Of a stretch of DNA of 64,000 bases, positions 1 through 64,000 are shown in pieces. Each line of letters starts with the position of its first letter. The stretch's first letter is position 1. The DNA is from Fragilaria crotonensis. Its lineage: Eukaryota > Bacillariophyta > Fragilariophyceae > Fragilariales > Fragilariaceae. The notes beneath the pieces are model-generated. The model was not told the origin of the DNA. It did not search any database and saw nothing but the letters and a program-made list of their open reading frames with translations. The translations under genes were made by a program, and so were the position numbers. The stretch lies in contig JAKSYS010000130.1 in assembly GCA_022925895.1 (NCBI GenBank), positions 47,979 through 111,978 on the forward strand. The letters are read 5' to 3'.

Positions 1-223
1 ATATGGGCGAAGGATGGAGCTGAAAGCTTGTTGTTGACGTTGTGTGAAAACACGATGGGTAGTTTGGGGTGGCGCGATTGAAAATGGTGAGATTGTTGAC
101 GGGTAGAATGTGCGTGCTGATTGTAGTTGCGTTGATTCTGAGACGGTAGTGTGAGACCACGGGATTCGTCAATGTTGAGGAGATGGCTCTCAAGTTCGGC
201 GAATGGTGGCAGAGCTTCGTCGT

Positions 224-756
224 TTAGTTCAGCTCGACGGATATCGGCGTCGAAGCGTTGATAAGATGCGGCGTAAAAGGAGTGCTTCCACCACGAACGG
301 TGCGTTTGATGAGTTCGGCGTCGGTGTTGGGGATTCCAGCATGATAGCAGTCGCGCGTAAGGATGCGGATGCGGTTAAGGTAAGAGGTGGCGACTTCATG
401 ATGTGGTTGTTTGATGGAACAAAAGGCTTCGCGAGTTCGCTCGACGTGATCAGGAGTTAGCGGTGCACAATGGCGTCGTAGAGTAAGAATCGCGGTGCGG
501 GCGTCTGGTGGGCCATCAATGATGTGTTTTTGGCAAGGGTCGCAGACGTTTGTAAAGATCAGGTTGTAAAGTGCGGTGCCGACAAATGGGTGTGAATAAG
601 AGACTTGTTTCGGCCAAAGATCAAAGACTTGGCGCGTCCACGGGAAATGTTGCAAACAATTCGAAGGTTGTCGATGAAGGTGTTAAAATGGCGGCGGCGT
701 GCGAAGGTCGGTTGGGTAAGCCAATTTGCGAAGGTTTGCATTTTGGCGTACTTCAA
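224..756 (-). pseudogene. Gag-like remnant (Ty1/copia-type, tentative)
   Basis: Two overlapping frames (756-559 and 655-224) together give a protein with ARTAILTLRRHCAPLTPDHV, EAFCSIKQPHHEVATSYLNR and a G-x-x-N-x-D-A-E-L-I-K-R segment. This spacing resembles the helical core of copia-type Gag (shape: A-x-x-A-L-x-x-x-C, then F-x-S-I, then Y-x-N-R-x-x-x-L, then G-x-x-D-x-E-L). Neither frame begins with ATG. Assignment is by pattern only and could be wrong. Confidence 0.35.
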
Positions 757-1227
757 AGCGTCTTGGTTAGATCTTCAATTGGGGATAAGTGAAGTCGGTT
801 CGCGTGGAGGATGTGAGTGCGTCAGGCGATGTCTGCTGGATGTGTTTTGGCTCTTGCTCTGAGTCATGATCGGTGTCGTCGTCAAAGAAGGTGTCGACAG
901 TTGGTGGGTATGCAAAGGTGGCATGGGTCGCCTGGCGCGGAGTTGGGCGTGCGGAAGCGAGTTTTTGAGTTTCTGGAGGAGTTTGGTGATCATTTTCAGA
1001 ATTGGCCGTTTTTTGTGTAGATTTGGTAGGTTTCGTATTGGGAGGTTGAATAATTTTGCTTTGTTGAGTTTGGGGTTGCGAAAGATTTTGTGACGGATTT
1101 GGTGGTTGAGGGTTCGAATTCCGGGGTGGTAAGTTTTTGGAAGGTATAATTTTGGGCGTCGTCGAAAAAGTTGTTGAAATCGGAGGTTGTGGGTTCGAGT
1201 CGGTTGTGGCCGGATCGTGAGGTAATT

Positions 1228-2736
1228 TTACGTTTTTGGCGTGAGAATGCCTGAAAATGCATCGGAAATGCGTTGAAGAGGGCCAGAAGTATGTTTTGCA
1301 GTTGGAGGTGAATTCGAGGGTGTTTTGGCTTGTGAACTGCTTGTTTCGGGCAAGTTTGGTGGTGAAATCGTGAGATTTTGTTGCGTTCCGGGTAGTTGTT
1401 GAGTTTCTTGTGTGTAATCGGTGTACGTGGTTTCTGCGTCGGAAATTAGCTGTTGGGAGTGAGTTTCCGTGCTGTTCGCATCGTTTTGCGTTGGATTTTC
1501 GCTGGTAGTGTCACTTTGTGTGGGATTTTCGCTGTCGGGGTCGTCGTGCGCGAAAACTGTAGTTTCAGGTTCGTTTGCTGCAAGATTTTCGTTTTGTGGG
1601 TCGTTTTGTGCAGAAATTTCGTGCTGGGGGTCCGGGGTTCGAGTCGGATCGGAAAATAAAGCGGAACGGCGAGTTTTTACAGCAAGACATGCGAAATGTG
1701 GTCCAGAAAATGTAGTTTTATCCTGTTGGAAGGTAATTATGTTGTTACTTGTAACTAATTCCATCTGATTGGGACAGCCTAGGCTATCACAGATAGAAAA
1801 AGGTAAGTAACCAGCATAACAACCAGGATAAGACAGACATTGTAGACTAGACTCACCATTGTAGCCATTGGCTGAAAAGGGTGAATCAGGTCCCATTTGA
1901 TCAATGAATGGAAACTCAGGATGAGACTCTTTCTCATTATAATAATAAGAAAGATGATTGTTGAAAAGTTGGATCTCAGGGTCACGGAGGGCATCAATGA
2001 GATGTGGCAATGCCCAGGCTTGATAGATGGATTCCTCAAGTGGACCAGTTGTGAAAACTGGTATCATGCGAATAGCCAAGGAAAAGGGGACCGTTTTGGG
2101 ATCGCGAGCGACGTGATACTTACTGGAATCAGGGTGGCGACGCAGGTTAGCGGCGCTGGTTGGAATCCAGTCGGGGTCGCCAATGTGATAGGAAAGAATT
2201 GGTTTGGCAAGTTGGGCTTTGAACAAAGCTTGGACTGACAATCTGTTGTAGGGTTCTCCATCTCTGTTGCTGATGATTGGTTGTTGATCATGGTTGAAAG
2301 TGGTGGGGAAGATTCCTGCTCTTGCTGTAGGTTTAGCAATCTCAGTTGATGAACCATTAGAGTAGGAGTTGGACGCAAGTGGGGAGCCTTGGAACATGAT
2401 AACGTGGGGAGGAGGATGGTTCCTGGGGAGAATGCCGGTCGGGTCCTTTGGATTCACAAGTTGCGCAACTCGGTAGAGGATATACTCGAAGTGCGGAAGG
2501 AAGTCAATCGAGAAGTTGATGCCGTTGGTAGGGACTGGAGTGAGGTCAGAGTAGACATCCATGTAGTAGGTTTCCTCATTTGCTTCAGTTGGTTGCAGGG
2601 TAAACAGTTGGAGGAAGTCCAGAGGTTGGCAGACCACATAGTTGATTGCAAGTGTGTCATCATTGACATCATCAAGATCCAATTGAACAAGGGAGGGCCT
2701 GGTAATCATGGGGAAGCAGGTTGCAAAGTTGGACAA
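1228..2736 (-). pseudogene. Open frame of 502 codons, unknown, part of decayed element
   Basis: This is the longest intact frame in the left region. It lacks an ATG at its upstream limit (the first in-frame ATG is at 2709), and protein-like sequence continues upstream in another frame, so it is an internal piece of a longer product. The first two thirds are ordered with many aromatic residues. The last third is Asn/Asp/Gln/Thr-rich low complexity with imperfect repeats of about 8-9 residues around EN-PTQ-D (bases 1400-1660). It ends in a stop at 1228, where a second frame (from 1262) takes over. Confidence 0.35.
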
Positions 2737-3890
2737 GAATAGATCTGCAGGTGGAAGGTTGCCAATATGGAAGCGGTTGTTGGATAATTCTGGTTCCCTG
2801 ATCGTCGTCGCGTCTTGCGATTAATGAGACCATGTTCGAATAAGGCAAGGCGGATGATTGTCTGGGCAGTTCGCAAGGCAATCGATCGTTGTTCCTCGTC
2901 GTCCAATCGAAAAGAATTCGTGTATGCGACAAGATAGGGATTCGCGCGCGCGAAATTCAAGTCCACGCGAAACATTTTCCGGTAGCGTTTCAATCCGCGA
3001 TAAGGAATGCAAAGGTAGGGAAAGATCGGCTTCAAAGAAGGCATGGTTAGCAAAGCGGGGAGCGTCCGAAAAGTAGTGGTATCAGGAACAAACTTAGAGC
3101 GGCGGCGGTAGACTTGATATCTTTGCGATCTGGAACAAGTGTTTCGGGTAGAGGTCGTGTTGGCGAAAACCGTGTCGGTGGTAGGTGCTGTGGCGGTGGT
3201 GGGTTATGTAGTAGAGTCGGAGCGCGTAGATGAGTCCGACAGCACATGTCGTTTCCATCGGGCAGTAGGGAGGGTTTTCGTAGAAGTCGCGGGTGATGTC
3301 GTAGTATTTATCCGGGATGCCGAAGGTCAAAGGAGCGTTGTTCGTCTGTGTGAAATGCTGGGTTAGCAAGTTGGTAGCGCGGTTCAGAGTGTGAATCATG
3401 CCGAGTAGGTAGAACTTGTCGTCGCGGGAATACAGAGGAGTTAGGACTTGGCATCTGGTGTCTGAGAGTGATGTGGCGCGATATAGGCTTCATGTCGGAT
3501 GACGTGATGTCGCGAATGTGATGAACTTCCGGTGGAGCGGCGAAAGTTGAGACAGAAAGCTGCAATAGTGGTGCTGATTTCGATGCAAAGCGGTAGGTCG
3601 CGTAGATGGATGGTACCATTCAGTGGGTCGTCCAGCGTAGCTTCTGAGAACATCAAGGCCGACGATGGATGGTGAGCTGGGTCCTGGAACATTGCATAAG
3701 GGCGGTGGTGAACTGGGGCAAGAGGATTCAAATGCCTTAGGGGTGGTTCAGGAAAAAGTGGGGGTAGCATCCGGACTGGTTGTTGAATTGTTGTGTCGGG
3801 TAGCTCATTAAGTGCCTCCAAAATTGGGTTAGTTGCACTTTCTTCCACAAATTCCTCTTCAATGCTTTCAATGATCATGGGTTCTGGCAT
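2706..3890 (-). pseudogene. Frameshifted coding remnant, unknown family
   Basis: Four overlapping minus-strand frames (3890-3441, 3619-3308, 3399-3094, 3053-2706) each carry protein-like sequence and hand over to the next. The last contains ARANPYLVAYTNSFRLDDEE followed by a helix-like stretch. The end of this frame overlaps the beginning of the 2736-1228 frame, and the protein reads on across the overlap. It is probably the middle of the same long coding unit. Function is unknown. Confidence 0.3.
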
Positions 3891-3974
3891 GATTTCAACT
3901 TCTGGTAAGACTTCAGGGTCAGGAACAGGGTCAGAAGCAGGGTAAAGTTAACAGATGGCTTAGTTGGTGAATTA

Positions 3975-5820
3975 TCACTGGGGAGTAATAATTTTCACCA
4001 ACATCAGCACAATCAGAGTCAGGGAAGAGGGTAAATCTTCCAATTTGATAGGAACAGGATGCTGGACACTCAAGGAAGTGGAGGAAAGGCTGGGATCAGT
4101 GGGATTGTGGGCTCTGTAGGCACACTGGGGTGGACTGGATTGGATCGCCGTACCGTCCACGACAGTAAACTCGACAGTATCATCATCATCACAGTACGAT
4201 TCCAAGGCCTTTTCTTCAGCAGTTAGGGGCCGCGTGGTGCAAAGTGGACAAAGGGTCGATATCAAACGAGTCATCGGTAGGCGAAGCGGGCTGGGAAAAT
4301 GGTCGAGTGGATGCGTCATCGGCAGAATGGTCATTGACGTTGGGACGCGGGGACGGTGTCTCAGGATAACACGGACTGTAAATACGGCGGTTGTCGGGGG
4401 ACTGTGGCGCTGACGCGAAGGGAGTTTGGACGGAATCCGGAGTTTCGGCACAAAAATTACGAGTCCCGAGTTCAGCACTGCGGTCATGACACGTCATAGT
4501 TTTCGTTCGCGAGGCTGCAGAGTTGTCGACGTCCACCAATACGCGCGGGGGCGAGGGAAAATTTTGAACAGTCATTTCTCGAGAACCATCTGTCGGAATT
4601 CGCTCAAATTTGGCCAGGATGTCGACCATACGGTGTGCTGGCGGCACGGAGTGTGAGTTTCGTTGCCCGATTACGCTGCGAACGAGGATGAGCAAATCAA
4701 GAATGGGCATCAACTGTTCATCTCCAGTCATCTTGATGGCAATTATGACAAGGTCTTCAAGGTCCTCATGATGCTGTAGAAAGCCAGTAAACTCAGTGAG
4801 GGTTGGAGCATAACCGAAGGAAGCAATTCTGTGGGTAAAAGTGGCGATTTCTGACTCCAGGCCAGGATGACTGGGGTGGATGAGTGTGGGAGGTTCTTTG
4901 GATTCTCCCTGGCACTGTTGTTGCTTTCTGGCTGAGGGAGGCTGATGCTTTGATGGTGAAGGGTGGAATGGAAGGTTGAAAAGATGAGCAAAGAGACAGT
5001 CATGGAGATCTTTGCAGGTCTTCTGAAGGGTGGTGAAGCCAGATGGATTCATGCACCCGGGAGCTTGAAAAATTGGATTGTGAGCAGGTTGGGCAAAGTT
5101 GGTCAAGGTGGTAACTTTTGCGGTAGGAATGCTTGGAGTGTTGGCTCTGGACTTGTAGGTGAGCGTGGGAGGCGAATTTGGAGCTTTCTGGGGCGTTTTC
5201 AAGTCGTTCGTATCATCGGTGAGATCGATTACGTTGTGTTTGTTGGGGTTAGTGCGGCGCTTGGCGGCAGTAGTAGTGTGCTCCTCTGTAGTAATAACAT
5301 CAGTAGGTCCAATGTTATTGCTCATAACATTGGTAGATGCAGCAGGTAAGGTAGTTGGACCGTTTTTGTTTGTAGTTTCGCCCATTTTGTTGTAGGAGTT
5401 GCCCATGGTAGTTGTGGTTGTAGTGGTCTGCATCTTTGCAGCCTTCTTGGTGGTAGAAGTAGCCCTGTGGCTAACTTTAGTGTCCTGCTGTGGTGGAGCT
5501 GCAAAAGCCTGCTGCTTGCGCTCGTCGGGGTGGAGGTTGCGATCCTCTTCAATAATATCATCGATGTCGTCGGAGGTTAACTTGCAGACGTCAAAATAGG
5601 CGGGACCTTTCTCAGAGGTGCGCCTCTTCTTCTTGTTGTTTGGGAGATCCTGATCGTCATCAGGGTAGTGGTTGGAGAAGGGATGTAACGGACACGGGAG
5701 GGCTTGGATTTCTTCGGAGATCCATAGGCTAGGCACCTTTGTAGAGGCGGGATGGGTGGGCGTGTCAGGAGGGACAGGAGATGCGCCGAGTTCGGCGGGG
5801 TAGTCGACGTTAGCGTCGAA
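3975..5820 (-). pseudogene. Low-complexity Ser/Thr/Pro-rich coding remnant
   Basis: A frame of about 530 codons runs from about 5820 to 4216. It holds an acidic stretch (SDDIDDIIEEDRNLHPDE), a Thr-rich tract, and a more ordered region near 4690-4870 (including LEDLVIIAIKMTGDEQLMPI). Around 4220-4260 good protein continues in a second frame to 3975 (TAEEKALESYCDDDDTVEF), so one frameshift separates them. The composition resembles a disordered structural or gag-type protein, but no domain was recognised. The first ATG in the main frame is near 5736. Confidence 0.35.
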
Positions 5821-5879
5821 CGCGTCAGGGTTATCGCCTTTGGGGCGGACCTAGAGGGCGAGGGGCAAGGGAGGGCGGA

Positions 5880-6250
5880 GGTAAGTTCTGCATGGTGGAC
5901 TTAAAAGTTCTGTTGCCTTCAAGGGTGAGTTTAAATCCGTTGCTGGCGAATCCAAAGGCGAGGAAATTAATAGCAGTTAAGCGTAGGTTCTTAACGGCCG
6001 TAGGTAGATTCGACCAATGATCGGAGACATTGGTCGAGTATTTTCCTCGACGGTAGAGCCTTGGACCGGTGGTACGAGGCGAGCAACCATGACAGTATTC
6101 GTGTGATCGGTACGCGAGTACTGGCCGACGGTAGACTTAAGGTTAGTAGGACCTAGAAGTCTGCCGTCGGACTTGACGGAGAGGAAGCGAACGTGACGGA
6201 TCGTCCAGCTTTGGGCGTAGGAGTCCTGAAGATGTGGACCATGATGGTAG
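5880..6250 (-). pseudogene. Coding remnant, 5' part of decayed element
   Basis: The minus strand from about 6245 reads as protein in one frame (including SYAQSWTIRHVRFLSVKSDG) and then continues in another frame (including HWSNLPTAVKNLRLTAINF) down to about 5880. The two frames overlap where the first loses sense, which suggests one indel. No family was recognised. It is upstream of, and probably continuous with, the Ser/Thr/Pro-rich frame that starts near 5820. Confidence 0.3.
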
Positions 6251-6256
6251 ATTTGT

Positions 6257-6688
6257 TGTTACAAATATGTAGAAGATGTAGAACTAAGTAGTAAAGGCCT
6301 TTACTGTTTTTGGTTTGTGGAAATTATAAGTTAAAATGTAGATGAAAAATGAAAGTGAGATCTCCAATATTAGTTGGAGTCTCACAAAAGTTATGTTGCT
6401 TTAATCCCACTTGTTGAGTGGTGTTTGAGTTATGAATCCCATAGTAAAAGTTGTGTTGTCAATAAAATTGACAACATAACAGATTTGAATACTTAGGGAA
6501 ACTCAGGGCAACATGATTTAAATTCCTTGTGTGGTCGCGGGATCCAGAGTTCTGATTCGCAGAACTACTGGCACGAGTCACGGACAGACGAAGGAAAATA
6601 AAGGACTGTCTACCGTATTACCGTATGGTATTTAACCTTACAGTAATTACGAGTGACAGTGTGACAGAGTGACAGTAGATCTCTAACA
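6257..6688 (-). repeat. Candidate LTR of the decayed minus-strand element
   Basis: On the plus strand the segment starts TGTTA and ends TAACA, which gives the TGTTA...TAACA ends typical of LTRs on either strand. It sits directly upstream of the minus-strand coding remnants and has no coding potential. The second LTR would lie outside the window, so neither the repeat nor a target duplication can be confirmed. No clear tRNA primer-binding site was recognised next to it. Confidence 0.25.
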
Positions 6689-7532
6689 CTGTTTAATACA
6701 ATATATGGTATAATACAGTAAAATACAGTATAATACCACCTCCATTTCAATAAGTTGTTGAATCCAATTCGATAACAGATACTCGGAGTTCGGAGTACTA
6801 GCTAGTAGCTAGAGTAGTACTTGCAGCTAAGGATAAAAAACATGGACACTTGGACGACTAAAATTCCAGTGCGAATTTTTTATGAAACGGTGCGGCATGC
6901 GGCACATATCATCGAGTCAATTGTCCACTGCTCCGAATGTTCGTGTATGCAAGTTGAGCACTACTGGTGCTATAGTACAAGTGCTTCTTGGTACTAGGTA
7001 CTGTACAGTGCGCGAAAACCATTGGATTGTCCGAGTTGCTACTATGAAACCAGTACAGTACCTGGTACTTGTACAGAGTCGAATCCTGAAAACCCAGTCT
7101 TGGTTCACGAGTCAGACGAGGCAGAAAGTGTGACAAAAGAGTCGTGATGAATGTGATGATTCACAGATCCGCGATGCTTTCACATCTTGCTGCCGCCAGT
7201 TGCAGTCCATCGCGAATGCATGCAAACGCAAACACAGATTCAAAAAGATAAAGCAGATACTCGTACTGTACATGGTAATATACGGAATAGAACAAAACTC
7301 ACAAGAAGTTGACACGATGAACGAATGGCACGATATGATAAAACACGCAAGTTTCCAGCACGACGCGTTTCCGAATGGACAAGCGTTTACTAGAGTATTA
7401 TTCTTTGGCTCATAAAACTAAACATCTCACTTCACAAATACGGGTCGAAGCCTAACTCATAACAAGGTACATTCCAATGGTTCGCACATTATTCACTGTG
7501 TCGTCGTGTCGTAACAACGTTGTGTTTCACTG
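6689..7532. other. Intergenic, AT-rich, no supported gene
   Basis: The stretch begins with an AT-rich run of ATAATACAGTAAAATACAG-type repeats (6700-6735), followed by several GTAC-centred palindromes. Short open frames in both directions near 6880-7130 overlap each other antisense and look like chance. This is the likely promoter region of the chitinase gene. Confidence 0.5.
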
Positions 7533-7679
7533 ATGGCTTGTATCTGTAGCATTACCACGGCCGGCCTGCTTGTCGCACCACAACTAGCTTCTCACTCACT
7601 CCCAACTCCATTCCCAACCTCCTGCCCCTATCGCCATGTAAAACAAACAAACCAGCAAGCATGAATTCTCGTTCTCTTG

Positions 7680-8711
7680 ATGTTCCCTAACTTTGCGTGG
7701 GGAACTCAAGACGGAAACTCAACCAAAAATCTCAGAGGATCCGACTCGTCCAACAACTCTTTCCTCGCCACCCCTGATGAGCCAATCCACCACCGTCACT
7801 TAGCTGCCTGTGGCGGTGGCTCCCGCGGAAACGGCGTCTGTTCTGACGGAACCTGCTGCTCTCAGTACGGTTGGTGCGGAACCACGGCGGAGCATTGCAA
7901 AGGTACCGGGGGATCCCCCTGTGGAGGCGGCAATCGAGGTAACGGTGTCTGCAATGACGGCACCTGCTGCTCTCAATACGGTTGGTGCGGAACCACCGCG
8001 GCCCATTGCGGTCCTACCCCTCCAGCTCCCACTGGATCTCGTCCAACACCTCCAGCTTCCACTCCAACAGGAGGCGGCTCGTTCCCAATCAACTCCTCTG
8101 CTAGAACTCTCACCATCGCGGACGTTCAGGCTGGTCTCGATCGCTACAATTCTCTCCAAGGTGGTAATCAGCGCGCCACCCAGTCCATTGTCGATCAAAT
8201 CAACGCTGCCACACGAGGATACAGCGTGTATCGCCAACTTGCTCTGGTGGCACATACCATTTGGGAGTCGGGCGGCTACCAGTTCCGCGAAGAGCTGGCT
8301 GCCATCAACCCACCCTTTACCAACCGTGCTAACTATCAGGATTGTGACTGGTCGGCGCCTGGGACACAGTTCCCCGCCAACGGCAAGTTCTTCTACGGTC
8401 GGGGTTACATGCAGCTGTCGTGGTGTGCCAATTACAGAGCCTACGGTAGAGCCCGCATGGTGAACGGTGACCCCGAGTATTTTTACAAGAATCCTGAGCT
8501 AGTCGCAACTACGTATGCGATGGATTCTGCTGCTTGGTACTTCGACAGCAACGTGAAAGACAACAGTGGATCGTTTGGATTGACAACGAAGGACATCAAC
8601 GGTCAGCTCGAGTGCAATGGCGGAAGCGCAAGGCCAGCCAAGAGATATGCCATTTTTGAAGCGCTTGCCAAGAAGGTCGGTATGACTGGGTATAATTCAG
8701 GTGGTTGCTAA
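7680..8711 (+). CDS. GH19-type chitinase with two hevein-like chitin-binding domains
   Basis: Predicted to hydrolyse chitin. Two CBM18 (hevein-like) domains lie at about residues 44-73 and 81-110, each with eight cysteines and the core CCSQYGWCGTT. A Pro/Ser/Thr-rich linker follows to about residue 136, and then a GH19-like catalytic domain to the end. In the catalytic domain W-E-S-G-G (E196) followed by R-E-E (E204/E205) fits the paired acid/base glutamates of the family, and FYGRGYMQLSW and INGQLEC match other GH19 signatures. Start chosen at the first in-frame ATG. No signal peptide is present in this frame, although the codons just upstream (after an in-frame TGA at 7662) encode the hydrophobic string ILVLLMFPNF. 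The true N-terminus is therefore probably mis-framed or sits on an upstream exon. Another frame holds ATG at 7533 with a signal-like MACICSITTAGLLVAPQLAS. Confidence 0.85.
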   Translation: MFPNFAWGTQDGNSTKNLRGSDSSNNSFLATPDEPIHHRHLAACGGGSRGNGVCSDGTCCSQYGWCGTTAEHCKGTGGSPCGGGNRGNGVCNDGTCCSQYGWCGTTAAHCGPTPPAPTGSRPTPPASTPTGGGSFPINSSARTLTIADVQAGLDRYNSLQGGNQRATQSIVDQINAATRGYSVYRQLALVAHTIWESGGYQFREELAAINPPFTNRANYQDCDWSAPGTQFPANGKFFYGRGYMQLSWCANYRAYGRARMVNGDPEYFYKNPELVATTYAMDSAAWYFDSNVKDNSGSFGLTTKDINGQLECNGGSARPAKRYAIFEALAKKVGMTGYNSGGC

Positions 8712-9414
8712 TAAGCAAGTCAGGAAGCAAGAAGCAGCAAACAGATAGCAAGCAACGAGTCTGGAGACGACCCGAGTCATTTATGTGTCATACAGTCATA
8801 CAGTGTACCTGTACTCGGTTTATGCTATACTCCAGTAAGAACGTAGAATACGCGATATACGTCAATTGTGTAGTTTATGTAATCTATCCCTATGGTGGGT
8901 GATCTTGAAATACGAGTAACGAGGTACGAATTACGACAGTAGCTATGTATCCGAGACCAAGACTACGAGTGCTCGATTGTGGATCATAGGGACACTGTAT
9001 GATCTACCGGTAGTACTCCATTACAAGGACTGTTGTACTCCTACTAGATACCATATACAGTAGAAAATGTCCGACGGGTTGTAAAAACTTGCTAGAGAGT
9101 TGCTACTGTAGTTGCGAGTAGGGATTTTTGGTTATTAGGGTTACAAGAATGTCATCCAGCTCTTCTTTGACGTTACAACTTGCTTTCACATTTCCATCGA
9201 ATTACTCTTGAGAAGATTTGAAAACATCTTCTCAGCTGCTTTGCCACGGTTGGCTCATTGCAACACAAAACTCGTAATGACAACAGATGGTGATACACGC
9301 CACCCGCATTCCGCGCGGTCGAGAGATATGGACACTTGAACCCCTGGGACAATCAGAGCATCACCCATGGGGTATACCAATGCTATCCACCCATAGTCAT
9401 GGAAACGAGAGCTG
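8712..9414. other. Intergenic between chitinase and ankyrin gene
   Basis: No supported gene. It contains the 3' ends of the chitinase (+) and of the converging ankyrin gene (-), plus many short GTAC-containing palindromes. Confidence 0.5.
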
Positions 9415-10527
9415 TCATCCGCCAGTCGGCGATACTAGGTTGGACTTTGACGCTCGCATTGGATAGGATGCTCCCATTGGATATGCCTGCAGAACTGCCT
9501 GAATGACAGCATTGCAGTTATACGCATCAACAGGAGCAGCATTTTTGGAATGATACAACCGCGCCAAGTGGAGTGGCAAGAACCCCAAATCGTCGCAGTA
9601 CGAGGCCGCATCGACATGACTGTCCAGCAACACATTGACAACACTAAAGTGCGCTCCGTAATGACACGCCAAATGCAAGGCAGTTCGATTCTCATCTTGA
9701 CAAGTCAATTCTAGACCATAGGGATGTATCTCAGCAAGCTCTGAGACAACTTCAAGTGGGGCCTGGAACATGCAGGCGTAATGAATTGGAAGATATCGCT
9801 TCTCTTTGTAGACCGACCACATGATTGATTCCTCAGGGAACAATGAAAGTCGTTCCAGGGCTGCTTCCCACTTTGCCTCACATAAAAGTGAAGGAAGGTT
9901 TACGCTTGTTGGATTGTTCACATCGTTCCCAGACCAAAAGGGAAAGCCGCGATCCAACTCACGAACCATTATATCGGACAGGGGATTTCCACTACTTGTC
10001 GCGTGGTCCACAGCTGTGAGGCCCTTGCCATCTCGTTCCTCAATGGCTTGCGGATAGGCAGCAAGGAGGTATGTCAATACTGAATAATCACAATCAATGG
10101 AGGCACACGCCAGGTGAAGGGGTAGCATCCCCCCACTCGATGCATGCTTGGTAGCATCCTTGAATTGCTGGTGCAAATACTTGACAATCTGAACAGACAA
10201 ACCACAGGCACATGCCACATGTAGGGCCATCCTCTGGTGTTTGTGTTCTTGATGGTAGACAGCATCCGGTCGTGCTCGGTGCAGGGCTTCCACCACGGCC
10301 AACGGAGGATTGTGTTTTAATGCCTCGTGAAGAAATAGATAACGCTCTTGAATATCTGTAGGTTTGCGATTGAGACGATCCATTGCCAACTCCCAATCAC
10401 CGGCTTGGATGTAATGGAAGAGTTTGTTCGCAATGAACTTGTTGGTCGGAACAGGACGATTGGCAGCTTTGCCGTTCGCTTCCGTTATCCGGAATGAGAG
10501 CTTGGACTCGGAACTCCTTCGAAACAT
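9415..10527 (-). CDS. Ankyrin-repeat protein, about 370 residues
   Basis: A protein-protein interaction scaffold made mainly of ankyrin repeats. Repeat cores are visible as MALHVACACG, MLPLHLACA, GLTAVDHATSSGN, YLPIHYACMFQ, RTALHLACHYG and FLPLHLARLYH. These follow the diatom/oomycete style of spaced repeats rather than the compact D-V-N-A-K arrays of the large ankyrin genes nearby. The N-terminus has a basic Arg/Ser segment with no signal peptide, so it is probably cytosolic or nuclear. The start is the first ATG; the frame is open a few codons further with a GTG. It is not closely related to Ank1-4. Partner unknown. Confidence 0.8.
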   Translation of the reverse strand: MFRRSSESKLSFRITEANGKAANRPVPTNKFIANKLFHYIQAGDWELAMDRLNRKPTDIQERYLFLHEALKHNPPLAVVEALHRARPDAVYHQEHKHQRMALHVACACGLSVQIVKYLHQQFKDATKHASSGGMLPLHLACASIDCDYSVLTYLLAAYPQAIEERDGKGLTAVDHATSSGNPLSDIMVRELDRGFPFWSGNDVNNPTSVNLPSLLCEAKWEAALERLSLFPEESIMWSVYKEKRYLPIHYACMFQAPLEVVSELAEIHPYGLELTCQDENRTALHLACHYGAHFSVVNVLLDSHVDAASYCDDLGFLPLHLARLYHSKNAAPVDAYNCNAVIQAVLQAYPMGASYPMRASKSNLVSPTGG

Positions 10528-11699
10528 GTTGTGCACTCGTCCTCGATTTTGGTTCGCGTACCAAACACTGATTTGATCGTCCGTCGTTTATCTTTAGAAA
10601 GAAATCAACTATATCAACATGGCTCTATGATACTGCTCCAGTTCAGTGTGCGACATGCAACAGTTGGACTACCCATCGGGTGAACATGCGAAAGGACGAA
10701 AGGACGAATCTGAAATTTTGGTCATACCACATAGAAATGGCTTTGAACCATTAAAATCACTTTGAACCAATACTCGTGGGAAATTCGAGGTCGTTCACAC
10801 AAAATTAGTCTATTTTTCATTTTTTTACCTCATCTTGTATGACAAAGGTGTTCCTTTGTTGAAGAGGCAGATATGTGTTGCTGCAGAAAACACGAACTTA
10901 ATAACGCAGTTGTCACACAAATGCATACAGGCGATGGGGTCTCCAGATTTCCCAGAGGCAAGATTTTTCCCACGTCGAGCACGCCCTCCCGGATAATGCA
11001 GTATGAGCGTTCGCTGTATCTTCGCATATGTTTGCTAGAAATATAGATTCTTCTTGTCCGACAATCCCTTGTGCAGGGCTCGTCTATTTTGCAAGTAGTA
11101 CAAAACCTCGTTGAAAATCCTGTACCCGTACAAGTTTTGAGAGCCGAAATCCTTTACGGAACGTGGGAAATAATCCCGACACACGTCTATAATTTTTTGC
11201 TCGTGTACGTATACATTTTTATATACGGCTTTGCACCATTATGGCGAAAACGATGCTTGCAATATCATGGCTTGTTATTTAGTATGTTGCTCCCGTATGA
11301 TAATGATTCCTCAGCACTGTAGATGAAGTCATGAAGGACCTGCTCTCCAAACCTGGGATCGATGAGCACGTATATTGGTGAAGATTTCTCGAGTCTAAAC
11401 TTGGGGAAATATGAATATATTGGTTCAAAGCCATTTTTATGTGGTACTCCAGTAGCAATCTACCGGGAGTATGAGCATAGAGTTGACAAAATTGATTTCA
11501 TTACTGGACTACTACTAGTACCGGTACAGTATCATTCCCTACGTTCCCTCATGCAAGTATTTTCCCTGCAGATGGCGGCTTGTTGGTCATAACGTCCATT
11601 TAACCTCTCTATGATGAACCATATCATAGCACTACGGTGCTATCGGTAGACTATTACCGGTGTTAAAACCCAGAGCGAAAGGAAGTAGACAAGTGGACT
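10528..11699. other. Intergenic, no supported gene
   Basis: Upstream region of the ankyrin gene at 9415-10527. Short open frames near 10,830-11,590 lack any recognisable motif or paralogue and are treated as chance. Confidence 0.45.
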
Positions 11700-12465
11700 G
11701 TGTCACATGATGAAAAGTGTGAGACCGTCGATAGTCATCAAACGAAGGGAGCGTTGGCTGACATGCAGCTTAGCGAAGAGAGCTTACAGGAATGCATCAA
11801 ACGATGGGCTCACTGTCGACTACGGGTCGCGTTTGGAGATCTCCTCGTGCTGGTGTCGGAAGATATCGTCATCTCGTCGCCTTTCGTTTGGAACATGCTC
11901 AGTGGCGTATTCTGATCCCAGGGGTCCGTTGATTCATTCTCTTCCTATCATATTTGATGGTAGAAGATGAACGGATGAAGATTTGGTTTGGCTCACCGGC
12001 AGGCATTTGGCTGATAGTCAGACAAAGTCTTGGAGTGTTGTCGGCGCAGTCTTACATAGCAAGACGGTTGTGTGCGAATCATTCCTTGACACTCGGTTGA
12101 CTTCTCGAAGTGCAACTCAACGACGAACGACGATGTCAACATTGAATCGTGAGCGTTAACGCACACTGAACGAAGCCTTGAAGGAGATCAACGCTTCATA
12201 CACGAATGTCGAAAGACGATCAACGAGTGTACCAGCCAGAATCCAACGGATCGAGTTCGTGTCATGATTTCGATTTGCGAATTGCTCACAATTTCCTTCC
12301 TCGACTGGTCGACACATTGCGACAGAAATCAAACAACACGTGTGTACACGCAAGGAACCACCGTATCATTTGTAATTTTACCTTGAGTTGCAATTTGCGC
12401 CTGACCAAGCTTGTTGCCTGCTGCGATACTCCCACGATTGAGTTTCTGCGTCCTTGATCTTTGCC
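11700..12465 (+). promoter_or_regulatory. Duplicated 5' flank of Ank1
   Basis: The sequence is alignable with the 5' flank of Ank2 (about 23,225-23,850); both share a block starting AGCGTTGGCTGA and GAGAGCTTACAGGAATGC. A segment near 12,190 (GATCAACGCTTCA, then ACGAA) and one near 12,270 (GATTTGCGAATTG) also recurs upstream of Ank2, Ank3 and Ank4. The region is non-coding. It probably holds the promoter and 5' UTR. Exact elements were not identified. Confidence 0.5.
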
Positions 12466-15400
12466 ATGATTTCGCCAGAAGAGCGTCGTGTACTGGTCGC
12501 TGATGTTATTGACGGTTACATTGAGAAGGTGGGTCAGTTTTGCGAACAAAGGCAAGTTGTTACGATCACAAGCCCGATGCTCTCGACACTGCCCTGAGCC
12601 TGGCAAGCGTCTTTGGCCTCGCGGATGTTGTTGGCGAGCTATTGAAACATGATAAGGTGGATGTGAATAACAAGAGTAGCCTTGCCAAAACGCCACTCAT
12701 AATGGCAAGTGCGAAAGGCCATGCCGGAGTTGTTTGCGAGCTCCTGAAACACGAAAAGGTGGATGTGAACGCGATATGCAGTGTCAGAAGCACAGCCTTT
12801 ATGTGGGCATGCAATGAGGGCCACTTGGATGTTGTCGTTGCATTATTGAATGACGTGAGGGTGGAAGTCAATACAAAGAATGTCAAAGGTCACACGGGCT
12901 TTGTAATGGCGAGTGGAAGGGGGCACGTTTGCATTGTTCGCGAGCTATCGAAGCAAGCCAAAATTGTGCGTACGGGTTTCGCCCTCTCCGTGGCGAGTGA
13001 AGCAGGTCGATTGGAAACTGTTCGCGAACTTTTGAAGGATGTCGAAATGGATGCGAACATCAAATGTAATGTCGGAAACACGGGCCTCACTAGGGCGAGC
13101 GACAAGGGCCATACTGGAGTCGTTTCCGAGTTGTTGAAAGACAAGAGGGTGGATGTAAACGTCAGAAATCACGAGGGCTCCTCGGCACTCATCTTGGCAA
13201 GCAAGGAGGGTCGTATCAAAATTGTTCGCGAATTGTTGAAGCACGACGATATAAACGTGAACACTAGATGCAAGATTGGGAACACGGCCCTAATCCTGGC
13301 GAGTGATGCGGGTCATGCTGAAGTCGTTCGCGAATTAGTGAAAAACAAGTGGATTGATGTGAATATCAAAAATGACGAAGGTTCCACGGCCCTTTGCTTG
13401 GCAAGGAAAAAGGGTCATCAAAATGGCAACATGGCTCGCGAGTTGTCACAATCCACGCTTGTGTGGGCGAGTACAAACGGCCATGTCGAACTTGTTCGTG
13501 AGTTATTGAAGGACGACAGTTTGGATGTGAATCTCAAAACGCATCTTGGCAAAACACCCCTTGCCTTGGCGAGCGAAATGGGCCATTTGGACATCATTCG
13601 CGAGCTGTTGGAGCACGAGCATATTGACGTGTATGCCAAAGATGACGGTGGTCGTACGTCGCTCATTTTAGCGAGTCAAGGTGGCCATTACAAGGTGGTA
13701 CGCGAGTTGATAACGCACCACAAGGTCGCTGCGAATGCGAATGCGAAGGATAGCTCCGGTCGCACAGCCCTAATCGTGGCGAGCGAAAGCGACCGTGTAG
13801 AAGTTGTTCGCGAGTTATTGAAGCATCAAGATGTGGATGCAAACGCCAACGATGATCGTGATTGCACGGCCATCATTATTGCGAGTGAGAATCGCCACGT
13901 GCGAGTTGTTCGTGAGTTATTGAAGCACAATGGCGTGGATGTGAATGCCAAAAATAACGATGGTCAGACATCCCTTGTCCTTGCTGCTTTTGGGCGTCAT
14001 TTGGATGTTGTTAGCGACTTATTGAAGCACGATCAACTTGATGTGAATGCCAAGAGTTGCGATGGCACCACGGCCTTAATCCTGGCATGCAGAAACGGCG
14101 ACTTGGGACTTGTTCGCTGTTTGTTGAAGCACAAGAATTTGGATCTGAACGCCAAAGATGACAGCGGGCGCAGTGCTCTCATGCGTGCGATTGACGGTGA
14201 CCATACGAAGGTCGTTTGCTGCTTGTTGAAGGACTCTAGGACGGATTTGCTTGCAATGGACAACATCGGTCGCACTGCCCTCATGTGTGCGAGTGATTTT
14301 GGATCTTTGCAAATTGTTCGGGAGCTGATGAAGCACGGGAGCTCAAATGTGATTGCCTGTGACGACAATGGTTCTACCCCCCTCTGTTTGGCGAGTGAAA
14401 AGAATCACGTGGCAGTTGTTCGCGAGCTGTTGAAGTATAAAGCGGTTGATGTGAATTCCAAAAATGGCGACGGTCACACGTCACTTATCTTGGCGAGTGT
14501 TGAGGGTCATGTGAAGGTCGTTCGAGAGTTGTTAAAGCACCAGAAGGTTGATGTGAATGCCAAGGACGATGATGGCAATACGGCTTTGATTGTGGCGACT
14601 GAAAAGTGCCATTTGGAGGTCGTTGCTGAGCTATTGACGAACCATATGGTGGATGTAGATGCCAGGAATGACGATGGCGCAACAGCACTTCACGTCGCGA
14701 GTGATCTTGGTTATGTAGAAGTTGTTTGCGATTTATTGAATCATGCCATAATGCGTGATGTCGGCGATGATGAATGCGATGGCCCTTGTAGACCTCCCAG
14801 CTTGAACGGATTCTCAGACATTGATTCGAGTATGGTATCAAGGGATCAGCTGGACGTGAAGGAGGTCACTGAAGGCGGTCGGTCAGGTTGTCTGACGTTC
14901 AGGGACGATATGACCCAGTCGCACTCATTCGCACACCTGAAAGTGGATGTAAATGCCAAGAGAGAGGATGGGGCGACCGCGCTGATCTTGGCCAGCAGCA
15001 ACGGTCATCTGAAAGTTGTTGCCGAATTGTTGAATCACCAGAAGTTAGATGTGAATGCCGCTGACACCGAAGGCGCCACAGCTCTGATAAGTGCAAGTGG
15101 TAGGGGCCACCTCGAAATTGTTTGTGAGTTGTTGAAGCACGCGACGATCGCTGGCGATGTCGACAGCGATGTCAGCAATGATGGAGGCAACACTGCAAGT
15201 GATTGGGACCTGGTAGGAAGTGATGTTCATGTTGGCAAGCGAGTTGGTAGCATCGAGCGTAGCACTGCGAGTATTGACAAAAAGTTGATAGGAGTGACGC
15301 CGCCGGTCGATCCTCGGAAGTTGGATGTGAATGCCATGAATATTGATGGAGCGACAGCTCTTATGGTGGCGATTGGTAATGGTCATGCGAAGGTTGTTCG

Positions 15401-15545
15401 TGAATTGTTGAAGTGCAAGGAGGTGGATGTGAATGCGAAAACTGTTGCCGGTGAGACGTGCAAAGTTTTGGCCAGTCGGAATGGCTATGCAGACGTCATG
15501 TGCGTGTTGCAGGAGCACGAGAATGCTGAAGTCATCAGTGCTTGA
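12466..15545 (+). CDS. Giant ankyrin-repeat protein Ank1, with 1-nt frameshift near the start
   Basis: About 1,025 codons, nearly all ankyrin repeats of 33-34 residues with the shape T-A-L-x-x-A-S-x-x-G-H-x-x-V-V-R-E-L-L-K-H, followed by a D-V-N-A-K turn. There is a less repetitive segment (bases 14,740-14,930), then further repeats, another acidic linker and two final repeats. The start MISPEERR matches Ank2, Ank3 and Ank4, but the frame breaks at a T run (12,538-12,541). The paralogue Ank3 has five Ts there and Ank1 four, so all downstream sequence sits in another frame. This is either a one-base assembly error or a real null allele; if real, the long frame has no good start codon. No transmembrane segment, signal peptide or enzymatic domain was seen. 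Role: presumably a binding scaffold; partner unknown. Confidence 0.75.
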
Positions 15546-16064
15546 ATTCGACGCTAATCGCATCGCGGAGCCTATGTCCTTGGCGCGCATGATTGGAATG
15601 GCTGGGTCCTTGGTGTTTTCTTTCATGACAGGAGGCGAGCTGATGTTTATGCTTTGCTGCAGTATAGATTCGAATAGTTATAAGAACGAGTTTAATGGAA
15701 TGGAAGGAACGCTTATTCCCGTTTGGAGCTTGTTGGCGCTGTCTTGCTTGGGCATTCCACGAGCCCGAATGTGCTCGAGGATTCATGCGGGCGGTTGTGC
15801 TTGAATGAATGGCAGCACTAGCACCTTATAATCAGCCTCCATCAAGCCGTGCTCTGAATGTGCATTACGATGTGGTCGACATTCGCATTCGCTATGAAGG
15901 GTCAGGAGTCCGTGGATGTCCGAGCTGTTAACAATAATCCAGTGCGTTTCCCATTACTGGTCACAACCACAACGTTAGCGCAGCCAAAATCTCTCCAATC
16001 CAGCCATATCGAAAATTGAAACAAACTTGCCGAGACTTATTCCACAATGAAAATGAGGACAATC
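15546..16064. other. Duplicated 3' flank of Ank1
   Basis: Homologous to the 3' flank of Ank2 (27,145-27,510): shared GGTGTTTTCTTTCATGACAG, CTCCATCAAG and GATGTGGT-type blocks in the same order. No gene seen. Confidence 0.5.
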
Positions 16065-16973
16065 ACTTTCACTTGAGACCAGTGACAAGCGAACAACCCC
16101 GATTCCGTGTGTGAGCCTTCGAACGCTCACCCGCCACGAAATCCGTCCTTGGATCCACGCAGATTCCCTTCGAAGATGCCAGCGCCTAAATCGTCGCGAT
16201 CTCGTAGAAGAGATCCATCATTCGTTGCCATCACAATGGGTTGGTGAAAGACCTCTGCGCCTTGACGAATGCCAGCGTGAGCACAACCATCCATACCATG
16301 TTGATGCTGATTGGCGACTCGTTATCCATCTTGTGCCAACCTGATCGATACTCCTCCTACCAAGAAACAGTATCCGGAAGGGCGAGTTTGCAAAATTAAA
16401 AAAAGAAGAACAGACAACCGTTGTATCAATTTGGAGTAGATTTGATGTGTTTGCTGTTGGTTGTCTTATTTGAAACTGAGTGGCCAAGATATATAATGCC
16501 CATTTGAATTCCGAGTCGTAAAGGGATAGGTCACGTTTGAAAGCACGACTGACCTTGCAATGTCCACGGCGCGAAGTTGCTCCTCGCCACTGCAAATCAA
16601 ATGGCGGATACGAGTACAGATACCGGCAAGCATCGCTGCAACCTCTAATACTCTATGCGAGTCGCGAGCACAGTAGCACACTCGTCCAAGAGATGTCTCG
16701 AAAGTCGACTTGCATGACGTCTGTTGTATTCTTGGCAAAAGCCGATCATATAACCTATGCATATATATCCTGGTACTTGTACATACTGAATACTCCGAGT
16801 AGGATACATGCTATCCCGTCTTGACGTCTTGAGTCATGACTCATGACTCATGACTCATGACCTCGCGCAAATCATAACTTGTACCGGGTACAGGGTACAG
16901 TCCATCGACTAGTACTGGTACAAGTGTACCATGCAAGCGTCGTGCATTGAACTTAGCTTCAGTTCATGCTTCA
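16065..16973. repeat. Duplicated block, copy A
   Basis: Alignable with about 20,590-22,880 once the 1.48-kb insertion at 21,053-22,530 is removed. Shared landmarks are CGAACAACCCCGATTC, GAAATCCGTCC, TTCGAAGATGCCAGCGCC, AGATATATAATGCCCAT and CTAGTACTGGTACAAGTGTAC. Copy A has lost the open frame present in copy B. A Harbinger element is inserted at its right edge. It also carries four tandem copies of TCATGAC (16,834-16,861). Confidence 0.6.
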
Positions 16974-17010
16974 GGGCCATATTATACGGCGAAACAAAGT
17001 TTTGAAGTTT

Positions 17011-17065
17011 CGAAGTTTCGAACATTCATAACCTATTGAATAGGTTATGAATGTTCGAAACTTCG
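17011..17065. repeat. Perfect 55-bp palindrome at left end of Harbinger element
   Basis: Two 27-bp arms (starting CGAAGTTTCGAACATTCATA) around a single G at 17,038 are exactly complementary. The right end of the element carries the same arm but with a loop of about nine bases. Confidence 0.85.
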
Positions 17066-17224
17066 AAATCCATGACGTCGCCGTGGTCCCCAAAATTTTT
17101 GAGGTGACCACGCCCAAATCATTGAAGTTCAAAGTTTCGAACATTCATAACCTATTGACCCTGTAGATTCGATGCATAGATTTCACTGGTACGAACGTAT
17201 TTTCTTGCATTACTATCCAGCAGC

Positions 17225-18707
17225 ATGAGCGAGGTGATCCTTCCTCAGCATGACGATGAGTCAGTAGATGATGACTGTGACGATGGTCAACTTGAGGAGG
17301 AGGATGAAAGCATCATCATATCAAATGCTCAAAGGGCGTATGTCGAGAACAATAACAGCAAGAAGCATCTGTTTTTGATGTGTATTGGGTTGGTAGACGA
17401 TGGAGGTACTCCGGTGCTTGATCTTGATGTTGAGCCATGGAGTGGTATCAAGAAGCGAGACATCAAGCCAGCGAGGACGGAATATGCAGAGGAGATAGTT
17501 CGGCGCAGCAAGCTTATGTCTACTACTGCAGATCGGGTCCACCAGCAGCATAAGCCTGCAAACTGGAGTCTGACGAAGTGCGTGGAATGGCTCCAAGAAC
17601 ACCCTGTGGTGGACCAACAAGATATCTCGTTTCTGAAAAATGAGGTACAACGAGTAAAAGCAATTATTTTGAATGCTCAGCGTGAGCAGGCTGAGGAAGA
17701 AGCACGTCAAACTGGTGGGCAGTGGAGAGGTTCCATTCCATACATGCGGTTGATTATGTGCCTTACGGAGGATGATATCAAGGCAGCTTTTCTTCGGCGA
17801 GCGGATACGAGAACTCGCCACCAACTTGATGCTCGGAATTCAGATGTACGACCTCCAACTGCTTTTGAGCTTATTGCCGATAGATGGAATGATGAACATT
17901 TTAATCCAATTGCAGCGGTATCTGAATGCCACGAGGATTTCTCAGTCCCAACTAACTGTGGCCACAGTCAAGTTGTGACACTGATGCGAGCTACGCCACA
18001 GAATGTTGAGGATACTTTGGCATCGATTCGGTCAAGCCTTCTTCGCATCATCCAAAACTGGGAGAAGCGGGCAAGGCGAAGGAGGCAGACATGCTGGCAC
18101 TGATGACGACGAAGAACAAGATGGACGAGAGGAGTCTGATGATCCAGAGGAATTTATCATATTCGACACATCGTCTGTGAGATTCGGATCGCTATCGAGA
18201 ACGAGTCGTTCAGAATGTGCACTCCAGAACCGAGCAGCCTTTCTCTGTGGAAAGCCTTCGTACCTGCTCTATTCTTGGGAAGTAGCTGACCGTCACCAGC
18301 TTTTGCAGTCTGCACTTCAGAGACTGGATGATGATGTTGGTGCATCGGATGCATCATCAGCTCCTAGTGCAACAAGCAGCACCAACCAAGGCACCCGACG
18401 ACGACGTCAAAGAGAACAACCAACAGCACCGTATCGAGACGACATTTTTGATCTCTCACAGTCAATTCGTTTCCTTTCCAAAGCGGAAGATGATCGTCAG
18501 GTCCGTCGTCGCATTTCAGAGCTTCAAGACGAGGCACGTAGATATCGAAGAATGTATGCTGAGTCTGATGACCCGAACAGTGCTCGGGCTCGATTCTACC
18601 TGGAAGAAGCCCAACAAATTGCACGAGAAATTGAATCGCTAGAAGAACCGTTGATCGCAACACCAATAAGCCGAAATGGAACTCCGAGGACTCCGCGGAC
18701 TCCTTGA
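17225..18707 (+). pseudogene. Harbinger accessory ORF, frameshifted
   Basis: The product is acidic at its N-terminus, followed by a conserved-looking segment with NWSLTKCVEWLQEHPVVDQQ. It is probably the DNA-binding partner that PIF/Harbinger elements encode beside the transposase, which is typically Myb/SANT-like; a Myb fold was not demonstrated here. The first frame (ATG 17,225) ends at 18,103. The sensible continuation (GTDDDEEQDG, then a helical C-terminus rich in Arg and Glu) runs in another frame to 18,707. No GT-AG intron fits the switch near 18,060-18,110, so a one-base frameshift is the simplest explanation. Confidence 0.6.
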
Positions 18708-18822
18708 TACTAAAGTCATGATACACCAGTACTAGCTACTCAAACAAGCAAGAAGGCGGACACTGGACACATTGACACTAGCTAGTAAGTACTAGTAGAT
18801 GTCGTTGCTTATTTTACGAATT

Positions 18823-19665
18823 CTAGGAATGACGACGAGTGCTCCTGGGCACTGGACGTGTTAGATTTGCTTCTGCAACCTTGTTATGCAAATAGTCACG
18901 AGGCAGCGGTTGATGTAAGGCAACTGCTTGTGCCCGGTATTGGCGTATTCTACGGCGACGGGATTGTCGATCAATGTCATCAAAGTGCAAACCTCCATCT
19001 ATGAGTTGACGTGGAAAGAGAACTCGAGTTCCGGTGCTTGTTGTTACAGTCTCAATGGGAATGCCTCCTTGCATCTCGGTTCTGAGCTCATCGAGTGCAC
19101 TTGAAGGTGGAGCATGCGCTTCTTTTTCGTCAATACAAAAGTTGTGAAGCTTAGCAAGAGCGATCACAAGAGCGACTGTCTTCTTCAGAGACACTCGCAT
19201 TGGAATAGCGCTGCGAAGGATTGCCCACCGGTGAGTAAACATACCGAACGCACACTCAATCTGGATTCGAACCTGTGAATGATAAAAATTATAAGCGTCT
19301 TTGCTGCCACCAGAGACTCCAGAATATGGCGTTGCCATGAAGATTGAGTTGAGGTAAGCATTGTCTCCGAACAGACACAGGCCTGGCGCAAGAAGACCAT
19401 TCTCCAATCGCGAAAAAAGAGACATCCCTTCAAACGCCAAACAGTCAGAGGTAGATCCAGGATATATGATCGACATATCTAAGAATTTACCTCGGGAATC
19501 ACAAACTGCTTGGCAATTGAGTCCAAATTTATGCTTGCGTCCACAAAAGAATTTACCTGGGCTGCATCCGGCGTTGGCACAATCAGCATCTGTAGGTTTG
19601 TGTATCCACACAAGGATGCCATCAATCGCCCCAGCGCAACAGTCAAAGCCTGCACCAGATTTCAT
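18823..19665 (-). CDS. PIF/Harbinger transposase (DDE_Tnp_4 type), N-terminally truncated
   Basis: The catalytic domain is recognisable. GAIDGILVWI carries the first Asp, LFGDNAYL the second, and RIQIECAFGMF the Glu, with the HKFGLNCQAVCD and MRVSLKKTVALVIALAKLHN regions typical of DDE_Tnp_4. The frame is open upstream to about 19,740 without an ATG, then hits a stop beside the right TIR. The N-terminal helix-turn-helix part is therefore missing, and the ATG at 19,665 is internal to the family's usual length. The C-terminus is basic. The remaining protein, 280 residues, is too short to be an active transposase. Confidence 0.8.
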   Translation of the reverse strand: MKSGAGFDCCAGAIDGILVWIHKPTDADCANAGCSPGKFFCGRKHKFGLNCQAVCDSRGKFLDMSIIYPGSTSDCLAFEGMSLFSRLENGLLAPGLCLFGDNAYLNSIFMATPYSGVSGGSKDAYNFYHSQVRIQIECAFGMFTHRWAILRSAIPMRVSLKKTVALVIALAKLHNFCIDEKEAHAPPSSALDELRTEMQGGIPIETVTTSTGTRVLFPRQLIDGGLHFDDIDRQSRRRRIRQYRAQAVALHQPLPRDYLHNKVAEANLTRPVPRSTRRHS

Positions 19666-19823
19666 TCGGAATTTCTCTGCAATCGCTCGCTGTTTGTCAT
19701 GGTCAGATGGATACGAGATTCGAAAATCACGGTGTGCATTGATTCATAACCTAATAGACAATGGGTTATGAATGTTCGAAACTTCGAAACTTCAAAATTT
19801 TGTTTCGCCGTATAATATGGCCC

Positions 19824-19868
19824 TTATTATACAGCAAACTGCAAACATCGAAGTTTTGAAGTTTCGAA
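19824..19868. repeat. Relic of a related Harbinger terminus
   Basis: Immediately next to the right TIR the sequence TTATTATACAGCAAACTGCA and then CGAAGTTTTGAAGTTTCGAA resembles the outer TIR in direct left-end orientation. This suggests an older, degraded copy at the same spot or an imperfect duplication of the end. Confidence 0.4.
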
Positions 19869-20288
19869 TATCGACACTCGCGCGAATTTCACATCCGCAT
19901 GTTTGTACGAAGATTCCAGCAAAATAAGTAGTGGCTCGAAACTGCACTCGCATGAGCACCAAGACAATCCAGCTTCAGGAGGTACTCGAGTACCTCTTAT
20001 TGTTCTCATGCTGGTGGATGTGTTCATCACCAGTCAGCACCAGAAACCAGGCCACGGCATCGAGCATGAGCACAATTTCCCCCTCCAGCACTACTAGTAT
20101 AAGTGTTGCTGTCCAGTCTGCTGCGTTGGCAGCAGCAAAAGTAGTTCAGTGGCGCCAAGAACAACAAGAACGACCTTTTAGCCCTCGTCGTCGTCGAGTT
20201 CCCAGGTTCTGACCGCAATGTTAGTGACGTGGGTTGGGAAACGAGCAACTGGATTTCTGGCAGCATCCGTGAAGGATATGCCAATGCC

Positions 20289-20801
20289 ATGAATGAGGCG
20301 CATTCCATGGAAGCCAACGAATCTACAGGAGTACCACGAGAAGTAGCCAGGCAGTCAACATTGGTGGTTGGCGTAGATAACATTTTGCAGAGGGCGTCAG
20401 AGCGCATACAGAATCTATTCCACAAGGACGATGAGAACAATAAGGCGCATTCCATGGATGCCAACGAATCTACAGGAGTACCACGAGAAGTAGCCAGGCA
20501 GTCAACATTGGTGGTTGGCGTAGATAACATTTTGCAGAGGGCGTCAGAGCGCATACAGAATCTATTCCACAAGGACGATGAGAACAATCCCATTCAGTTG
20601 AGACCAATGATCGACGAACAACCCCGATTCTACGTGAGCCTTCGGACGCTGAGACGCTACGAAATCCGTCCATGGATCCACGCAAGATTGCCTTCGAAGA
20701 TGCCAGCGCCTAAATCGTCGCGATCTCCTAGAAGAGATCCACCTTTCGTTGCCATCGCAATGGCCTGGCGAACTATGTTCATGTTGAATGGCGACACGTG
20801 A
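20289..20801 (+). CDS. Unrecognised ORF with a 49-residue tandem duplication
   Basis: No family recognised. A 147-bp unit (49 codons) is present twice in tandem, from 20,297 and 20,444, with about one base difference. Each unit encodes AHSM-ANESTGVPREV followed by an amphipathic helix (NILQRASERIQNLF). The C-terminal part (SLRTLRRYEIRPWIH onward) is basic and Pro-rich; its nucleotide counterpart at 16,080-16,260 in copy A is broken. The start is the first in-frame ATG, but the frame stays open upstream to about 20,140, so an earlier exon is possible. It could be a fragment of a mobile gene. Confidence 0.35.
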   Translation: MNEAHSMEANESTGVPREVARQSTLVVGVDNILQRASERIQNLFHKDDENNKAHSMDANESTGVPREVARQSTLVVGVDNILQRASERIQNLFHKDDENNPIQLRPMIDEQPRFYVSLRTLRRYEIRPWIHARLPSKMPAPKSSRSPRRDPPFVAIAMAWRTMFMLNGDT

Positions 20802-22880
20802 TCCATCTTGTTTTAACCGGATAGATACTCCTCCTACCAATTAGCAGTATCCGGGAGTCCGGGAGGCGAGTTTGCAAAATTAAAAAAGAGGAACAGACAA
20901 CCGTCGAATCAATTTGGAGTAGATTTGATGTGTTTGCTGTGGGTTGTCTTAATTAAGAGTGAGTAGCCAAGATATATAATGCCCATCTGAATTCCGAGTC
21001 GTAAAAGGGAGAGGTCGCGTTTGAAAGCACGACTGACCTTGCATGTCCTTAGTGTCTAAACGCCCGGGGGGTATCTTTAATTAAAGACAAAACTGTCTTT
21101 ATTTAAAGATGGCTATTTTCGTACGATTTGCAAGACGGTCAATGTACGTTTCGTACCATCATCAACACAAAATTCGACATCGACAATGGTCGATTGCCGT
21201 CATCGGTATCATCACATATCTAGCAATAGAGTCATAAAGTAACACTTGAAATCTATTCATTACTCACTGTTGCAGGACTCTAAGGTGGTAGGAAAGCTTA
21301 GCTTTTGTTTTTGGTGTGGCAAATCCACAATTTTGTTGTATACTCAAAAGTACCTTCGCACAGAGAGCACGTGTGTGGTGCTAAGCACTTGCAGGATAGG
21401 CATTGGCCCTGGTATACCTTTGGGAGTGATACCACCATGTACTGTCCATTTGGGGTGAGGTGGCCTGATATTTCATCGCTAGGATTGTTGCAGATTGGTC
21501 ATAAATCAGCCAATCGTCAACCGACACCTTGAACGTTCACCAAATCTGATCTCGAAGAAAGTCAATGAGTTCTCCAGCCAGCCACCGAAGTGTTGACTAA
21601 AGTCTTCCTCTCCACCTGCTGCTGCTGCTGCTGACTCATCTTGCCCCGCCTGCATTGCCTGCTGTATGCAAAATAGCCAGTCATTGGATTTGAGTCGTGA
21701 CATCATTATCATGTCGCAACAATCCCATCTTCAATGCTTCCTCCTTGATGCACCGCGGCATTCTTTGAACCAACAAAGTCACAATTGGAGAGAATGAAAG
21801 CAGTGGTGGCATGGGTTTGACCAGCAGGAGCGCTATCTTACTTGAATACCACATCTGGCAGCGCGTCAACTTCTGCTTCCGTCTTGCTCCCAAAGCAACA
21901 ACTGCATTCATCAACAAGAGACAATACATATCACTTTTGCTGCTTTAACCAATGCACCTATAACATCAGATTGGATTTGCATGGTTGAAACAACCTGTTG
22001 ACAGCAAAGGAAGTGTGAATTGAGGTGTATATGACATCGTGGCGCACGACGAAAAAACGCACTCAGTTTAATTGTCACAACTCACGAAATAATGAAAATT
22101 AGAGAACGCCACCCGTTACATACCTCCTCTTTAACGCATTTTTAAGACAATTGTAACGCTGTGTTTTGGCTCAATCGAAGTGGAAGGTGATGAACTCAAC
22201 GCGTTAAGTGAGGCCTCAAATGACATGATTTTATGTAGCCTGTGTAGGCCACATACTATACATCCGGGGAAACCGTGTTATTTTTCGACCAAAAAAAAAC
22301 TGGGGGAAAATGGGCTCCAGTTTTGTGTTCAAAAACATAAATCAGGAACTGTCGCTGACTAAGATGCCCCCGTTTGGCCCATGAGGTTTGACTAAATGGA
22401 GAATACATTGGCTGTTTTAATTTTGATTAAAAAGATGAAATGAAGAAGTTGAGTAAGGGCGGAAATCGATCTTTAATTAAAGATTTCACCAGTGGGCCAT
22501 CTTTAATTAAAGACAGCGGGCGTTTAGACATTAGTGCACATCAATTGGCGGATACCGTAGATACCGACAAACATCGCCGCACCCTCTACCATGTACCCGA
22601 GTCGCGAGCTCAGTAGCACAACTCGGCTCCCACAGGTGTCTCGAGAGTCGACTTTGTATGACATCTGTTGCATTCCTGGCAAAAGGCTGTGATGCACGTC
22701 CTGGCATAGAAATACACTGAAGCTAGAATGCATGCTATCCAGTCTTGTCCTTGCGCAAATTAGGACTTGTACCTGGTACAGTACCGGCTACAGTCCTTGT
22801 ACTAGTACTGGTACAAGTGTACAGTGCAACTGTTGGGATTCTTGCGTTGATGAACGTGCTTCAATTCATGCTTCTTTTTT
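20590..22880. repeat. Duplicated block, copy B (interrupted by TIR element)
   Basis: Counterpart of 16,065-16,973. Identity resumes on both sides of the insertion at 21,053-22,530; the left part ends at GACTGACCTTGCATGTCC and the right part resumes at TGGCGGATACC. Confidence 0.6.
21053..22530. mobile_element. 1.48-kb TIR transposon, probably non-autonomous
   Basis: The left end TGTCTAAACGCCCG and right end CGGGCGTTTAGACA are inverted repeats, each followed inward by TCTTTAATTAAAGA. TTAG lies on both sides as a 4-bp target duplication (or TTAGTG, 6 bp, if the terminal TG is flanking). The homologous uninterrupted copy at 16,555-16,600 supports the insertion. A decayed minus-strand coding remnant lies at 21,506-21,929 (LLSFSPIVTLLVQRMPRCIK), of unknown family; no transposase catalytic motif was recognised. 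Confidence 0.7.
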
Positions 22881-23224
22881 ACACAGAATACGTTCCTACT
22901 TCCTACTAGTAGCAATGCATAAAAAAGCGAACAGTTCGTCCAACCGCCTGTTTTGTTCCTGATCGACGACATCGGGTGCCGTAATGGTGCACCGCTGACT
23001 GTTGACATCCAAACGATACAACGACGGCACATTTTTAATACATGAAATGATCCGTCACGCATGAATAAGGACCAGCGACCAGAAACCAGGAAACGGTGAG
23101 TTCCGATACAGCACAATAGTGGACGCCGCTACCAGAACGACTATACCGGTGGTAGAACGAGAGCAGGTCATCGAGAACGAATGTTTGGTAGATCCGAGTC
23201 GGTGAAATCTTGATGATCTCAAAG

Positions 23225-23850
23225 TCACCAAACGAAGCTACCGGTAGCGTTGGCTGATATGCAGTTTAGAGAAGAGAGCTTACAGGAATGCGTCAAAAGA
23301 CGGGCTCATTGTTGACTACGGTCTCGTTTGGACTTCTTCTCGTGTTGGTATCGGCAGATATCGTCATCTTAACTATCGCCGAGCATATCAGTGACAAATT
23401 CTGATCACAGGGGTCCGTTGATGCATTCATACGAGGACACAATTCTTGCTCACTACGTTACAATCGGAGTGATCAATTACAAATTTTGGATCGCAAAACG
23501 AGGACGCAGATTTTGCTCAACGGCGAAGGACGATGTGAACTGAGAGTAACTACTATTTGGACAAAGCCTTGAAATGGATCAACGGTTCATACGAAAGTAT
23601 GACGCAGGTCAACGGTTCACACAAAAGTATGAATCTGATCCATGTGCGTACCAGCAAGAGTCAAACGGATCGTTCGTACGCTTACTCCGATTTGCGAATT
23701 GTTCACAACACTTCAGTCTGGTGCATTAGAGCAAGGATCAACCCTACCATTTTGTGATTCGATCTCGAGTTGCAATTTTGCGCCCGGCCAAACTTTGCGA
23801 CTGCGGCGATATTCCACGAGTGAGTTGCGTCGTGTGCCTCGATCCTTGTC
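23225..23850 (+). promoter_or_regulatory. Duplicated 5' flank of Ank2
   Basis: Counterpart of the Ank1 5' flank. It contains an internal repeat of the ATCAACGGTTCA-type motif (three close copies at 23,578-23,645) where Ank1 has a single version. GATTTGCGAATTG occurs about 160 bp before the start codon. Confidence 0.45.
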
Positions 23851-26800
23851 ATGATGACACCAGATGAACGTCGTTTATTGATCGCTGATGCTATAGAAGG
23901 TAACATCGAAAAGGTGGATCAGTGCTTGAGAAGCAAGGCAGCTTGGTACAGTCACATAACAGACGCTCTCGACACTGCCCTCAGCCTGGCAAGTGCCTTT
24001 GGCCTTGCGGACGTTGTTTCCGAGCTATTGAAACATGACAAGGTAGATGTGAACGACAGAAATAGCCTTGACAAAACAGCATTCATTTTGGCAAGTGCGA
24101 AAGGCCATGCGGGTGTTGTTTGCGAGCTATTGAAGCATGGCATGGTAGATGTGAACGCCAAATGTAGTATTGGAAACACAGCCTTTATGTGGGCATGCTA
24201 CGAGGGCCACTTGGAAGTTGCTGTGGCGCTCTTGGACGATATGAGGGTGGATGTCAATGTCACAAATAAACGAAACCTCACGGCTTTCATTCTGGCGAGT
24301 AAAATGGGGCGCACCAGCATTGTTCGAGACCTATTGAAACACGACAACATTATTCGTTCAGGTTTCGCCCTTTCCGTGGCGAGCGAAGCAGGTCGTTTGG
24401 AAACAGTTCGCGAACTTTTGAAAGATGTCGAAATGGATGCGAACTTCAAATGTAATGCCGGAAACACGGGCCTCACTAAGGCGAGTGAAAACGGCCACAC
24501 TGACGTCGTTTCCGAGTTATTGACAGACAAGAGGGTGGATGTGAATGCCGTAAATCACATGGGCTACTCAGCACTTATCTTAGCAAGCAAACAGGGTCGT
24601 ATCAGAATTGTTCGCGAATTGTTGAAGCACGACGACATAAACGTGAACACCGGATGTAGCATTGGGAACACGGCTCTAATCCTGGCAAGTGATGCGGGTC
24701 ATGCTGACGTCGTTCACGTGTTAATGAACGACAGCAGGATCGATGTGAATGTCAAAAATGACGAAGGTTCCACGGCTCTTCTCTTGGCAAGGAAAAAGGG
24801 TCATCAAAATGGCAACATTGTTCGCGATTTATCGCAATCCACCCTCTTCTGGGCAATAACAAATGGTCATGCAGAAGTTGTTCGTGAGGTATTGAAGGAC
24901 GACGGTTTGGATGTAAATCTCAAAACACATCATGGCAAAGCACCCCTAGCCTTGGCGAGTGAAATGGTCCATTTGGAAGTCATTCGTAAGCTGTTAGAGC
25001 ATGAGCGTGTTGACGCGCATGCCAAAGATGACAATGGTTATAATTCGCACGTTTTGGCGTGTGATGTTGTCCATTTCAAGGTGGGTCGCGAGTTGACAAC
25101 GCACCACAAGGACATAACGAATGGGAATGCGAAGGATAACACTGATCGCACAGCCCAAGTCGTGGCGAGGGAAAGCGGCCGTGGAGAAGTTGCTCGCGAG
25201 TTATTACTGCATCCAGGAGAAGATGCGATTGCCAACGACGATCGTGATTGTACGGCTCTCATAATTGCGAGGCAAAAGGGACATTTTGAAGTGCTTCGTG
25301 AGCTGTTGCAACACGAGAAGGTGGATGTGAATGCCAAAGATGGCGACGGCAAGACGTCGCTCATTCTGGCGAGTGGTGTTGGCAATGTGAAGGTAGTTCG
25401 CGAGATCTTGAAGCATCAGAAGGTCGATATGAATGCGAACGATGGAACCGGTTGCACAGCTCTTATCTTTGCGAGTGAGAAAGGCCATGTTCAAGTTGTT
25501 CGCGAGTTATTGAAGCATGAGAGCGTGGATGTGAATGCCAAAACTGACGATGGTCGCACAGCCCTTGTCCTTGCTGGTTTTGGACGCCATTCAGATGCTT
25601 TCGGCGACTTATTGAAGCATGATCATATAGATGTGAATGCTAAGAGTTGCGATGGCACCACGGCCTTAATCGTGGCGTGCAGAAACGGCGACTTGGGACT
25701 TGTTCGCTGTTTGTTGAAACACAAGGATTTGGATCTGAACGCCAAAGATGACAGTGGGCATAGTGGTCTCATGCGTGCGATTGACGGTGCCCATATGAAG
25801 GTCGTTCGCAGCTTATTGAAGGACGGTCGGACGGATTTGTATGCAATAAACGACATCGGTCGCACTGCCTTCATGCGTGCGAGTGATATTGGATGTTTAC
25901 GAATTGTTCGGGAGTTGATGAATCATGGGAGCTCAAATGTGAATGCCCGCGACGACTGTGGTTGCACCGCCCTCTGTTTGGCGAGTGAGAAGAATCACGT
26001 GGCAGTTGTTCGCGAGCTGTTGAAGCATGAAGCGGTGGATGTGAATTCCGAAAACAGAGACGGTCGAACGGCACTAATCTTGGCGAGTGTTGAGGGTCAT
26101 GTGAAGGTCGTTCGAGAGTTGTTAAAGCACCAGAAGGTTGATGTGAATGCGAAAGATGACGATGGCAATACGGCTTTGATTGTGGCGAGTGAAAGGTGCC
26201 ATTTGGAGGTCGTTGCTGAGCTATTGAAGAACCATGCGGTGGATGTAGATGCCAAGAATGACGATGGTTCAACAGCACTTCACGTCGCGAGTGATCTTGG
26301 TCATGTAGAAGTTGTTTGCGATTTATTGAATCGTTCGATAATCCTCAATATCGGTGATGATGAATGCGATGGCCACGGTAGACCTCCAAGCTGGAACGAG
26401 TTCTCAGACATTGAATCGAAGTTGGTGTCAAGGGGTCAACCGGACGTGAAGGACGTAACTGAAGGCGGTCTGTCAGCATGTTTGACGTTCAGGGACGATA
26501 AATGTCTGGAAGGCGCGACCCTGCGTCGCTCATTCGCACACCTGAAAGTGGATGTGAATGCCAAGAGAGAAGATGGGGCGACCGCGCTGATCTTGGCCAG
26601 CTGCAATGGGCATGTGAAAGTGGTCGCCGAATTGTTGAAACGCCGGGATGTGGATGTGAATGCTGCAGACACCGAAGGCACCACAGCCCTTATTGGTGCA
26701 GGTGCCAAGGGCTATCTCGAAGTTGTTTGTGAGTTGTTGAAGCTCGCGACGATCACTGGCGATGTCAACCATGATACAGGCAGCACTGCAAGTGATTGGG

Positions 26801-27144
26801 AGCTGATAGGAAATAATCATTTGGATGTGCATGTCGGCCAGGAAGTCGGTAGCAACGCGCTTCGCACTGCGAGTGTCGACGTACAATTGAAAGGAGCGAC
26901 GGTGCCTGACACTGGTCGGAAGTTGGATGTGAATGCCATGAACATTGATGGAGCGACAGCTCTTTTGGTGGCGATCGGTAATGGTCATGTGAAAGTTGCT
27001 TGCGAATTGTTGAAGTGCAAGGAGGTGGATGTGAATGCGAAAACTGTTACTGGTGAGACGGGCAAAGTTTCGGCCAGTCGGGATTGCCATGCAGACATCA
27101 TTTGTGTGTTGCAGGAGAACGAGAATGCTGTAGTCAGTGTTTGA
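23851..27144 (+). CDS. Giant ankyrin-repeat protein Ank2, 1,097 residues
   Basis: Intact paralogue of Ank1. After a short N-terminus (MMTPDERRLLIADAIEGNIE) it consists of about thirty ankyrin repeats of roughly 33 residues, each ending near D-V-N-A-K. Several repeats in the middle are degenerate (25,020-25,260), where the L-L-K-H core is lost. A non-repeat segment at 26,330-26,520 and an acidic linker near 26,760-26,920 are shared with Ank1, so the architecture predates the duplication. No signal peptide, membrane segment or catalytic domain. Start: the ATG that aligns with Ank1, Ank3 and Ank4 (23,851 or the adjacent 23,854). A soluble binding scaffold is inferred from the family. Confidence 0.88.
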   Translation: MMTPDERRLLIADAIEGNIEKVDQCLRSKAAWYSHITDALDTALSLASAFGLADVVSELLKHDKVDVNDRNSLDKTAFILASAKGHAGVVCELLKHGMVDVNAKCSIGNTAFMWACYEGHLEVAVALLDDMRVDVNVTNKRNLTAFILASKMGRTSIVRDLLKHDNIIRSGFALSVASEAGRLETVRELLKDVEMDANFKCNAGNTGLTKASENGHTDVVSELLTDKRVDVNAVNHMGYSALILASKQGRIRIVRELLKHDDINVNTGCSIGNTALILASDAGHADVVHVLMNDSRIDVNVKNDEGSTALLLARKKGHQNGNIVRDLSQSTLFWAITNGHAEVVREVLKDDGLDVNLKTHHGKAPLALASEMVHLEVIRKLLEHERVDAHAKDDNGYNSHVLACDVVHFKVGRELTTHHKDITNGNAKDNTDRTAQVVARESGRGEVARELLLHPGEDAIANDDRDCTALIIARQKGHFEVLRELLQHEKVDVNAKDGDGKTSLILASGVGNVKVVREILKHQKVDMNANDGTGCTALIFASEKGHVQVVRELLKHESVDVNAKTDDGRTALVLAGFGRHSDAFGDLLKHDHIDVNAKSCDGTTALIVACRNGDLGLVRCLLKHKDLDLNAKDDSGHSGLMRAIDGAHMKVVRSLLKDGRTDLYAINDIGRTAFMRASDIGCLRIVRELMNHGSSNVNARDDCGCTALCLASEKNHVAVVRELLKHEAVDVNSENRDGRTALILASVEGHVKVVRELLKHQKVDVNAKDDDGNTALIVASERCHLEVVAELLKNHAVDVDAKNDDGSTALHVASDLGHVEVVCDLLNRSIILNIGDDECDGHGRPPSWNEFSDIESKLVSRGQPDVKDVTEGGLSACLTFRDDKCLEGATLRRSFAHLKVDVNAKREDGATALILASCNGHVKVVAELLKRRDVDVNAADTEGTTALIGAGAKGYLEVVCELLKLATITGDVNHDTGSTASDWELIGNNHLDVHVGQEVGSNALRTASVDVQLKGATVPDTGRKLDVNAMNIDGATALLVAIGNGHVKVACELLKCKEVDVNAKTVTGETGKVSASRDCHADIICVLQENENAVVSV

Positions 27145-28816
27145 ATTTGACGACAATCACGGCGCTGAGTGTTTGGTGTTTTCTTTCATGACAGGAGGTG
27201 AGCTTCCATTTATGCGTTGCTTTTTATTCGAATAAGGATAAGTTAGAGGTTAATGGAATTGGAGGAAGGTATCTTCCGTTTGGAGGTTACTGGCGCTTTT
27301 TTGGTCGGGCATTGGGGCAGCGCAAAACCCCGAATGTGCTTGAAAATGCATGCAGTAACTAACTCTTTTAATGAACGGCATCACTACACAAATCAGTCTC
27401 CATCAAGTCACTCTAGCAGTGCTCAATATGATGTGGTTGTCGACTGATGCATTAGCGATCAAGGGTCCCAAGTCCGTGGTTGTCAGAGCTGTTTCAGTCT
27501 TTGATTCGTTACTGCTTTTGCTCGTACATGTCCAACAAGAGCACTTAATTAACTTATGGGGAGTGTGTCGGCGTTGTTCGCGAGCATTGATCGTAATCGT
27601 AATCAGAACTGGCGTATGCGGCGCTTCGGGTGCCCTTCCTCGGATAGACCCGCGCAGTGCGCAGGAGTTGTCACCGCTGTAGCTCCGGACGACCACCCAG
27701 GCACTTCGTGCACGTAGGGCGCATCGACAACATCACCCTTATCCAACGCAATGTTGTCGTCTATAGTATACAAGATGTACACTGGCGCTTTCTTGGGGTC
27801 TGCGGTCTACGGCTTCCAACTGCTTCGGTCCGTTAAAGCTGTCACAGGCCCGTCGCAGATTTTGAAATGAGTCAAGATAGCACCTTAAGGTGACCAGAAT
27901 GTGGAGTAACTACCGGCTCGATACGTTCGACGATCGACTCTCGACCGTTAGCAGTTGGTTGTCACTATGATATGCTATAAATAAATGTTCCATGAAACCG
28001 GGCGACGTCGAGGGTCTCGAGTCTCGACATGACAGAAAAAGACCCGATTTCATCACGCACCTCCATTGGCTCATGCACTGGTAGCAGGTATGATACCACT
28101 ACTAGCTACTAGCGACTCAACAATCGACAGTACAACAGAATTTTTTTTGCATTCTCCTGAGTGGATACAGTAGTACCTAGCACTGTAACCACTTCCTAGA
28201 ATTCTCCCTCCTCCCAGCTCCCAGGACCCAGGTACATACTGTACTACTCCACCGTACAATACTGTACTCTAGCCATAGATTCTCTTCTGAAGTACCTGGT
28301 ACTAGTACTAGTACTCCTCCCTCTGTCCCATAAAAAACACACCAGAGATATCACTACTTAGAAAAAATTCTGGCATTCTCCCGAAACGTCAGGTCATTCA
28401 AATAAACGTAAATGAAAGCTACCGATTCATGTATAGGTTTATATATCGGCTTTTTGATTTGAATGTTCATTTTTCAATTTCAAAGTCAGAAAAATCAGCC
28501 CATTCAAGTTTTCGGGTGAAATAACCTTAAAGATGGACATTTGAGTACCCGAACTTAACGAATCATCTCTTCGTCTTGTGTTGACGAGGGAAGTGCAACA
28601 TCAAGTCAAGTCGTGAAGACACAATGCAAAGAACGTATTGCAAATCAAAAGTACTTAGGGTTTTGGAGAAACGGGGAAATAACCGCCACGCGCAATTTTT
28701 TTATTCACAACGCGCCAGCATGGTCAGCACGTAGGATTGATATCATTTTCTACACCAGAATGACTGATTGTAACGGTGAAAACGTGTTCTCGTTAAAAGT
28801 TCTGGGAGGTTTCTTA
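27145..28816. other. Intergenic, Ank2 3' flank then unannotated sequence
   Basis: The first about 370 bp match the Ank1 3' flank. The rest holds no supported gene; GTAC-type palindromes cluster at 28,080-28,320. Confidence 0.45.
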
Positions 28817-29497
28817 GAGCAAGTCTTATCATGGGGTTAAATTTTTGACATTTTAACCCCTGGGGTCTAAAGTTTAGATCCTCCACGTCGAACGAAAAAA
28901 AGCAAGTCTTATCATTTTTAACTTGATAACTCAAACCCTTTTGAAGAACAGTGTATGTTAAAATCAAGAATCGAGCTCCCCTTGTATACTCATCACTCAT
29001 CACTCGTCAACAACGACAACATTGCCACGGCAAATTTGATTGCCGAAGCAAATCACACCCACAGGAGACTGATGACCATGGGGTGAGCATTGTGGAAAGA
29101 CAATGGAACAAAATCAACAGGAGTGCTCACATCTCTGCTCCTGAGAATGCGTTGTGGAGGTGACATTGTTGTGTATGCAGTACTAGTACTAGTCGTATGC
29201 ATACATGTAGTGATGTGTGACATCCACACCGTGCCTTGACGAGCAGAATTCGTGCCCAAAAAAAAAGGGGATAGTGGTATATACATGGCGTAGGAAATGC
29301 GTAGATGATTTAGACCCCGAGGGGTCTAAACTTTGACCCTGGGGTCAAATTCGCTGAATTTAGACCCGGGATTAAAAAATAGACCCCAGGGGGTCAAATT
29401 CAAGATCCTAAAAAATGACTTATACCCTCCCATAAGACTTGCTTTTTTGATTTTTTTTCGATTCGGGACTGACTTAACCCCATGATAAGACATGCTC
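28817..29497. mobile_element. 681-bp MITE with TTA target duplication
   Basis: Inverted termini: left GAGCAAGTCTTATCATGGGG, right CCCCATGATAAGACATGCTC (one mismatch over about 23 bp), flanked on both sides by TTA (28,814-28,816 and 29,498-29,500). The interior has further G/C-run palindromes around GACCCC...GGGGTC but no coding capacity. The 3-bp TTA duplication suggests a PIF/Harbinger-type mobiliser, although the termini differ from the element at 16,974. Confidence 0.75.
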
Positions 29498-30126
29498 TTA
29501 TGGGACAGAGTACTCCAGTACAACAGTACAGCGTGCTCCCCACACGAGAAATGTTGAAGGCAACAAATGAGTTGGTGCGATTGAATTGTCTTCTCAACCC
29601 GAACCTGGACAGGTTGGCCCGGCATCGGGGTTAATTGACATTTTCCAAAACGTCCAACGTGTTGACGAGTGTGCGACGTACTCGGCGTATGCATATATAC
29701 ATAACCCCGGACATGAAAATTACTAGGACAAAAAAAAGGACAAATTTTCATGACGCTCGCTAACTCCCAATTTCTAAAACGAAGAGAATCGTAGTCGTAC
29801 AAGTTGTTCGCAACTTCATGAGCTTTCTAAATCTGTCCTACTTTTGTGATACGGCCTGAAATTGGTGAAGTTATGATGACACAAAGAGAGACCTTTTTTT
29901 CGAGCTCATAGAAATTTTTGTCCTAGAAAAAATCGTCAATTTAAGGACAAATTCCGCAAAAATTCTCCATACAAAAATCGATCTTGAGATTTTTACGCGG
30001 TAAAACCCCGTGTTAAATCACAACTTCACCATGACGATCACCGCTATCTCTGAATTTACCAACAACACCTCTGTTTTTCATTACAAACATGTCCTCCTTG
30101 TACTTCTTACTGGTACGGTAATCTTA

Positions 30127-31678
30127 CTACACATGAGTTCTCTGACTTTCGGTCAACCTAGTTACGTCTCCAGATTCTATATACGATAAGACTGGATCGT
30201 CGTCAATGGCGTACCGGATCGTGGCGTCTTTACGACGTTTTGTGATTAACGTGTAGCGCCCTGGACCCAAGGATTCATCTGTTGTATGCATAAGTACAAC
30301 CCGACCCAATCCACTCCTGTGCGCCAAGGCAAACTGCCTGTTTCGTCCTAAGTTTCGGACTGCCCAATACGATGCCGTTGTGCCCTTCTCTTGAATAAGC
30401 CGACGTGAAGGGCCCGGATGCTGGTCGAACGTGAAGGGAAACGATTTCATGCGCCGAGATGTGCCCACGAGCACGGCACCCTTCTCGATGGCAAAGGAGT
30501 TCACTTCACCTTCAACACCACCATAGCCTCTGTCCCAGAAAAATTTGGTCCTATTCAGGGAGATCTGTGACTCAATCGAAGCTCCAGACAATGCGAGAAG
30601 GAGTATCTTCACACAATCAATCGTAGATTCTTTTCTTGACGCCACATGGCCACCACAGTACAAAGATGTACAATTGGACACAGCGCCATGGTGGATGACG
30701 CCCAAACCCTTGTTCGGGTTGTTTGTCTGCGAGTACCCTTCCAAAACAACTTTTCTTGATCGAAGTCGCAGGAGATCGTCGTCAAGTCCAATGTCAGTCG
30801 TACCAGGAATGAATGCAAGTTCGGCGCAAGTCCTGCGCACAATTGCCATGGCAGTCGCCAATTCCCTGTTGTGTGACATTGGTGGCTGCCAGACTCCAAG
30901 TGACAAACAATCTAGGGTACGATGTGTCGAACCACACAATTGCACTGGTGGAGCACGGCTGCTGGCAGCATTGAGCCCTCTCAGTATTTGCGCATAGCGA
31001 GATTGGCTCATGCCAGAGGCAGAGGAAGGGAAGTTCGAGATGTTTCCAGGATCGAAGAACATAGAGGGGGACACCTGGAAGCAGGAGAACAAAAGCAAAA
31101 GGGCAAAGGCAATGAGTCTGCAAGAAGATTAAGCAGCAGTGGCCTCAACGTCCAGTTCTTACTTTGTAAAAGGAAAGCATGAGCTCAACACGGATGAATG
31201 CAATTACATCAGAGCTCGATACAGCGTCGTCGCTACTCATGTTCGTATTTATGTAAGCCTTCATGTATCCGAGAAAGTGGGGATCCATGAAGGCTTTCAA
31301 ACATTCACCAGGAGAGATTTGACGAACATTCCGGTGGCGCTTCCCATATATCTTGCGTTTGACCTTCAGAAGCACAGTAGGGACTTCCTGTCGAGCCCTC
31401 TCAAGCAAACGCTTGTCAACACCACCATCAATGGAGATGGAAATGTTGGGTGCATCAGGACCGCTGAGGTACGTCCAGCCTTGACTGACATGATCTCGAC
31501 CATTGTTCCTCCCACCAAGATTTGGTCCGGAGTCAAGATCATCATCGCTATCAGCATCTTCGTCGTCGTTGTCACTCACGTACGCACTCAGATCAAACAT
31601 GGTGTCAATCATGTTGTTGTCAACATCTTCAACACCTCCCATGAGAGGATTGACATCTTCTTGGTCTTCATCATCCAT
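30127..31678 (-). CDS. PiggyBac-like transposase (DDE_Tnp_1_7 type), two exons
   Basis: Exon 1 is 31,678-31,163 and exon 2 is 31,074-30,127, giving 487 residues. The intron (31,162-31,075, 88 bp) begins GTAAGAAC and ends CTTCCAG, is phase 0, and joins MLSFYK to VSPSMFFDPGN. The N-terminus is acidic (SDNDDEDADSDDDLDSG), as in piggyBac proteins. Exon 1 ends in a helical segment (CLKAFMDPHFLGYMKAYINT). Exon 2 carries LDDDLLRLRSRKVV, NNPNKGLGVIHHGAVSN and FFWDRGYGGVEGEV, which resemble the first and second catalytic-Asp regions of the family. The third acidic residue and the C-terminal Cys-rich domain were not located. The family assignment is by motif only. Confidence 0.55.
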
Positions 31679-32142
31679 GATGAACCTGTGTGTTCTGCAG
31701 GTGACAGGTAAGTTACTTCTGGGATGATGACATGCATTGTAATCGGAGAACAAGTCTTGAAAGGAAGTTTCATGTCGTGTTTATCGCCAAAAATTTGCGC
31801 AACGACCATGCCCTGATATTGGAATAACGTACCAACCCGTCAATCAACATCAAAACTGGATTTCATACGCGTAAACAAGTGTACGATGGAGGTTCTGTGG
31901 GTACTTGAAGAGCACTCCGTGATGCACAGCGACTAAGCCAGGAAGATAGAAGTGATCTCATCGATGTTAACAAGGTGATCGTCGTGTTAAAGTTCATTAA
32001 CCCGTGATTTTAAGGTTAATTTTTGTCCTCTCAAATCTTACCAATAGCGACCAAAGGGTAAATGACCCAAAGCGCGCGCTCAGTAACGGTCGCGAACACC
32101 TCTAAGTATTGCGTTTTCTTAAGTAAATGCATCCTGCCGTAG

Positions 32143-32249
32143 TTTTGCACCGAGTCGAGTTATGCGTTAGCCAGTGTAATGACAGCTTCCTACACGGTAT
32201 GGGAAGCTCCCATTACAACGGCTAACGCGTAACTCGCCTGGGTGCAAAA
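32143..32249. repeat. Subterminal hairpin of E2
   Basis: TTTTGCACC...GCGTTAGCC...AGCTTCC is followed about 10 bp later by its near-complement ending GGGTGCAAAA. The arms are about 48 bp with some mismatches. E1 has a hairpin at the same place with a different stem sequence. Confidence 0.75.
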
Positions 32250-32547
32250 GTAGGTTTTGACTCAAATTCCTGAAGTCATCGTTAATTTATTGATACATCC
32301 GGGTTTTCAAAAGATTTCTCGTACATCTTGTACGTGAGGGTCATTAACGAAGATACGCGTTTGATTCTAGATGTAGTACGTATCCTTACGTGCACGGCGT
32401 ACCCATGCATGCAAATCAGCACGAAACACTCTCACAACAAACGAAAGAAAGCTGTCACCATCCGGTGTCTAATCCGTCTCTTCTTGCTTTGGTGCACCTG
32501 CTCCTGCATACCAAGCCAACACTTTGTTCGTCTTTGCTGCTAGTGGC

Positions 32548-33200
32548 ATGGTCCAAACACGATAGGGTCATGCTGTTGTTTTCTGCATAGAAGCATCGTA
32601 TGGGCGTGCAGCACGCAACGAATCGACACGGAAGCGCACGAATGGAATTGACCCAAACGTCCATGCGAGAATTCAGCGCTGACAACAGTTTCACAAGTAC
32701 ACCACCACAAAGGACACCAAGAAAAACACGAGCTCAAATTCGGCAAGAAGAAGAATTGTCCACTCTGCCCAGTACTCTGAATCGAGTGCTGGGAAGGACT
32801 CCTCCAACTAAAACAGAGCGACTGCTCAGAGGGAAGAGGAAGCCAACATGTTCCGACTACGGGATTGCCTGCCACTTTTTGTTTCAAGGAAATGGCTTCT
32901 TCTTTTGTCATCCTTGCGATTTGTGGGACTTGCTCCCGCCTGAAGTCATCTAGACTGTCAGCAAGACTAGATTGCAGCCAGGCAGTCGGTGGCAGCAGCA
33001 ATCGTGAGTTTTCCTACAAACAAGAAGGATTCAGACAGTGAGGATGGCAGTGTTAGTAGTTCAAGTATCATGGGCGAGGATGAACATGAAGGACAACAAG
33101 GTGTAGTAGCAGCATACAACCGTGAACTCTCATCGACAACCCAATGCCGCAGAACTATTGCACACCACAAGCCGCATCGGAAGAGGATGTTTACGATTAA
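32548..33200 (+). pseudogene. E2 gene A remnant (internally deleted, nonsense at codon 6)
   Basis: Starts MVQTR like gene A of E1 but meets TAG at codon 6. The sequence continues in frame-related fashion (EASYGRAAR; then from the ATG at 32,600 in another frame) through the Cys-containing segment KPTCSDYGIACHFLF and CHPCDLWDLLPPE, which aligns with CSDFGKTRHFAF and CNACDLWDALPPD of E1. Some 80 codons later it ends in EEDVYD, the same terminus as QDDVYD of E1. The whole catalytic core (about 850 residues) is absent. Confidence 0.75.
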
Positions 33201-33221
33201 GTGTATTAGTAGTATGCATGT

Positions 33222-34651
33222 CTATCCATTTATTCTCTGTTGAATCAACTCTTTCGTCAATAGAATGTCAAACAACTTCTCGTTTCCGAAGAGATCATTG
33301 TTATGACGTGGATAAACACACTTGCCATGAACGTTACTGGAGTCCAACTTAATCACCCTATAGAGGCAACCGTCAGCATCCATGAACTCGCTGCCGGCCA
33401 TAATTTCCATATCCATATCCTCACCCTCATTTGACGAATCTTCATCATAACCCTCTTGTTCATTCAAGTGTGTTGTGGAATAGAAACTCCGCCGACAGAT
33501 TAAGGATGCAAGCAATGGATCACAACCATCAAGACTGCCTGAGTATGCATATCGGCTGTACCGAATTGTGATGAACAGCTCGCATGTACCATCATACTCT
33601 AGGTCAACGCCATCGCGGATAGTCATGGGGTTGAACTCCGGTTCACAATCATCCGATCCACACACCACATTTATTACGTCATTCTTCCAAAGCGTTTTTG
33701 GCGAGGATACTCTTGAAGACGACATCGCTGTCCTGCAGTAACGGACTCTCCGAAGATTTTGGACAGGTGTCGAAGATGTGTCTTCGTTTCGAATCGCATG
33801 ACACTGCAGACCTTTCTAACCCTCGCAGCTTTAATGACAAGTCCACTTTCGGTCACTCTGTAGACACGAACTCTAGATGATGAACCACAAGCAGAATCAC
33901 CGAATATGTGGCTGAATTGCCGATCAAGAAAACCCCATGTCTCGGACGTGATGTTTGTAAGACGACCTCGTTCCCTCCCAAAGAGACCTTGTTGTTGCGA
34001 ATAGCGGCCCAAAAGCCTCATTATCTCCATTTTAATTGATATCAAATTATTCCACACCCGATGAGCAAAACAGTCATGGTAGCGTGATTTTCGGTAATTC
34101 GAAGGGAATGGAAGGCAATACCCCTCTGGCACCTCTGTCAGCACAGACCGAGGTGAAGCTGCTGGATCAAATCTAAATCGCAATAGAAATGCCATGTACA
34201 TTCCCTGGCATGTGAAGAACAGACTTGATGGATCCTGAAGTGATGACATTGTGAAGACAAAAGACAAGTTCACAACATCACTTGCTGGAACCACACGTAG
34301 CTCGGTTGTCTGTACTATCTCTGTCAAGTGCCTTAAATGATTTTCGTTCAGCACGTTGGGGTACAGGAGGCCCTCGGTCTGTTGGACCTCTTTTAAGAAC
34401 CTGAAGATATTGACGCTGACAGATGATGGATTGGTGCTCACCAGAGCTACAACTCTTGCAACGACTTCCGTCCCGTCCTCCATCGCGTTGATTGACCTTG
34501 CCATACTACGAGTAGGCATGCCACTGCTTATACCCTCCAGAAGCACAAATGTACCAGGGTGGAGATCGGCCTTGAGCACATCTGAATAGAAGGGAGCTCC
34601 TTCACAAAGCGGTTCAGCCAGATCCCAGGAGGTAGCAGCAGGCTCAACCAT
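33222..34651 (-). pseudogene. E2 gene B, one-base frameshift
   Basis: Homologous along its length to gene B of E1 (52,174-53,577). Shared stretches are NENHLRHL-EIVQT-E, LEMTRLLGRYS-QQGL (IMEIMRLLGRYSQQQGL here), GQRCRL and NDVINVVCGSDD. The frame from ATG 34,651 stops at 33,674, while the conserved reading resumes from 33,725 in another frame; compared with E1 one base is missing near 33,705-33,710. The product has no recognised domain. Confidence 0.75.
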
Positions 34652-35142
34652 GCTCTTGTATGCAGAAGCGACTGTTGTTGCTGTCGGTCTCGTTGCTTCT
34701 GTCGTCGTTGTAGGGCCCTAGGATCTTCGAATAATAAAAAGCAGTTAAATTCATCCAGGATTTACAATGAACAAAGATGTTAGATAACGTTACGGCTCGA
34801 AGGAAAGTATTTAACAAACCCGTAAAAAGCTGTGAAAAACGACATCCCTTTGCTTTCATATGCTGATATCTATATAAATGGTCATTTGCAAAATGGTCTA
34901 GACATCGATGAGGTCATTTTACCCTTTGGTCGCTATTGCATCTCAGATCGCCAGAGGACAAAACCGAAAATATCAATCGGTCATCATTAATTTTTTTGTC
35001 CTACCCGGTAGGACAAAATAATGACCCTCCGTCCGGGGATAAGGTCAAACATCTGCTCGGAGTGTACTATTCCCTTGTCGACTGCATACCAACAAATGGT
35101 GACCAGATCTTGCACATAGACTTAATCAAGTGTCGCACCGTA

Positions 35143-38100
35143 ATGCAATTCGCATCATTCAACCACTCCGAGGCGATGGAACACAGCAAGCCTTCCCGTT
35201 CAGTATTGACGAGCTACGTGAGAAACCTGCAGCAAAGGCTTCCAACAGCTGATGAGAGAGTGGAAGTAACGACATTATCTTGGCGCAAAGCTCGTAGCAC
35301 TCAAGATGATAACCCCTTCGTCTCAGATTCACAGACCAAACGGATCATTGTGGCGCGGGAAAAGGAACTTCAAATACTTAGTGACTGCTATGATCAAGTA
35401 ACCACGATGAACACGACGGAATTGGTAACGCTTCACGGTCCATCAGGAGTTGGAAAGACTGCGCTCGTGCGATCATTCATTAATTCTCTTCCTAAAGGTG
35501 TATTCCACATGGAAGGAAAATTCAATCAGCTTCAATTGCGTGCTCCGTACGCTGCACTTGCTGCTGCATCAGATCAACTCTGTCACCAAATTATGAGGCG
35601 TGAAAACTGCATTGAAATACGCAACAGAATCAGAGCTGTTCTTGGTCCCGACGTGAGTTTGTTGGGAAATCTGGTTCAAACTTTGTTCAATATGACTGGA
35701 GCGGATGACAATACTGGCCACCTCAACGCTGGCAGTGGCGCTCTTATCTTTACTCGATTCAAGCTCATGTTTCGAGCGTTTCTGCGATGTGTGGCATCTC
35801 AGGAAACACCTTTGGTCTTCTTTCTCGACGACTTGCAATGGGCTGATGTTCCTTCGTTGGAGGTATTGAAGACGCTTCTGACCAATGGTCAGTCTCATTG
35901 CATCATGATTGTGTGTGCGTATCGCGAGGGTGATATGACTGCGGATCAGTTGGAACTTTACAACCTTGCTGAGCGAGAAACTACGGACGCGGACGACGAC
36001 TCCGTTAATAGTCAGTTGTCTACTCACAGTTCTCGAATCGCCGACATTGCGATTAATGGCTTGGGTCGTGAACCATTCAATCTGCTTGTATCAGGGACGC
36101 TTGGAACCAACGACCTTCTTACGCAATCGCTGAGTACAGTTCTTTGGAACAAGACTCATGGGAACCCGTTCCACACTTTTAATTTTCTACACATGCTGTA
36201 TCGGAACGGTATGCTCTGGAGAGGGGACGACGGCTTCTGGACTTGGGACGAGGATCGAATTTTGCGAGAAACTAACGTGACGGAAAACCTGGCTGATATG
36301 CTGGCATCAAGAATGCATGATCTTCCTGAGCAGGTGCGATCAATACTGCAAATTGCATCCTTTATTGGGAATGATTTTCCAGCTGCTGCCCTGGTGATGA
36401 TCGTACACGAAGAGCAGGATATGATTGAAATGGAGTACTCGTTCGAACGGCATTCTAAGGAAGTAATTCGCGAGCGTATAGTTGCTGCACTAACGATGGC
36501 CGTTGCCGCAGGCCTGTTAGAGACCATGCCTGGTGTTGATCACTTTAAGTTTGCGCATGACAACATTCAAGAAGTGTTGTATGAGACTCTCATGCCAGAC
36601 GAAATGGAGCGTCTGCTGCTGCACCAGCGAATCGGCATCTTGATATGGGACTCCGTAAAGGGTGTAGCCAAGTCACAGGCTTCTGATTGGCATATATTCT
36701 TGGCGGCGCACAATCTGAATCGAGCTTTCGACCTCATTGATAACACTGGTTCAAGGTGCGACCTGATCGAACTGAACCTTACAGCTGCGAAACAAGCAAT
36801 TGAGAAGGCAGCATTCGACACGGCTGCCGACTTTCTTCGAATTGCAGTATCGCTGGTGCAGAGTGACGATTCATTGTGGGACGATCGCCATGACCTGTGT
36901 ATACATGTGTTTCACTTGGCCGCCGAAACTGAGATGAATGTGGGAATGTTCTCACGTTGCAGCGTTTTGGTAAAGGAGATGCAGGTCCGAGCAAGGTCCA
37001 TTCATGAGTACGCTACAGCATGTGCCGTGGAAATGGATTCCTTATCGCTGCAAAACGACCGAAAAGGTTCTGTTCTGCTTGGATTGAAAGTGCTCAGACA
37101 GCTGGGAGTCAAGTTTCCTCGAAGGATTGGTAGGTTAGCAATCGCTAACGAGATGCTCAAGGTGAAGGCAGCCATGGGTAGAAGGTCAATCCCCGAGTTC
37201 TTGCTCCTCCCTGAAATAGCAGACAAGACTGTGATATTGGCGTTCAGTCTCATGAATGCCATAGCAGTCAATTGTTATTTGGTGGGGGACCTTTACAAAG
37301 CAACGTATGCTATGATCGGCTTGCGGATGATTCGTTTGACGCTCAAGTTCGGTATATCTCCAGTTCATTCCCCTGTTACCTTTGTCGCTTGGGGGTCGAT
37401 AAACTCGTTTTTGGGGAAGTTTGATGTTGCTCTGCAAGCTGAACAACTCGCTTTCGACGTTGTGGAGAAGTATGAAGTAGAGTCTGTTAGGGCATCAGCC
37501 CTTATCTACAGCTATTGCATGACTCATTTTTGGAGGAATGCTCTAGATTCTAGTGCTCGACGCGACGTTCTAAACGCATACCGCATGGCTTTGAGTTATG
37601 GATATGTGGTAGTTGCACAAGCTGGTGTTGTAACCTGGATGGCTTCCGGTTTATACGTTGACGATTCGCTGGCAGAATTGAACTCTCTCACGAGGCGAAT
37701 GGTTCAGCAAATGCGAGACTATCAGATGAATAGCGCATTGATGCCCGTTCTGCCAATTTGGCAAGTTGTAAGTTCGGACTTTCTGATTGCTGCGTGCCAT
37801 TTGCCCTCAACATTATGCTTGATCTAACGTGGACGTTTTAGTTTCTGAACATATGTGGTGACTCAAACAACTCGAATCCTGCGAGTTTGACGGGCGAAGC
37901 TGTCGACGATGAGTTTGCCCGTGCGTCGTATCAAATGGATTCCAAAGTGCCACTTATCAACGCGATGTGCTGTCACTTGATTCTTGGCTTTGTATATGAA
38001 GATTGGCAGACCGTCAAAATCCATTTGCCAATTGTTCAAAAATACGAAAAGGAGGTCGAAGGCTACTTTATCATTGGATTTGTGCTCACCTGGTACGCAG

Positions 38101-38501
38101 CCTGTAATTATGACATTTATGCAACTGATGGGATATGTCGGCATCAAAGGGATGGCCGCCGAGCTCATCGTCGAGTTCAAAAGTGGGCAAGCAGTGGAAC
38201 GACCATGCTCATTGGTCCGAGCACTTTTTTGGAAGCAATGGAGGGCCTTTGTATTAAGAAAGCTCCAGTGGACCAAGTCGAGATAATGTTTGAGAAAGCG
38301 GCGTCTGCGTGCGCTGCCGGACGATGTAGATTATTCGAGGCACTTTCGAACGAACGTCTCGCCAGGTACTTTCATCGCGAAAAGCCTAACCCAACCAAAC
38401 GCTTGAAGTATCTAAAAAGGGCAGCTGAACTGTATAGAAGCTGGGGAGCAGTGGCAAAGGCTGAGTTGCTCGAGAACGTGGCTGACGATGTACAGTTGTG
38501 A
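35143..38501 (+). CDS. AAA (Orc1/AAA_16-like) ATPase with TPR-type C-terminus, 5' end truncated
   Basis: Exons 35,143-37,767 and 37,842-38,501. The intron (GTAAGT...TTTTAG, 74 bp, phase 0, CTAAC branch-like motif at 37,824) joins LPIWQV to FLNICGD. A P-loop GPSGVGKT lies near base 35,440 and a Walker B FFLDDLQWAD near 35,820, as in AAA_16/MalT-type signalling ATPases. The C-terminal half is helical and TPR-like. The reading frame is open upstream through the transposon end to 34,936, and the segment before the first ATG (HLLGVYYSLVDCIPTNGD) resembles the C-lobe of a protein kinase (D-x-x-S-L-G-x-x-x-Y-x-L). The native 5' part was therefore probably removed or displaced by the piggyBac-like insertion. 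A role in signal transduction is inferred from the family. Confidence 0.75.
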
Positions 38502-39819
38502 ACGAAGAGCGTTATGATTTTACAACGATGATAGACCCGGACTCGGTGTCCTGACATAATGTGAAAAGTAGTAATCCATTGCTCTTGTTTAGTTGTTGAC
38601 AGTTTTCCCATGCCACGGCTTGGCAATCTCAACAGGTACGTGGACAGCATCGGCCAGAGACACTCCGTACTTCGGAAAGGGAGCATCACCTCACGATACG
38701 AACCAGCACTCTGGTACAATACCAAGCAACTAAGACACTTGGGGCCACCGGGTTTGGCATCGCTTCAGACATGAAAAAATGTTTTGAAATGTTCACCGGA
38801 GCGTGAGCTTGAACAACGTAGTTGACACTATCCAGCGCTTGTCGAGACTGACATTTCTTGAGAATCGGTTAAATCGTCGAAGCAATTATCGGATTGACGT
38901 ATCTGGAGCAGAGGGAACTTCGATGAAGCGTATTTGGGACGAAAGCCACGTATTGAAATATTCAACCTGAGTTTTGCAAAGTACTGATCGAGTAATGCTA
39001 TTAGCAACACTTTCAAGAGTAGACAGGCAATAGGATGCTCAGTGTCCGTCGTTCCCTATACATCTGAAAATTTCAAAAAGTTCTGTTTGCAGTGCAGAGT
39101 TCCCAAAATGAATTTGGGACAAAGCTACCTGCAAAAGCACCACATTCCATCAAGCTGCCACTCAAATAAGTATCTCTGCATGAATGAATTCATCGTTGTG
39201 ACGACAGTCACTCCTGCGCTTTGTGGCTGCATTTCTGGGAGTCAAGATTGTCGCACTCGACATTGACTGTGTTGATCTTGGTCGAAACGGCATCCACAGT
39301 GACCGTCCAGGGTTGCCGCGGCGAAATGATTATTCCTTTGCGTCACTCACGGTCGAAGAAGGCCTTTTTTCATTTGGAATGTGTTGTCGCCCGCCAGAAA
39401 CAAACACTTGCAACGACCTCAGCATGCATCGTCATCCGAAACATATGCAAGTGATGAAACGGGAATCTGTAATACCATCAATCCCATGTTGACTGGCGGC
39501 AATTCGAATTGTGAAATCAGATATATTTCCATCGTCTCCAGCTCGCTGATGGTGGTCGTTTGCAACGATCATTGAGTCATCATTCCACGCATTTAGGGAT
39601 ACTGAAGTACTGCAGAACTGGGTCGAGTTCTCAGTATTTCAGCATTGCCGCAACAACAAAATGCATTCTCCAATCGCCACTTCAGGTCCCTGATGTTCAT
39701 GTATGACGAGCGAGCCACTCACTATTCGCCATGTTCTATAATGTGATGCTGGAGAACTTGAGTACATCAACTACAGAGGTCAGTCAACTGGGTCATCAAC
39801 ATCTTCTCTAACCCCAAGC
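38502..39819. other. Intergenic, no supported gene
   Basis: An open frame at 39,223-39,492 starts AAFLGVKIVALDIDCVDLG but has no recognisable family. Other short frames conflict with each other. Confidence 0.4.
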
Positions 39820-39970
39820 GGTAATGGGCATGTGACAGTTGTTTGCGAATCGTTGAAAAGCAAGGCAGTGGATGTGAACGAGACGACTGAAGCTGGGGAG
39901 ACTACCGGTAACTCTATGCCAGCCAGCCGGAATGGCCATGCAGCCATGCAGCCATGCATATGTTGTTAGA
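39820..39970 (+). pseudogene. Ankyrin C-terminal relic (Ank1/2-like)
   Basis: Reads SGNGHVTVVCESLKSKAVDV, then a G-E-T-T segment and ASRNGH, closely following the last repeats of Ank1 (IGNGHAKVVRELL, then G-E-T-C and ASRNGY). It ends in a small CAGCCATG repeat and a stop. No other repeats surround it. Confidence 0.7.
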
Positions 39971-41027
39971 GCGTTGAAGCCCACATGAGTGGATTCTTGA
40001 ACCATCCCAGGAGGCGAGAGAGGCGAGACTGCGAGATGCTTCCCCCCCCTTCGGCTATGGACTGGCGTATGCCGAACGCCGCACAGTTGGTTGTTTCTGT
40101 ACAGTACTAAGTACTTCAGTACCGGCTACCGGAGTATGGCACTGGCTGGAGGTGCGTACTCTCTAGTACTACACTGGTAAGCAAAGACTGCTGCCGTTCC
40201 CATATGTACATGCAGTATATGCTTCTGAAAAATGAGACAATGACAACATTCAAGCAACAACATGGAACGTGTGGTCAAGTCATTCAACAGGTTGTCGGAC
40301 ATGGATTCACTGTTTATTTATCAAGAATGCGGCAACGCAAGTACTGATGGGGCATAGTGTCTCTCTGTCATGTCGACGAACGACGCGCGCGCATTTTCGG
40401 TTGATATGGGCCGACTTTGCCGATCCGAGTACCAGAAGATGATGGTTCGTGGAAAAATGTCTGGATCACCGCGAGGTTCAAAAAGCCTTGTTTTCTGTGG
40501 GTGGAGTTTCGCCTCGCAATTTCAGTTGGATTATCTATTCCATCATGACATGACACACTTCGATCAGAACGGATGCCAAGTGTGATTGGCTTCCAACGGA
40601 ACATCAAACATTGAGATGCAGTCCTTGTTGTTGGACCGTTTGGATCGACACACGTGCTCTATTAGCAAATTTTGGAGCAATATTCAAGGACAAAATTGTG
40701 GCGCTGGGGAACTTTCAGTTCAGGTCAACGACAAACGACGATATGGGATCGAGCTCTCTTATCATGATTGTGTTTATGTGAAACGTTTGAGGGAATCAAC
40801 GCATCACACGAAAATCTGAAGATTAGCAACAAGACTCGTCCGTTTCGTCCTTTGTCATGGTCTGTATTTACGAATCGCCCGCAATTCGTTTCTTTGGCAA
40901 TCGTCAAGAAATCACAACAGAAACTCGACAACCAGGCTGTGTGTACAAACGAGACTCTTTCTCTTTTCAATCGACTTCCCTTCTACCATTCTCCAGAAAC
41001 CTTTACGTTCCGCCATCAGTCCTTGAC
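39971..41027. other. Intergenic; 5' flank of Ank3
   Basis: A C-run (40,040) and GTAC palindromes, then the Ank-type 5' flank: GGAATCAACGCATCACACGA near 40,790 corresponds to the conserved motif of the other Ank genes. Confidence 0.4.
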
Positions 41028-44000
41028 ATGATTACACCTGATGAAAATCGTCTGTTGATCTCTGATGCTGGTGAAGGAAACATTGAAAAAGTGTATCAGT
41101 TTTTGCAAAGCAAGGCTGATGATTACAGTCAATATCCGGACGCTGGCGACACCGCCCTCAGCCTGGCATCTGCCTACGGCCTCGTGGACGTTGTATGCGA
41201 GCTATTGAAACATGACAAGGTGGATGTGAATGCCAAAACTAATCATGGCCATACTGCCATCATCCTGGCGAGTATGTACAAGCATGTAGGCGTTGTTCGC
41301 GAGCTCTTGCAACACGGCCAAGTGGATGTGAACGGCGAAACGAACCTTGGCGAAACAGCACTCATGTTTGCCAGTGCCGCTGGTCATGTCGAAGTTGTGG
41401 GCAAGCTATTGAAACATGACAAGGTGGATGCAAACAAGAAAACGAAGCTTGGAAAAACATCACTAATATTGGCGAGTGTGAAGGGCCATACGGCCGTTGT
41501 TTGCAAATTATTGAAGCACGAAAAGGTGGATGTGAATGTTGAATGTAGTATTGGAAACACAGCATTTATGTGGGCGTGTACGGTCGGGCGCTTGGAAGTT
41601 GCTAGCGCGCTGTTGAATCACGTAAGGGTGGATGTGAATGTCATGACCAAAAAAGGTTACTCGGGTTTTGACTTTGCGAGTCAGAAGGGGCATGTCGAAA
41701 TTGTTCGCGAGTTATCGAAACACACCAAAGTCGTTCGTAGTGGATTCTCCCTCATCGTGGCTAGTGATCAGGGTCATTTGGAAATTGTTCGCGAGCTTCT
41801 GAAAGACGACAAGGTGTGTCTGAACGTCAAATGTGGTATCGGAAATACGGCTCTTACCCTGGCGAGTTCAAATGGCCATGTCGATGTCGTTCGCGAGTTA
41901 TTGAAAGACAAGAAGGTGGATGTTAATGTCAGAAATAAAGCAGGTTCCACGGCCCTCAGTATGGCAAGTAAGAAGGGCCATGCTACAATTGTTCGCGAGT
42001 TGTTGACGCGCGATTGGAATGGTATGAATGCAAAAGATAGCACGAATCTCCTGGCAATAATCTTGGCGATTGCAACGGCGTATTTGGAAGTCGTCGGAAA
42101 GTTGTTGAAATATGGGCGTTTGGACGTGAATGCCAAAGATAATGCTGGTCGCACGTCCCTCATTTTGGCGAGTGACAAGGGTCACTACAGGGTTGTTCGC
42201 GATGTATTGAAGCACCAAGCAACAGATGTGAATGCAAAATTTGGCGCCGGCCGCACAGCCCTCATCAATGCGAGTGATGGCGGGAATACTAAAGTTGTTC
42301 GCGAGTTGCTGAAGAGCTCAAGCCTGGACGTGAACGCGAAAGACGATGATGGTTGCACCGCCCTCTGCCTGGCAAGTAGCAAGGGACATGTGAGCACTGT
42401 TCGCGAGTTGTTGAAGGACGCGAGGGTGGATGTGAATTCGAGGAATGAAGATGGTCGCACGTCCCTAATCTTGGCGAGTTTTGGGGGTCATTTGAAGGTT
42501 GTTCGAGAGTTGTTGAAGCACCAGAATGTTGATGCGAATGCCAAGGACGACGATGGCACGACCGCCTTGATCGCGGCAATTCAATGTAACAACTTGAAGC
42601 TTGTTCGCGCGTTCCTGGTGCACGACAAGGTAGATGTTAATGCCCAAAATGACGATGGTCGCACGGTACTGATGCTTGCCAGTTGTGGGGGTCATTTGGC
42701 AGTTGTTCGCGAGTTGTTGAAACATGAGAGGGTGGATGTTAATGCTAGGAATGACGATGGTCGCACATCCCTCATCTTGGCGAGCTTTGGGGGCCATTTG
42801 AAGGTCGTTCGAGAGTTGTTGAAGCACCAGAAGGTTGATGCGAATGCCAAGGACGACGATGGCACGACCGCCTTGACAGCGGCAAGTGAAAGTAACCACC
42901 TGACGCTTGTTCGCGAGTTCCTGTTGCACGATAAGGTGGATGTAAATGCCAGAAATGACGATGGTCGCACAGTCCTGATCCTTGCCAGTTCTTGGGGTCA
43001 TTTATCAGTTGTTCGCGAGTTGTTGAAACACACCGGCGTGGACGTAAATGCCCAAGACGACGATGGTTGCACTGCCCCCAGCGTGGCGACTGCGAAGGAT
43101 CACGTGGACGTCGTTCAGGATTTGTTGAAATATGACAGGGTAGATACGAATATCACAATCGAGGACGGTCGGACGTCCCTCGTTTTGGCGAGTACTTTAG
43201 GTCATTCAAAGGTCGGTCGCGATTTACTGAAGCACAAGGAGGTTGATGTTAACGCCAAGGATGATGACGGCACGACGGCTTTGATTGCTGCTAGTGAAAA
43301 GTGTCATTTGGAGGTCATATGTGAGTTATTGAAACACCGTGAGGTGGATTTGAATGCCAGGAATAACGATGGGTCAACAGCACTGCTCGTTGCCAGTGAT
43401 AACGGTCATGTGGAAGTTGTGAATAAATTATTGACTCGCAGCTGTGATACACCTAGTCAGGCGATTCTGAACCTGAATGACGTAAGTCATGATATTGGTT
43501 CGAGGTTACTGGCGAGGGATCAGCTGGGGGTCGAGGAAATTGAAGGCAGTTACTCCGATCTTCGAAAGGTCCGGGATGATGGGCATGTGGATTGTGTTAC
43601 CCTGTTGCATTCATTCGCAGACGATAAAGTGGATGTGAATGCGAGGAGAGGTGATGGGGCGACATCCCTAATCTTGGCTTGCTGCAAAGGTCATACGATG
43701 GTAGTCGCTGAATTGTTGAAGGCCCATGATGTGGATGTGAATGCAGCAAACTCCGAAGATACCACAGCCCTGATTAGTGCCTGTGCTAGTGGTCATTTTG
43801 AAATCGTTTGCGAGTTGTTGAAACTCGCGTCGGTCAATGGCGATGTCGAAAAGACTGTCGACAACAAAGACACGAGCATTGCGAGCGGAATCAATAGCAG
43901 TACTGATGTTGTCGATTGGGACCTTCTGGAGGGTGAGCATGTCGATGTGCACGTTAGCGAGAGAAGGGGTGACAAGGTACTTCACGCAGCGAGCGTTGAT

Positions 44001-44270
44001 GGAAAGCTGATGGAAGCGAGGCTGCCGGTGAAGCGTCGTGTGTTGGATGTGAATGCCAAGAACGTTGATGGATCGACAGCGCTTCTCGTGGCCTGCGGTA
44101 ATGGTCACTTGAAAATTGTCTGCGAATTGCTACAAAACAAGGACGTGGATGTTAATGCAAAAAATGTTGCCGGTGAGACTAGCTCCACTTTGGCGAGACG
44201 ACATGGACACGCAGACGTTGTTTCAGCTTTGCGCAAACACGAGAATGCTGGTGAGAGTGGTTGCATTTGA
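41028..44270 (+). CDS. Giant ankyrin-repeat protein Ank3, about 1,080 residues
   Basis: Start MITPDENRLLISDAGEGNIE aligns with Ank1, Ank2 and Ank4; the frame stays open a further 57 codons upstream, but that part has no counterpart in the paralogues. About thirty ankyrin repeats follow, more regular than in Ank2. A pair of repeat blocks (42,420-42,700 and 42,745-43,030) is nearly duplicated, pointing to recent in-frame expansion (DGRTSLILASFGGHLKVVRE occurs twice). The non-repeat segment (43,440-43,620) and acidic linker (43,840-43,990) match those of Ank1/Ank2 in position. No enzymatic or membrane part. Confidence 0.88.
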   Translation: MITPDENRLLISDAGEGNIEKVYQFLQSKADDYSQYPDAGDTALSLASAYGLVDVVCELLKHDKVDVNAKTNHGHTAIILASMYKHVGVVRELLQHGQVDVNGETNLGETALMFASAAGHVEVVGKLLKHDKVDANKKTKLGKTSLILASVKGHTAVVCKLLKHEKVDVNVECSIGNTAFMWACTVGRLEVASALLNHVRVDVNVMTKKGYSGFDFASQKGHVEIVRELSKHTKVVRSGFSLIVASDQGHLEIVRELLKDDKVCLNVKCGIGNTALTLASSNGHVDVVRELLKDKKVDVNVRNKAGSTALSMASKKGHATIVRELLTRDWNGMNAKDSTNLLAIILAIATAYLEVVGKLLKYGRLDVNAKDNAGRTSLILASDKGHYRVVRDVLKHQATDVNAKFGAGRTALINASDGGNTKVVRELLKSSSLDVNAKDDDGCTALCLASSKGHVSTVRELLKDARVDVNSRNEDGRTSLILASFGGHLKVVRELLKHQNVDANAKDDDGTTALIAAIQCNNLKLVRAFLVHDKVDVNAQNDDGRTVLMLASCGGHLAVVRELLKHERVDVNARNDDGRTSLILASFGGHLKVVRELLKHQKVDANAKDDDGTTALTAASESNHLTLVREFLLHDKVDVNARNDDGRTVLILASSWGHLSVVRELLKHTGVDVNAQDDDGCTAPSVATAKDHVDVVQDLLKYDRVDTNITIEDGRTSLVLASTLGHSKVGRDLLKHKEVDVNAKDDDGTTALIAASEKCHLEVICELLKHREVDLNARNNDGSTALLVASDNGHVEVVNKLLTRSCDTPSQAILNLNDVSHDIGSRLLARDQLGVEEIEGSYSDLRKVRDDGHVDCVTLLHSFADDKVDVNARRGDGATSLILACCKGHTMVVAELLKAHDVDVNAANSEDTTALISACASGHFEIVCELLKLASVNGDVEKTVDNKDTSIASGINSSTDVVDWDLLEGEHVDVHVSERRGDKVLHAASVDGKLMEARLPVKRRVLDVNAKNVDGSTALLVACGNGHLKIVCELLQNKDVDVNAKNVAGETSSTLARRHGHADVVSALRKHENAGESGCI

Positions 44271-45237
44271 CCATGTCTTAAAAGGCGCGTCACGTTTCGT
44301 CTACCACTCCAGTGTGCTGCTACTTTGACATGGCGAGTCTCCGTTTATGCCCTTGCTGTTTCGAATAAAATATTAGAAAGAGTTGAATGGAATGGGAGTT
44401 CGAATTTGTCTGTTCTGCATTTATCAGTTTTGACTTTGTGAGGCTGTCGAGTCAGGCACAACCGGAAGGAATTGTATAAAATCCATTCCTTACCTGATTG
44501 TCTTGATGTGGGGATCACTACAAAAACGAGCCTGCGTCAACAAACTCCTTCAATGACTAATCTGGTGTTGTCCACTTGTGGCAATTCGAGATAAAGGATC
44601 GACTGTAGGCTTTGGAATTCAAGTTGGAGGTTCTGTACTTTTGGGAGGCTGGGTTACCGATAGCTAACCTAATACGCTGCTGATCTGCGCGGTATGCTGA
44701 CAGGCATTGATTGTGGTGAGGGCAATTGATGATCGATATCTGTGTCATCCTTATAGACTGTGATGTTCAGTAAATCGAACAGATGATGCAGAGAGTGTTA
44801 GGCTTCCAATGGAACGACTCATCCTCGAGGCGATGGAATGCTCTACAACCCTCTCATGGTTGGGCTGTTCGATCGGATCGACACACATATTATAGGGGTT
44901 CGACAAATGACGGTTCGAACTTTGAATCGTGAGAGTATAATAATTCGGATATGACCAAATAGCGTTTGAGGAGTGTAGATCAACGCTTCACACGAAAATC
45001 TGAAAGAAATCGAACGAGTGCACCAACTAGACTCGAACGTATCATTCGTGAGTTTCGATTTGAGAATTGCGTATTCCATCTGATCCTTGTTCGACGGATC
45101 GACCCATTCACAACAGAACTCCCACGAAATAGGCTGGTGCGAACCAACAAGCCCTTAGCCAATCACTGTCGAGACGCTATCTCGACTTGCTAGTCGTGCG
45201 CGTCGTTCGCCTCTGACTTTCGTTCTCAGTGCTTAGC
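44271..45237. other. Intergenic between Ank3 and Ank4
   Basis: The Ank3 3' flank resembles those of Ank1/2 (TTTATGC...TTGCTGTTTCGAATA, then AGTTGAATGGAATGG). The Ank4 5' flank carries GATCAACGCTTCACACGAAA at 44,979 and GATTTGAGAATTG at 45,057. Confidence 0.5.
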
Positions 45238-47127
45238 ATGATTACTCCGGAAGAACATAGGTTGTTCATCTCTCGTGCTATTGAAGGCAACATTGACAAG
45301 GCTGAAAGCTTCTTGATACTCAAGATACTCAATCACTTCTCGCAAATTCTTTCGCGAAGCAAGTGTGGCATTGACAGCCCGTGCACGGACACTGGTGAAA
45401 ATGGCATTTGTCTCGCCGAGGTTGTTCGCGAGATGTTGGAACATGAGACGGTGGAAATGAATGTCAAACGTCATTTGAGCAGATGCGCCATTGAACAGGC
45501 GGCTATGTTCAATCATGTCGGCGTTGTTCGCGAGCTATTAAGGCATAATACGGTAGACATCAACACCCGATGTCTGGCTAACCAAACACCTCTGATCTTG
45601 GCGTGCAGAAGTGGTTACGTGGAAGTTGTTCGCGAGCTATTGAAGCATGATGATGTAGATGTCAATGCATCTTGTCGATATGGAACAGCCCTTACGACGG
45701 CCGCAAGATGTGGTCATGCTGAAATTGTTAGCGAATTATTGAATGACAAGAGGTTGAAGATGAACGCCAGAGATCTGAAACGCTTGACGATCGAAGTCTT
45801 GGCGGAAAGAAAGGCCGTTCCGAATCATTTAAAATCCCCTATGGTTCGCGAGTTATTACAAGCCAAGCTCTTCTGGGCGAGTGAACACGGATATGCGGAG
45901 ATGATTCGTGAGTCAATAAAGCACGAAGGTTTGGATTGGAATCTCAAAACACATCGCGGCAGAACACCCCTAATCGTGGCGAGTGAATGGGGCCAGTTGA
46001 AAGTCGTGAACGAGTTGTTGAAAGTTCAGGCTGTCGACGTCAATGCTCAAGATGACGATGGCCGTACGTCCCTCATTATGGCGAGTAGTGTTGGCCATGT
46101 GAAGATGGTTCTAGCGTTATTGAAGCACCGAAAGGTGATTGTTGATGCGAAGGATAACAGCGGTCGCAGCGCTCTCGTGTGGGCGGGTGAACTCGGCAAT
46201 ATGCAAGTTGTACGTGCGCTGTTGGCAAATTCGAAGGTGCGCAAACTGTCAAAAGTTGGCGAGTTTGATGTAAATGTTGATACTGGAATTGGTCGAACCA
46301 CCCTTATCATTGCGAGTGACAAGGGCCATGCTAGCACTTTTGTTGGCGAGTTATGGAAACACCCGAGGGTGGATGTAAACGTCATCAATGGATACGACTT
46401 CAACGCCCACATCTCGGCAAGGTATGGCAGCCATGCCACAGTGGCGCGCCAGTTGTCCAGCCGCTCTATCTTCATGGCGAGTCCGTTTCACCGTCCAGAC
46501 GCTGTTGGCGAATTATTGAATCGCGTCAAGGTGGACGTGACTGCCATGACAAGCCGTGACAGAGCGTCAGTCGCCTGGGCGAATGGGAAGTACCTGCTTC
46601 GAATTGATGGCGGGGTATTGAAGTTTATGGAAGCGAACAACGATAGGAACGATGGTTGGGCTGCCTTCCGTTTGGCTAGTGAAGGTGGGCATTTCGCTGT
46701 CGCGCTGTTGAAACACAGGGCTATGGATGCGAATGACAAGGACAACGATGGCACCTGGGCCTTGATCGATACAAGTAATCGGGGACACTTGGAAGCTCTT
46801 TGCGATACCTTGAAGCAGGAGAAAGTTGATGTGAATGCTAATCGTGAGGATTGCACCACGATCTTGTTCCCGGCGAGTGGAAAGAGTCACGAGGCAATAC
46901 CTCGCCCATCATCCAAACGCAAAGGTGTGGATCTGACTGCCGACGATGACAATTTGCAAAGTGCTCTCATGAGTGCGAATGGTGATCACCGACTGAAGGT
47001 GGTTTCTGATCTTGTAACGCATCAACACATTGACTTGACTGTGATCGACTCTGCTGCTCACTTTCCAAGTGACGCTCTGGATTCGGTACTGGTACTGACA
47101 AGGTCTGAAGAAGTGGCGGTGCGATGA
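45238..47127 (+). CDS. Divergent ankyrin-repeat protein Ank4, C-terminus replaced by retroelement
   Basis: Start MITPEEHRLFISRAIEGNID is homologous to Ank1-3. About 630 codons of ankyrin repeats follow, several strongly degenerate (46,380-46,900), then a short non-repeat tail. The last codons (TRSEEVAVR and stop) lie within repeat A1 of the DIRS element that begins at 47,097; the same tail is read at the end of a frame through repeat A2 (59,273). Bridging the insertion, the original frame would have run on about a dozen codons past the junction before its stop. The C-terminal half present in Ank1-3 is missing, so this paralogue was already shorter or decaying. Confidence 0.8.
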   Translation: MITPEEHRLFISRAIEGNIDKAESFLILKILNHFSQILSRSKCGIDSPCTDTGENGICLAEVVREMLEHETVEMNVKRHLSRCAIEQAAMFNHVGVVRELLRHNTVDINTRCLANQTPLILACRSGYVEVVRELLKHDDVDVNASCRYGTALTTAARCGHAEIVSELLNDKRLKMNARDLKRLTIEVLAERKAVPNHLKSPMVRELLQAKLFWASEHGYAEMIRESIKHEGLDWNLKTHRGRTPLIVASEWGQLKVVNELLKVQAVDVNAQDDDGRTSLIMASSVGHVKMVLALLKHRKVIVDAKDNSGRSALVWAGELGNMQVVRALLANSKVRKLSKVGEFDVNVDTGIGRTTLIIASDKGHASTFVGELWKHPRVDVNVINGYDFNAHISARYGSHATVARQLSSRSIFMASPFHRPDAVGELLNRVKVDVTAMTSRDRASVAWANGKYLLRIDGGVLKFMEANNDRNDGWAAFRLASEGGHFAVALLKHRAMDANDKDNDGTWALIDTSNRGHLEALCDTLKQEKVDVNANREDCTTILFPASGKSHEAIPRPSSKRKGVDLTADDDNLQSALMSANGDHRLKVVSDLVTHQHIDLTVIDSAAHFPSDALDSVLVLTRSEEVAVR

Positions 47128-47432
47128 GTCGTCACTGCGCTTCAACTGAATCGTCATCGGGTACAGGGTACCGTACTACGGTAGCAGACAGCACGCTACA
47201 GTAGTAGACTTCCAGGAGAATTGGGGGATACCTTCACGCAGGTTCGGGAGGATCCCGAACCAACGATACGTCCGTGACGGAACTGATAGGCAAGTCGCCC
47301 CCAACCACACGATGAATTAAGGAAAGGAAGTTGGAGCCCAGAGTCGAAAACACAGGCCTCTCACATTTTCACCAAACGGGTCAAAATCGTGCAAGCATCA
47401 TCGCATCATCCTAGTAACTAAGTTCTAAAATA
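47097..47432 (+). repeat. DIRS repeat A1
   Basis: 336 bp, direct repeat of 59,243-59,578 with about two differences (GTCGTC/GTCGGC and CAGAGTCG/CAGTGTCG). It ends five bases before the gag start codon. Confidence 0.93.
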
Positions 47433-47436
47433 TTCA

Positions 47437-48511
47437 ATGGCTTCTATTGCTTCCACCTCCTGGACTACTTTCTACTCTAGAAACCGGGAAGACGAGGGAA
47501 CCTACCAGAGCTTATTCGACGAGGAATTTGTTGATTTAGTCACCAAAACTGTCAGCTTTCTCGAACAGCCGGACACGTTTACTCAGTCGATCGCGGGAAG
47601 TATGCACGGGAACATGATAATTGTCCCAGCTGAACCTGGAAAAATGAACATAATCCACCACGGGTTTCTGTGCAATAAACCCGGGGGTTCTGACTTAGTC
47701 TTCGTTCAAGGTAACCTTGGTGATAGTTGCTACTTCAAAGTGCTCGCACGCGAGGATGCAACAGCCCAGATCAAAGTTACCAATGGTAGGCGAACCACTA
47801 CGGTGAATTGCCCTACCCTTGAATCCATGACAGGAGCAACGACTGGAGACGAGTTTGCCTCCCTTGTTTCCCAAGGAAATGTCATACTCCGCCAGAAACC
47901 GAACCTCTTCCTCATCCACCCAGCGATTTTCCATTTGGCGAAGGGGGCTCCAACGGTCAGATCCCGCGAATTGGCAATCAAAATCATCGACGCCCTTCGA
48001 GTCGACCCAGAGGAGGATGACGAAGAAGAAGTGGAAAGGAAGCTATCCGACGCGACAAACCTCGAATTACTTCTGGGAATGCTTTGGGCTTCCGACAACG
48101 GAGGTCTAACCGCAGTCAGACTCACCGACGTTGACGAGAATCCTACCCTCAATCACACTATCAGGAACATCAAAAGAAAACTGATAGGCGACGGGAGAAC
48201 TGACACCCCAGAGAGAGAACGACGAGGAGGGGATGAGCCCGTCGACGACGCTGCAGCACCTTGGGCGATCTCCTCGCAAAGCATTGTACGCGAACTGAAC
48301 CGGATGCACGAGAGCCGAGAAAACGAGATCTCGAAGAAGGAGTCAAATCTGTCCTTACTGAAAGCGCTGGGCCCCGACCAAAAACGACTCTTCACCGCCT
48401 TATGCACAACAAAGATGGGGGACGAGCCAGTCATGTCCGAGTTCATGTTGACTCTGATTATGACCAAAACCCCACAAAAAGCCATAGGACTACTGAAAGC
48501 CGCGGGACGAG
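47437..48511 (+). pseudogene. DIRS gag, 5' part (split by E1)
   Basis: The ATG lies just after A1; product MASIASTSWTTFYSRNREDE onward. It is a hydrophilic Gag-like protein without recognised motifs in this half. The frame runs into E1 after codon 358 and stops at 48,579 inside the transposon. The 3' part resumes at 53,881. Confidence 0.75.
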
Positions 48512-48614
48512 CAATAGCGACCAGAGGTCGCTTTTGCAAGAGTGCGCGAAGCGTAACGGTCGCGAACACCCTTAAGTAAAAAAAGGTTGTATGTAACTAG
48601 ACTTGCGAATGGTG

Positions 48615-48717
48615 TTGCACCCAGATGAGTTGACTACCTGAGAATTTACATGGTGCATCCTTGATCGGTAAGGATCCCCCACTTAAATTTTGAGGTAGTC
48701 AACTTGTCTGGGTGCAA
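48615..48717. repeat. Subterminal hairpin of E1
   Basis: TTGCACCCAGATGAGTTGAC...ACCTGAGAATTT pairs with AAATTTTGAGGT...GTCTGGGTGCAA. The arms are about 33 bp with a loop of about 37 bp. The outer TTGCACC/GGTGCAA and the following AAGTAGGTTTT are shared with E2. Confidence 0.75.
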
Positions 48718-48985
48718 AAGTAGGTTTTAGGCTTCAAGTGGGTAGGTCATAATATTCCGACGAAAATGTCCGGCTCAAAACCTGATAGAGACGTGCAATG
48801 AACGTAGAGGTCATTTCAGAATTCTCACGGTTGCAGAGCAAAAAGATTTTGTCGTTACCCTCCATCCATGGGACGAGATTACTTCTGAAGTGTGTGATTG
48901 TGATCATCTCCCCCACTCGTACCCTCATCCCCAAAAGCCGCTTCTGGTACCGTTACAATATCTTCAGCAGGCATCGCAAAAAGGG

Positions 48986-51900
48986 ATGGTTCAAACACGA
49001 TCTGGAAATGTTGTTATTCACACGGAAGCTTCGTATGGACGAGCAGCGAGGAGCGAATCGTCAAGGAAGCGCCGGAAAAGAAAGGCAGAAAATGATCAGA
49101 ATGCAGCAAATGCGACAACACCAAGGAGACGGGCACCTACAAGATCACAAATTCAATATGATGAGGCATTAGCAACTCCTCCCGGTGCATCTGCTAGGGT
49201 TGGAAGCACCCCATCGCCCAACAAGACTGATCGAATTCTACGAGGTACTACAAGAAAACCACGATGCTCCGACTTTGGAAAGACACGTCACTTTGCATTT
49301 CATGGTCAAGGATTCATGTTCTGCAATGCCTGTGATTTGTGGGATGCTCTCCCACCTGATGCAACCAATAAAGTGTCAATTGATTCGCTCAAGTTTGGTT
49401 GCACTGCCAATCATACCTACTTCTCGCATCCGACTACACTCCGGAAACAAGACTGTTATATACGACGAAAGAGGAAAGTGGTGATCCCCATACTCAACGT
49501 GCAACGCAGGGTTGTACCAAACTATGGTGTTGCCTTCAACGAAGAATCGGATTCTTCTTTCGCATCAAGTTTTGATGGTGAGGTTGTTGTAGTTGATCAA
49601 GGTAATGGCGGCAGCAGTGCACACCACAATAACAACAATTCTCGCACGACGACAACAAGTTCAACCGATGACCCAAGTGACAACGACGACAATCAACCAA
49701 TCCTTGGAAGCTCAACTACAAATGCGATGCCGATGGATGTGATAGCTACTACCACAGCAGGTGTCGGCTCTTCTATCACTGATGTTGAGAGCAGTCTGCT
49801 GAATGTACAACAGCATGCACTAGTGGTCGAACAACTTAAAGGTAAGATTGCGTTGCTGCAAGAAAGGAATGATCGGCTAGTCAGAGAAGTCAAAGCCCTA
49901 CAATGCAAAGTAATGAAACATAACGCAACGACAACCGATGAGGGTGCTACTGTTGGTGCACTTTCCACCAGCAGTCGGAACGAGAGCTTCACGCAACAAG
50001 TTCTTGCAGCCTTGAATGGTGTCCTGCAAAAGCATCGACGCTGGAGTGCAAATCGAGTCGGTGCTTTAGTTGCAAAAGCTGTTTGGAATCATGACACGTA
50101 TCTTCCACATCTGCTTCGGCATGCTCGCAAACATTTGCGAGAAAAGGTCTTCACTACTTACAATATCCTACGAGAAATGGATCTCGCTGGAGGCACGCTC
50201 TCCTACGAAGGAATCGAAGTGTTGAGACGTGTGGAGACATGCGGTGTGAAGAGATTCCGAGGCTCAATGATACCATCAAAGTCTGAGCTTAAACGAATGG
50301 CTGGAGTTGTCGAATGGTTTGCAAGAGAGCATTGCCCATTCGAATTACAGCAAACCAAAAAGGGTGAGTCGGTTCAGTTCAATTATGGGAAGGCAATGTT
50401 GTGCATAACGCAAGCATTCCACCTGGATACGATTGGAAAATTGCGAAGCTTATCGATCGCATCCTCAATTGATGGGGCCTCACTGTCAAAGAATCTTTCA
50501 GTCATTGCTGGGGGGATCAAGATTACTGACCGTGCTGCTCGGTGTCCAATAACATGCAGACCTTTGCTTGACAATCCGTGTACAATGAGTGCACAGTCTC
50601 GGAACCTTTGCATTCCATTGAAGATCATGATGGGGCGGGAGACCAAGGAAACCTTTGTTGAATTCGGTTCCCTTTTCAAGTTTCTTGACAATCTTGCCGA
50701 TGAAGCAACTATTCCTCCCGAGATGGCAGGATTTCTACCTTTCTCGTGCATGACCAACTGTGACCTGTCAGCACAGTGGAAGGGTTTGTGCAAAGGTGGT
50801 GCGGCAAAGATTCATACACTTCCTTGCACTGGGTGTGCAACGGAGTCAGATGAGTTAGCCACTCCAAACCCAGAACGTTGCACAAGATGGTGCATCGAGC
50901 ATTCCATTGACCCAGATTGGCTTTGTTATCACAAGCCTATGGCGACGCCCGAGAGAGTTGTTGCAATGCAGGCTGAAGTTGAGGAACTTGTATCGACACT
51001 AGAGAGGGCTCTCATTGAGATTCTTGCCGAGTCAAAAGTTACTCGCCACGATATTGAACTCGACACTCCACCAGAAAGTTCGGTCAACGACAATGCCTCC
51101 ATCCACTTTTGCCCCAACAGCGCAAGTCAGAGGCACTCATTTTCTCGTTTACTAACAAATGAACTGATTCTGCGAGGGCTCGACATCAACGGAAGCTTGG
51201 AAATCAGGCGAGAAGGATTAAGAGTTGCTCTCAAAGGTGAAGCAACGATAGTTAGGCTTTCGAAAGAGATTGCTCATGGGGAGGTTAAGGAAGGAGCCTA
51301 CTTTCTACTGATGCAGACTCTCCCGTGTGTGCTTCACATGGAGAATCGAAATGGCATAAAGATTCTCTCGATGCTGCTTGTTGAAGGAATGTCAAATGCA
51401 AAAAAGCGGCTTATATACAATGATGTCAAGGCTGAGGGTACGAGAGTAACTCGTTTCGTTACAGACATGGAAGATATAATCAATCGATCAATATTAGGAA
51501 CAGACGAAGACCCGTGTCAATGGATGTGCCCATTTGATTTCCAGAAAAAGGAGCTTGGTCCCATAACCATGGACAATGTTCGAACTCGACGTATCATCGA
51601 TGCACTTGATCTGATTGTGGATCTTTGTGTGATAGATGACGCTCGCAAAGCGCGATGGATGACAGGACTTAACCATTACAGGATTGCTATGGTACTACTA
51701 AGAAAGAAGGAGGATTTTACGAATGACATGATTGCATCGTATCAGAGTCATGCCGACAAATTCTACCAGGCATGGCTTCAGCTTTGGCAAAAGGAGGGTG
51801 TAACAAATTATCTTCATATGATGGGGTCCGGTCACATCGCTGACTATCTCTACAAGTGGAAGAATCTCTATCGCTTCTCGCAGCAAGGCTGGGAGGCGAT

Positions 51901-52129
51901 GAACTCACTCATCAAGACATTCTTCTTTCGACGAACTAGTCATGGTGGCGGCGTTCGGGGAGCTGGCAACAAGAAGTCTCGGCTTATTCCAATAGCACGA
52001 TGGTTACAAAGGCGGATGATATTTCTTTGTCGCATCGACGAAAGTGTGATCCATCAATACACAGCAGATCATCCTATGCCCGAGGGTTTCTGCACACAAG
52101 CATCATCACAAGATGATGTATACGACTAA
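48986..52129 (+). CDS. E1 gene A: candidate DDE transposase, 1,047 residues
   Basis: The start is the ATG of MVQTRS, because similarity with E2 begins exactly there (an upstream GTG frame extension is not conserved). Layout: basic N-terminus; a Cys segment (CSDFG...CNACDLW) near residues 95-125; an Asn/Thr-rich linker; a leucine-rich coiled coil near 280-310 (LLQERNDRLVREVKALQCKV); then a long ordered core. In the core, SSIDGASLSKN (D496), MTNCDLSAQWKGL (D593), followed by C-x-x-C (PCTGCATE), and LYRFSQQGWEAMNSL (E970) have the spacing style of an RNase-H-fold DDE transposase with an inserted domain. HMMGSGHIADYLYKWKN just before the Glu is a distinctive signature. Transposase function is inferred from TIR-bounded context and this residue pattern; the superfamily was not identified. 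Confidence 0.6.
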   Translation: MVQTRSGNVVIHTEASYGRAARSESSRKRRKRKAENDQNAANATTPRRRAPTRSQIQYDEALATPPGASARVGSTPSPNKTDRILRGTTRKPRCSDFGKTRHFAFHGQGFMFCNACDLWDALPPDATNKVSIDSLKFGCTANHTYFSHPTTLRKQDCYIRRKRKVVIPILNVQRRVVPNYGVAFNEESDSSFASSFDGEVVVVDQGNGGSSAHHNNNNSRTTTTSSTDDPSDNDDNQPILGSSTTNAMPMDVIATTTAGVGSSITDVESSLLNVQQHALVVEQLKGKIALLQERNDRLVREVKALQCKVMKHNATTTDEGATVGALSTSSRNESFTQQVLAALNGVLQKHRRWSANRVGALVAKAVWNHDTYLPHLLRHARKHLREKVFTTYNILREMDLAGGTLSYEGIEVLRRVETCGVKRFRGSMIPSKSELKRMAGVVEWFAREHCPFELQQTKKGESVQFNYGKAMLCITQAFHLDTIGKLRSLSIASSIDGASLSKNLSVIAGGIKITDRAARCPITCRPLLDNPCTMSAQSRNLCIPLKIMMGRETKETFVEFGSLFKFLDNLADEATIPPEMAGFLPFSCMTNCDLSAQWKGLCKGGAAKIHTLPCTGCATESDELATPNPERCTRWCIEHSIDPDWLCYHKPMATPERVVAMQAEVEELVSTLERALIEILAESKVTRHDIELDTPPESSVNDNASIHFCPNSASQRHSFSRLLTNELILRGLDINGSLEIRREGLRVALKGEATIVRLSKEIAHGEVKEGAYFLLMQTLPCVLHMENRNGIKILSMLLVEGMSNAKKRLIYNDVKAEGTRVTRFVTDMEDIINRSILGTDEDPCQWMCPFDFQKKELGPITMDNVRTRRIIDALDLIVDLCVIDDARKARWMTGLNHYRIAMVLLRKKEDFTNDMIASYQSHADKFYQAWLQLWQKEGVTNYLHMMGSGHIADYLYKWKNLYRFSQQGWEAMNSLIKTFFFRRTSHGGGVRGAGNKKSRLIPIARWLQRRMIFLCRIDESVIHQYTADHPMPEGFCTQASSQDDVYD

Positions 52130-52173
52130 CGAGAAGCACTATACTTCTACCTGAATTTTATCTTAGCCTGAAT

Positions 52174-53577
52174 TCAATCAACACCTTTGCAAGTTGTATG
52201 TCGAATTGTTTTTCGACCAAATAATGCGTTGTTGTGTTGCGGATAACAACACTTAGCGCAAACGTAAGTAGCATGTATGCTTACCACTCGGTAGAGACAT
52301 CCGTCGTGATCCTCAAACTCACTCCCGTTCATGATAATTCCTTGGTGATGATCCTCCTGCACCACATCCTCGGGATCACAGGGATATGGATTGCAACGAT
52401 GAATCAATGAAGACAACAGTGGATCACATTCCTCAGTCGCAACAAGACCTCTTCTTGAAGAATACGTGAATCGCCTGTATCGAATGGTTATGAACAATTC
52501 ATTACATCCGTCAAATTCCAGATCGATGCCATCGCGAACAGTCTTGGAATTAAAGCCAGGTTCGTGGTCATCAGAACCACAGACCACGTTGATGATGTCA
52601 TTCTGCCACAGGCTTTTAGGTGCTGATATTTTGGGCAGTCGACATCGCTGCCCTGCAGTTGTTGATTCTCCAAAAACATAACAGAGATGCTGAAGATGAG
52701 CCTTTGTCTCGAATCTTAGAATGGTGCAGCGCTTACTAACTTGAGCAGCTTTAACAACCAACCCACTTTCGATAACTCTATGCCGTCGGGTTCGAGATGA
52801 AACTCCACAGCCAGCAGCATCAAAAATGTTGTCGAACTGTAATCGAAGAAACCCCCATGCCTCGGCGGTGAAATTTGACAAGCGACAGACTTCTTTTCCA
52901 TAAAGTCCTTGTTGGTGTGAATATCGTCCTAGTAACCTCGTCATCTCCAGCTTCACACAGATCACGCTATTCCACATCCTACTGGGAAAACAATCATGGT
53001 ATCGTGAGTTTTGGTAGCTTGATGGAAAAGGAAGGCAGCAGTTGTCCGGCAGCTTGATTAGAATCGGTTGATCATTTCCGAGGTGGGACCGATACCTTAC
53101 TACAAACGCGAATGTCATTCCCTGACAAGTGTAGAAAAGATTGCTGGTATCCTGCAGCGATGCCATGGTAAACACGAATGCCAGGTTCATTATCTCATCA
53201 CTTGAAATTGTTCGAATCTCTTGTGTCTGCACAATTTCGGCTAGATGCCGTAGATGATTTTCATCCAGCAATCTTGGATGCAAAAAGCCTTCTGTCGCTG
53301 AAAAGTCATTCAATCGCTTGAATATATTCACTTGGACTGAAGTTCTGCTTGATGGCAGGCTGGTTTCTGCACCAACAATTCTCGCCACTGTCATACAAGC
53401 ATCCTGACTTCTGGTTTCAATGCTCGTGTTTCGTGGTGCCAGTAGCACAAATGTACCTGGCAGAAGATCCGCCTTGAGTGTTCGGCTGTAACATGCCATT
53501 GGAACTTCGTTTTGCTCGCAATGGGGCTCAACCCTGTCCCAAGAAAAGGAGCCGGCTGGAACTGCTGCGGTGATCAT
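52174..53577 (-). CDS. E1 gene B: conserved accessory protein, 467 residues
   Basis: No family recognised. It is homologous to E2 gene B along its length. Recognisable blocks are LKADLLPGTFVLLAP near the N-terminus, ENHLRHLAEIVQTQE, LEMTRLLGRYSHQQGL, GQRCRLPKISAPKSLWQNDI with NVVCGSDD, and a C-terminal Y-R-V-V-x-I...C-C-Y-P-Q-H-N-N segment. It appears to be a globular protein without membrane segments; the C-terminal D-G-C-L-Y-R-V and C-x-x-C-C may be a small metal-binding or chromatin-reader-like fold, which is speculation. Convergent with gene A; the two stops are 44 bp apart. Preservation in the deleted copy E2 suggests it is part of the transposition machinery or useful in itself. Confidence 0.7.
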   Translation of the reverse strand: MITAAVPAGSFSWDRVEPHCEQNEVPMACYSRTLKADLLPGTFVLLAPRNTSIETRSQDACMTVARIVGAETSLPSSRTSVQVNIFKRLNDFSATEGFLHPRLLDENHLRHLAEIVQTQEIRTISSDEIMNLAFVFTMASLQDTSNLFYTCQGMTFAFVVRYRSHLGNDQPILIKLPDNCCLPFPSSYQNSRYHDCFPSRMWNSVICVKLEMTRLLGRYSHQQGLYGKEVCRLSNFTAEAWGFLRLQFDNIFDAAGCGVSSRTRRHRVIESGLVVKAAQVSKRCTILRFETKAHLQHLCYVFGESTTAGQRCRLPKISAPKSLWQNDIINVVCGSDDHEPGFNSKTVRDGIDLEFDGCNELFITIRYRRFTYSSRRGLVATEECDPLLSSLIHRCNPYPCDPEDVVQEDHHQGIIMNGSEFEDHDGCLYRVVSIHATYVCAKCCYPQHNNALFGRKTIRHTTCKGVD

Positions 53578-53880
53578 GATGGTGAGTAGCTGACACCTTC
53601 GACGTTCTCCTTGTTGGAGGTGAACTCGAGAAGGGTGCGATGGTCTCTATTATGTAACAGACCAGCACTTCATAAGAAAAGACGTTATCCATCTGAAAGA
53701 ATTTACTTACGCAAAAACTGTTTACATGACGTTACAAATAATTCAGATTAAATAGTAAACCAGTAAGAAGTAAGTAAACACGACATCGATAATTATACAG
53801 ATGCATAAATCAACATAGAGTGCCTAACCTGAAATGGTCGAGACATCCGGAAAAGTCATGAGGGCCCTTGGTCGCTATTG

Positions 53881-54912
53881 GGATGGAGCGGAACCTTCTC
53901 CGAAGGTTGTTGCCACCGATTCCTCTCCACCGGATTCCTGTCCCTAGAGACAAATCTTGCGAACCCAGGGGGATTCACGGTATTCATGTTTCATCCAAAG
54001 ACAGTGGATATGGGAGCACGCGGATTCGACAGTACCACGGCCTCCCTCCGGGAGTACTTCGATATGGACGTAGAGGACGATACCATAGCCTACTATGCAA
54101 AGCAAGGGTTCTTCCACCCCACCAACGCTCATGACCTAAAAACACAATTACAAACGGCTTTCGAAATGCTGGAGCTGCTAACCTGCAAGGGGTCAATTGC
54201 TACAAAAGGGTTAGCATACATACTGGAAACACGCCGGTGGAATCGGGCATTTGCCAAAATTCATGACAGGTTCCAAACGGAGGACCGCTTTGGGTCAAAG
54301 TTCGTGTACAGTGTTGACACGGCACTACAAAATTTCTTCGACATGATTACCAGTGCAGGAGAGCTACCCGACATGGTAGACGAAAACTTGCTAGTGGAAA
54401 AGGCTAAGAAGCTTATGGACAAGATTGAGGATGGCGACACCCTAACTATTGCACTCCCGGCGGCGCTCTCACCTACTCCCAAGAAAGCGGCAAGACCCAC
54501 TAGTACAACGGGAACCGAGGAACCATCTACCAAGAGATCAAAGGCCACCACCCCAACTCGGAGTGCCCTCGGAGTACAAAAACATCACCCGTCGGATGCA
54601 CATCCCAACAAGGACCCGCACCCGTCATGGCTTGTCAAGGAGGGTGTCGATTTCCTGAGCTTGTTCGCGGACAGAGCCCCCGGGACTCATCGATGGCCAA
54701 AGTTCATGGACCCCCGGTTACCGAAGAAAAATAAGCAACCGCGAGCGGCGCCACTTTGTGTCCGCTTCCAAATGACGGCACAGTGCACCTACGGGTGCAA
54801 ACTCGCACATGTTCTCGCGAAGAACATGACCTCGCCGGAGTTCCGACAAGCCGACCGCATCATGCGAGAGGTCCACCCACCCACCACACCCGTCACCTCG
54901 GCAGGACATTGA
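53881..54912 (+). pseudogene. DIRS gag, 3' part (split by E1)
   Basis: The frame resumes right after E1 (GWSGTFSEGCCHRFLSTGFL, then NPGGFTVFMFHPKTVD). A Lys/Pro/Thr-rich linker follows near 54,460-54,600. Near the C-terminus CVRFQMTAQCTYGCKLAH gives a C-x8-C-x4-C-x3-H zinc-knuckle-like motif (54,760-54,815), fitting a nucleic-acid-binding Gag. The stop is 46 bp before the ORF2 ATG. Confidence 0.75.
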
Positions 54913-54958
54913 TGGGACCGGCCACGCGAAGCATTGCCATTCGGCACTCCCGTCGTGC

Positions 54959-57900
54959 ATGTTCTCGCAGCATGTGGCCATCACCAACTCCCCACTTTTG
55001 GGCTTCCCCCCAGCCGCCCCACCGGGGCGACAAACACCCTGCAAGTACGGCGGCTTGCACCGCCCGAACCCACCCCTGCTCCCACGAGTGGGCTTCCTCC
55101 CAGTCGCCCCACCGGGGCGACAAACACCCTGCAAGTACGGCGGATTGCACCGCCCGAACCCACCCCTCCAACCCCGGGCTTACCCCAAGCACTGGTGCCC
55201 TCCACCAGCGCTGAACCTTTTGCAAGTACGGGGAACAGCCCCCGAAAGCCCGCCTCGATCCCTCCCCGACCAGAACTCGCCGTGCGACAACCAACATTCA
55301 ATGGCGACACTAACGAATGGGAGCCCAGCTTTGCTGGGAACAAACAAACTGGGTCCAGGGATGCGGAGCACGAGAGCGGAAGCGGAAGCAGCACGCAACA
55401 GAAGGCGCAAGGATACCAGGAACACGGCGCGATTAGCCTTAGCGGACGAAACGGACAAATTAACAACAGGTGAGTTCAAAACCAACAACAAGCGGGGGGT
55501 GAAAGCGGCACACTACCTTCCAAGCAGTGCCGCCAGTTTCTTTGGAGTAGCGGTAAAAGGGCCCGACGATAACAAGACTGAGATCCCCAGCTGGTTCATT
55601 GTCGAGCTGGCACGAGCGGCAAACAGGAAGACAGAGGTACCAGCAAAGTCGCCCATCCAATTCGAACAGAACGCGAAAGCAGCAGAAGCGAACGCGAAGA
55701 TACTGAAGGAATCAAACTTCAACGTGTCGGAGCTGATCGAAAAATTCTCGGACACAACGCTCGGGTACGGTTCGGAGTTTAGAACCGTCAATCAGCTAAA
55801 ACCGATAATTGGAAGGCACCCAAACTTTGACAAACTGGCGCTGGTACTCACAAGGGGTATGCCCTACGTGTTCAAGACGGAGCTGACCTCGACCACAAAG
55901 TCAGCAGAGTTACGGACACTGTTGAAACGGGGAAACCACAAATCGGCGACGGAATCAGCAGACCAACTCCAGAAACTTCTGGCAAAGGACGTGACACACG
56001 GCTTCACGATTCCCATACCGGTATCGATACTGGAACAAATACCCGGAGCCGCAGTGCAACCGCTCGGGGTGGTGAAGCAGTGGACGATTGATGCACACGG
56101 GAATAGGGAGATCAAGTACCGCATGACACAAGACCTGAGCTTCTCCTCGAACCAAAATGGCACAGCAACGTCCATAAACGACAGGATTGACATGTCCGAG
56201 TACGTCGAAATGATTTATGGATGGTGTCTCCCCAGGATCCTGCACTATATCGTGGCGGTTCGGTTAAAATTCCCAACGATTCGGATTTTGATCAGCAAGT
56301 ACGATTACAGTGATGCCTACCGAAGGATAGCTCACAGTGGGGAGGCGGCAGCGCAGACAATAGCAGTCCACAATGGAATGGCCTACTTGTCCCTGCGACT
56401 GACCTTCGGCGGATCCCCGAACCCGCCCACTTGGTGCCTGTTCTCGGAGATAGTGACGGACCTGGCGAACGAGATCTCTCGGTGCAAGGAGTGGAACCCG
56501 AGGGAGCTTCGGAACCCAGCCCAGTCCGAGACCCCGATGCCTCAGCGTGAGAACGAATCAGTCGCGATCGCGACTGGCCGACGGATGGCCGTCGAAGTGC
56601 CGATGCCCGAGTCAGGTCCCGTAGGGAGGGTCGACGGTTTCATCGACGACTTGATAAATGTCTTCCTCGACACCCCCGAAAACTGTCGGTCCCAACCCCA
56701 TGTAGTCCCGCTTGCAATCCACGTCACGAGCAGACCTCACGCAGGGGACGACAAAGAACCCATACCCAGACGACCACTGCTCTCGTTGACCAAACTCATC
56801 GCGGAAGGGAGCCCCGCAGAAGTTCAAATTGTCCTCGGCTGGAGGCTGGACACGAGGCGACTGCTGATTACGCTACCAGACGACAAATTCCGAGCTTGGA
56901 CAGGAGAGATCGACGATATGACCCGGAAAGGGTACTGCCGCTTCCAAGAACTGGACCAGTTAGTCGGGCGATTAAATCACTCGGCTTACATCATCATGTT
57001 GACTCGCCACTTCCTGGGAAGACTGCGGGGACTCCTCACTCCCCGACAACACAGTAACAGGATAATTCGGATCCAGGGTGAAGTGAATGAGGATCTCCGA
57101 TTGTGGAAGACAATACTGGCCAGGGCAAACCAAGGTGTCTCCCTCAACCTGATTGTAACACGCGAACCAGACAGGATATGCTGGTCCGACGCCTGCCCCG
57201 TCGGGCTGGGAGGTTACAGTCTGTCCGGCCAAGCCTGGAGGATCAAAATCCCTCGGTCCAGCATCATCCATGGCCACAAGGGAGTCAACAACCTCCTGGA
57301 ATTTGTGGGGATGATCGTGAATATCTGGTTGGAATGCCTGGACTCAAACACCAACCAATCCTGCATACTCGCCATCGGTGACAACACGTCAGCCATTGGA
57401 TGGCTATACAAGACTTCAGGCCTCGAATCGTCGTCGATGGAGCACAAGGCGCACTTGTTTGCCGCCCGCCACCTCGCAACAATTCTTATGAAATACGACT
57501 GCTGCATTGCATCGCAACACATCAAGGGCGAGTCGAATGTTGTAGCGGATCTCCTGTCGTTCGCCGGAAATGACAACCGCAACAAAACCCACCCCTTAGC
57601 GCACGACGATCCCCCAAACGACATTCTAACTCAGCGCTTTCGGGAAAACCTTACCTCGCAGGTGCCGGAAAATTTCGACATTTGTCAACTGCCCAGCGAG
57701 ATACTCTGTTGGGTCACACAAGTGCTGCGAATCGCAGCATCGTCTTTAGAAGCTGCCAGGAAGGGAGACACGAGGAAGCCGACCGGATGTGGCGACGATG
57801 GATCGGGTTTGGAAGGCACACCGGATACACAGCTGACCCCTTCCTCGCTCTGCTATCCAACAACGAACGCGAACTTTACACCAAAGCCTTCCTTCAATGT

Positions 57901-58960
57901 TACCGCGTCTCCACTTGGTCCACCAACGGGGACGTTACAGGGACTCGTCCGCGACCGTTGGTGGCAAGCACTGTCCGACAAGCCGCAGGCCACCTGGCTG
58001 CGGCGTTTCGAACGATCTCCGGCCGAGCCCCATTCACGTCACGGGAAGCTCGCACCTCCGACCATTCATCCGAGCACTCTTTCGTTCATACGAGAACGAC
58101 GACCCACCCGAAACCAACAGCGAGCCATCACTCCTAAGCTCCTCCGAGCAATGTACTTGACAGCGGGGACCAGCGTGGAAATCACGAGAGACACTGAATT
58201 CGCAATCATTTCGGAACTAGCCATAATGGCCTACTTCTTCGCGATGCGATCCTGCGAATTCACCCTCACCCCGCAGACTGGTAGGACTCGGATCGTTCGA
58301 CTCCGTGGTATCACATTCTGGGATGCCAAGAAGAGGAGCTCCACACCGTTCACCTCAGATAACGTCAGCCACTCGGGTGACAATCACCTTCGAAGACCAG
58401 AAGAACGGTGTCAGGATGGAGAAACGCACACAACGCAGCACCTCCGACCCCGTCCTCTGCCCTGTCAAGCGTATTCGGTCGCTTGTCGAGCGAATCTACC
58501 GTCGTGTGCCTGACGCGAACCCCGATACGTCGATCAACGCGACATTCCTCGAAACCGTTCGTTCACAGATCACAGGATCTGCCCTGCGATTGTTCATGCG
58601 ATCAACCTGCACCTCAAGGGCGGCCGGCCGACCTTCGGTTTCAACGCCGTCGACATCGGCACCCGCTCCCTCCGATCGGGAGCAGCCATGGGCCTCTTCC
58701 TGATGAACCACCCCGTCATGGACATAATGATGATGGGGAGATGGGTCTCGGACGCCTTCCTAGTCTACATCCGACCCCAAGTCCTTGAATGGACCGACAA
58801 CATGTCCACTGACATGATAAAATTCAATACATTTACCGACGCAACAAATTCCCGAAAAGCCCCACCCTCCGACCCCCGGACTCGCCGCCGCTTGTTCAAT
58901 GGTCCCGGAAAAGAAGACGGAGCACCCGTAGTCATAGAAGCACTACACCTCCATCACTGA
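54959..58960 (+). pseudogene. DIRS ORF2: reverse transcriptase - RNase H - tyrosine recombinase, two frameshifts
   Basis: From ATG 54,959 one frame runs to about 58,370. RT is seen as KYDYSDAYRRIAH (near 56,300) and DGFIDDLINVF, the catalytic Y/F-x-D-D variant (near 56,640). RNase H follows with WSDACPVGLGG, an E-F-V-G-M segment, GDNTSAIGWL and HIKGESNVVADLLS. The recombinase begins with AYF-FAMRSCEF, its first Arg motif (58,230-58,260). Near 58,370 the reading moves to another frame (VTITFEDQKNGVRMEKRT) and near 58,583 it returns, ending with IGTRSLRSGAAMGLF and GRWVSDAFLVYIRPQ, the Tyr motif. The position usually His in the first of these is Arg. The two indels compensate. Either the copy is recombinase-dead or the indels are assembly errors. 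Confidence 0.88.
55000..55179 (+). repeat. 90-bp tandem repeat in ORF2 N-terminus
   Basis: Two in-frame copies starting GGGCTTCC at 55,000 and 55,090, each encoding a 30-residue Pro-rich unit with PPGRQTPCKYGGLHRPNPPL. Confidence 0.85.
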
Positions 58961-59015
58961 GTAAGCAGGAGAACCGGAGAGAGTGAAACCCAAATCATTC
59001 AATGGTGTGGGACCG

Positions 59016-59240
59016 GGAAACAAAAATCCGGGGAACTGGAGCAAGATTACAGCCGGGAGAGATCCCAGCAACGCCAAAAGGAACAGCCTTGCTTACCTAC
59101 TAGATAAGGTGTGCTCCAACCAGCTCGGAGTACATCACAACGTCACAAGAAGACTGAGAGGGGTTGGCCACGGGGACAAAATCTCAGCAAGTCAAGAACG
59201 GAGACAGACTGGTTTCGACGCTGCAGTGGATACACACGTC
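59016..59240 (+). repeat. DIRS repeat B1
   Basis: 225 bp, direct repeat of 59,596-59,820, from GGAAACAAAAATCCGGGG to GGATACACACGTC. Confidence 0.93.
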
Positions 59241-59242
59241 GT

Positions 59243-59578
59243 GACAAGGTCTGAAGAAGTGGCGGTGCGATGAGTCGGCACTGCGCTTCAACTGAATCGT
59301 CATCGGGTACAGGGTACCGTACTACGGTAGCAGACAGCACGCTACAGTAGTAGACTTCCAGGAGAATTGGGGGATACCTTCACGCAGGTTCGGGAGGATC
59401 CCGAACCAACGATACGTCCGTGACGGAACTGATAGGCAAGTCGCCCCCAACCACACGATGAATTAAGGAAAGGAAGTTGGAGCCCAGTGTCGAAAACACA
59501 GGCCTCTCACATTTTCACCAAACGGGTCAAAATCGTGCAAGCATCATCGCATCATCCTAGTAACTAAGTTCTAAAATA
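59243..59578 (+). repeat. DIRS repeat A2
   Basis: 336 bp, second copy of A1, two bases after B1. Confidence 0.93.
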
Positions 59579-59595
59579 CCACCCGCCCACCCCTC

Positions 59596-59820
59596 GGAAA
59601 CAAAAATCCGGGGAACTGGAGCAAGATTACAGCCGGGAGAGATCCCAGCAACGCCAAAAGGAACAGCCTTGCTTACCTACTAGATAAGGTGTGCTCCAAC
59701 CAGCTCGGAGTACATCACAACGTCACAAGAAGACTGAGAGGGGTTGGCCACGGGGACAAAATCTCAGCAAGTCAAGAACGGAGACAGACTGGTTTCGACG
59801 CTGCAGTGGATACACACGTC
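59596..59820 (+). repeat. DIRS repeat B2, right end of element
   Basis: Second copy of B1, separated from A2 by 17 C-rich bases. The host sequence after it starts GAC, the same triplet with which A1 begins, consistent with a short crossover site. Confidence 0.93.
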
Positions 59821-60156
59821 GACAACAACAGCGACAATATATGTACCCTTGAGCGTGGGGGTCTGATAACACAACTGTGAGTAAATCTCACTGCGCACTT
59901 CACGCGCATGCTATCCAACCATACCGCATACACGCCAGTGGTACATACAGTATATAGTACTTGGACGAGGTCGTCCCAAGCACTCTCCCTCTCTGTGATC
60001 TCTGACATGAAAACATGTGATTCCCACCTTCGATTTGATTGACTCCATCTCGGTCGTAGCAGTATCATCGATCATCATCTTGTTTAGCATTTTAGTCACA
60101 ACGCCATTGTTACGCCAGTGCTGAACGCGTTCCATGTATATGAAATCCTCAAGACA

Positions 60157-61206
60157 ATGATATGCTGGATCGAGACAAACAACAAACATAGAGGGCAGCA
60201 GCAACGAAATAGAAGAAGCTCACGGAGTGTGTCATCAGGAATCGTTCTGCTCGTCACCTTATTGACATTGGCGTGCTACCTTTCATCATCATCATCATTA
60301 TGCTGTTGTCATGCCTTTCTTGTGATGGATCGCACGTACTACTCTACTAGTAGGAGTCGTCATGGCCAATTCGTCCAGTCAAGTCGAATTCAAGACTTGG
60401 ACAACAACGACGACAATGACAACGACAGCCGCCGCCGAAGATTATTTCAACAACGGTCGAAACGATGGGTGGTCCTTGTCGATGATGAAGAGTCGATTCG
60501 AAAAGCGGTCGGTCAATATCTATTTGACGAGGGATATCAAGTTACGGCTTGTCCGGATGCCAAGACGGCGTTGCACGTGTGTCGCACCAAGAGAACAACG
60601 ACTACAAAAACAAATGCAGACTCGGCAAGTGTCGCGCCAGCGGTACCAATGATTCCAGATTTGATTGTCAGTGATGTCCGCATGCCAGAAATGGATGGGA
60701 TTGAATTCTTGAACGAATTGCGACGTGATGAACGACTCGTCAGTGTGCCAGTCGTGTTGTTGACGGCCAGGGGCATGATTCAAGATCGGATTGCTGGATA
60801 TCGTGCTGGTGCGGATGCGTACATTCCAAAACCATTTGATCCAGAAGAATTGCTCAGTATTATTGATAATTCCATCAAACGACACGAAACGCTGAATGAA
60901 GAAAATGTATTGGTGGAAGATTTGCAACAGGATTTGGAGGAAATCAAACATCTTCTCTTGGAGCATGGTGGTGCCGGGGTCGGGAATGGATGGGTCGAAG
61001 AGACTAATGTATTCTTGGCACCCGACGAACGTCGGGTGTTGGAATTGTTGTGTCAGGGACTGTACAACCAAGAAATTGCTGACCAAGTGCAACTGAGCAG
61101 GAGCCGCGTCGAATCCATAATCACGAGCATGCTCCGAAAGACGAAGTTGGACAACCGCACTCAGCTTGTCAGGTGGGCAGTGTCGACTGGTAACATTCAA
61201 ATGTAG
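60157..61206 (+). CDS. Plastid-targeted response regulator with LuxR-type HTH (TctD/Ycf29-like)
   Basis: A two-component transcription regulator. The N-terminus has a hydrophobic signal core (IVLLVTLLTLACYLSSSSS) ending in C-C-C-H-A-F (residues 49-54), the A-F cleavage motif of diatom bipartite plastid presequences, then a basic Ser/Arg-rich transit-like segment. The receiver domain begins near residue 104: acidic pair DD (109-110), phospho-acceptor D173 in IVSDVRMPEMDG, T203, and K225 in YIPKPF. A linker helix follows, then a LuxR/GerE-type helix-turn-helix (about 288-347; ERRVLELLCQGLYNQEIADQ). This architecture matches TctD-like Ycf29, which red algal plastids encode themselves, so a nuclear copy fits gene transfer. 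The start is the first ATG; the frame is open a little further with GTG. The cognate kinase is not in this window. Confidence 0.85.
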   Translation: MICWIETNNKHRGQQQRNRRSSRSVSSGIVLLVTLLTLACYLSSSSSLCCCHAFLVMDRTYYSTSRSRHGQFVQSSRIQDLDNNDDNDNDSRRRRLFQQRSKRWVVLVDDEESIRKAVGQYLFDEGYQVTACPDAKTALHVCRTKRTTTTKTNADSASVAPAVPMIPDLIVSDVRMPEMDGIEFLNELRRDERLVSVPVVLLTARGMIQDRIAGYRAGADAYIPKPFDPEELLSIIDNSIKRHETLNEENVLVEDLQQDLEEIKHLLLEHGGAGVGNGWVEETNVFLAPDERRVLELLCQGLYNQEIADQVQLSRSRVESIITSMLRKTKLDNRTQLVRWAVSTGNIQM

Positions 61207-61316
61207 CGAGACGTGTGCCGCGAAAGGGCCTCTGTGGTCTCCGGATGAAGTCGACGACACAGAATTCACCAGAAGTAGTGAATCCCAGAAATCGTCATTA
61301 TCGCACGCTGCCTTGT

Positions 61317-61380
61317 TTTGGGCGATACACAAATGAGATCGATGTCAACGCTCAAGATGCATTTGATTGCACCGCCTTCG
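61317..61380 (+). pseudogene. Tiny ankyrin relic
   Basis: Reads RYTNEIDVNAQDAFDCTAFV, which fits the D-V-N-A-x-D-D-D-G-C-T-A turn of Ank1-4 repeats. It is the only such unit downstream of the DIRS element. Confidence 0.45.
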
Positions 61381-62149
61381 TCTCTCCACGGCAGATTTCA
61401 ACGCCGTGTACATGTTGTTAAAACTCCGACCATATGGGTACGATTATTCAGAATAATGCAGGCTCGACTGCCTCTTGATATTTTGCTCTCAAAGTGTGAG
61501 ATGCATAAAGATTTGTGCAGTGCCTGGAGAGATGCATGAGATGGGAGACGTCCTAGAGGTATACGCCAACGTGGGCGATCGCAGAAAGAAAGGAGAAGGC
61601 GCAAAAAGGTGTAGTTGGGAGTAGATGAGTTTTCATTCACTGAGCGCAACGACAGATTTGGTTTGCTGGACTTTGGAAGGGAACTTGCAAAGACACATTA
61701 TGCAAAGGGTGTGCAAAGATGAGCAAAGTGGGGATTGTATGGACGTGTTTCACACTGACTAATTAAAAAAGTCGATTATCAATATGAAGTGGTAACATCG
61801 TTCCCCGACACGTGGTAATATTGGCGTTGATGCTTCCAAAACTTTTAAGAATCGTGATCACAACGCTAATTTCATCAATATTGGCATGGTGTACTGCTGC
61901 ATCATCATTCCCACTCTCTTTCCTCTTCTAGAGAAATAACAGTCAATAGACCAGACTGCCGCTGTATAGGATCAGAGCATTTCATTTTAATCTTACAAAA
62001 CGCATTAGGCACTTAAGTGCACGTGTTGTCGATCGTTCTGGATGTGGTAGGGGATGCCAGTTCGCGGGTTCGTACAGGACACGTTTGTTGATACTTCATG
62101 TGCAATATGCATGACTACATCCAGTCGGCAACGATAAGGCTTATTTGCC
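61381..62149. other. Intergenic, no supported gene
   Basis: Separates the response regulator (+) from the converging kinase-like gene (-). Nothing recognisable. Confidence 0.5.
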
Positions 62150-64000
62150 TCAATCATGTTTCCGCTTCCTCGAATTGCTCTCACGGTATTCAATCGCTTT
62201 GAGCAGTGCCTCCTCGTCATCTGGAGATACATCCCATTCGCGAAGAAGCGGCTTCAATGTATCGCTAACCACATTGAATCTGTCTTTCCTAAGGTCGTCA
62301 GACACAGCGCTGCCATCTAAAAAGCCCGACCAGGGCACACGACCGTGCGATAGGTATACCATCATGTATGCGAGTGATGCCAAATCATGATCCGGACGAA
62401 ACGTCCATTCTTCCGTCCGACCAAACAATTCATCGTGGGCAAATGCTGGGGCACCACAGAATCCTTTCAACACTTCGTTGCGGCGACTCGAATCTTCCCA
62501 GCCAATCAGCATCACTTGCACGCCATTGCCAGAGGGATCGTCCCGCGTTATGATCTTTGATGGTCGGACATGAAGGTGGGCCCAGCCACGACTGTGGGCA
62601 TGTAAAAGGGCAGAGTGCACCCCCTTGAAGATCGTTTTCAAATGAGAACCTTCCCAACTTCGCTTGTAGCTTGTTGGTCGACCCATGAAACCTTTCCAGG
62701 GCAAGCACGGGAGAATCGAACTCTCGCATCTGATTCTGATATCCAGAGTCTTGATGGGGTCGCCAATATCGTACAGTTCAGGGATACAAACATGACCGAA
62801 CAAATCCTTCAATGCCTCAGCCTCGCATTCTAGAGCCTTCGCAGTTCCATTGCACTTCGGCACCTTGATAAAGATATTGTCGCTGCCTTTTATGTCCAGT
62901 TCCAACACATGTGAATACGTGCTGGATTCCAAGTACCGACCCACCTTAATGGGCTCACCATCGTTTGAGCGCATCGAGACACTGCCGTTGCAACCTCTGA
63001 CACATGCCTTCAGAGATGTGCCTTCTCCACTTTGGACTGACATGATCGTGCGAGCAAGCATGCAAAATCCGGCGGGTATACCTCGATGATCCTCCTCAGC
63101 ACCCTCAAATGAGGCTTTCACATCTCTTGCCTTCTCAACAAACAGATAATCTCGAGTTTCTTTGTCGAAAAGCGGCAGCCGTGTCGTTCGCTCTGTAGTC
63201 ACGTTTACATCAACAGTTCCCACACCTGACAGTTTAACAACAACCACCCTGATTGATCCCAGGGTAAATTCGAGGCCAAAGAGTGTACAGTCCACGCCGA
63301 GTCCTCCAAAATTCGAGAACAACATCGATTGGTCGCCCAAGTCTCTGACTAGTTTATTCTGCGCTTCCAACAGAAGCTGACCAAGTGTTCCTCTCCTGTG
63401 AGAGATTTGGCTGAATACCATTGGAACACCAAACATGGCAGGTAGAGTGGCAAGTAAGTACTCAGCTGCTGAGGAGGAAGCCTCAAAGCCTTCACAGCTT
63501 GCCCAACGAATTTCAACCTTGGGGCCTCTCTCTTCACCTGTGATTTGCGGTCCGATGCCAAGCACCTGAGCCATTTTGCCCATGATAGCAAACAAAATTG
63601 GTTTTACCCCGAGACTTCCCCGAGCAGCACAGCTTGGAACGTAGAGCGAGGTGGTTGATAGGTCCACAGGCTCGTTCCGGACATCCCATCCAATAATTGC
63701 TGCAACAGTGGCCTCAATCTTTTGGCTATATTGCTCATCATTGACATCTAGAATCGACGCCGCTCCAACAATGCGCTTCACATGCTTGTAGAACTGGTGA
63801 AGCAATTGCACCTGTTCGTTTTCAAGGCTCGGAAAAAAGTCGAAATTATCAAAATCGATTCCAGGAGGATCACACAACTTATCGAAGCATGAAGGGCTGG
63901 AGCGCGGGCTGTTGAATCTAGTTTTGTCGAGTTCGAGATCACTTGTATCATCTGTCTCCCAAGTCGCTGCAAAATGTCGATGCAAGGATTCCTTAATGCT
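62150..64000 (-). CDS. Protein-kinase-like protein, partial (5' end outside window)
   Basis: The frame is open to the right edge without an early ATG, so the gene starts beyond base 64,000. The N-terminal half (about 63,980-63,000) is an unrecognised globular region. The C-terminal half resembles an atypical protein kinase: HLHVRPSKII (62,551-62,580) stands where H-R-D-x-x-x-x-N is expected and LIGWEDS (about 62,490) where D-F-G is expected. APAFAHDELFG and FRPDHDLASLAYMMVYLSHG match the activation-segment and C-lobe D-x-x-S-L pattern. The catalytic Asp of HRD is replaced, so it may be a pseudokinase or belong to a divergent fungal/oomycete-type (FunK1- or crinkler-like) family. It ends in a basic tail RESNSRKRKHD, possibly nuclear. 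Confidence 0.6.
   Translation of the reverse strand, partial: SIKESLHRHFAATWETDDTSDLELDKTRFNSPRSSPSCFDKLCDPPGIDFDNFDFFPSLENEQVQLLHQFYKHVKRIVGAASILDVNDEQYSQKIEATVAAIIGWDVRNEPVDLSTTSLYVPSCAARGSLGVKPILFAIMGKMAQVLGIGPQITGEERGPKVEIRWASCEGFEASSSAAEYLLATLPAMFGVPMVFSQISHRRGTLGQLLLEAQNKLVRDLGDQSMLFSNFGGLGVDCTLFGLEFTLGSIRVVVVKLSGVGTVDVNVTTERTTRLPLFDKETRDYLFVEKARDVKASFEGAEEDHRGIPAGFCMLARTIMSVQSGEGTSLKACVRGCNGSVSMRSNDGEPIKVGRYLESSTYSHVLELDIKGSDNIFIKVPKCNGTAKALECEAEALKDLFGHVCIPELYDIGDPIKTLDIRIRCESSILPCLPWKGFMGRPTSYKRSWEGSHLKTIFKGVHSALLHAHSRGWAHLHVRPSKIITRDDPSGNGVQVMLIGWEDSSRRNEVLKGFCGAPAFAHDELFGRTEEWTFRPDHDLASLAYMMVYLSHGRVPWSGFLDGSAVSDDLRKDRFNVVSDTLKPLLREWDVSPDDEEALLKAIEYRESNSRKRKHD

Follow-up and report, generated by a model that had tools for sequence, protein, structure and literature searches.

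A two-gene DNA transposon family in Fragilaria crotonensis with CA..TG ends and a probable RAG1/Transib-CACTA-type transposase

Two loci, E1 and E2, in a 64,000-nucleotide stretch of Fragilaria crotonensis DNA (the window) are bounded by the same inverted ends, which raises the question of whether they are copies of a single transposon and, if so, to which group it belongs. The end sequence CAATAGCGACCA, searched for with up to one mismatch allowed, is found at four sites in the window, each of them exact and each an end of E1 or E2 that faces inward (Table 1). Only 0.20 sites were expected, and four were reached in 0/100 shuffles. The inverted ends common to E1 and E2 are perfect over 12 bp, those of E2 matching over 21/21 bases, and both copies run from CAATAG to CTATTG and are thus of the CA..TG type. 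Alignment of the two copies also reveals shared left and right subterminal blocks, so that the common termini and subterminal motifs of the preliminary description are both borne out. The left block of E1 is a candidate protein-binding site. As in DDE cut-and-paste elements, inverted ends surround a transposase-like gene and more than one copy is present, E2 with gene scraps only. There is good support for a two-gene DNA transposon family with E1 and E2 as members, known here from these two copies only.

Table 1. Positions in the window of the two elements, their ends, genes and hairpins.
Feature	Position	Strand	Basis or remark
E1, full-length element	48512..53880	.	5369 bp; CAATAGCGACCA inverted at both edges; flanking frame rejoined minus 1 bp
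E1 left terminal inverted repeat	48512..48523	+	CAATAGCGACCA search
E1 left subterminal block GTAACGGTCGCGAACACC..TAAGTA	48553..48578	+	alignment; common to E2
E1 subterminal hairpin	48615..48717	+	25-pair outer stem, G.U counted
Gene A, 1047-aa candidate DDE transposase	48986..52129	+	open frame; RAG1 alignment; pattern counts
Gene B frame in E1	52174..53646	-	490 codons stop to stop; convergent with A
E1 right subterminal block GATGTCT.GACCATTT	53832..53847	-	alignment; common to E2
E1 right terminal inverted repeat	53869..53880	-	CAATAGCGACCA search
E2, internally deleted relative	32042..34938	.	2897 bp; ends and gene remnants
E2 subterminal hairpin, corresponding place	32140..32252	+	folding and pairing comparison
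E2 gene A remnant, N-terminal part	32536..32983	+	tblastn; stops and frame change
E2 gene A remnant, last ~20 codons	33135..33197	+	tblastn
E2 gene B	33273..34717	-	two frames; frame change near 33713-33716

E1 splits an open frame, which rejoins only after removal of 1, 4 or 7 bp, and of the target duplication lengths from 1 to 8 only 1 bp matches (G/G). The flanks of E2 share C/C, and no target duplication of 2-5 bp is seen at the flanks of either of the two copies. Insertion would leave a target duplication of 1 bp at most. The interrupted frame had been described as a DIRS gag and the host of E2 as piggyBac-like; the interruption itself is clear, but the gag identity is a by-eye reading without Pfam support, and the resemblance of the E2 host to piggyBac is no more than weak (DDE_Tnp_1_7, E 0.0072, with 16.1 bits where the cut-off is 22.4).

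Gene A lies in a stop-free frame of 1127 codons on the + strand of E1, where the longest such frame among 300 base shuffles was 242; the first Met of this frame, at 48986, gives the 1047-aa product. Its candidate functional residues are D496, D593, C614/C617, H944/H950 and E970. As a side observation, H784 is a candidate third histidine. The pattern H(3-5)H[VI]..G.E..N, composed after A was inspected, is present in A and in 0/5000 shuffles. In E2, tblastn with gene A found nothing beyond the N-terminal part, the last ~20 codons and a weak 18-residue match at 32963-33016 to A 1077-1094, which contains a stop. The 1,047-residue protein with a HMMGSGHIADYL...GWEAMN signature that had been ascribed to both loci is present in E1 but absent from E2 by tblastn, the signature being confined to E1 because E2 retains scraps of gene A only.

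The second gene, B, runs convergently to A, and its earlier description at both loci holds, given the frames in E1 and the gene B match in E2. Its first Met in E1, at 53577, would yield 467 aa, and identity between the copies is 53-57%. Gene B is under constraint, with pN/pS between E1 and E2 of 0.41 over 325 codons and 0.31 over 138 codons, the N-terminal piece of A giving 0.44 over 112 codons; pS in these comparisons, at 0.75-0.89, is near saturation. Pfam profile scans of gene B found no kelch or PHD family, and by these scans the kelch-repeat partner (RAG2L) that marks RAG-like (RAGL) elements is not seen beside gene A. Two gene B profiles had no match among solved structures, and an AlphaFold model built from a 3-row alignment was unusable (mean pLDDT 34.5). 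A BAH- or Tudor-like reading made by eye was dropped, as the profile and structure-set searches gave no support, and matches below cut-off to NinF (E 0.038, 0.018, 0.013), to DUF4072 (0.14) and, on the E2 piece, to SAC9_GBDL_1st (E 0.093) were taken as chance. The gene B product would be a partner protein that selection maintains together with A, and its probable role is that of a cofactor binding DNA or chromatin.

The relationship of gene A to RAG1 was assessed by alignment in blocks and without them. With RAG1 593-752 set end-free against A 485-640, D600, D708, C727 and C730 fall opposite D496, D593, C614 and C617 in 4/6 schemes; the two cysteines pair in 5/6, four of these with both aspartates too. 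In the C-terminal block, RAG1 H937, H942 and E962 pair with H944, H950 and E970 in 4/4 schemes. D496, D593 and E970 are the same residues that the preliminary description had singled out. The blocks were picked once the motifs had been seen, and shuffles pairing all four residues of the first block numbered 2, 9 and 12 of 1000 in three schemes, those pairing all three of the C-terminal block 5, 20 and 10 of 1000. The block scores themselves are modest (first block: 398, 18, 7, 34, 18 and 18 of 1000; second block: 207, 96, 59 and 90 of 1000). The RAG1 E962 segment finds its best local match in the whole of A at H944/H950/E970, with a score of 47 equalled by 13/2000 shuffles, and the D600-C730 segment gives no local signal against A (741/2000 shuffles). 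Block-free alignment is weak: 3/7 functional residues pair in each of three schemes, equalled or beaten by 91, 149 and 163 of 400 shuffles, and the scores are reached by 21, 35 and 61 of 400. Searched locally as one unit, the RAG1 core has a score of 47 against A, which 179/2000 shuffles of A reach.

Profile searches did not assign gene A to a family. No Pfam, PHROGs or NCBIfam family was found at its cut-off, with Pfam scans taken to E 1 for the whole protein and E 10 for pieces, and the clear match to an established superfamily that the preliminary description had named as evidence against itself did not appear. The best library match, Zf_WRKY19 (E 0.015 on the whole, 0.00026 on one piece), was below cut-off and taken as chance, as were Lipoprotein_6 (E 0.028), Peptidase_M1 (0.03), DUF6970 (0.053) and an ATP synthase model (E 0.15). 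RAG1, a member of the solved-structure set, was not recovered by A or its pieces, which gave only E 0.65 or worse, and the AlphaFold model of A 331-1047 was unusable (mean pLDDT 33.0). Peptide-pattern scans of viral contigs yielded 2 stretches for A and 22 for B, those of genome contigs 3 for A, and a 51-aa piece of A gave 7 and 88 in the two collections, with no relative confirmed in any; distant relatives may escape such scans because they require exact short peptide matches. A degenerate GH..QQGWE pattern found 13 stretches in viral contigs, 0/13 being relatives (best tblastn E 3.5), a DNA pattern combining the end with the subterminal block found 0 there, and tblastn with gene A gave no match in plasmids or phages. 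Near 21.8 kb a 15-residue tblastn match (E 1.0) hinted at a third copy, which was dropped because neither a long open frame nor the end sequence lies there. The element is not described in the titles and abstracts found, a search with Repbase and most subscription journals outside its scope.

The CMCT clade of DDE transposons comprises CACTA/EnSpm, Mirage, Chapaev, Transib with RAG1, Plavaka, ESTA and Lanisha. In the portion of PMC12730594 drawn on here its marks are the order D..D..CxxC..H..H..E with, in most cases, CA..TG ends, together with H(3-4)H before the last E and a 2-5 bp target site duplication; a transposon belonging to the clan gave rise to RAG1 (PMC12730594). The E1/E2 family resembles the clade in its D..D..C(2)C..H..H..E order, taken from the RAG1 alignment, and in its CA..TG ends, but differs in its H(5)H spacing (H944/H950), one residue beyond that published, in showing no 2-5 bp duplication and in having no profile similarity to a member family. 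The residue pairing with RAG1 and the CA..TG ends point to the CACTA/Mirage/Chapaev/Transib (RAG1) clade, a placement drawn from aligned motifs because no clear profile match was obtained. It is probable that E1 and E2 represent a cut-and-paste family with CA..TG ends in which a RAG1/Transib-CACTA-type DDE transposase, A, is accompanied by a partner, B. The earlier statement that the family fits no nameable superfamily looks too strong given this residue order and these ends; the family appears to be a remote, undescribed offshoot of a transposon group already known, not a wholly new one, and is possibly a new superfamily inside the clade. The gene A protein would bind the element ends and subterminal blocks and cut at the terminal CA via an RNase H-like site (D496, D593, E970), with C614, C617, H944 and H950 predicted to form a zinc knot inserted in the RNase H-like fold.

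In the typical ProtoRAG layout, as given in the parts of the two reports used here, a RAG1-type transposase gene and a second gene converge within a pair of inverted ends (PMC7204232, PMC9435367), and in AanRAGL, reported from the stramenopile Aureococcus, both genes lie in one direction (PMC9435367). E1 too pairs a RAG1-type candidate transposase gene with a convergent second gene between inverted ends. Compared with RAGL and Transib elements, as far as those accounts extend, its ends are CAATAG rather than CAC-type and its apparent duplication is 1 bp rather than 5 bp; in addition, gene B matches no kelch or PHD family and the similarity of gene A to RAG1 is far weaker than in RAGL. More tentatively, the family may be an undescribed superfamily of the RAG1/Transib-CACTA clan in which a RAG1-type transposase, an unrelated convergent partner, a 1-bp duplication and a pairing-conserved hairpin make up an independent two-component RAG-style transposon. 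A distant two-gene relative of this kind would be informative about the frequency with which RAG-type transposases acquired a second protein, and about whether the staggered cut made in this clan can contract to 1 bp.

Membership of another DDE group, for example KDZ (Kyakuja-Dileera-Zisupton), with the C, H and E matches to RAG1 arising by convergence or chance, seems unlikely. Profile scans of gene A matched no CACTA, Transib or RAG1 family and its block-free RAG1 alignment is weak, but the functional pairing comes from two separate RAG1 blocks and the E962 segment matches best locally at H944/H950/E970. Pfam contains a KDZ model, and no KDZ family was found in the Pfam scans either. The CA..TG ends are shared with Kyakuja families, but the 7-bp duplications of Kyakuja and 8-bp duplications of Dileera, as described in the relevant portion of PMC12730594, are not seen here. 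The reading first proposed, a categorically new superfamily that lacks close ties to known ones, is improbable: the lack of a family match in the searched libraries, the apparent 1-bp duplication and a partner gene of no recognised kind would agree with it, but the RAG1-type residue order and CA..TG ends would not. That E1 and E2 are recombined or chance repeats with common ends is scarcely credible, for although there are only two copies and no target duplication of the usual length, the end sites far exceed expectation, the content between them is colinear, the genes are constrained and an open frame is interrupted exactly at the ends.

The favoured reading of E1 and E2 as RAG1/Transib-CACTA-type transposons leaves one further shared feature, a hairpin of ~100 bp upstream of gene A, in which pairing is preserved between the copies at positions where the letters differ. 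Folded as + strand DNA it has a z of -8.85 in E1 and -11.61 in E2, each reached in 0/200 shuffles. It may belong to the gene A transcript as its folded leader, or it may be a structure of the DNA at the element's left end. Folded as RNA, the + strand does better in E1 and in E2; with DNA parameters the - strand is slightly better than the + in E1 (-34.7 vs -32.7) and slightly worse in E2 (-40.5 vs -41.5). A transposon-end hairpin kept by pairing, not by letters, would deserve explanation by itself. Its mismatches show no clear strand bias, with 3 G.T to 1 A.C in E1 and 2 to 3 in E2.

The sequence CAATAGCGACCA occurs at four sites in the window in a scan tolerating up to one mismatch, all of them exact and facing inwards at the edges of E1, the full-length element, and E2, its internally deleted relative (expected count 0.20; four sites in 0 of 100 shuffles). 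The inverted ends of E2 agree at 21 of 21 bases. Inside the ends the two elements have in common the block GTAACGGTCGCGAACACC..TAAGTA on the left and GATGTCT.GACCATTT on the right, confirming the shared termini and subterminal motifs of the preliminary description. E1 and E2 form a real two-gene transposon family, with both genes as open frames in E1, arranged tail to tail; the longest stop-free frame across 300 base shuffles of E1 was 242 codons. The convergent second gene, gene B, was rightly placed at both loci, being retained in E2 at 53-57% amino-acid identity to E1 with one frame change. The 1047-residue protein and its GWEAMN signature, also claimed for both, are found in E1 alone, whereas in E2 gene A is reduced to a broken N-terminus and the last ~20 codons, with perhaps another 18-residue scrap. 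Between the copies pS is 0.75-0.89, near saturation, and non-synonymous change is lower, with pN/pS of 0.41 (325 codons) and 0.31 (138 codons) for gene B and 0.44 (112 codons) for the gene A remnant, which makes E2 more probably an internally deleted copy from a sister subfamily than a derivative of E1 by deletion, and shows that gene B has been retained as a protein.

Positions of the two elements, their genes and their subterminal hairpins
Feature	Copy	Position	Strand	Remarks
Element	E1	48512-53880		full length
Element	E2	32042-34938		internally deleted
Gene A	E1	48986-52129	+	1047 aa
Gene B	E1	52174-53646	-	stop to stop
Hairpin	E1	48615-48717		~100 bp from left end; arms 48 nt, 83% complementary
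Hairpin	E2	32140-32252		~100 bp from left end; arms 56 nt, 82% complementary

E1 does split an open frame (47422-48511 and 53881-54912), but the label of DIRS gag given to it was assigned by eye and Pfam gives it no support. Rejoining the flanks minus 1, 4 or 7 bp restores a long frame, in which 706, 705 or 704 codons precede the first stop, against 382-447 for the other six lengths tested from 0 to 8 bp, and of lengths 1 to 8 the flanks match at 1 bp only (G and G). The base flanking E2 is also identical on both sides (C and C), which suggests a target duplication of 1 bp in a sample of two copies, where the chance of both base matches alone is 1 in 16; a duplication of zero is possible if one base is part of the element. 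Downstream of the gag-like frame lies a 1227-codon frame (54830-58513) that by eye resembles a reverse transcriptase; Pfam gives it no match at E 1e-3 and a lone chance-like one at 0.061. The host element of E2 (29725-35003, limits by eye), described as piggyBac-like, is a possible piggyBac relative only, its DDE_Tnp_1_7 match (E 0.0072) falling under the cut-off. A near-perfect palindrome is located at 34990-35022.

The preliminary view that the family fits no nameable superfamily holds in so far as gene A, the candidate DDE transposase, matches no family at its cut-off in Pfam, PHROGs or NCBIfam (best E against solved structures 0.65), but the pairing of its motifs with those of RAG1 makes a distant branch of that enzyme's clade, RAG1/CACTA, the most likely placement. 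Gene A has D496, D593, C614-x2-C617, H944-x5-H950 and E970, and the element ends read CA..TG. This residue order, D..D..CxxC..H..H..E, and ends of the CA..TG type in most cases are described for the clade in PMC12730594; the H(5)H spacing and the duplication length depart from it, the same paper giving H(3-4)H and 2-5 bp. With patterns composed after gene A had been seen, the loose D-D-CxxC-HH-E spacing arose in 36 of 5000 shuffles (12 with an extra [LM]H), TNY.H in 13 of 5000 and H(3-5)H[VI]..G.E..N in 0 of 5000.

For the RAG1 segment holding E962, the best local match in gene A is TNYLH..H...GWEAMN (score 47, equalled in 13 of 2000 shuffles). RAG1 residue letters were verified; the blocks were picked after the motifs had been seen, D496, D593 and E970 having been named earlier as the DDE residues. 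Aligned end-free, the first block places D600, D708, C727 and C730 onto D496, D593, C614 and C617 in four of six schemes, one of the others losing the second D only and one pairing 0 of 4; the second places H937, H942 and E962 onto H944, H950 and E970 in 4 of 4. First-block scores were equalled by 398, 18, 7, 34, 18 and 18 of 1000 shuffles and second-block scores by 207, 96, 59 and 90, while all the residues paired in 2, 9 and 12 of 1000 (first) and 5, 20 and 10 of 1000 (second). A wider second block placed H-H-E in four of five schemes (scores equalled by 152, 6, 8, 2 and 9 of 500 shuffles), and RAG1 H795, assigned here as the clade's third histidine, fell onto H784 in one of five. Against this placement, block-free alignment under three schemes paired no more than 3 of the 7 residues each time (at least as many in 91, 149 and 163 of 400 shuffles; scores equalled by 21, 35 and 61), and 2 of 7 with gene A reversed. 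In local searches 179 of 2000 shuffles scored as well as gene A against the whole RAG1 core, and no signal came from the first block on its own (741 of 2000 as good). RAG1 itself matches its accepted relative HzTransib (6pqn_A) at just E 0.0087 by sequence, so weak scores would be expected even of true members, which does not prove the membership of gene A.

ProtoRAG-type transposons (PMC7204232, PMC9435367) likewise carry a second gene convergent with their RAG1-type gene, as E1 does with its candidate; the one reported from the stramenopile Aureococcus has both genes in one direction (PMC9435367). Unlike the partner in RAG-like (RAGL) transposons, gene B has no kelch or PHD match in Pfam scans, and unlike RAGL and Transib elements E1 and E2 have neither CAC-type ends nor a 5-bp duplication. 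The family would act like a two-gene RAG-style transposon; it does not count as a member of RAGL or of Transib.

As single-stranded DNA the subterminal hairpin gives z of -8.85 and -10.16 for the two strands in E1 and -11.61 and -10.86 in E2, a stability equalled by 0 of 200 shuffles for each strand of each copy. With G.T accepted as a pair, 16 of 34 pairs are unchanged between E1 and E2, 2 are changed on one side, 11 on both yet paired, and 5 are broken; for the 25 outer pairs the counts are 13, 2, 8 and 2, the 8 being consecutive. Pairing is therefore preserved despite changed letters, which could be explained either by selection acting on the structure or by one arm being corrected from the other. 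Folded as RNA, the plus strand is better than the minus (-63.9 against -56.5 in E1, -75.1 against -68.3 in E2), consistent with the hairpin being a leader of gene A, but neither strand is favoured by DNA folding or by the types of mismatch. Rfam returned mir-674 alone here, sub-threshold (E 0.7; 26.6 bits, gathering score 93).

The ankyrin-like frames, transposases and retroelement-like region of the window suggest a eukaryotic source, probably a stramenopile such as a diatom. Elsewhere in the window four long plus-strand open frames with ankyrin-like repeats, named by eye (12525-15545, 23824-27144, 40827-44270 and 45217-47127), are apparently one repeated gene family; within one of them Rfam matches the XIST A repeat below its threshold (41931-41980; E 0.0038; 27.1 bits, gathering score 33), probably by chance. 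Also present are a chitin-binding and GH19 chitinase-like protein (7665-8711; Chitin_bind_1 E 4.7e-17, Glyco_hydro_19 5.6e-6), a DDE_Tnp_4-domain transposase (18826-19743; E 6e-23), an AAA_16 ATPase domain (E 1.9e-27) in a 971-aa frame (34912-37827) and a single frame (60088-61206) with a response regulator receiver (E 2.6e-26) and a LuxR-type GerE domain (5.6e-11).
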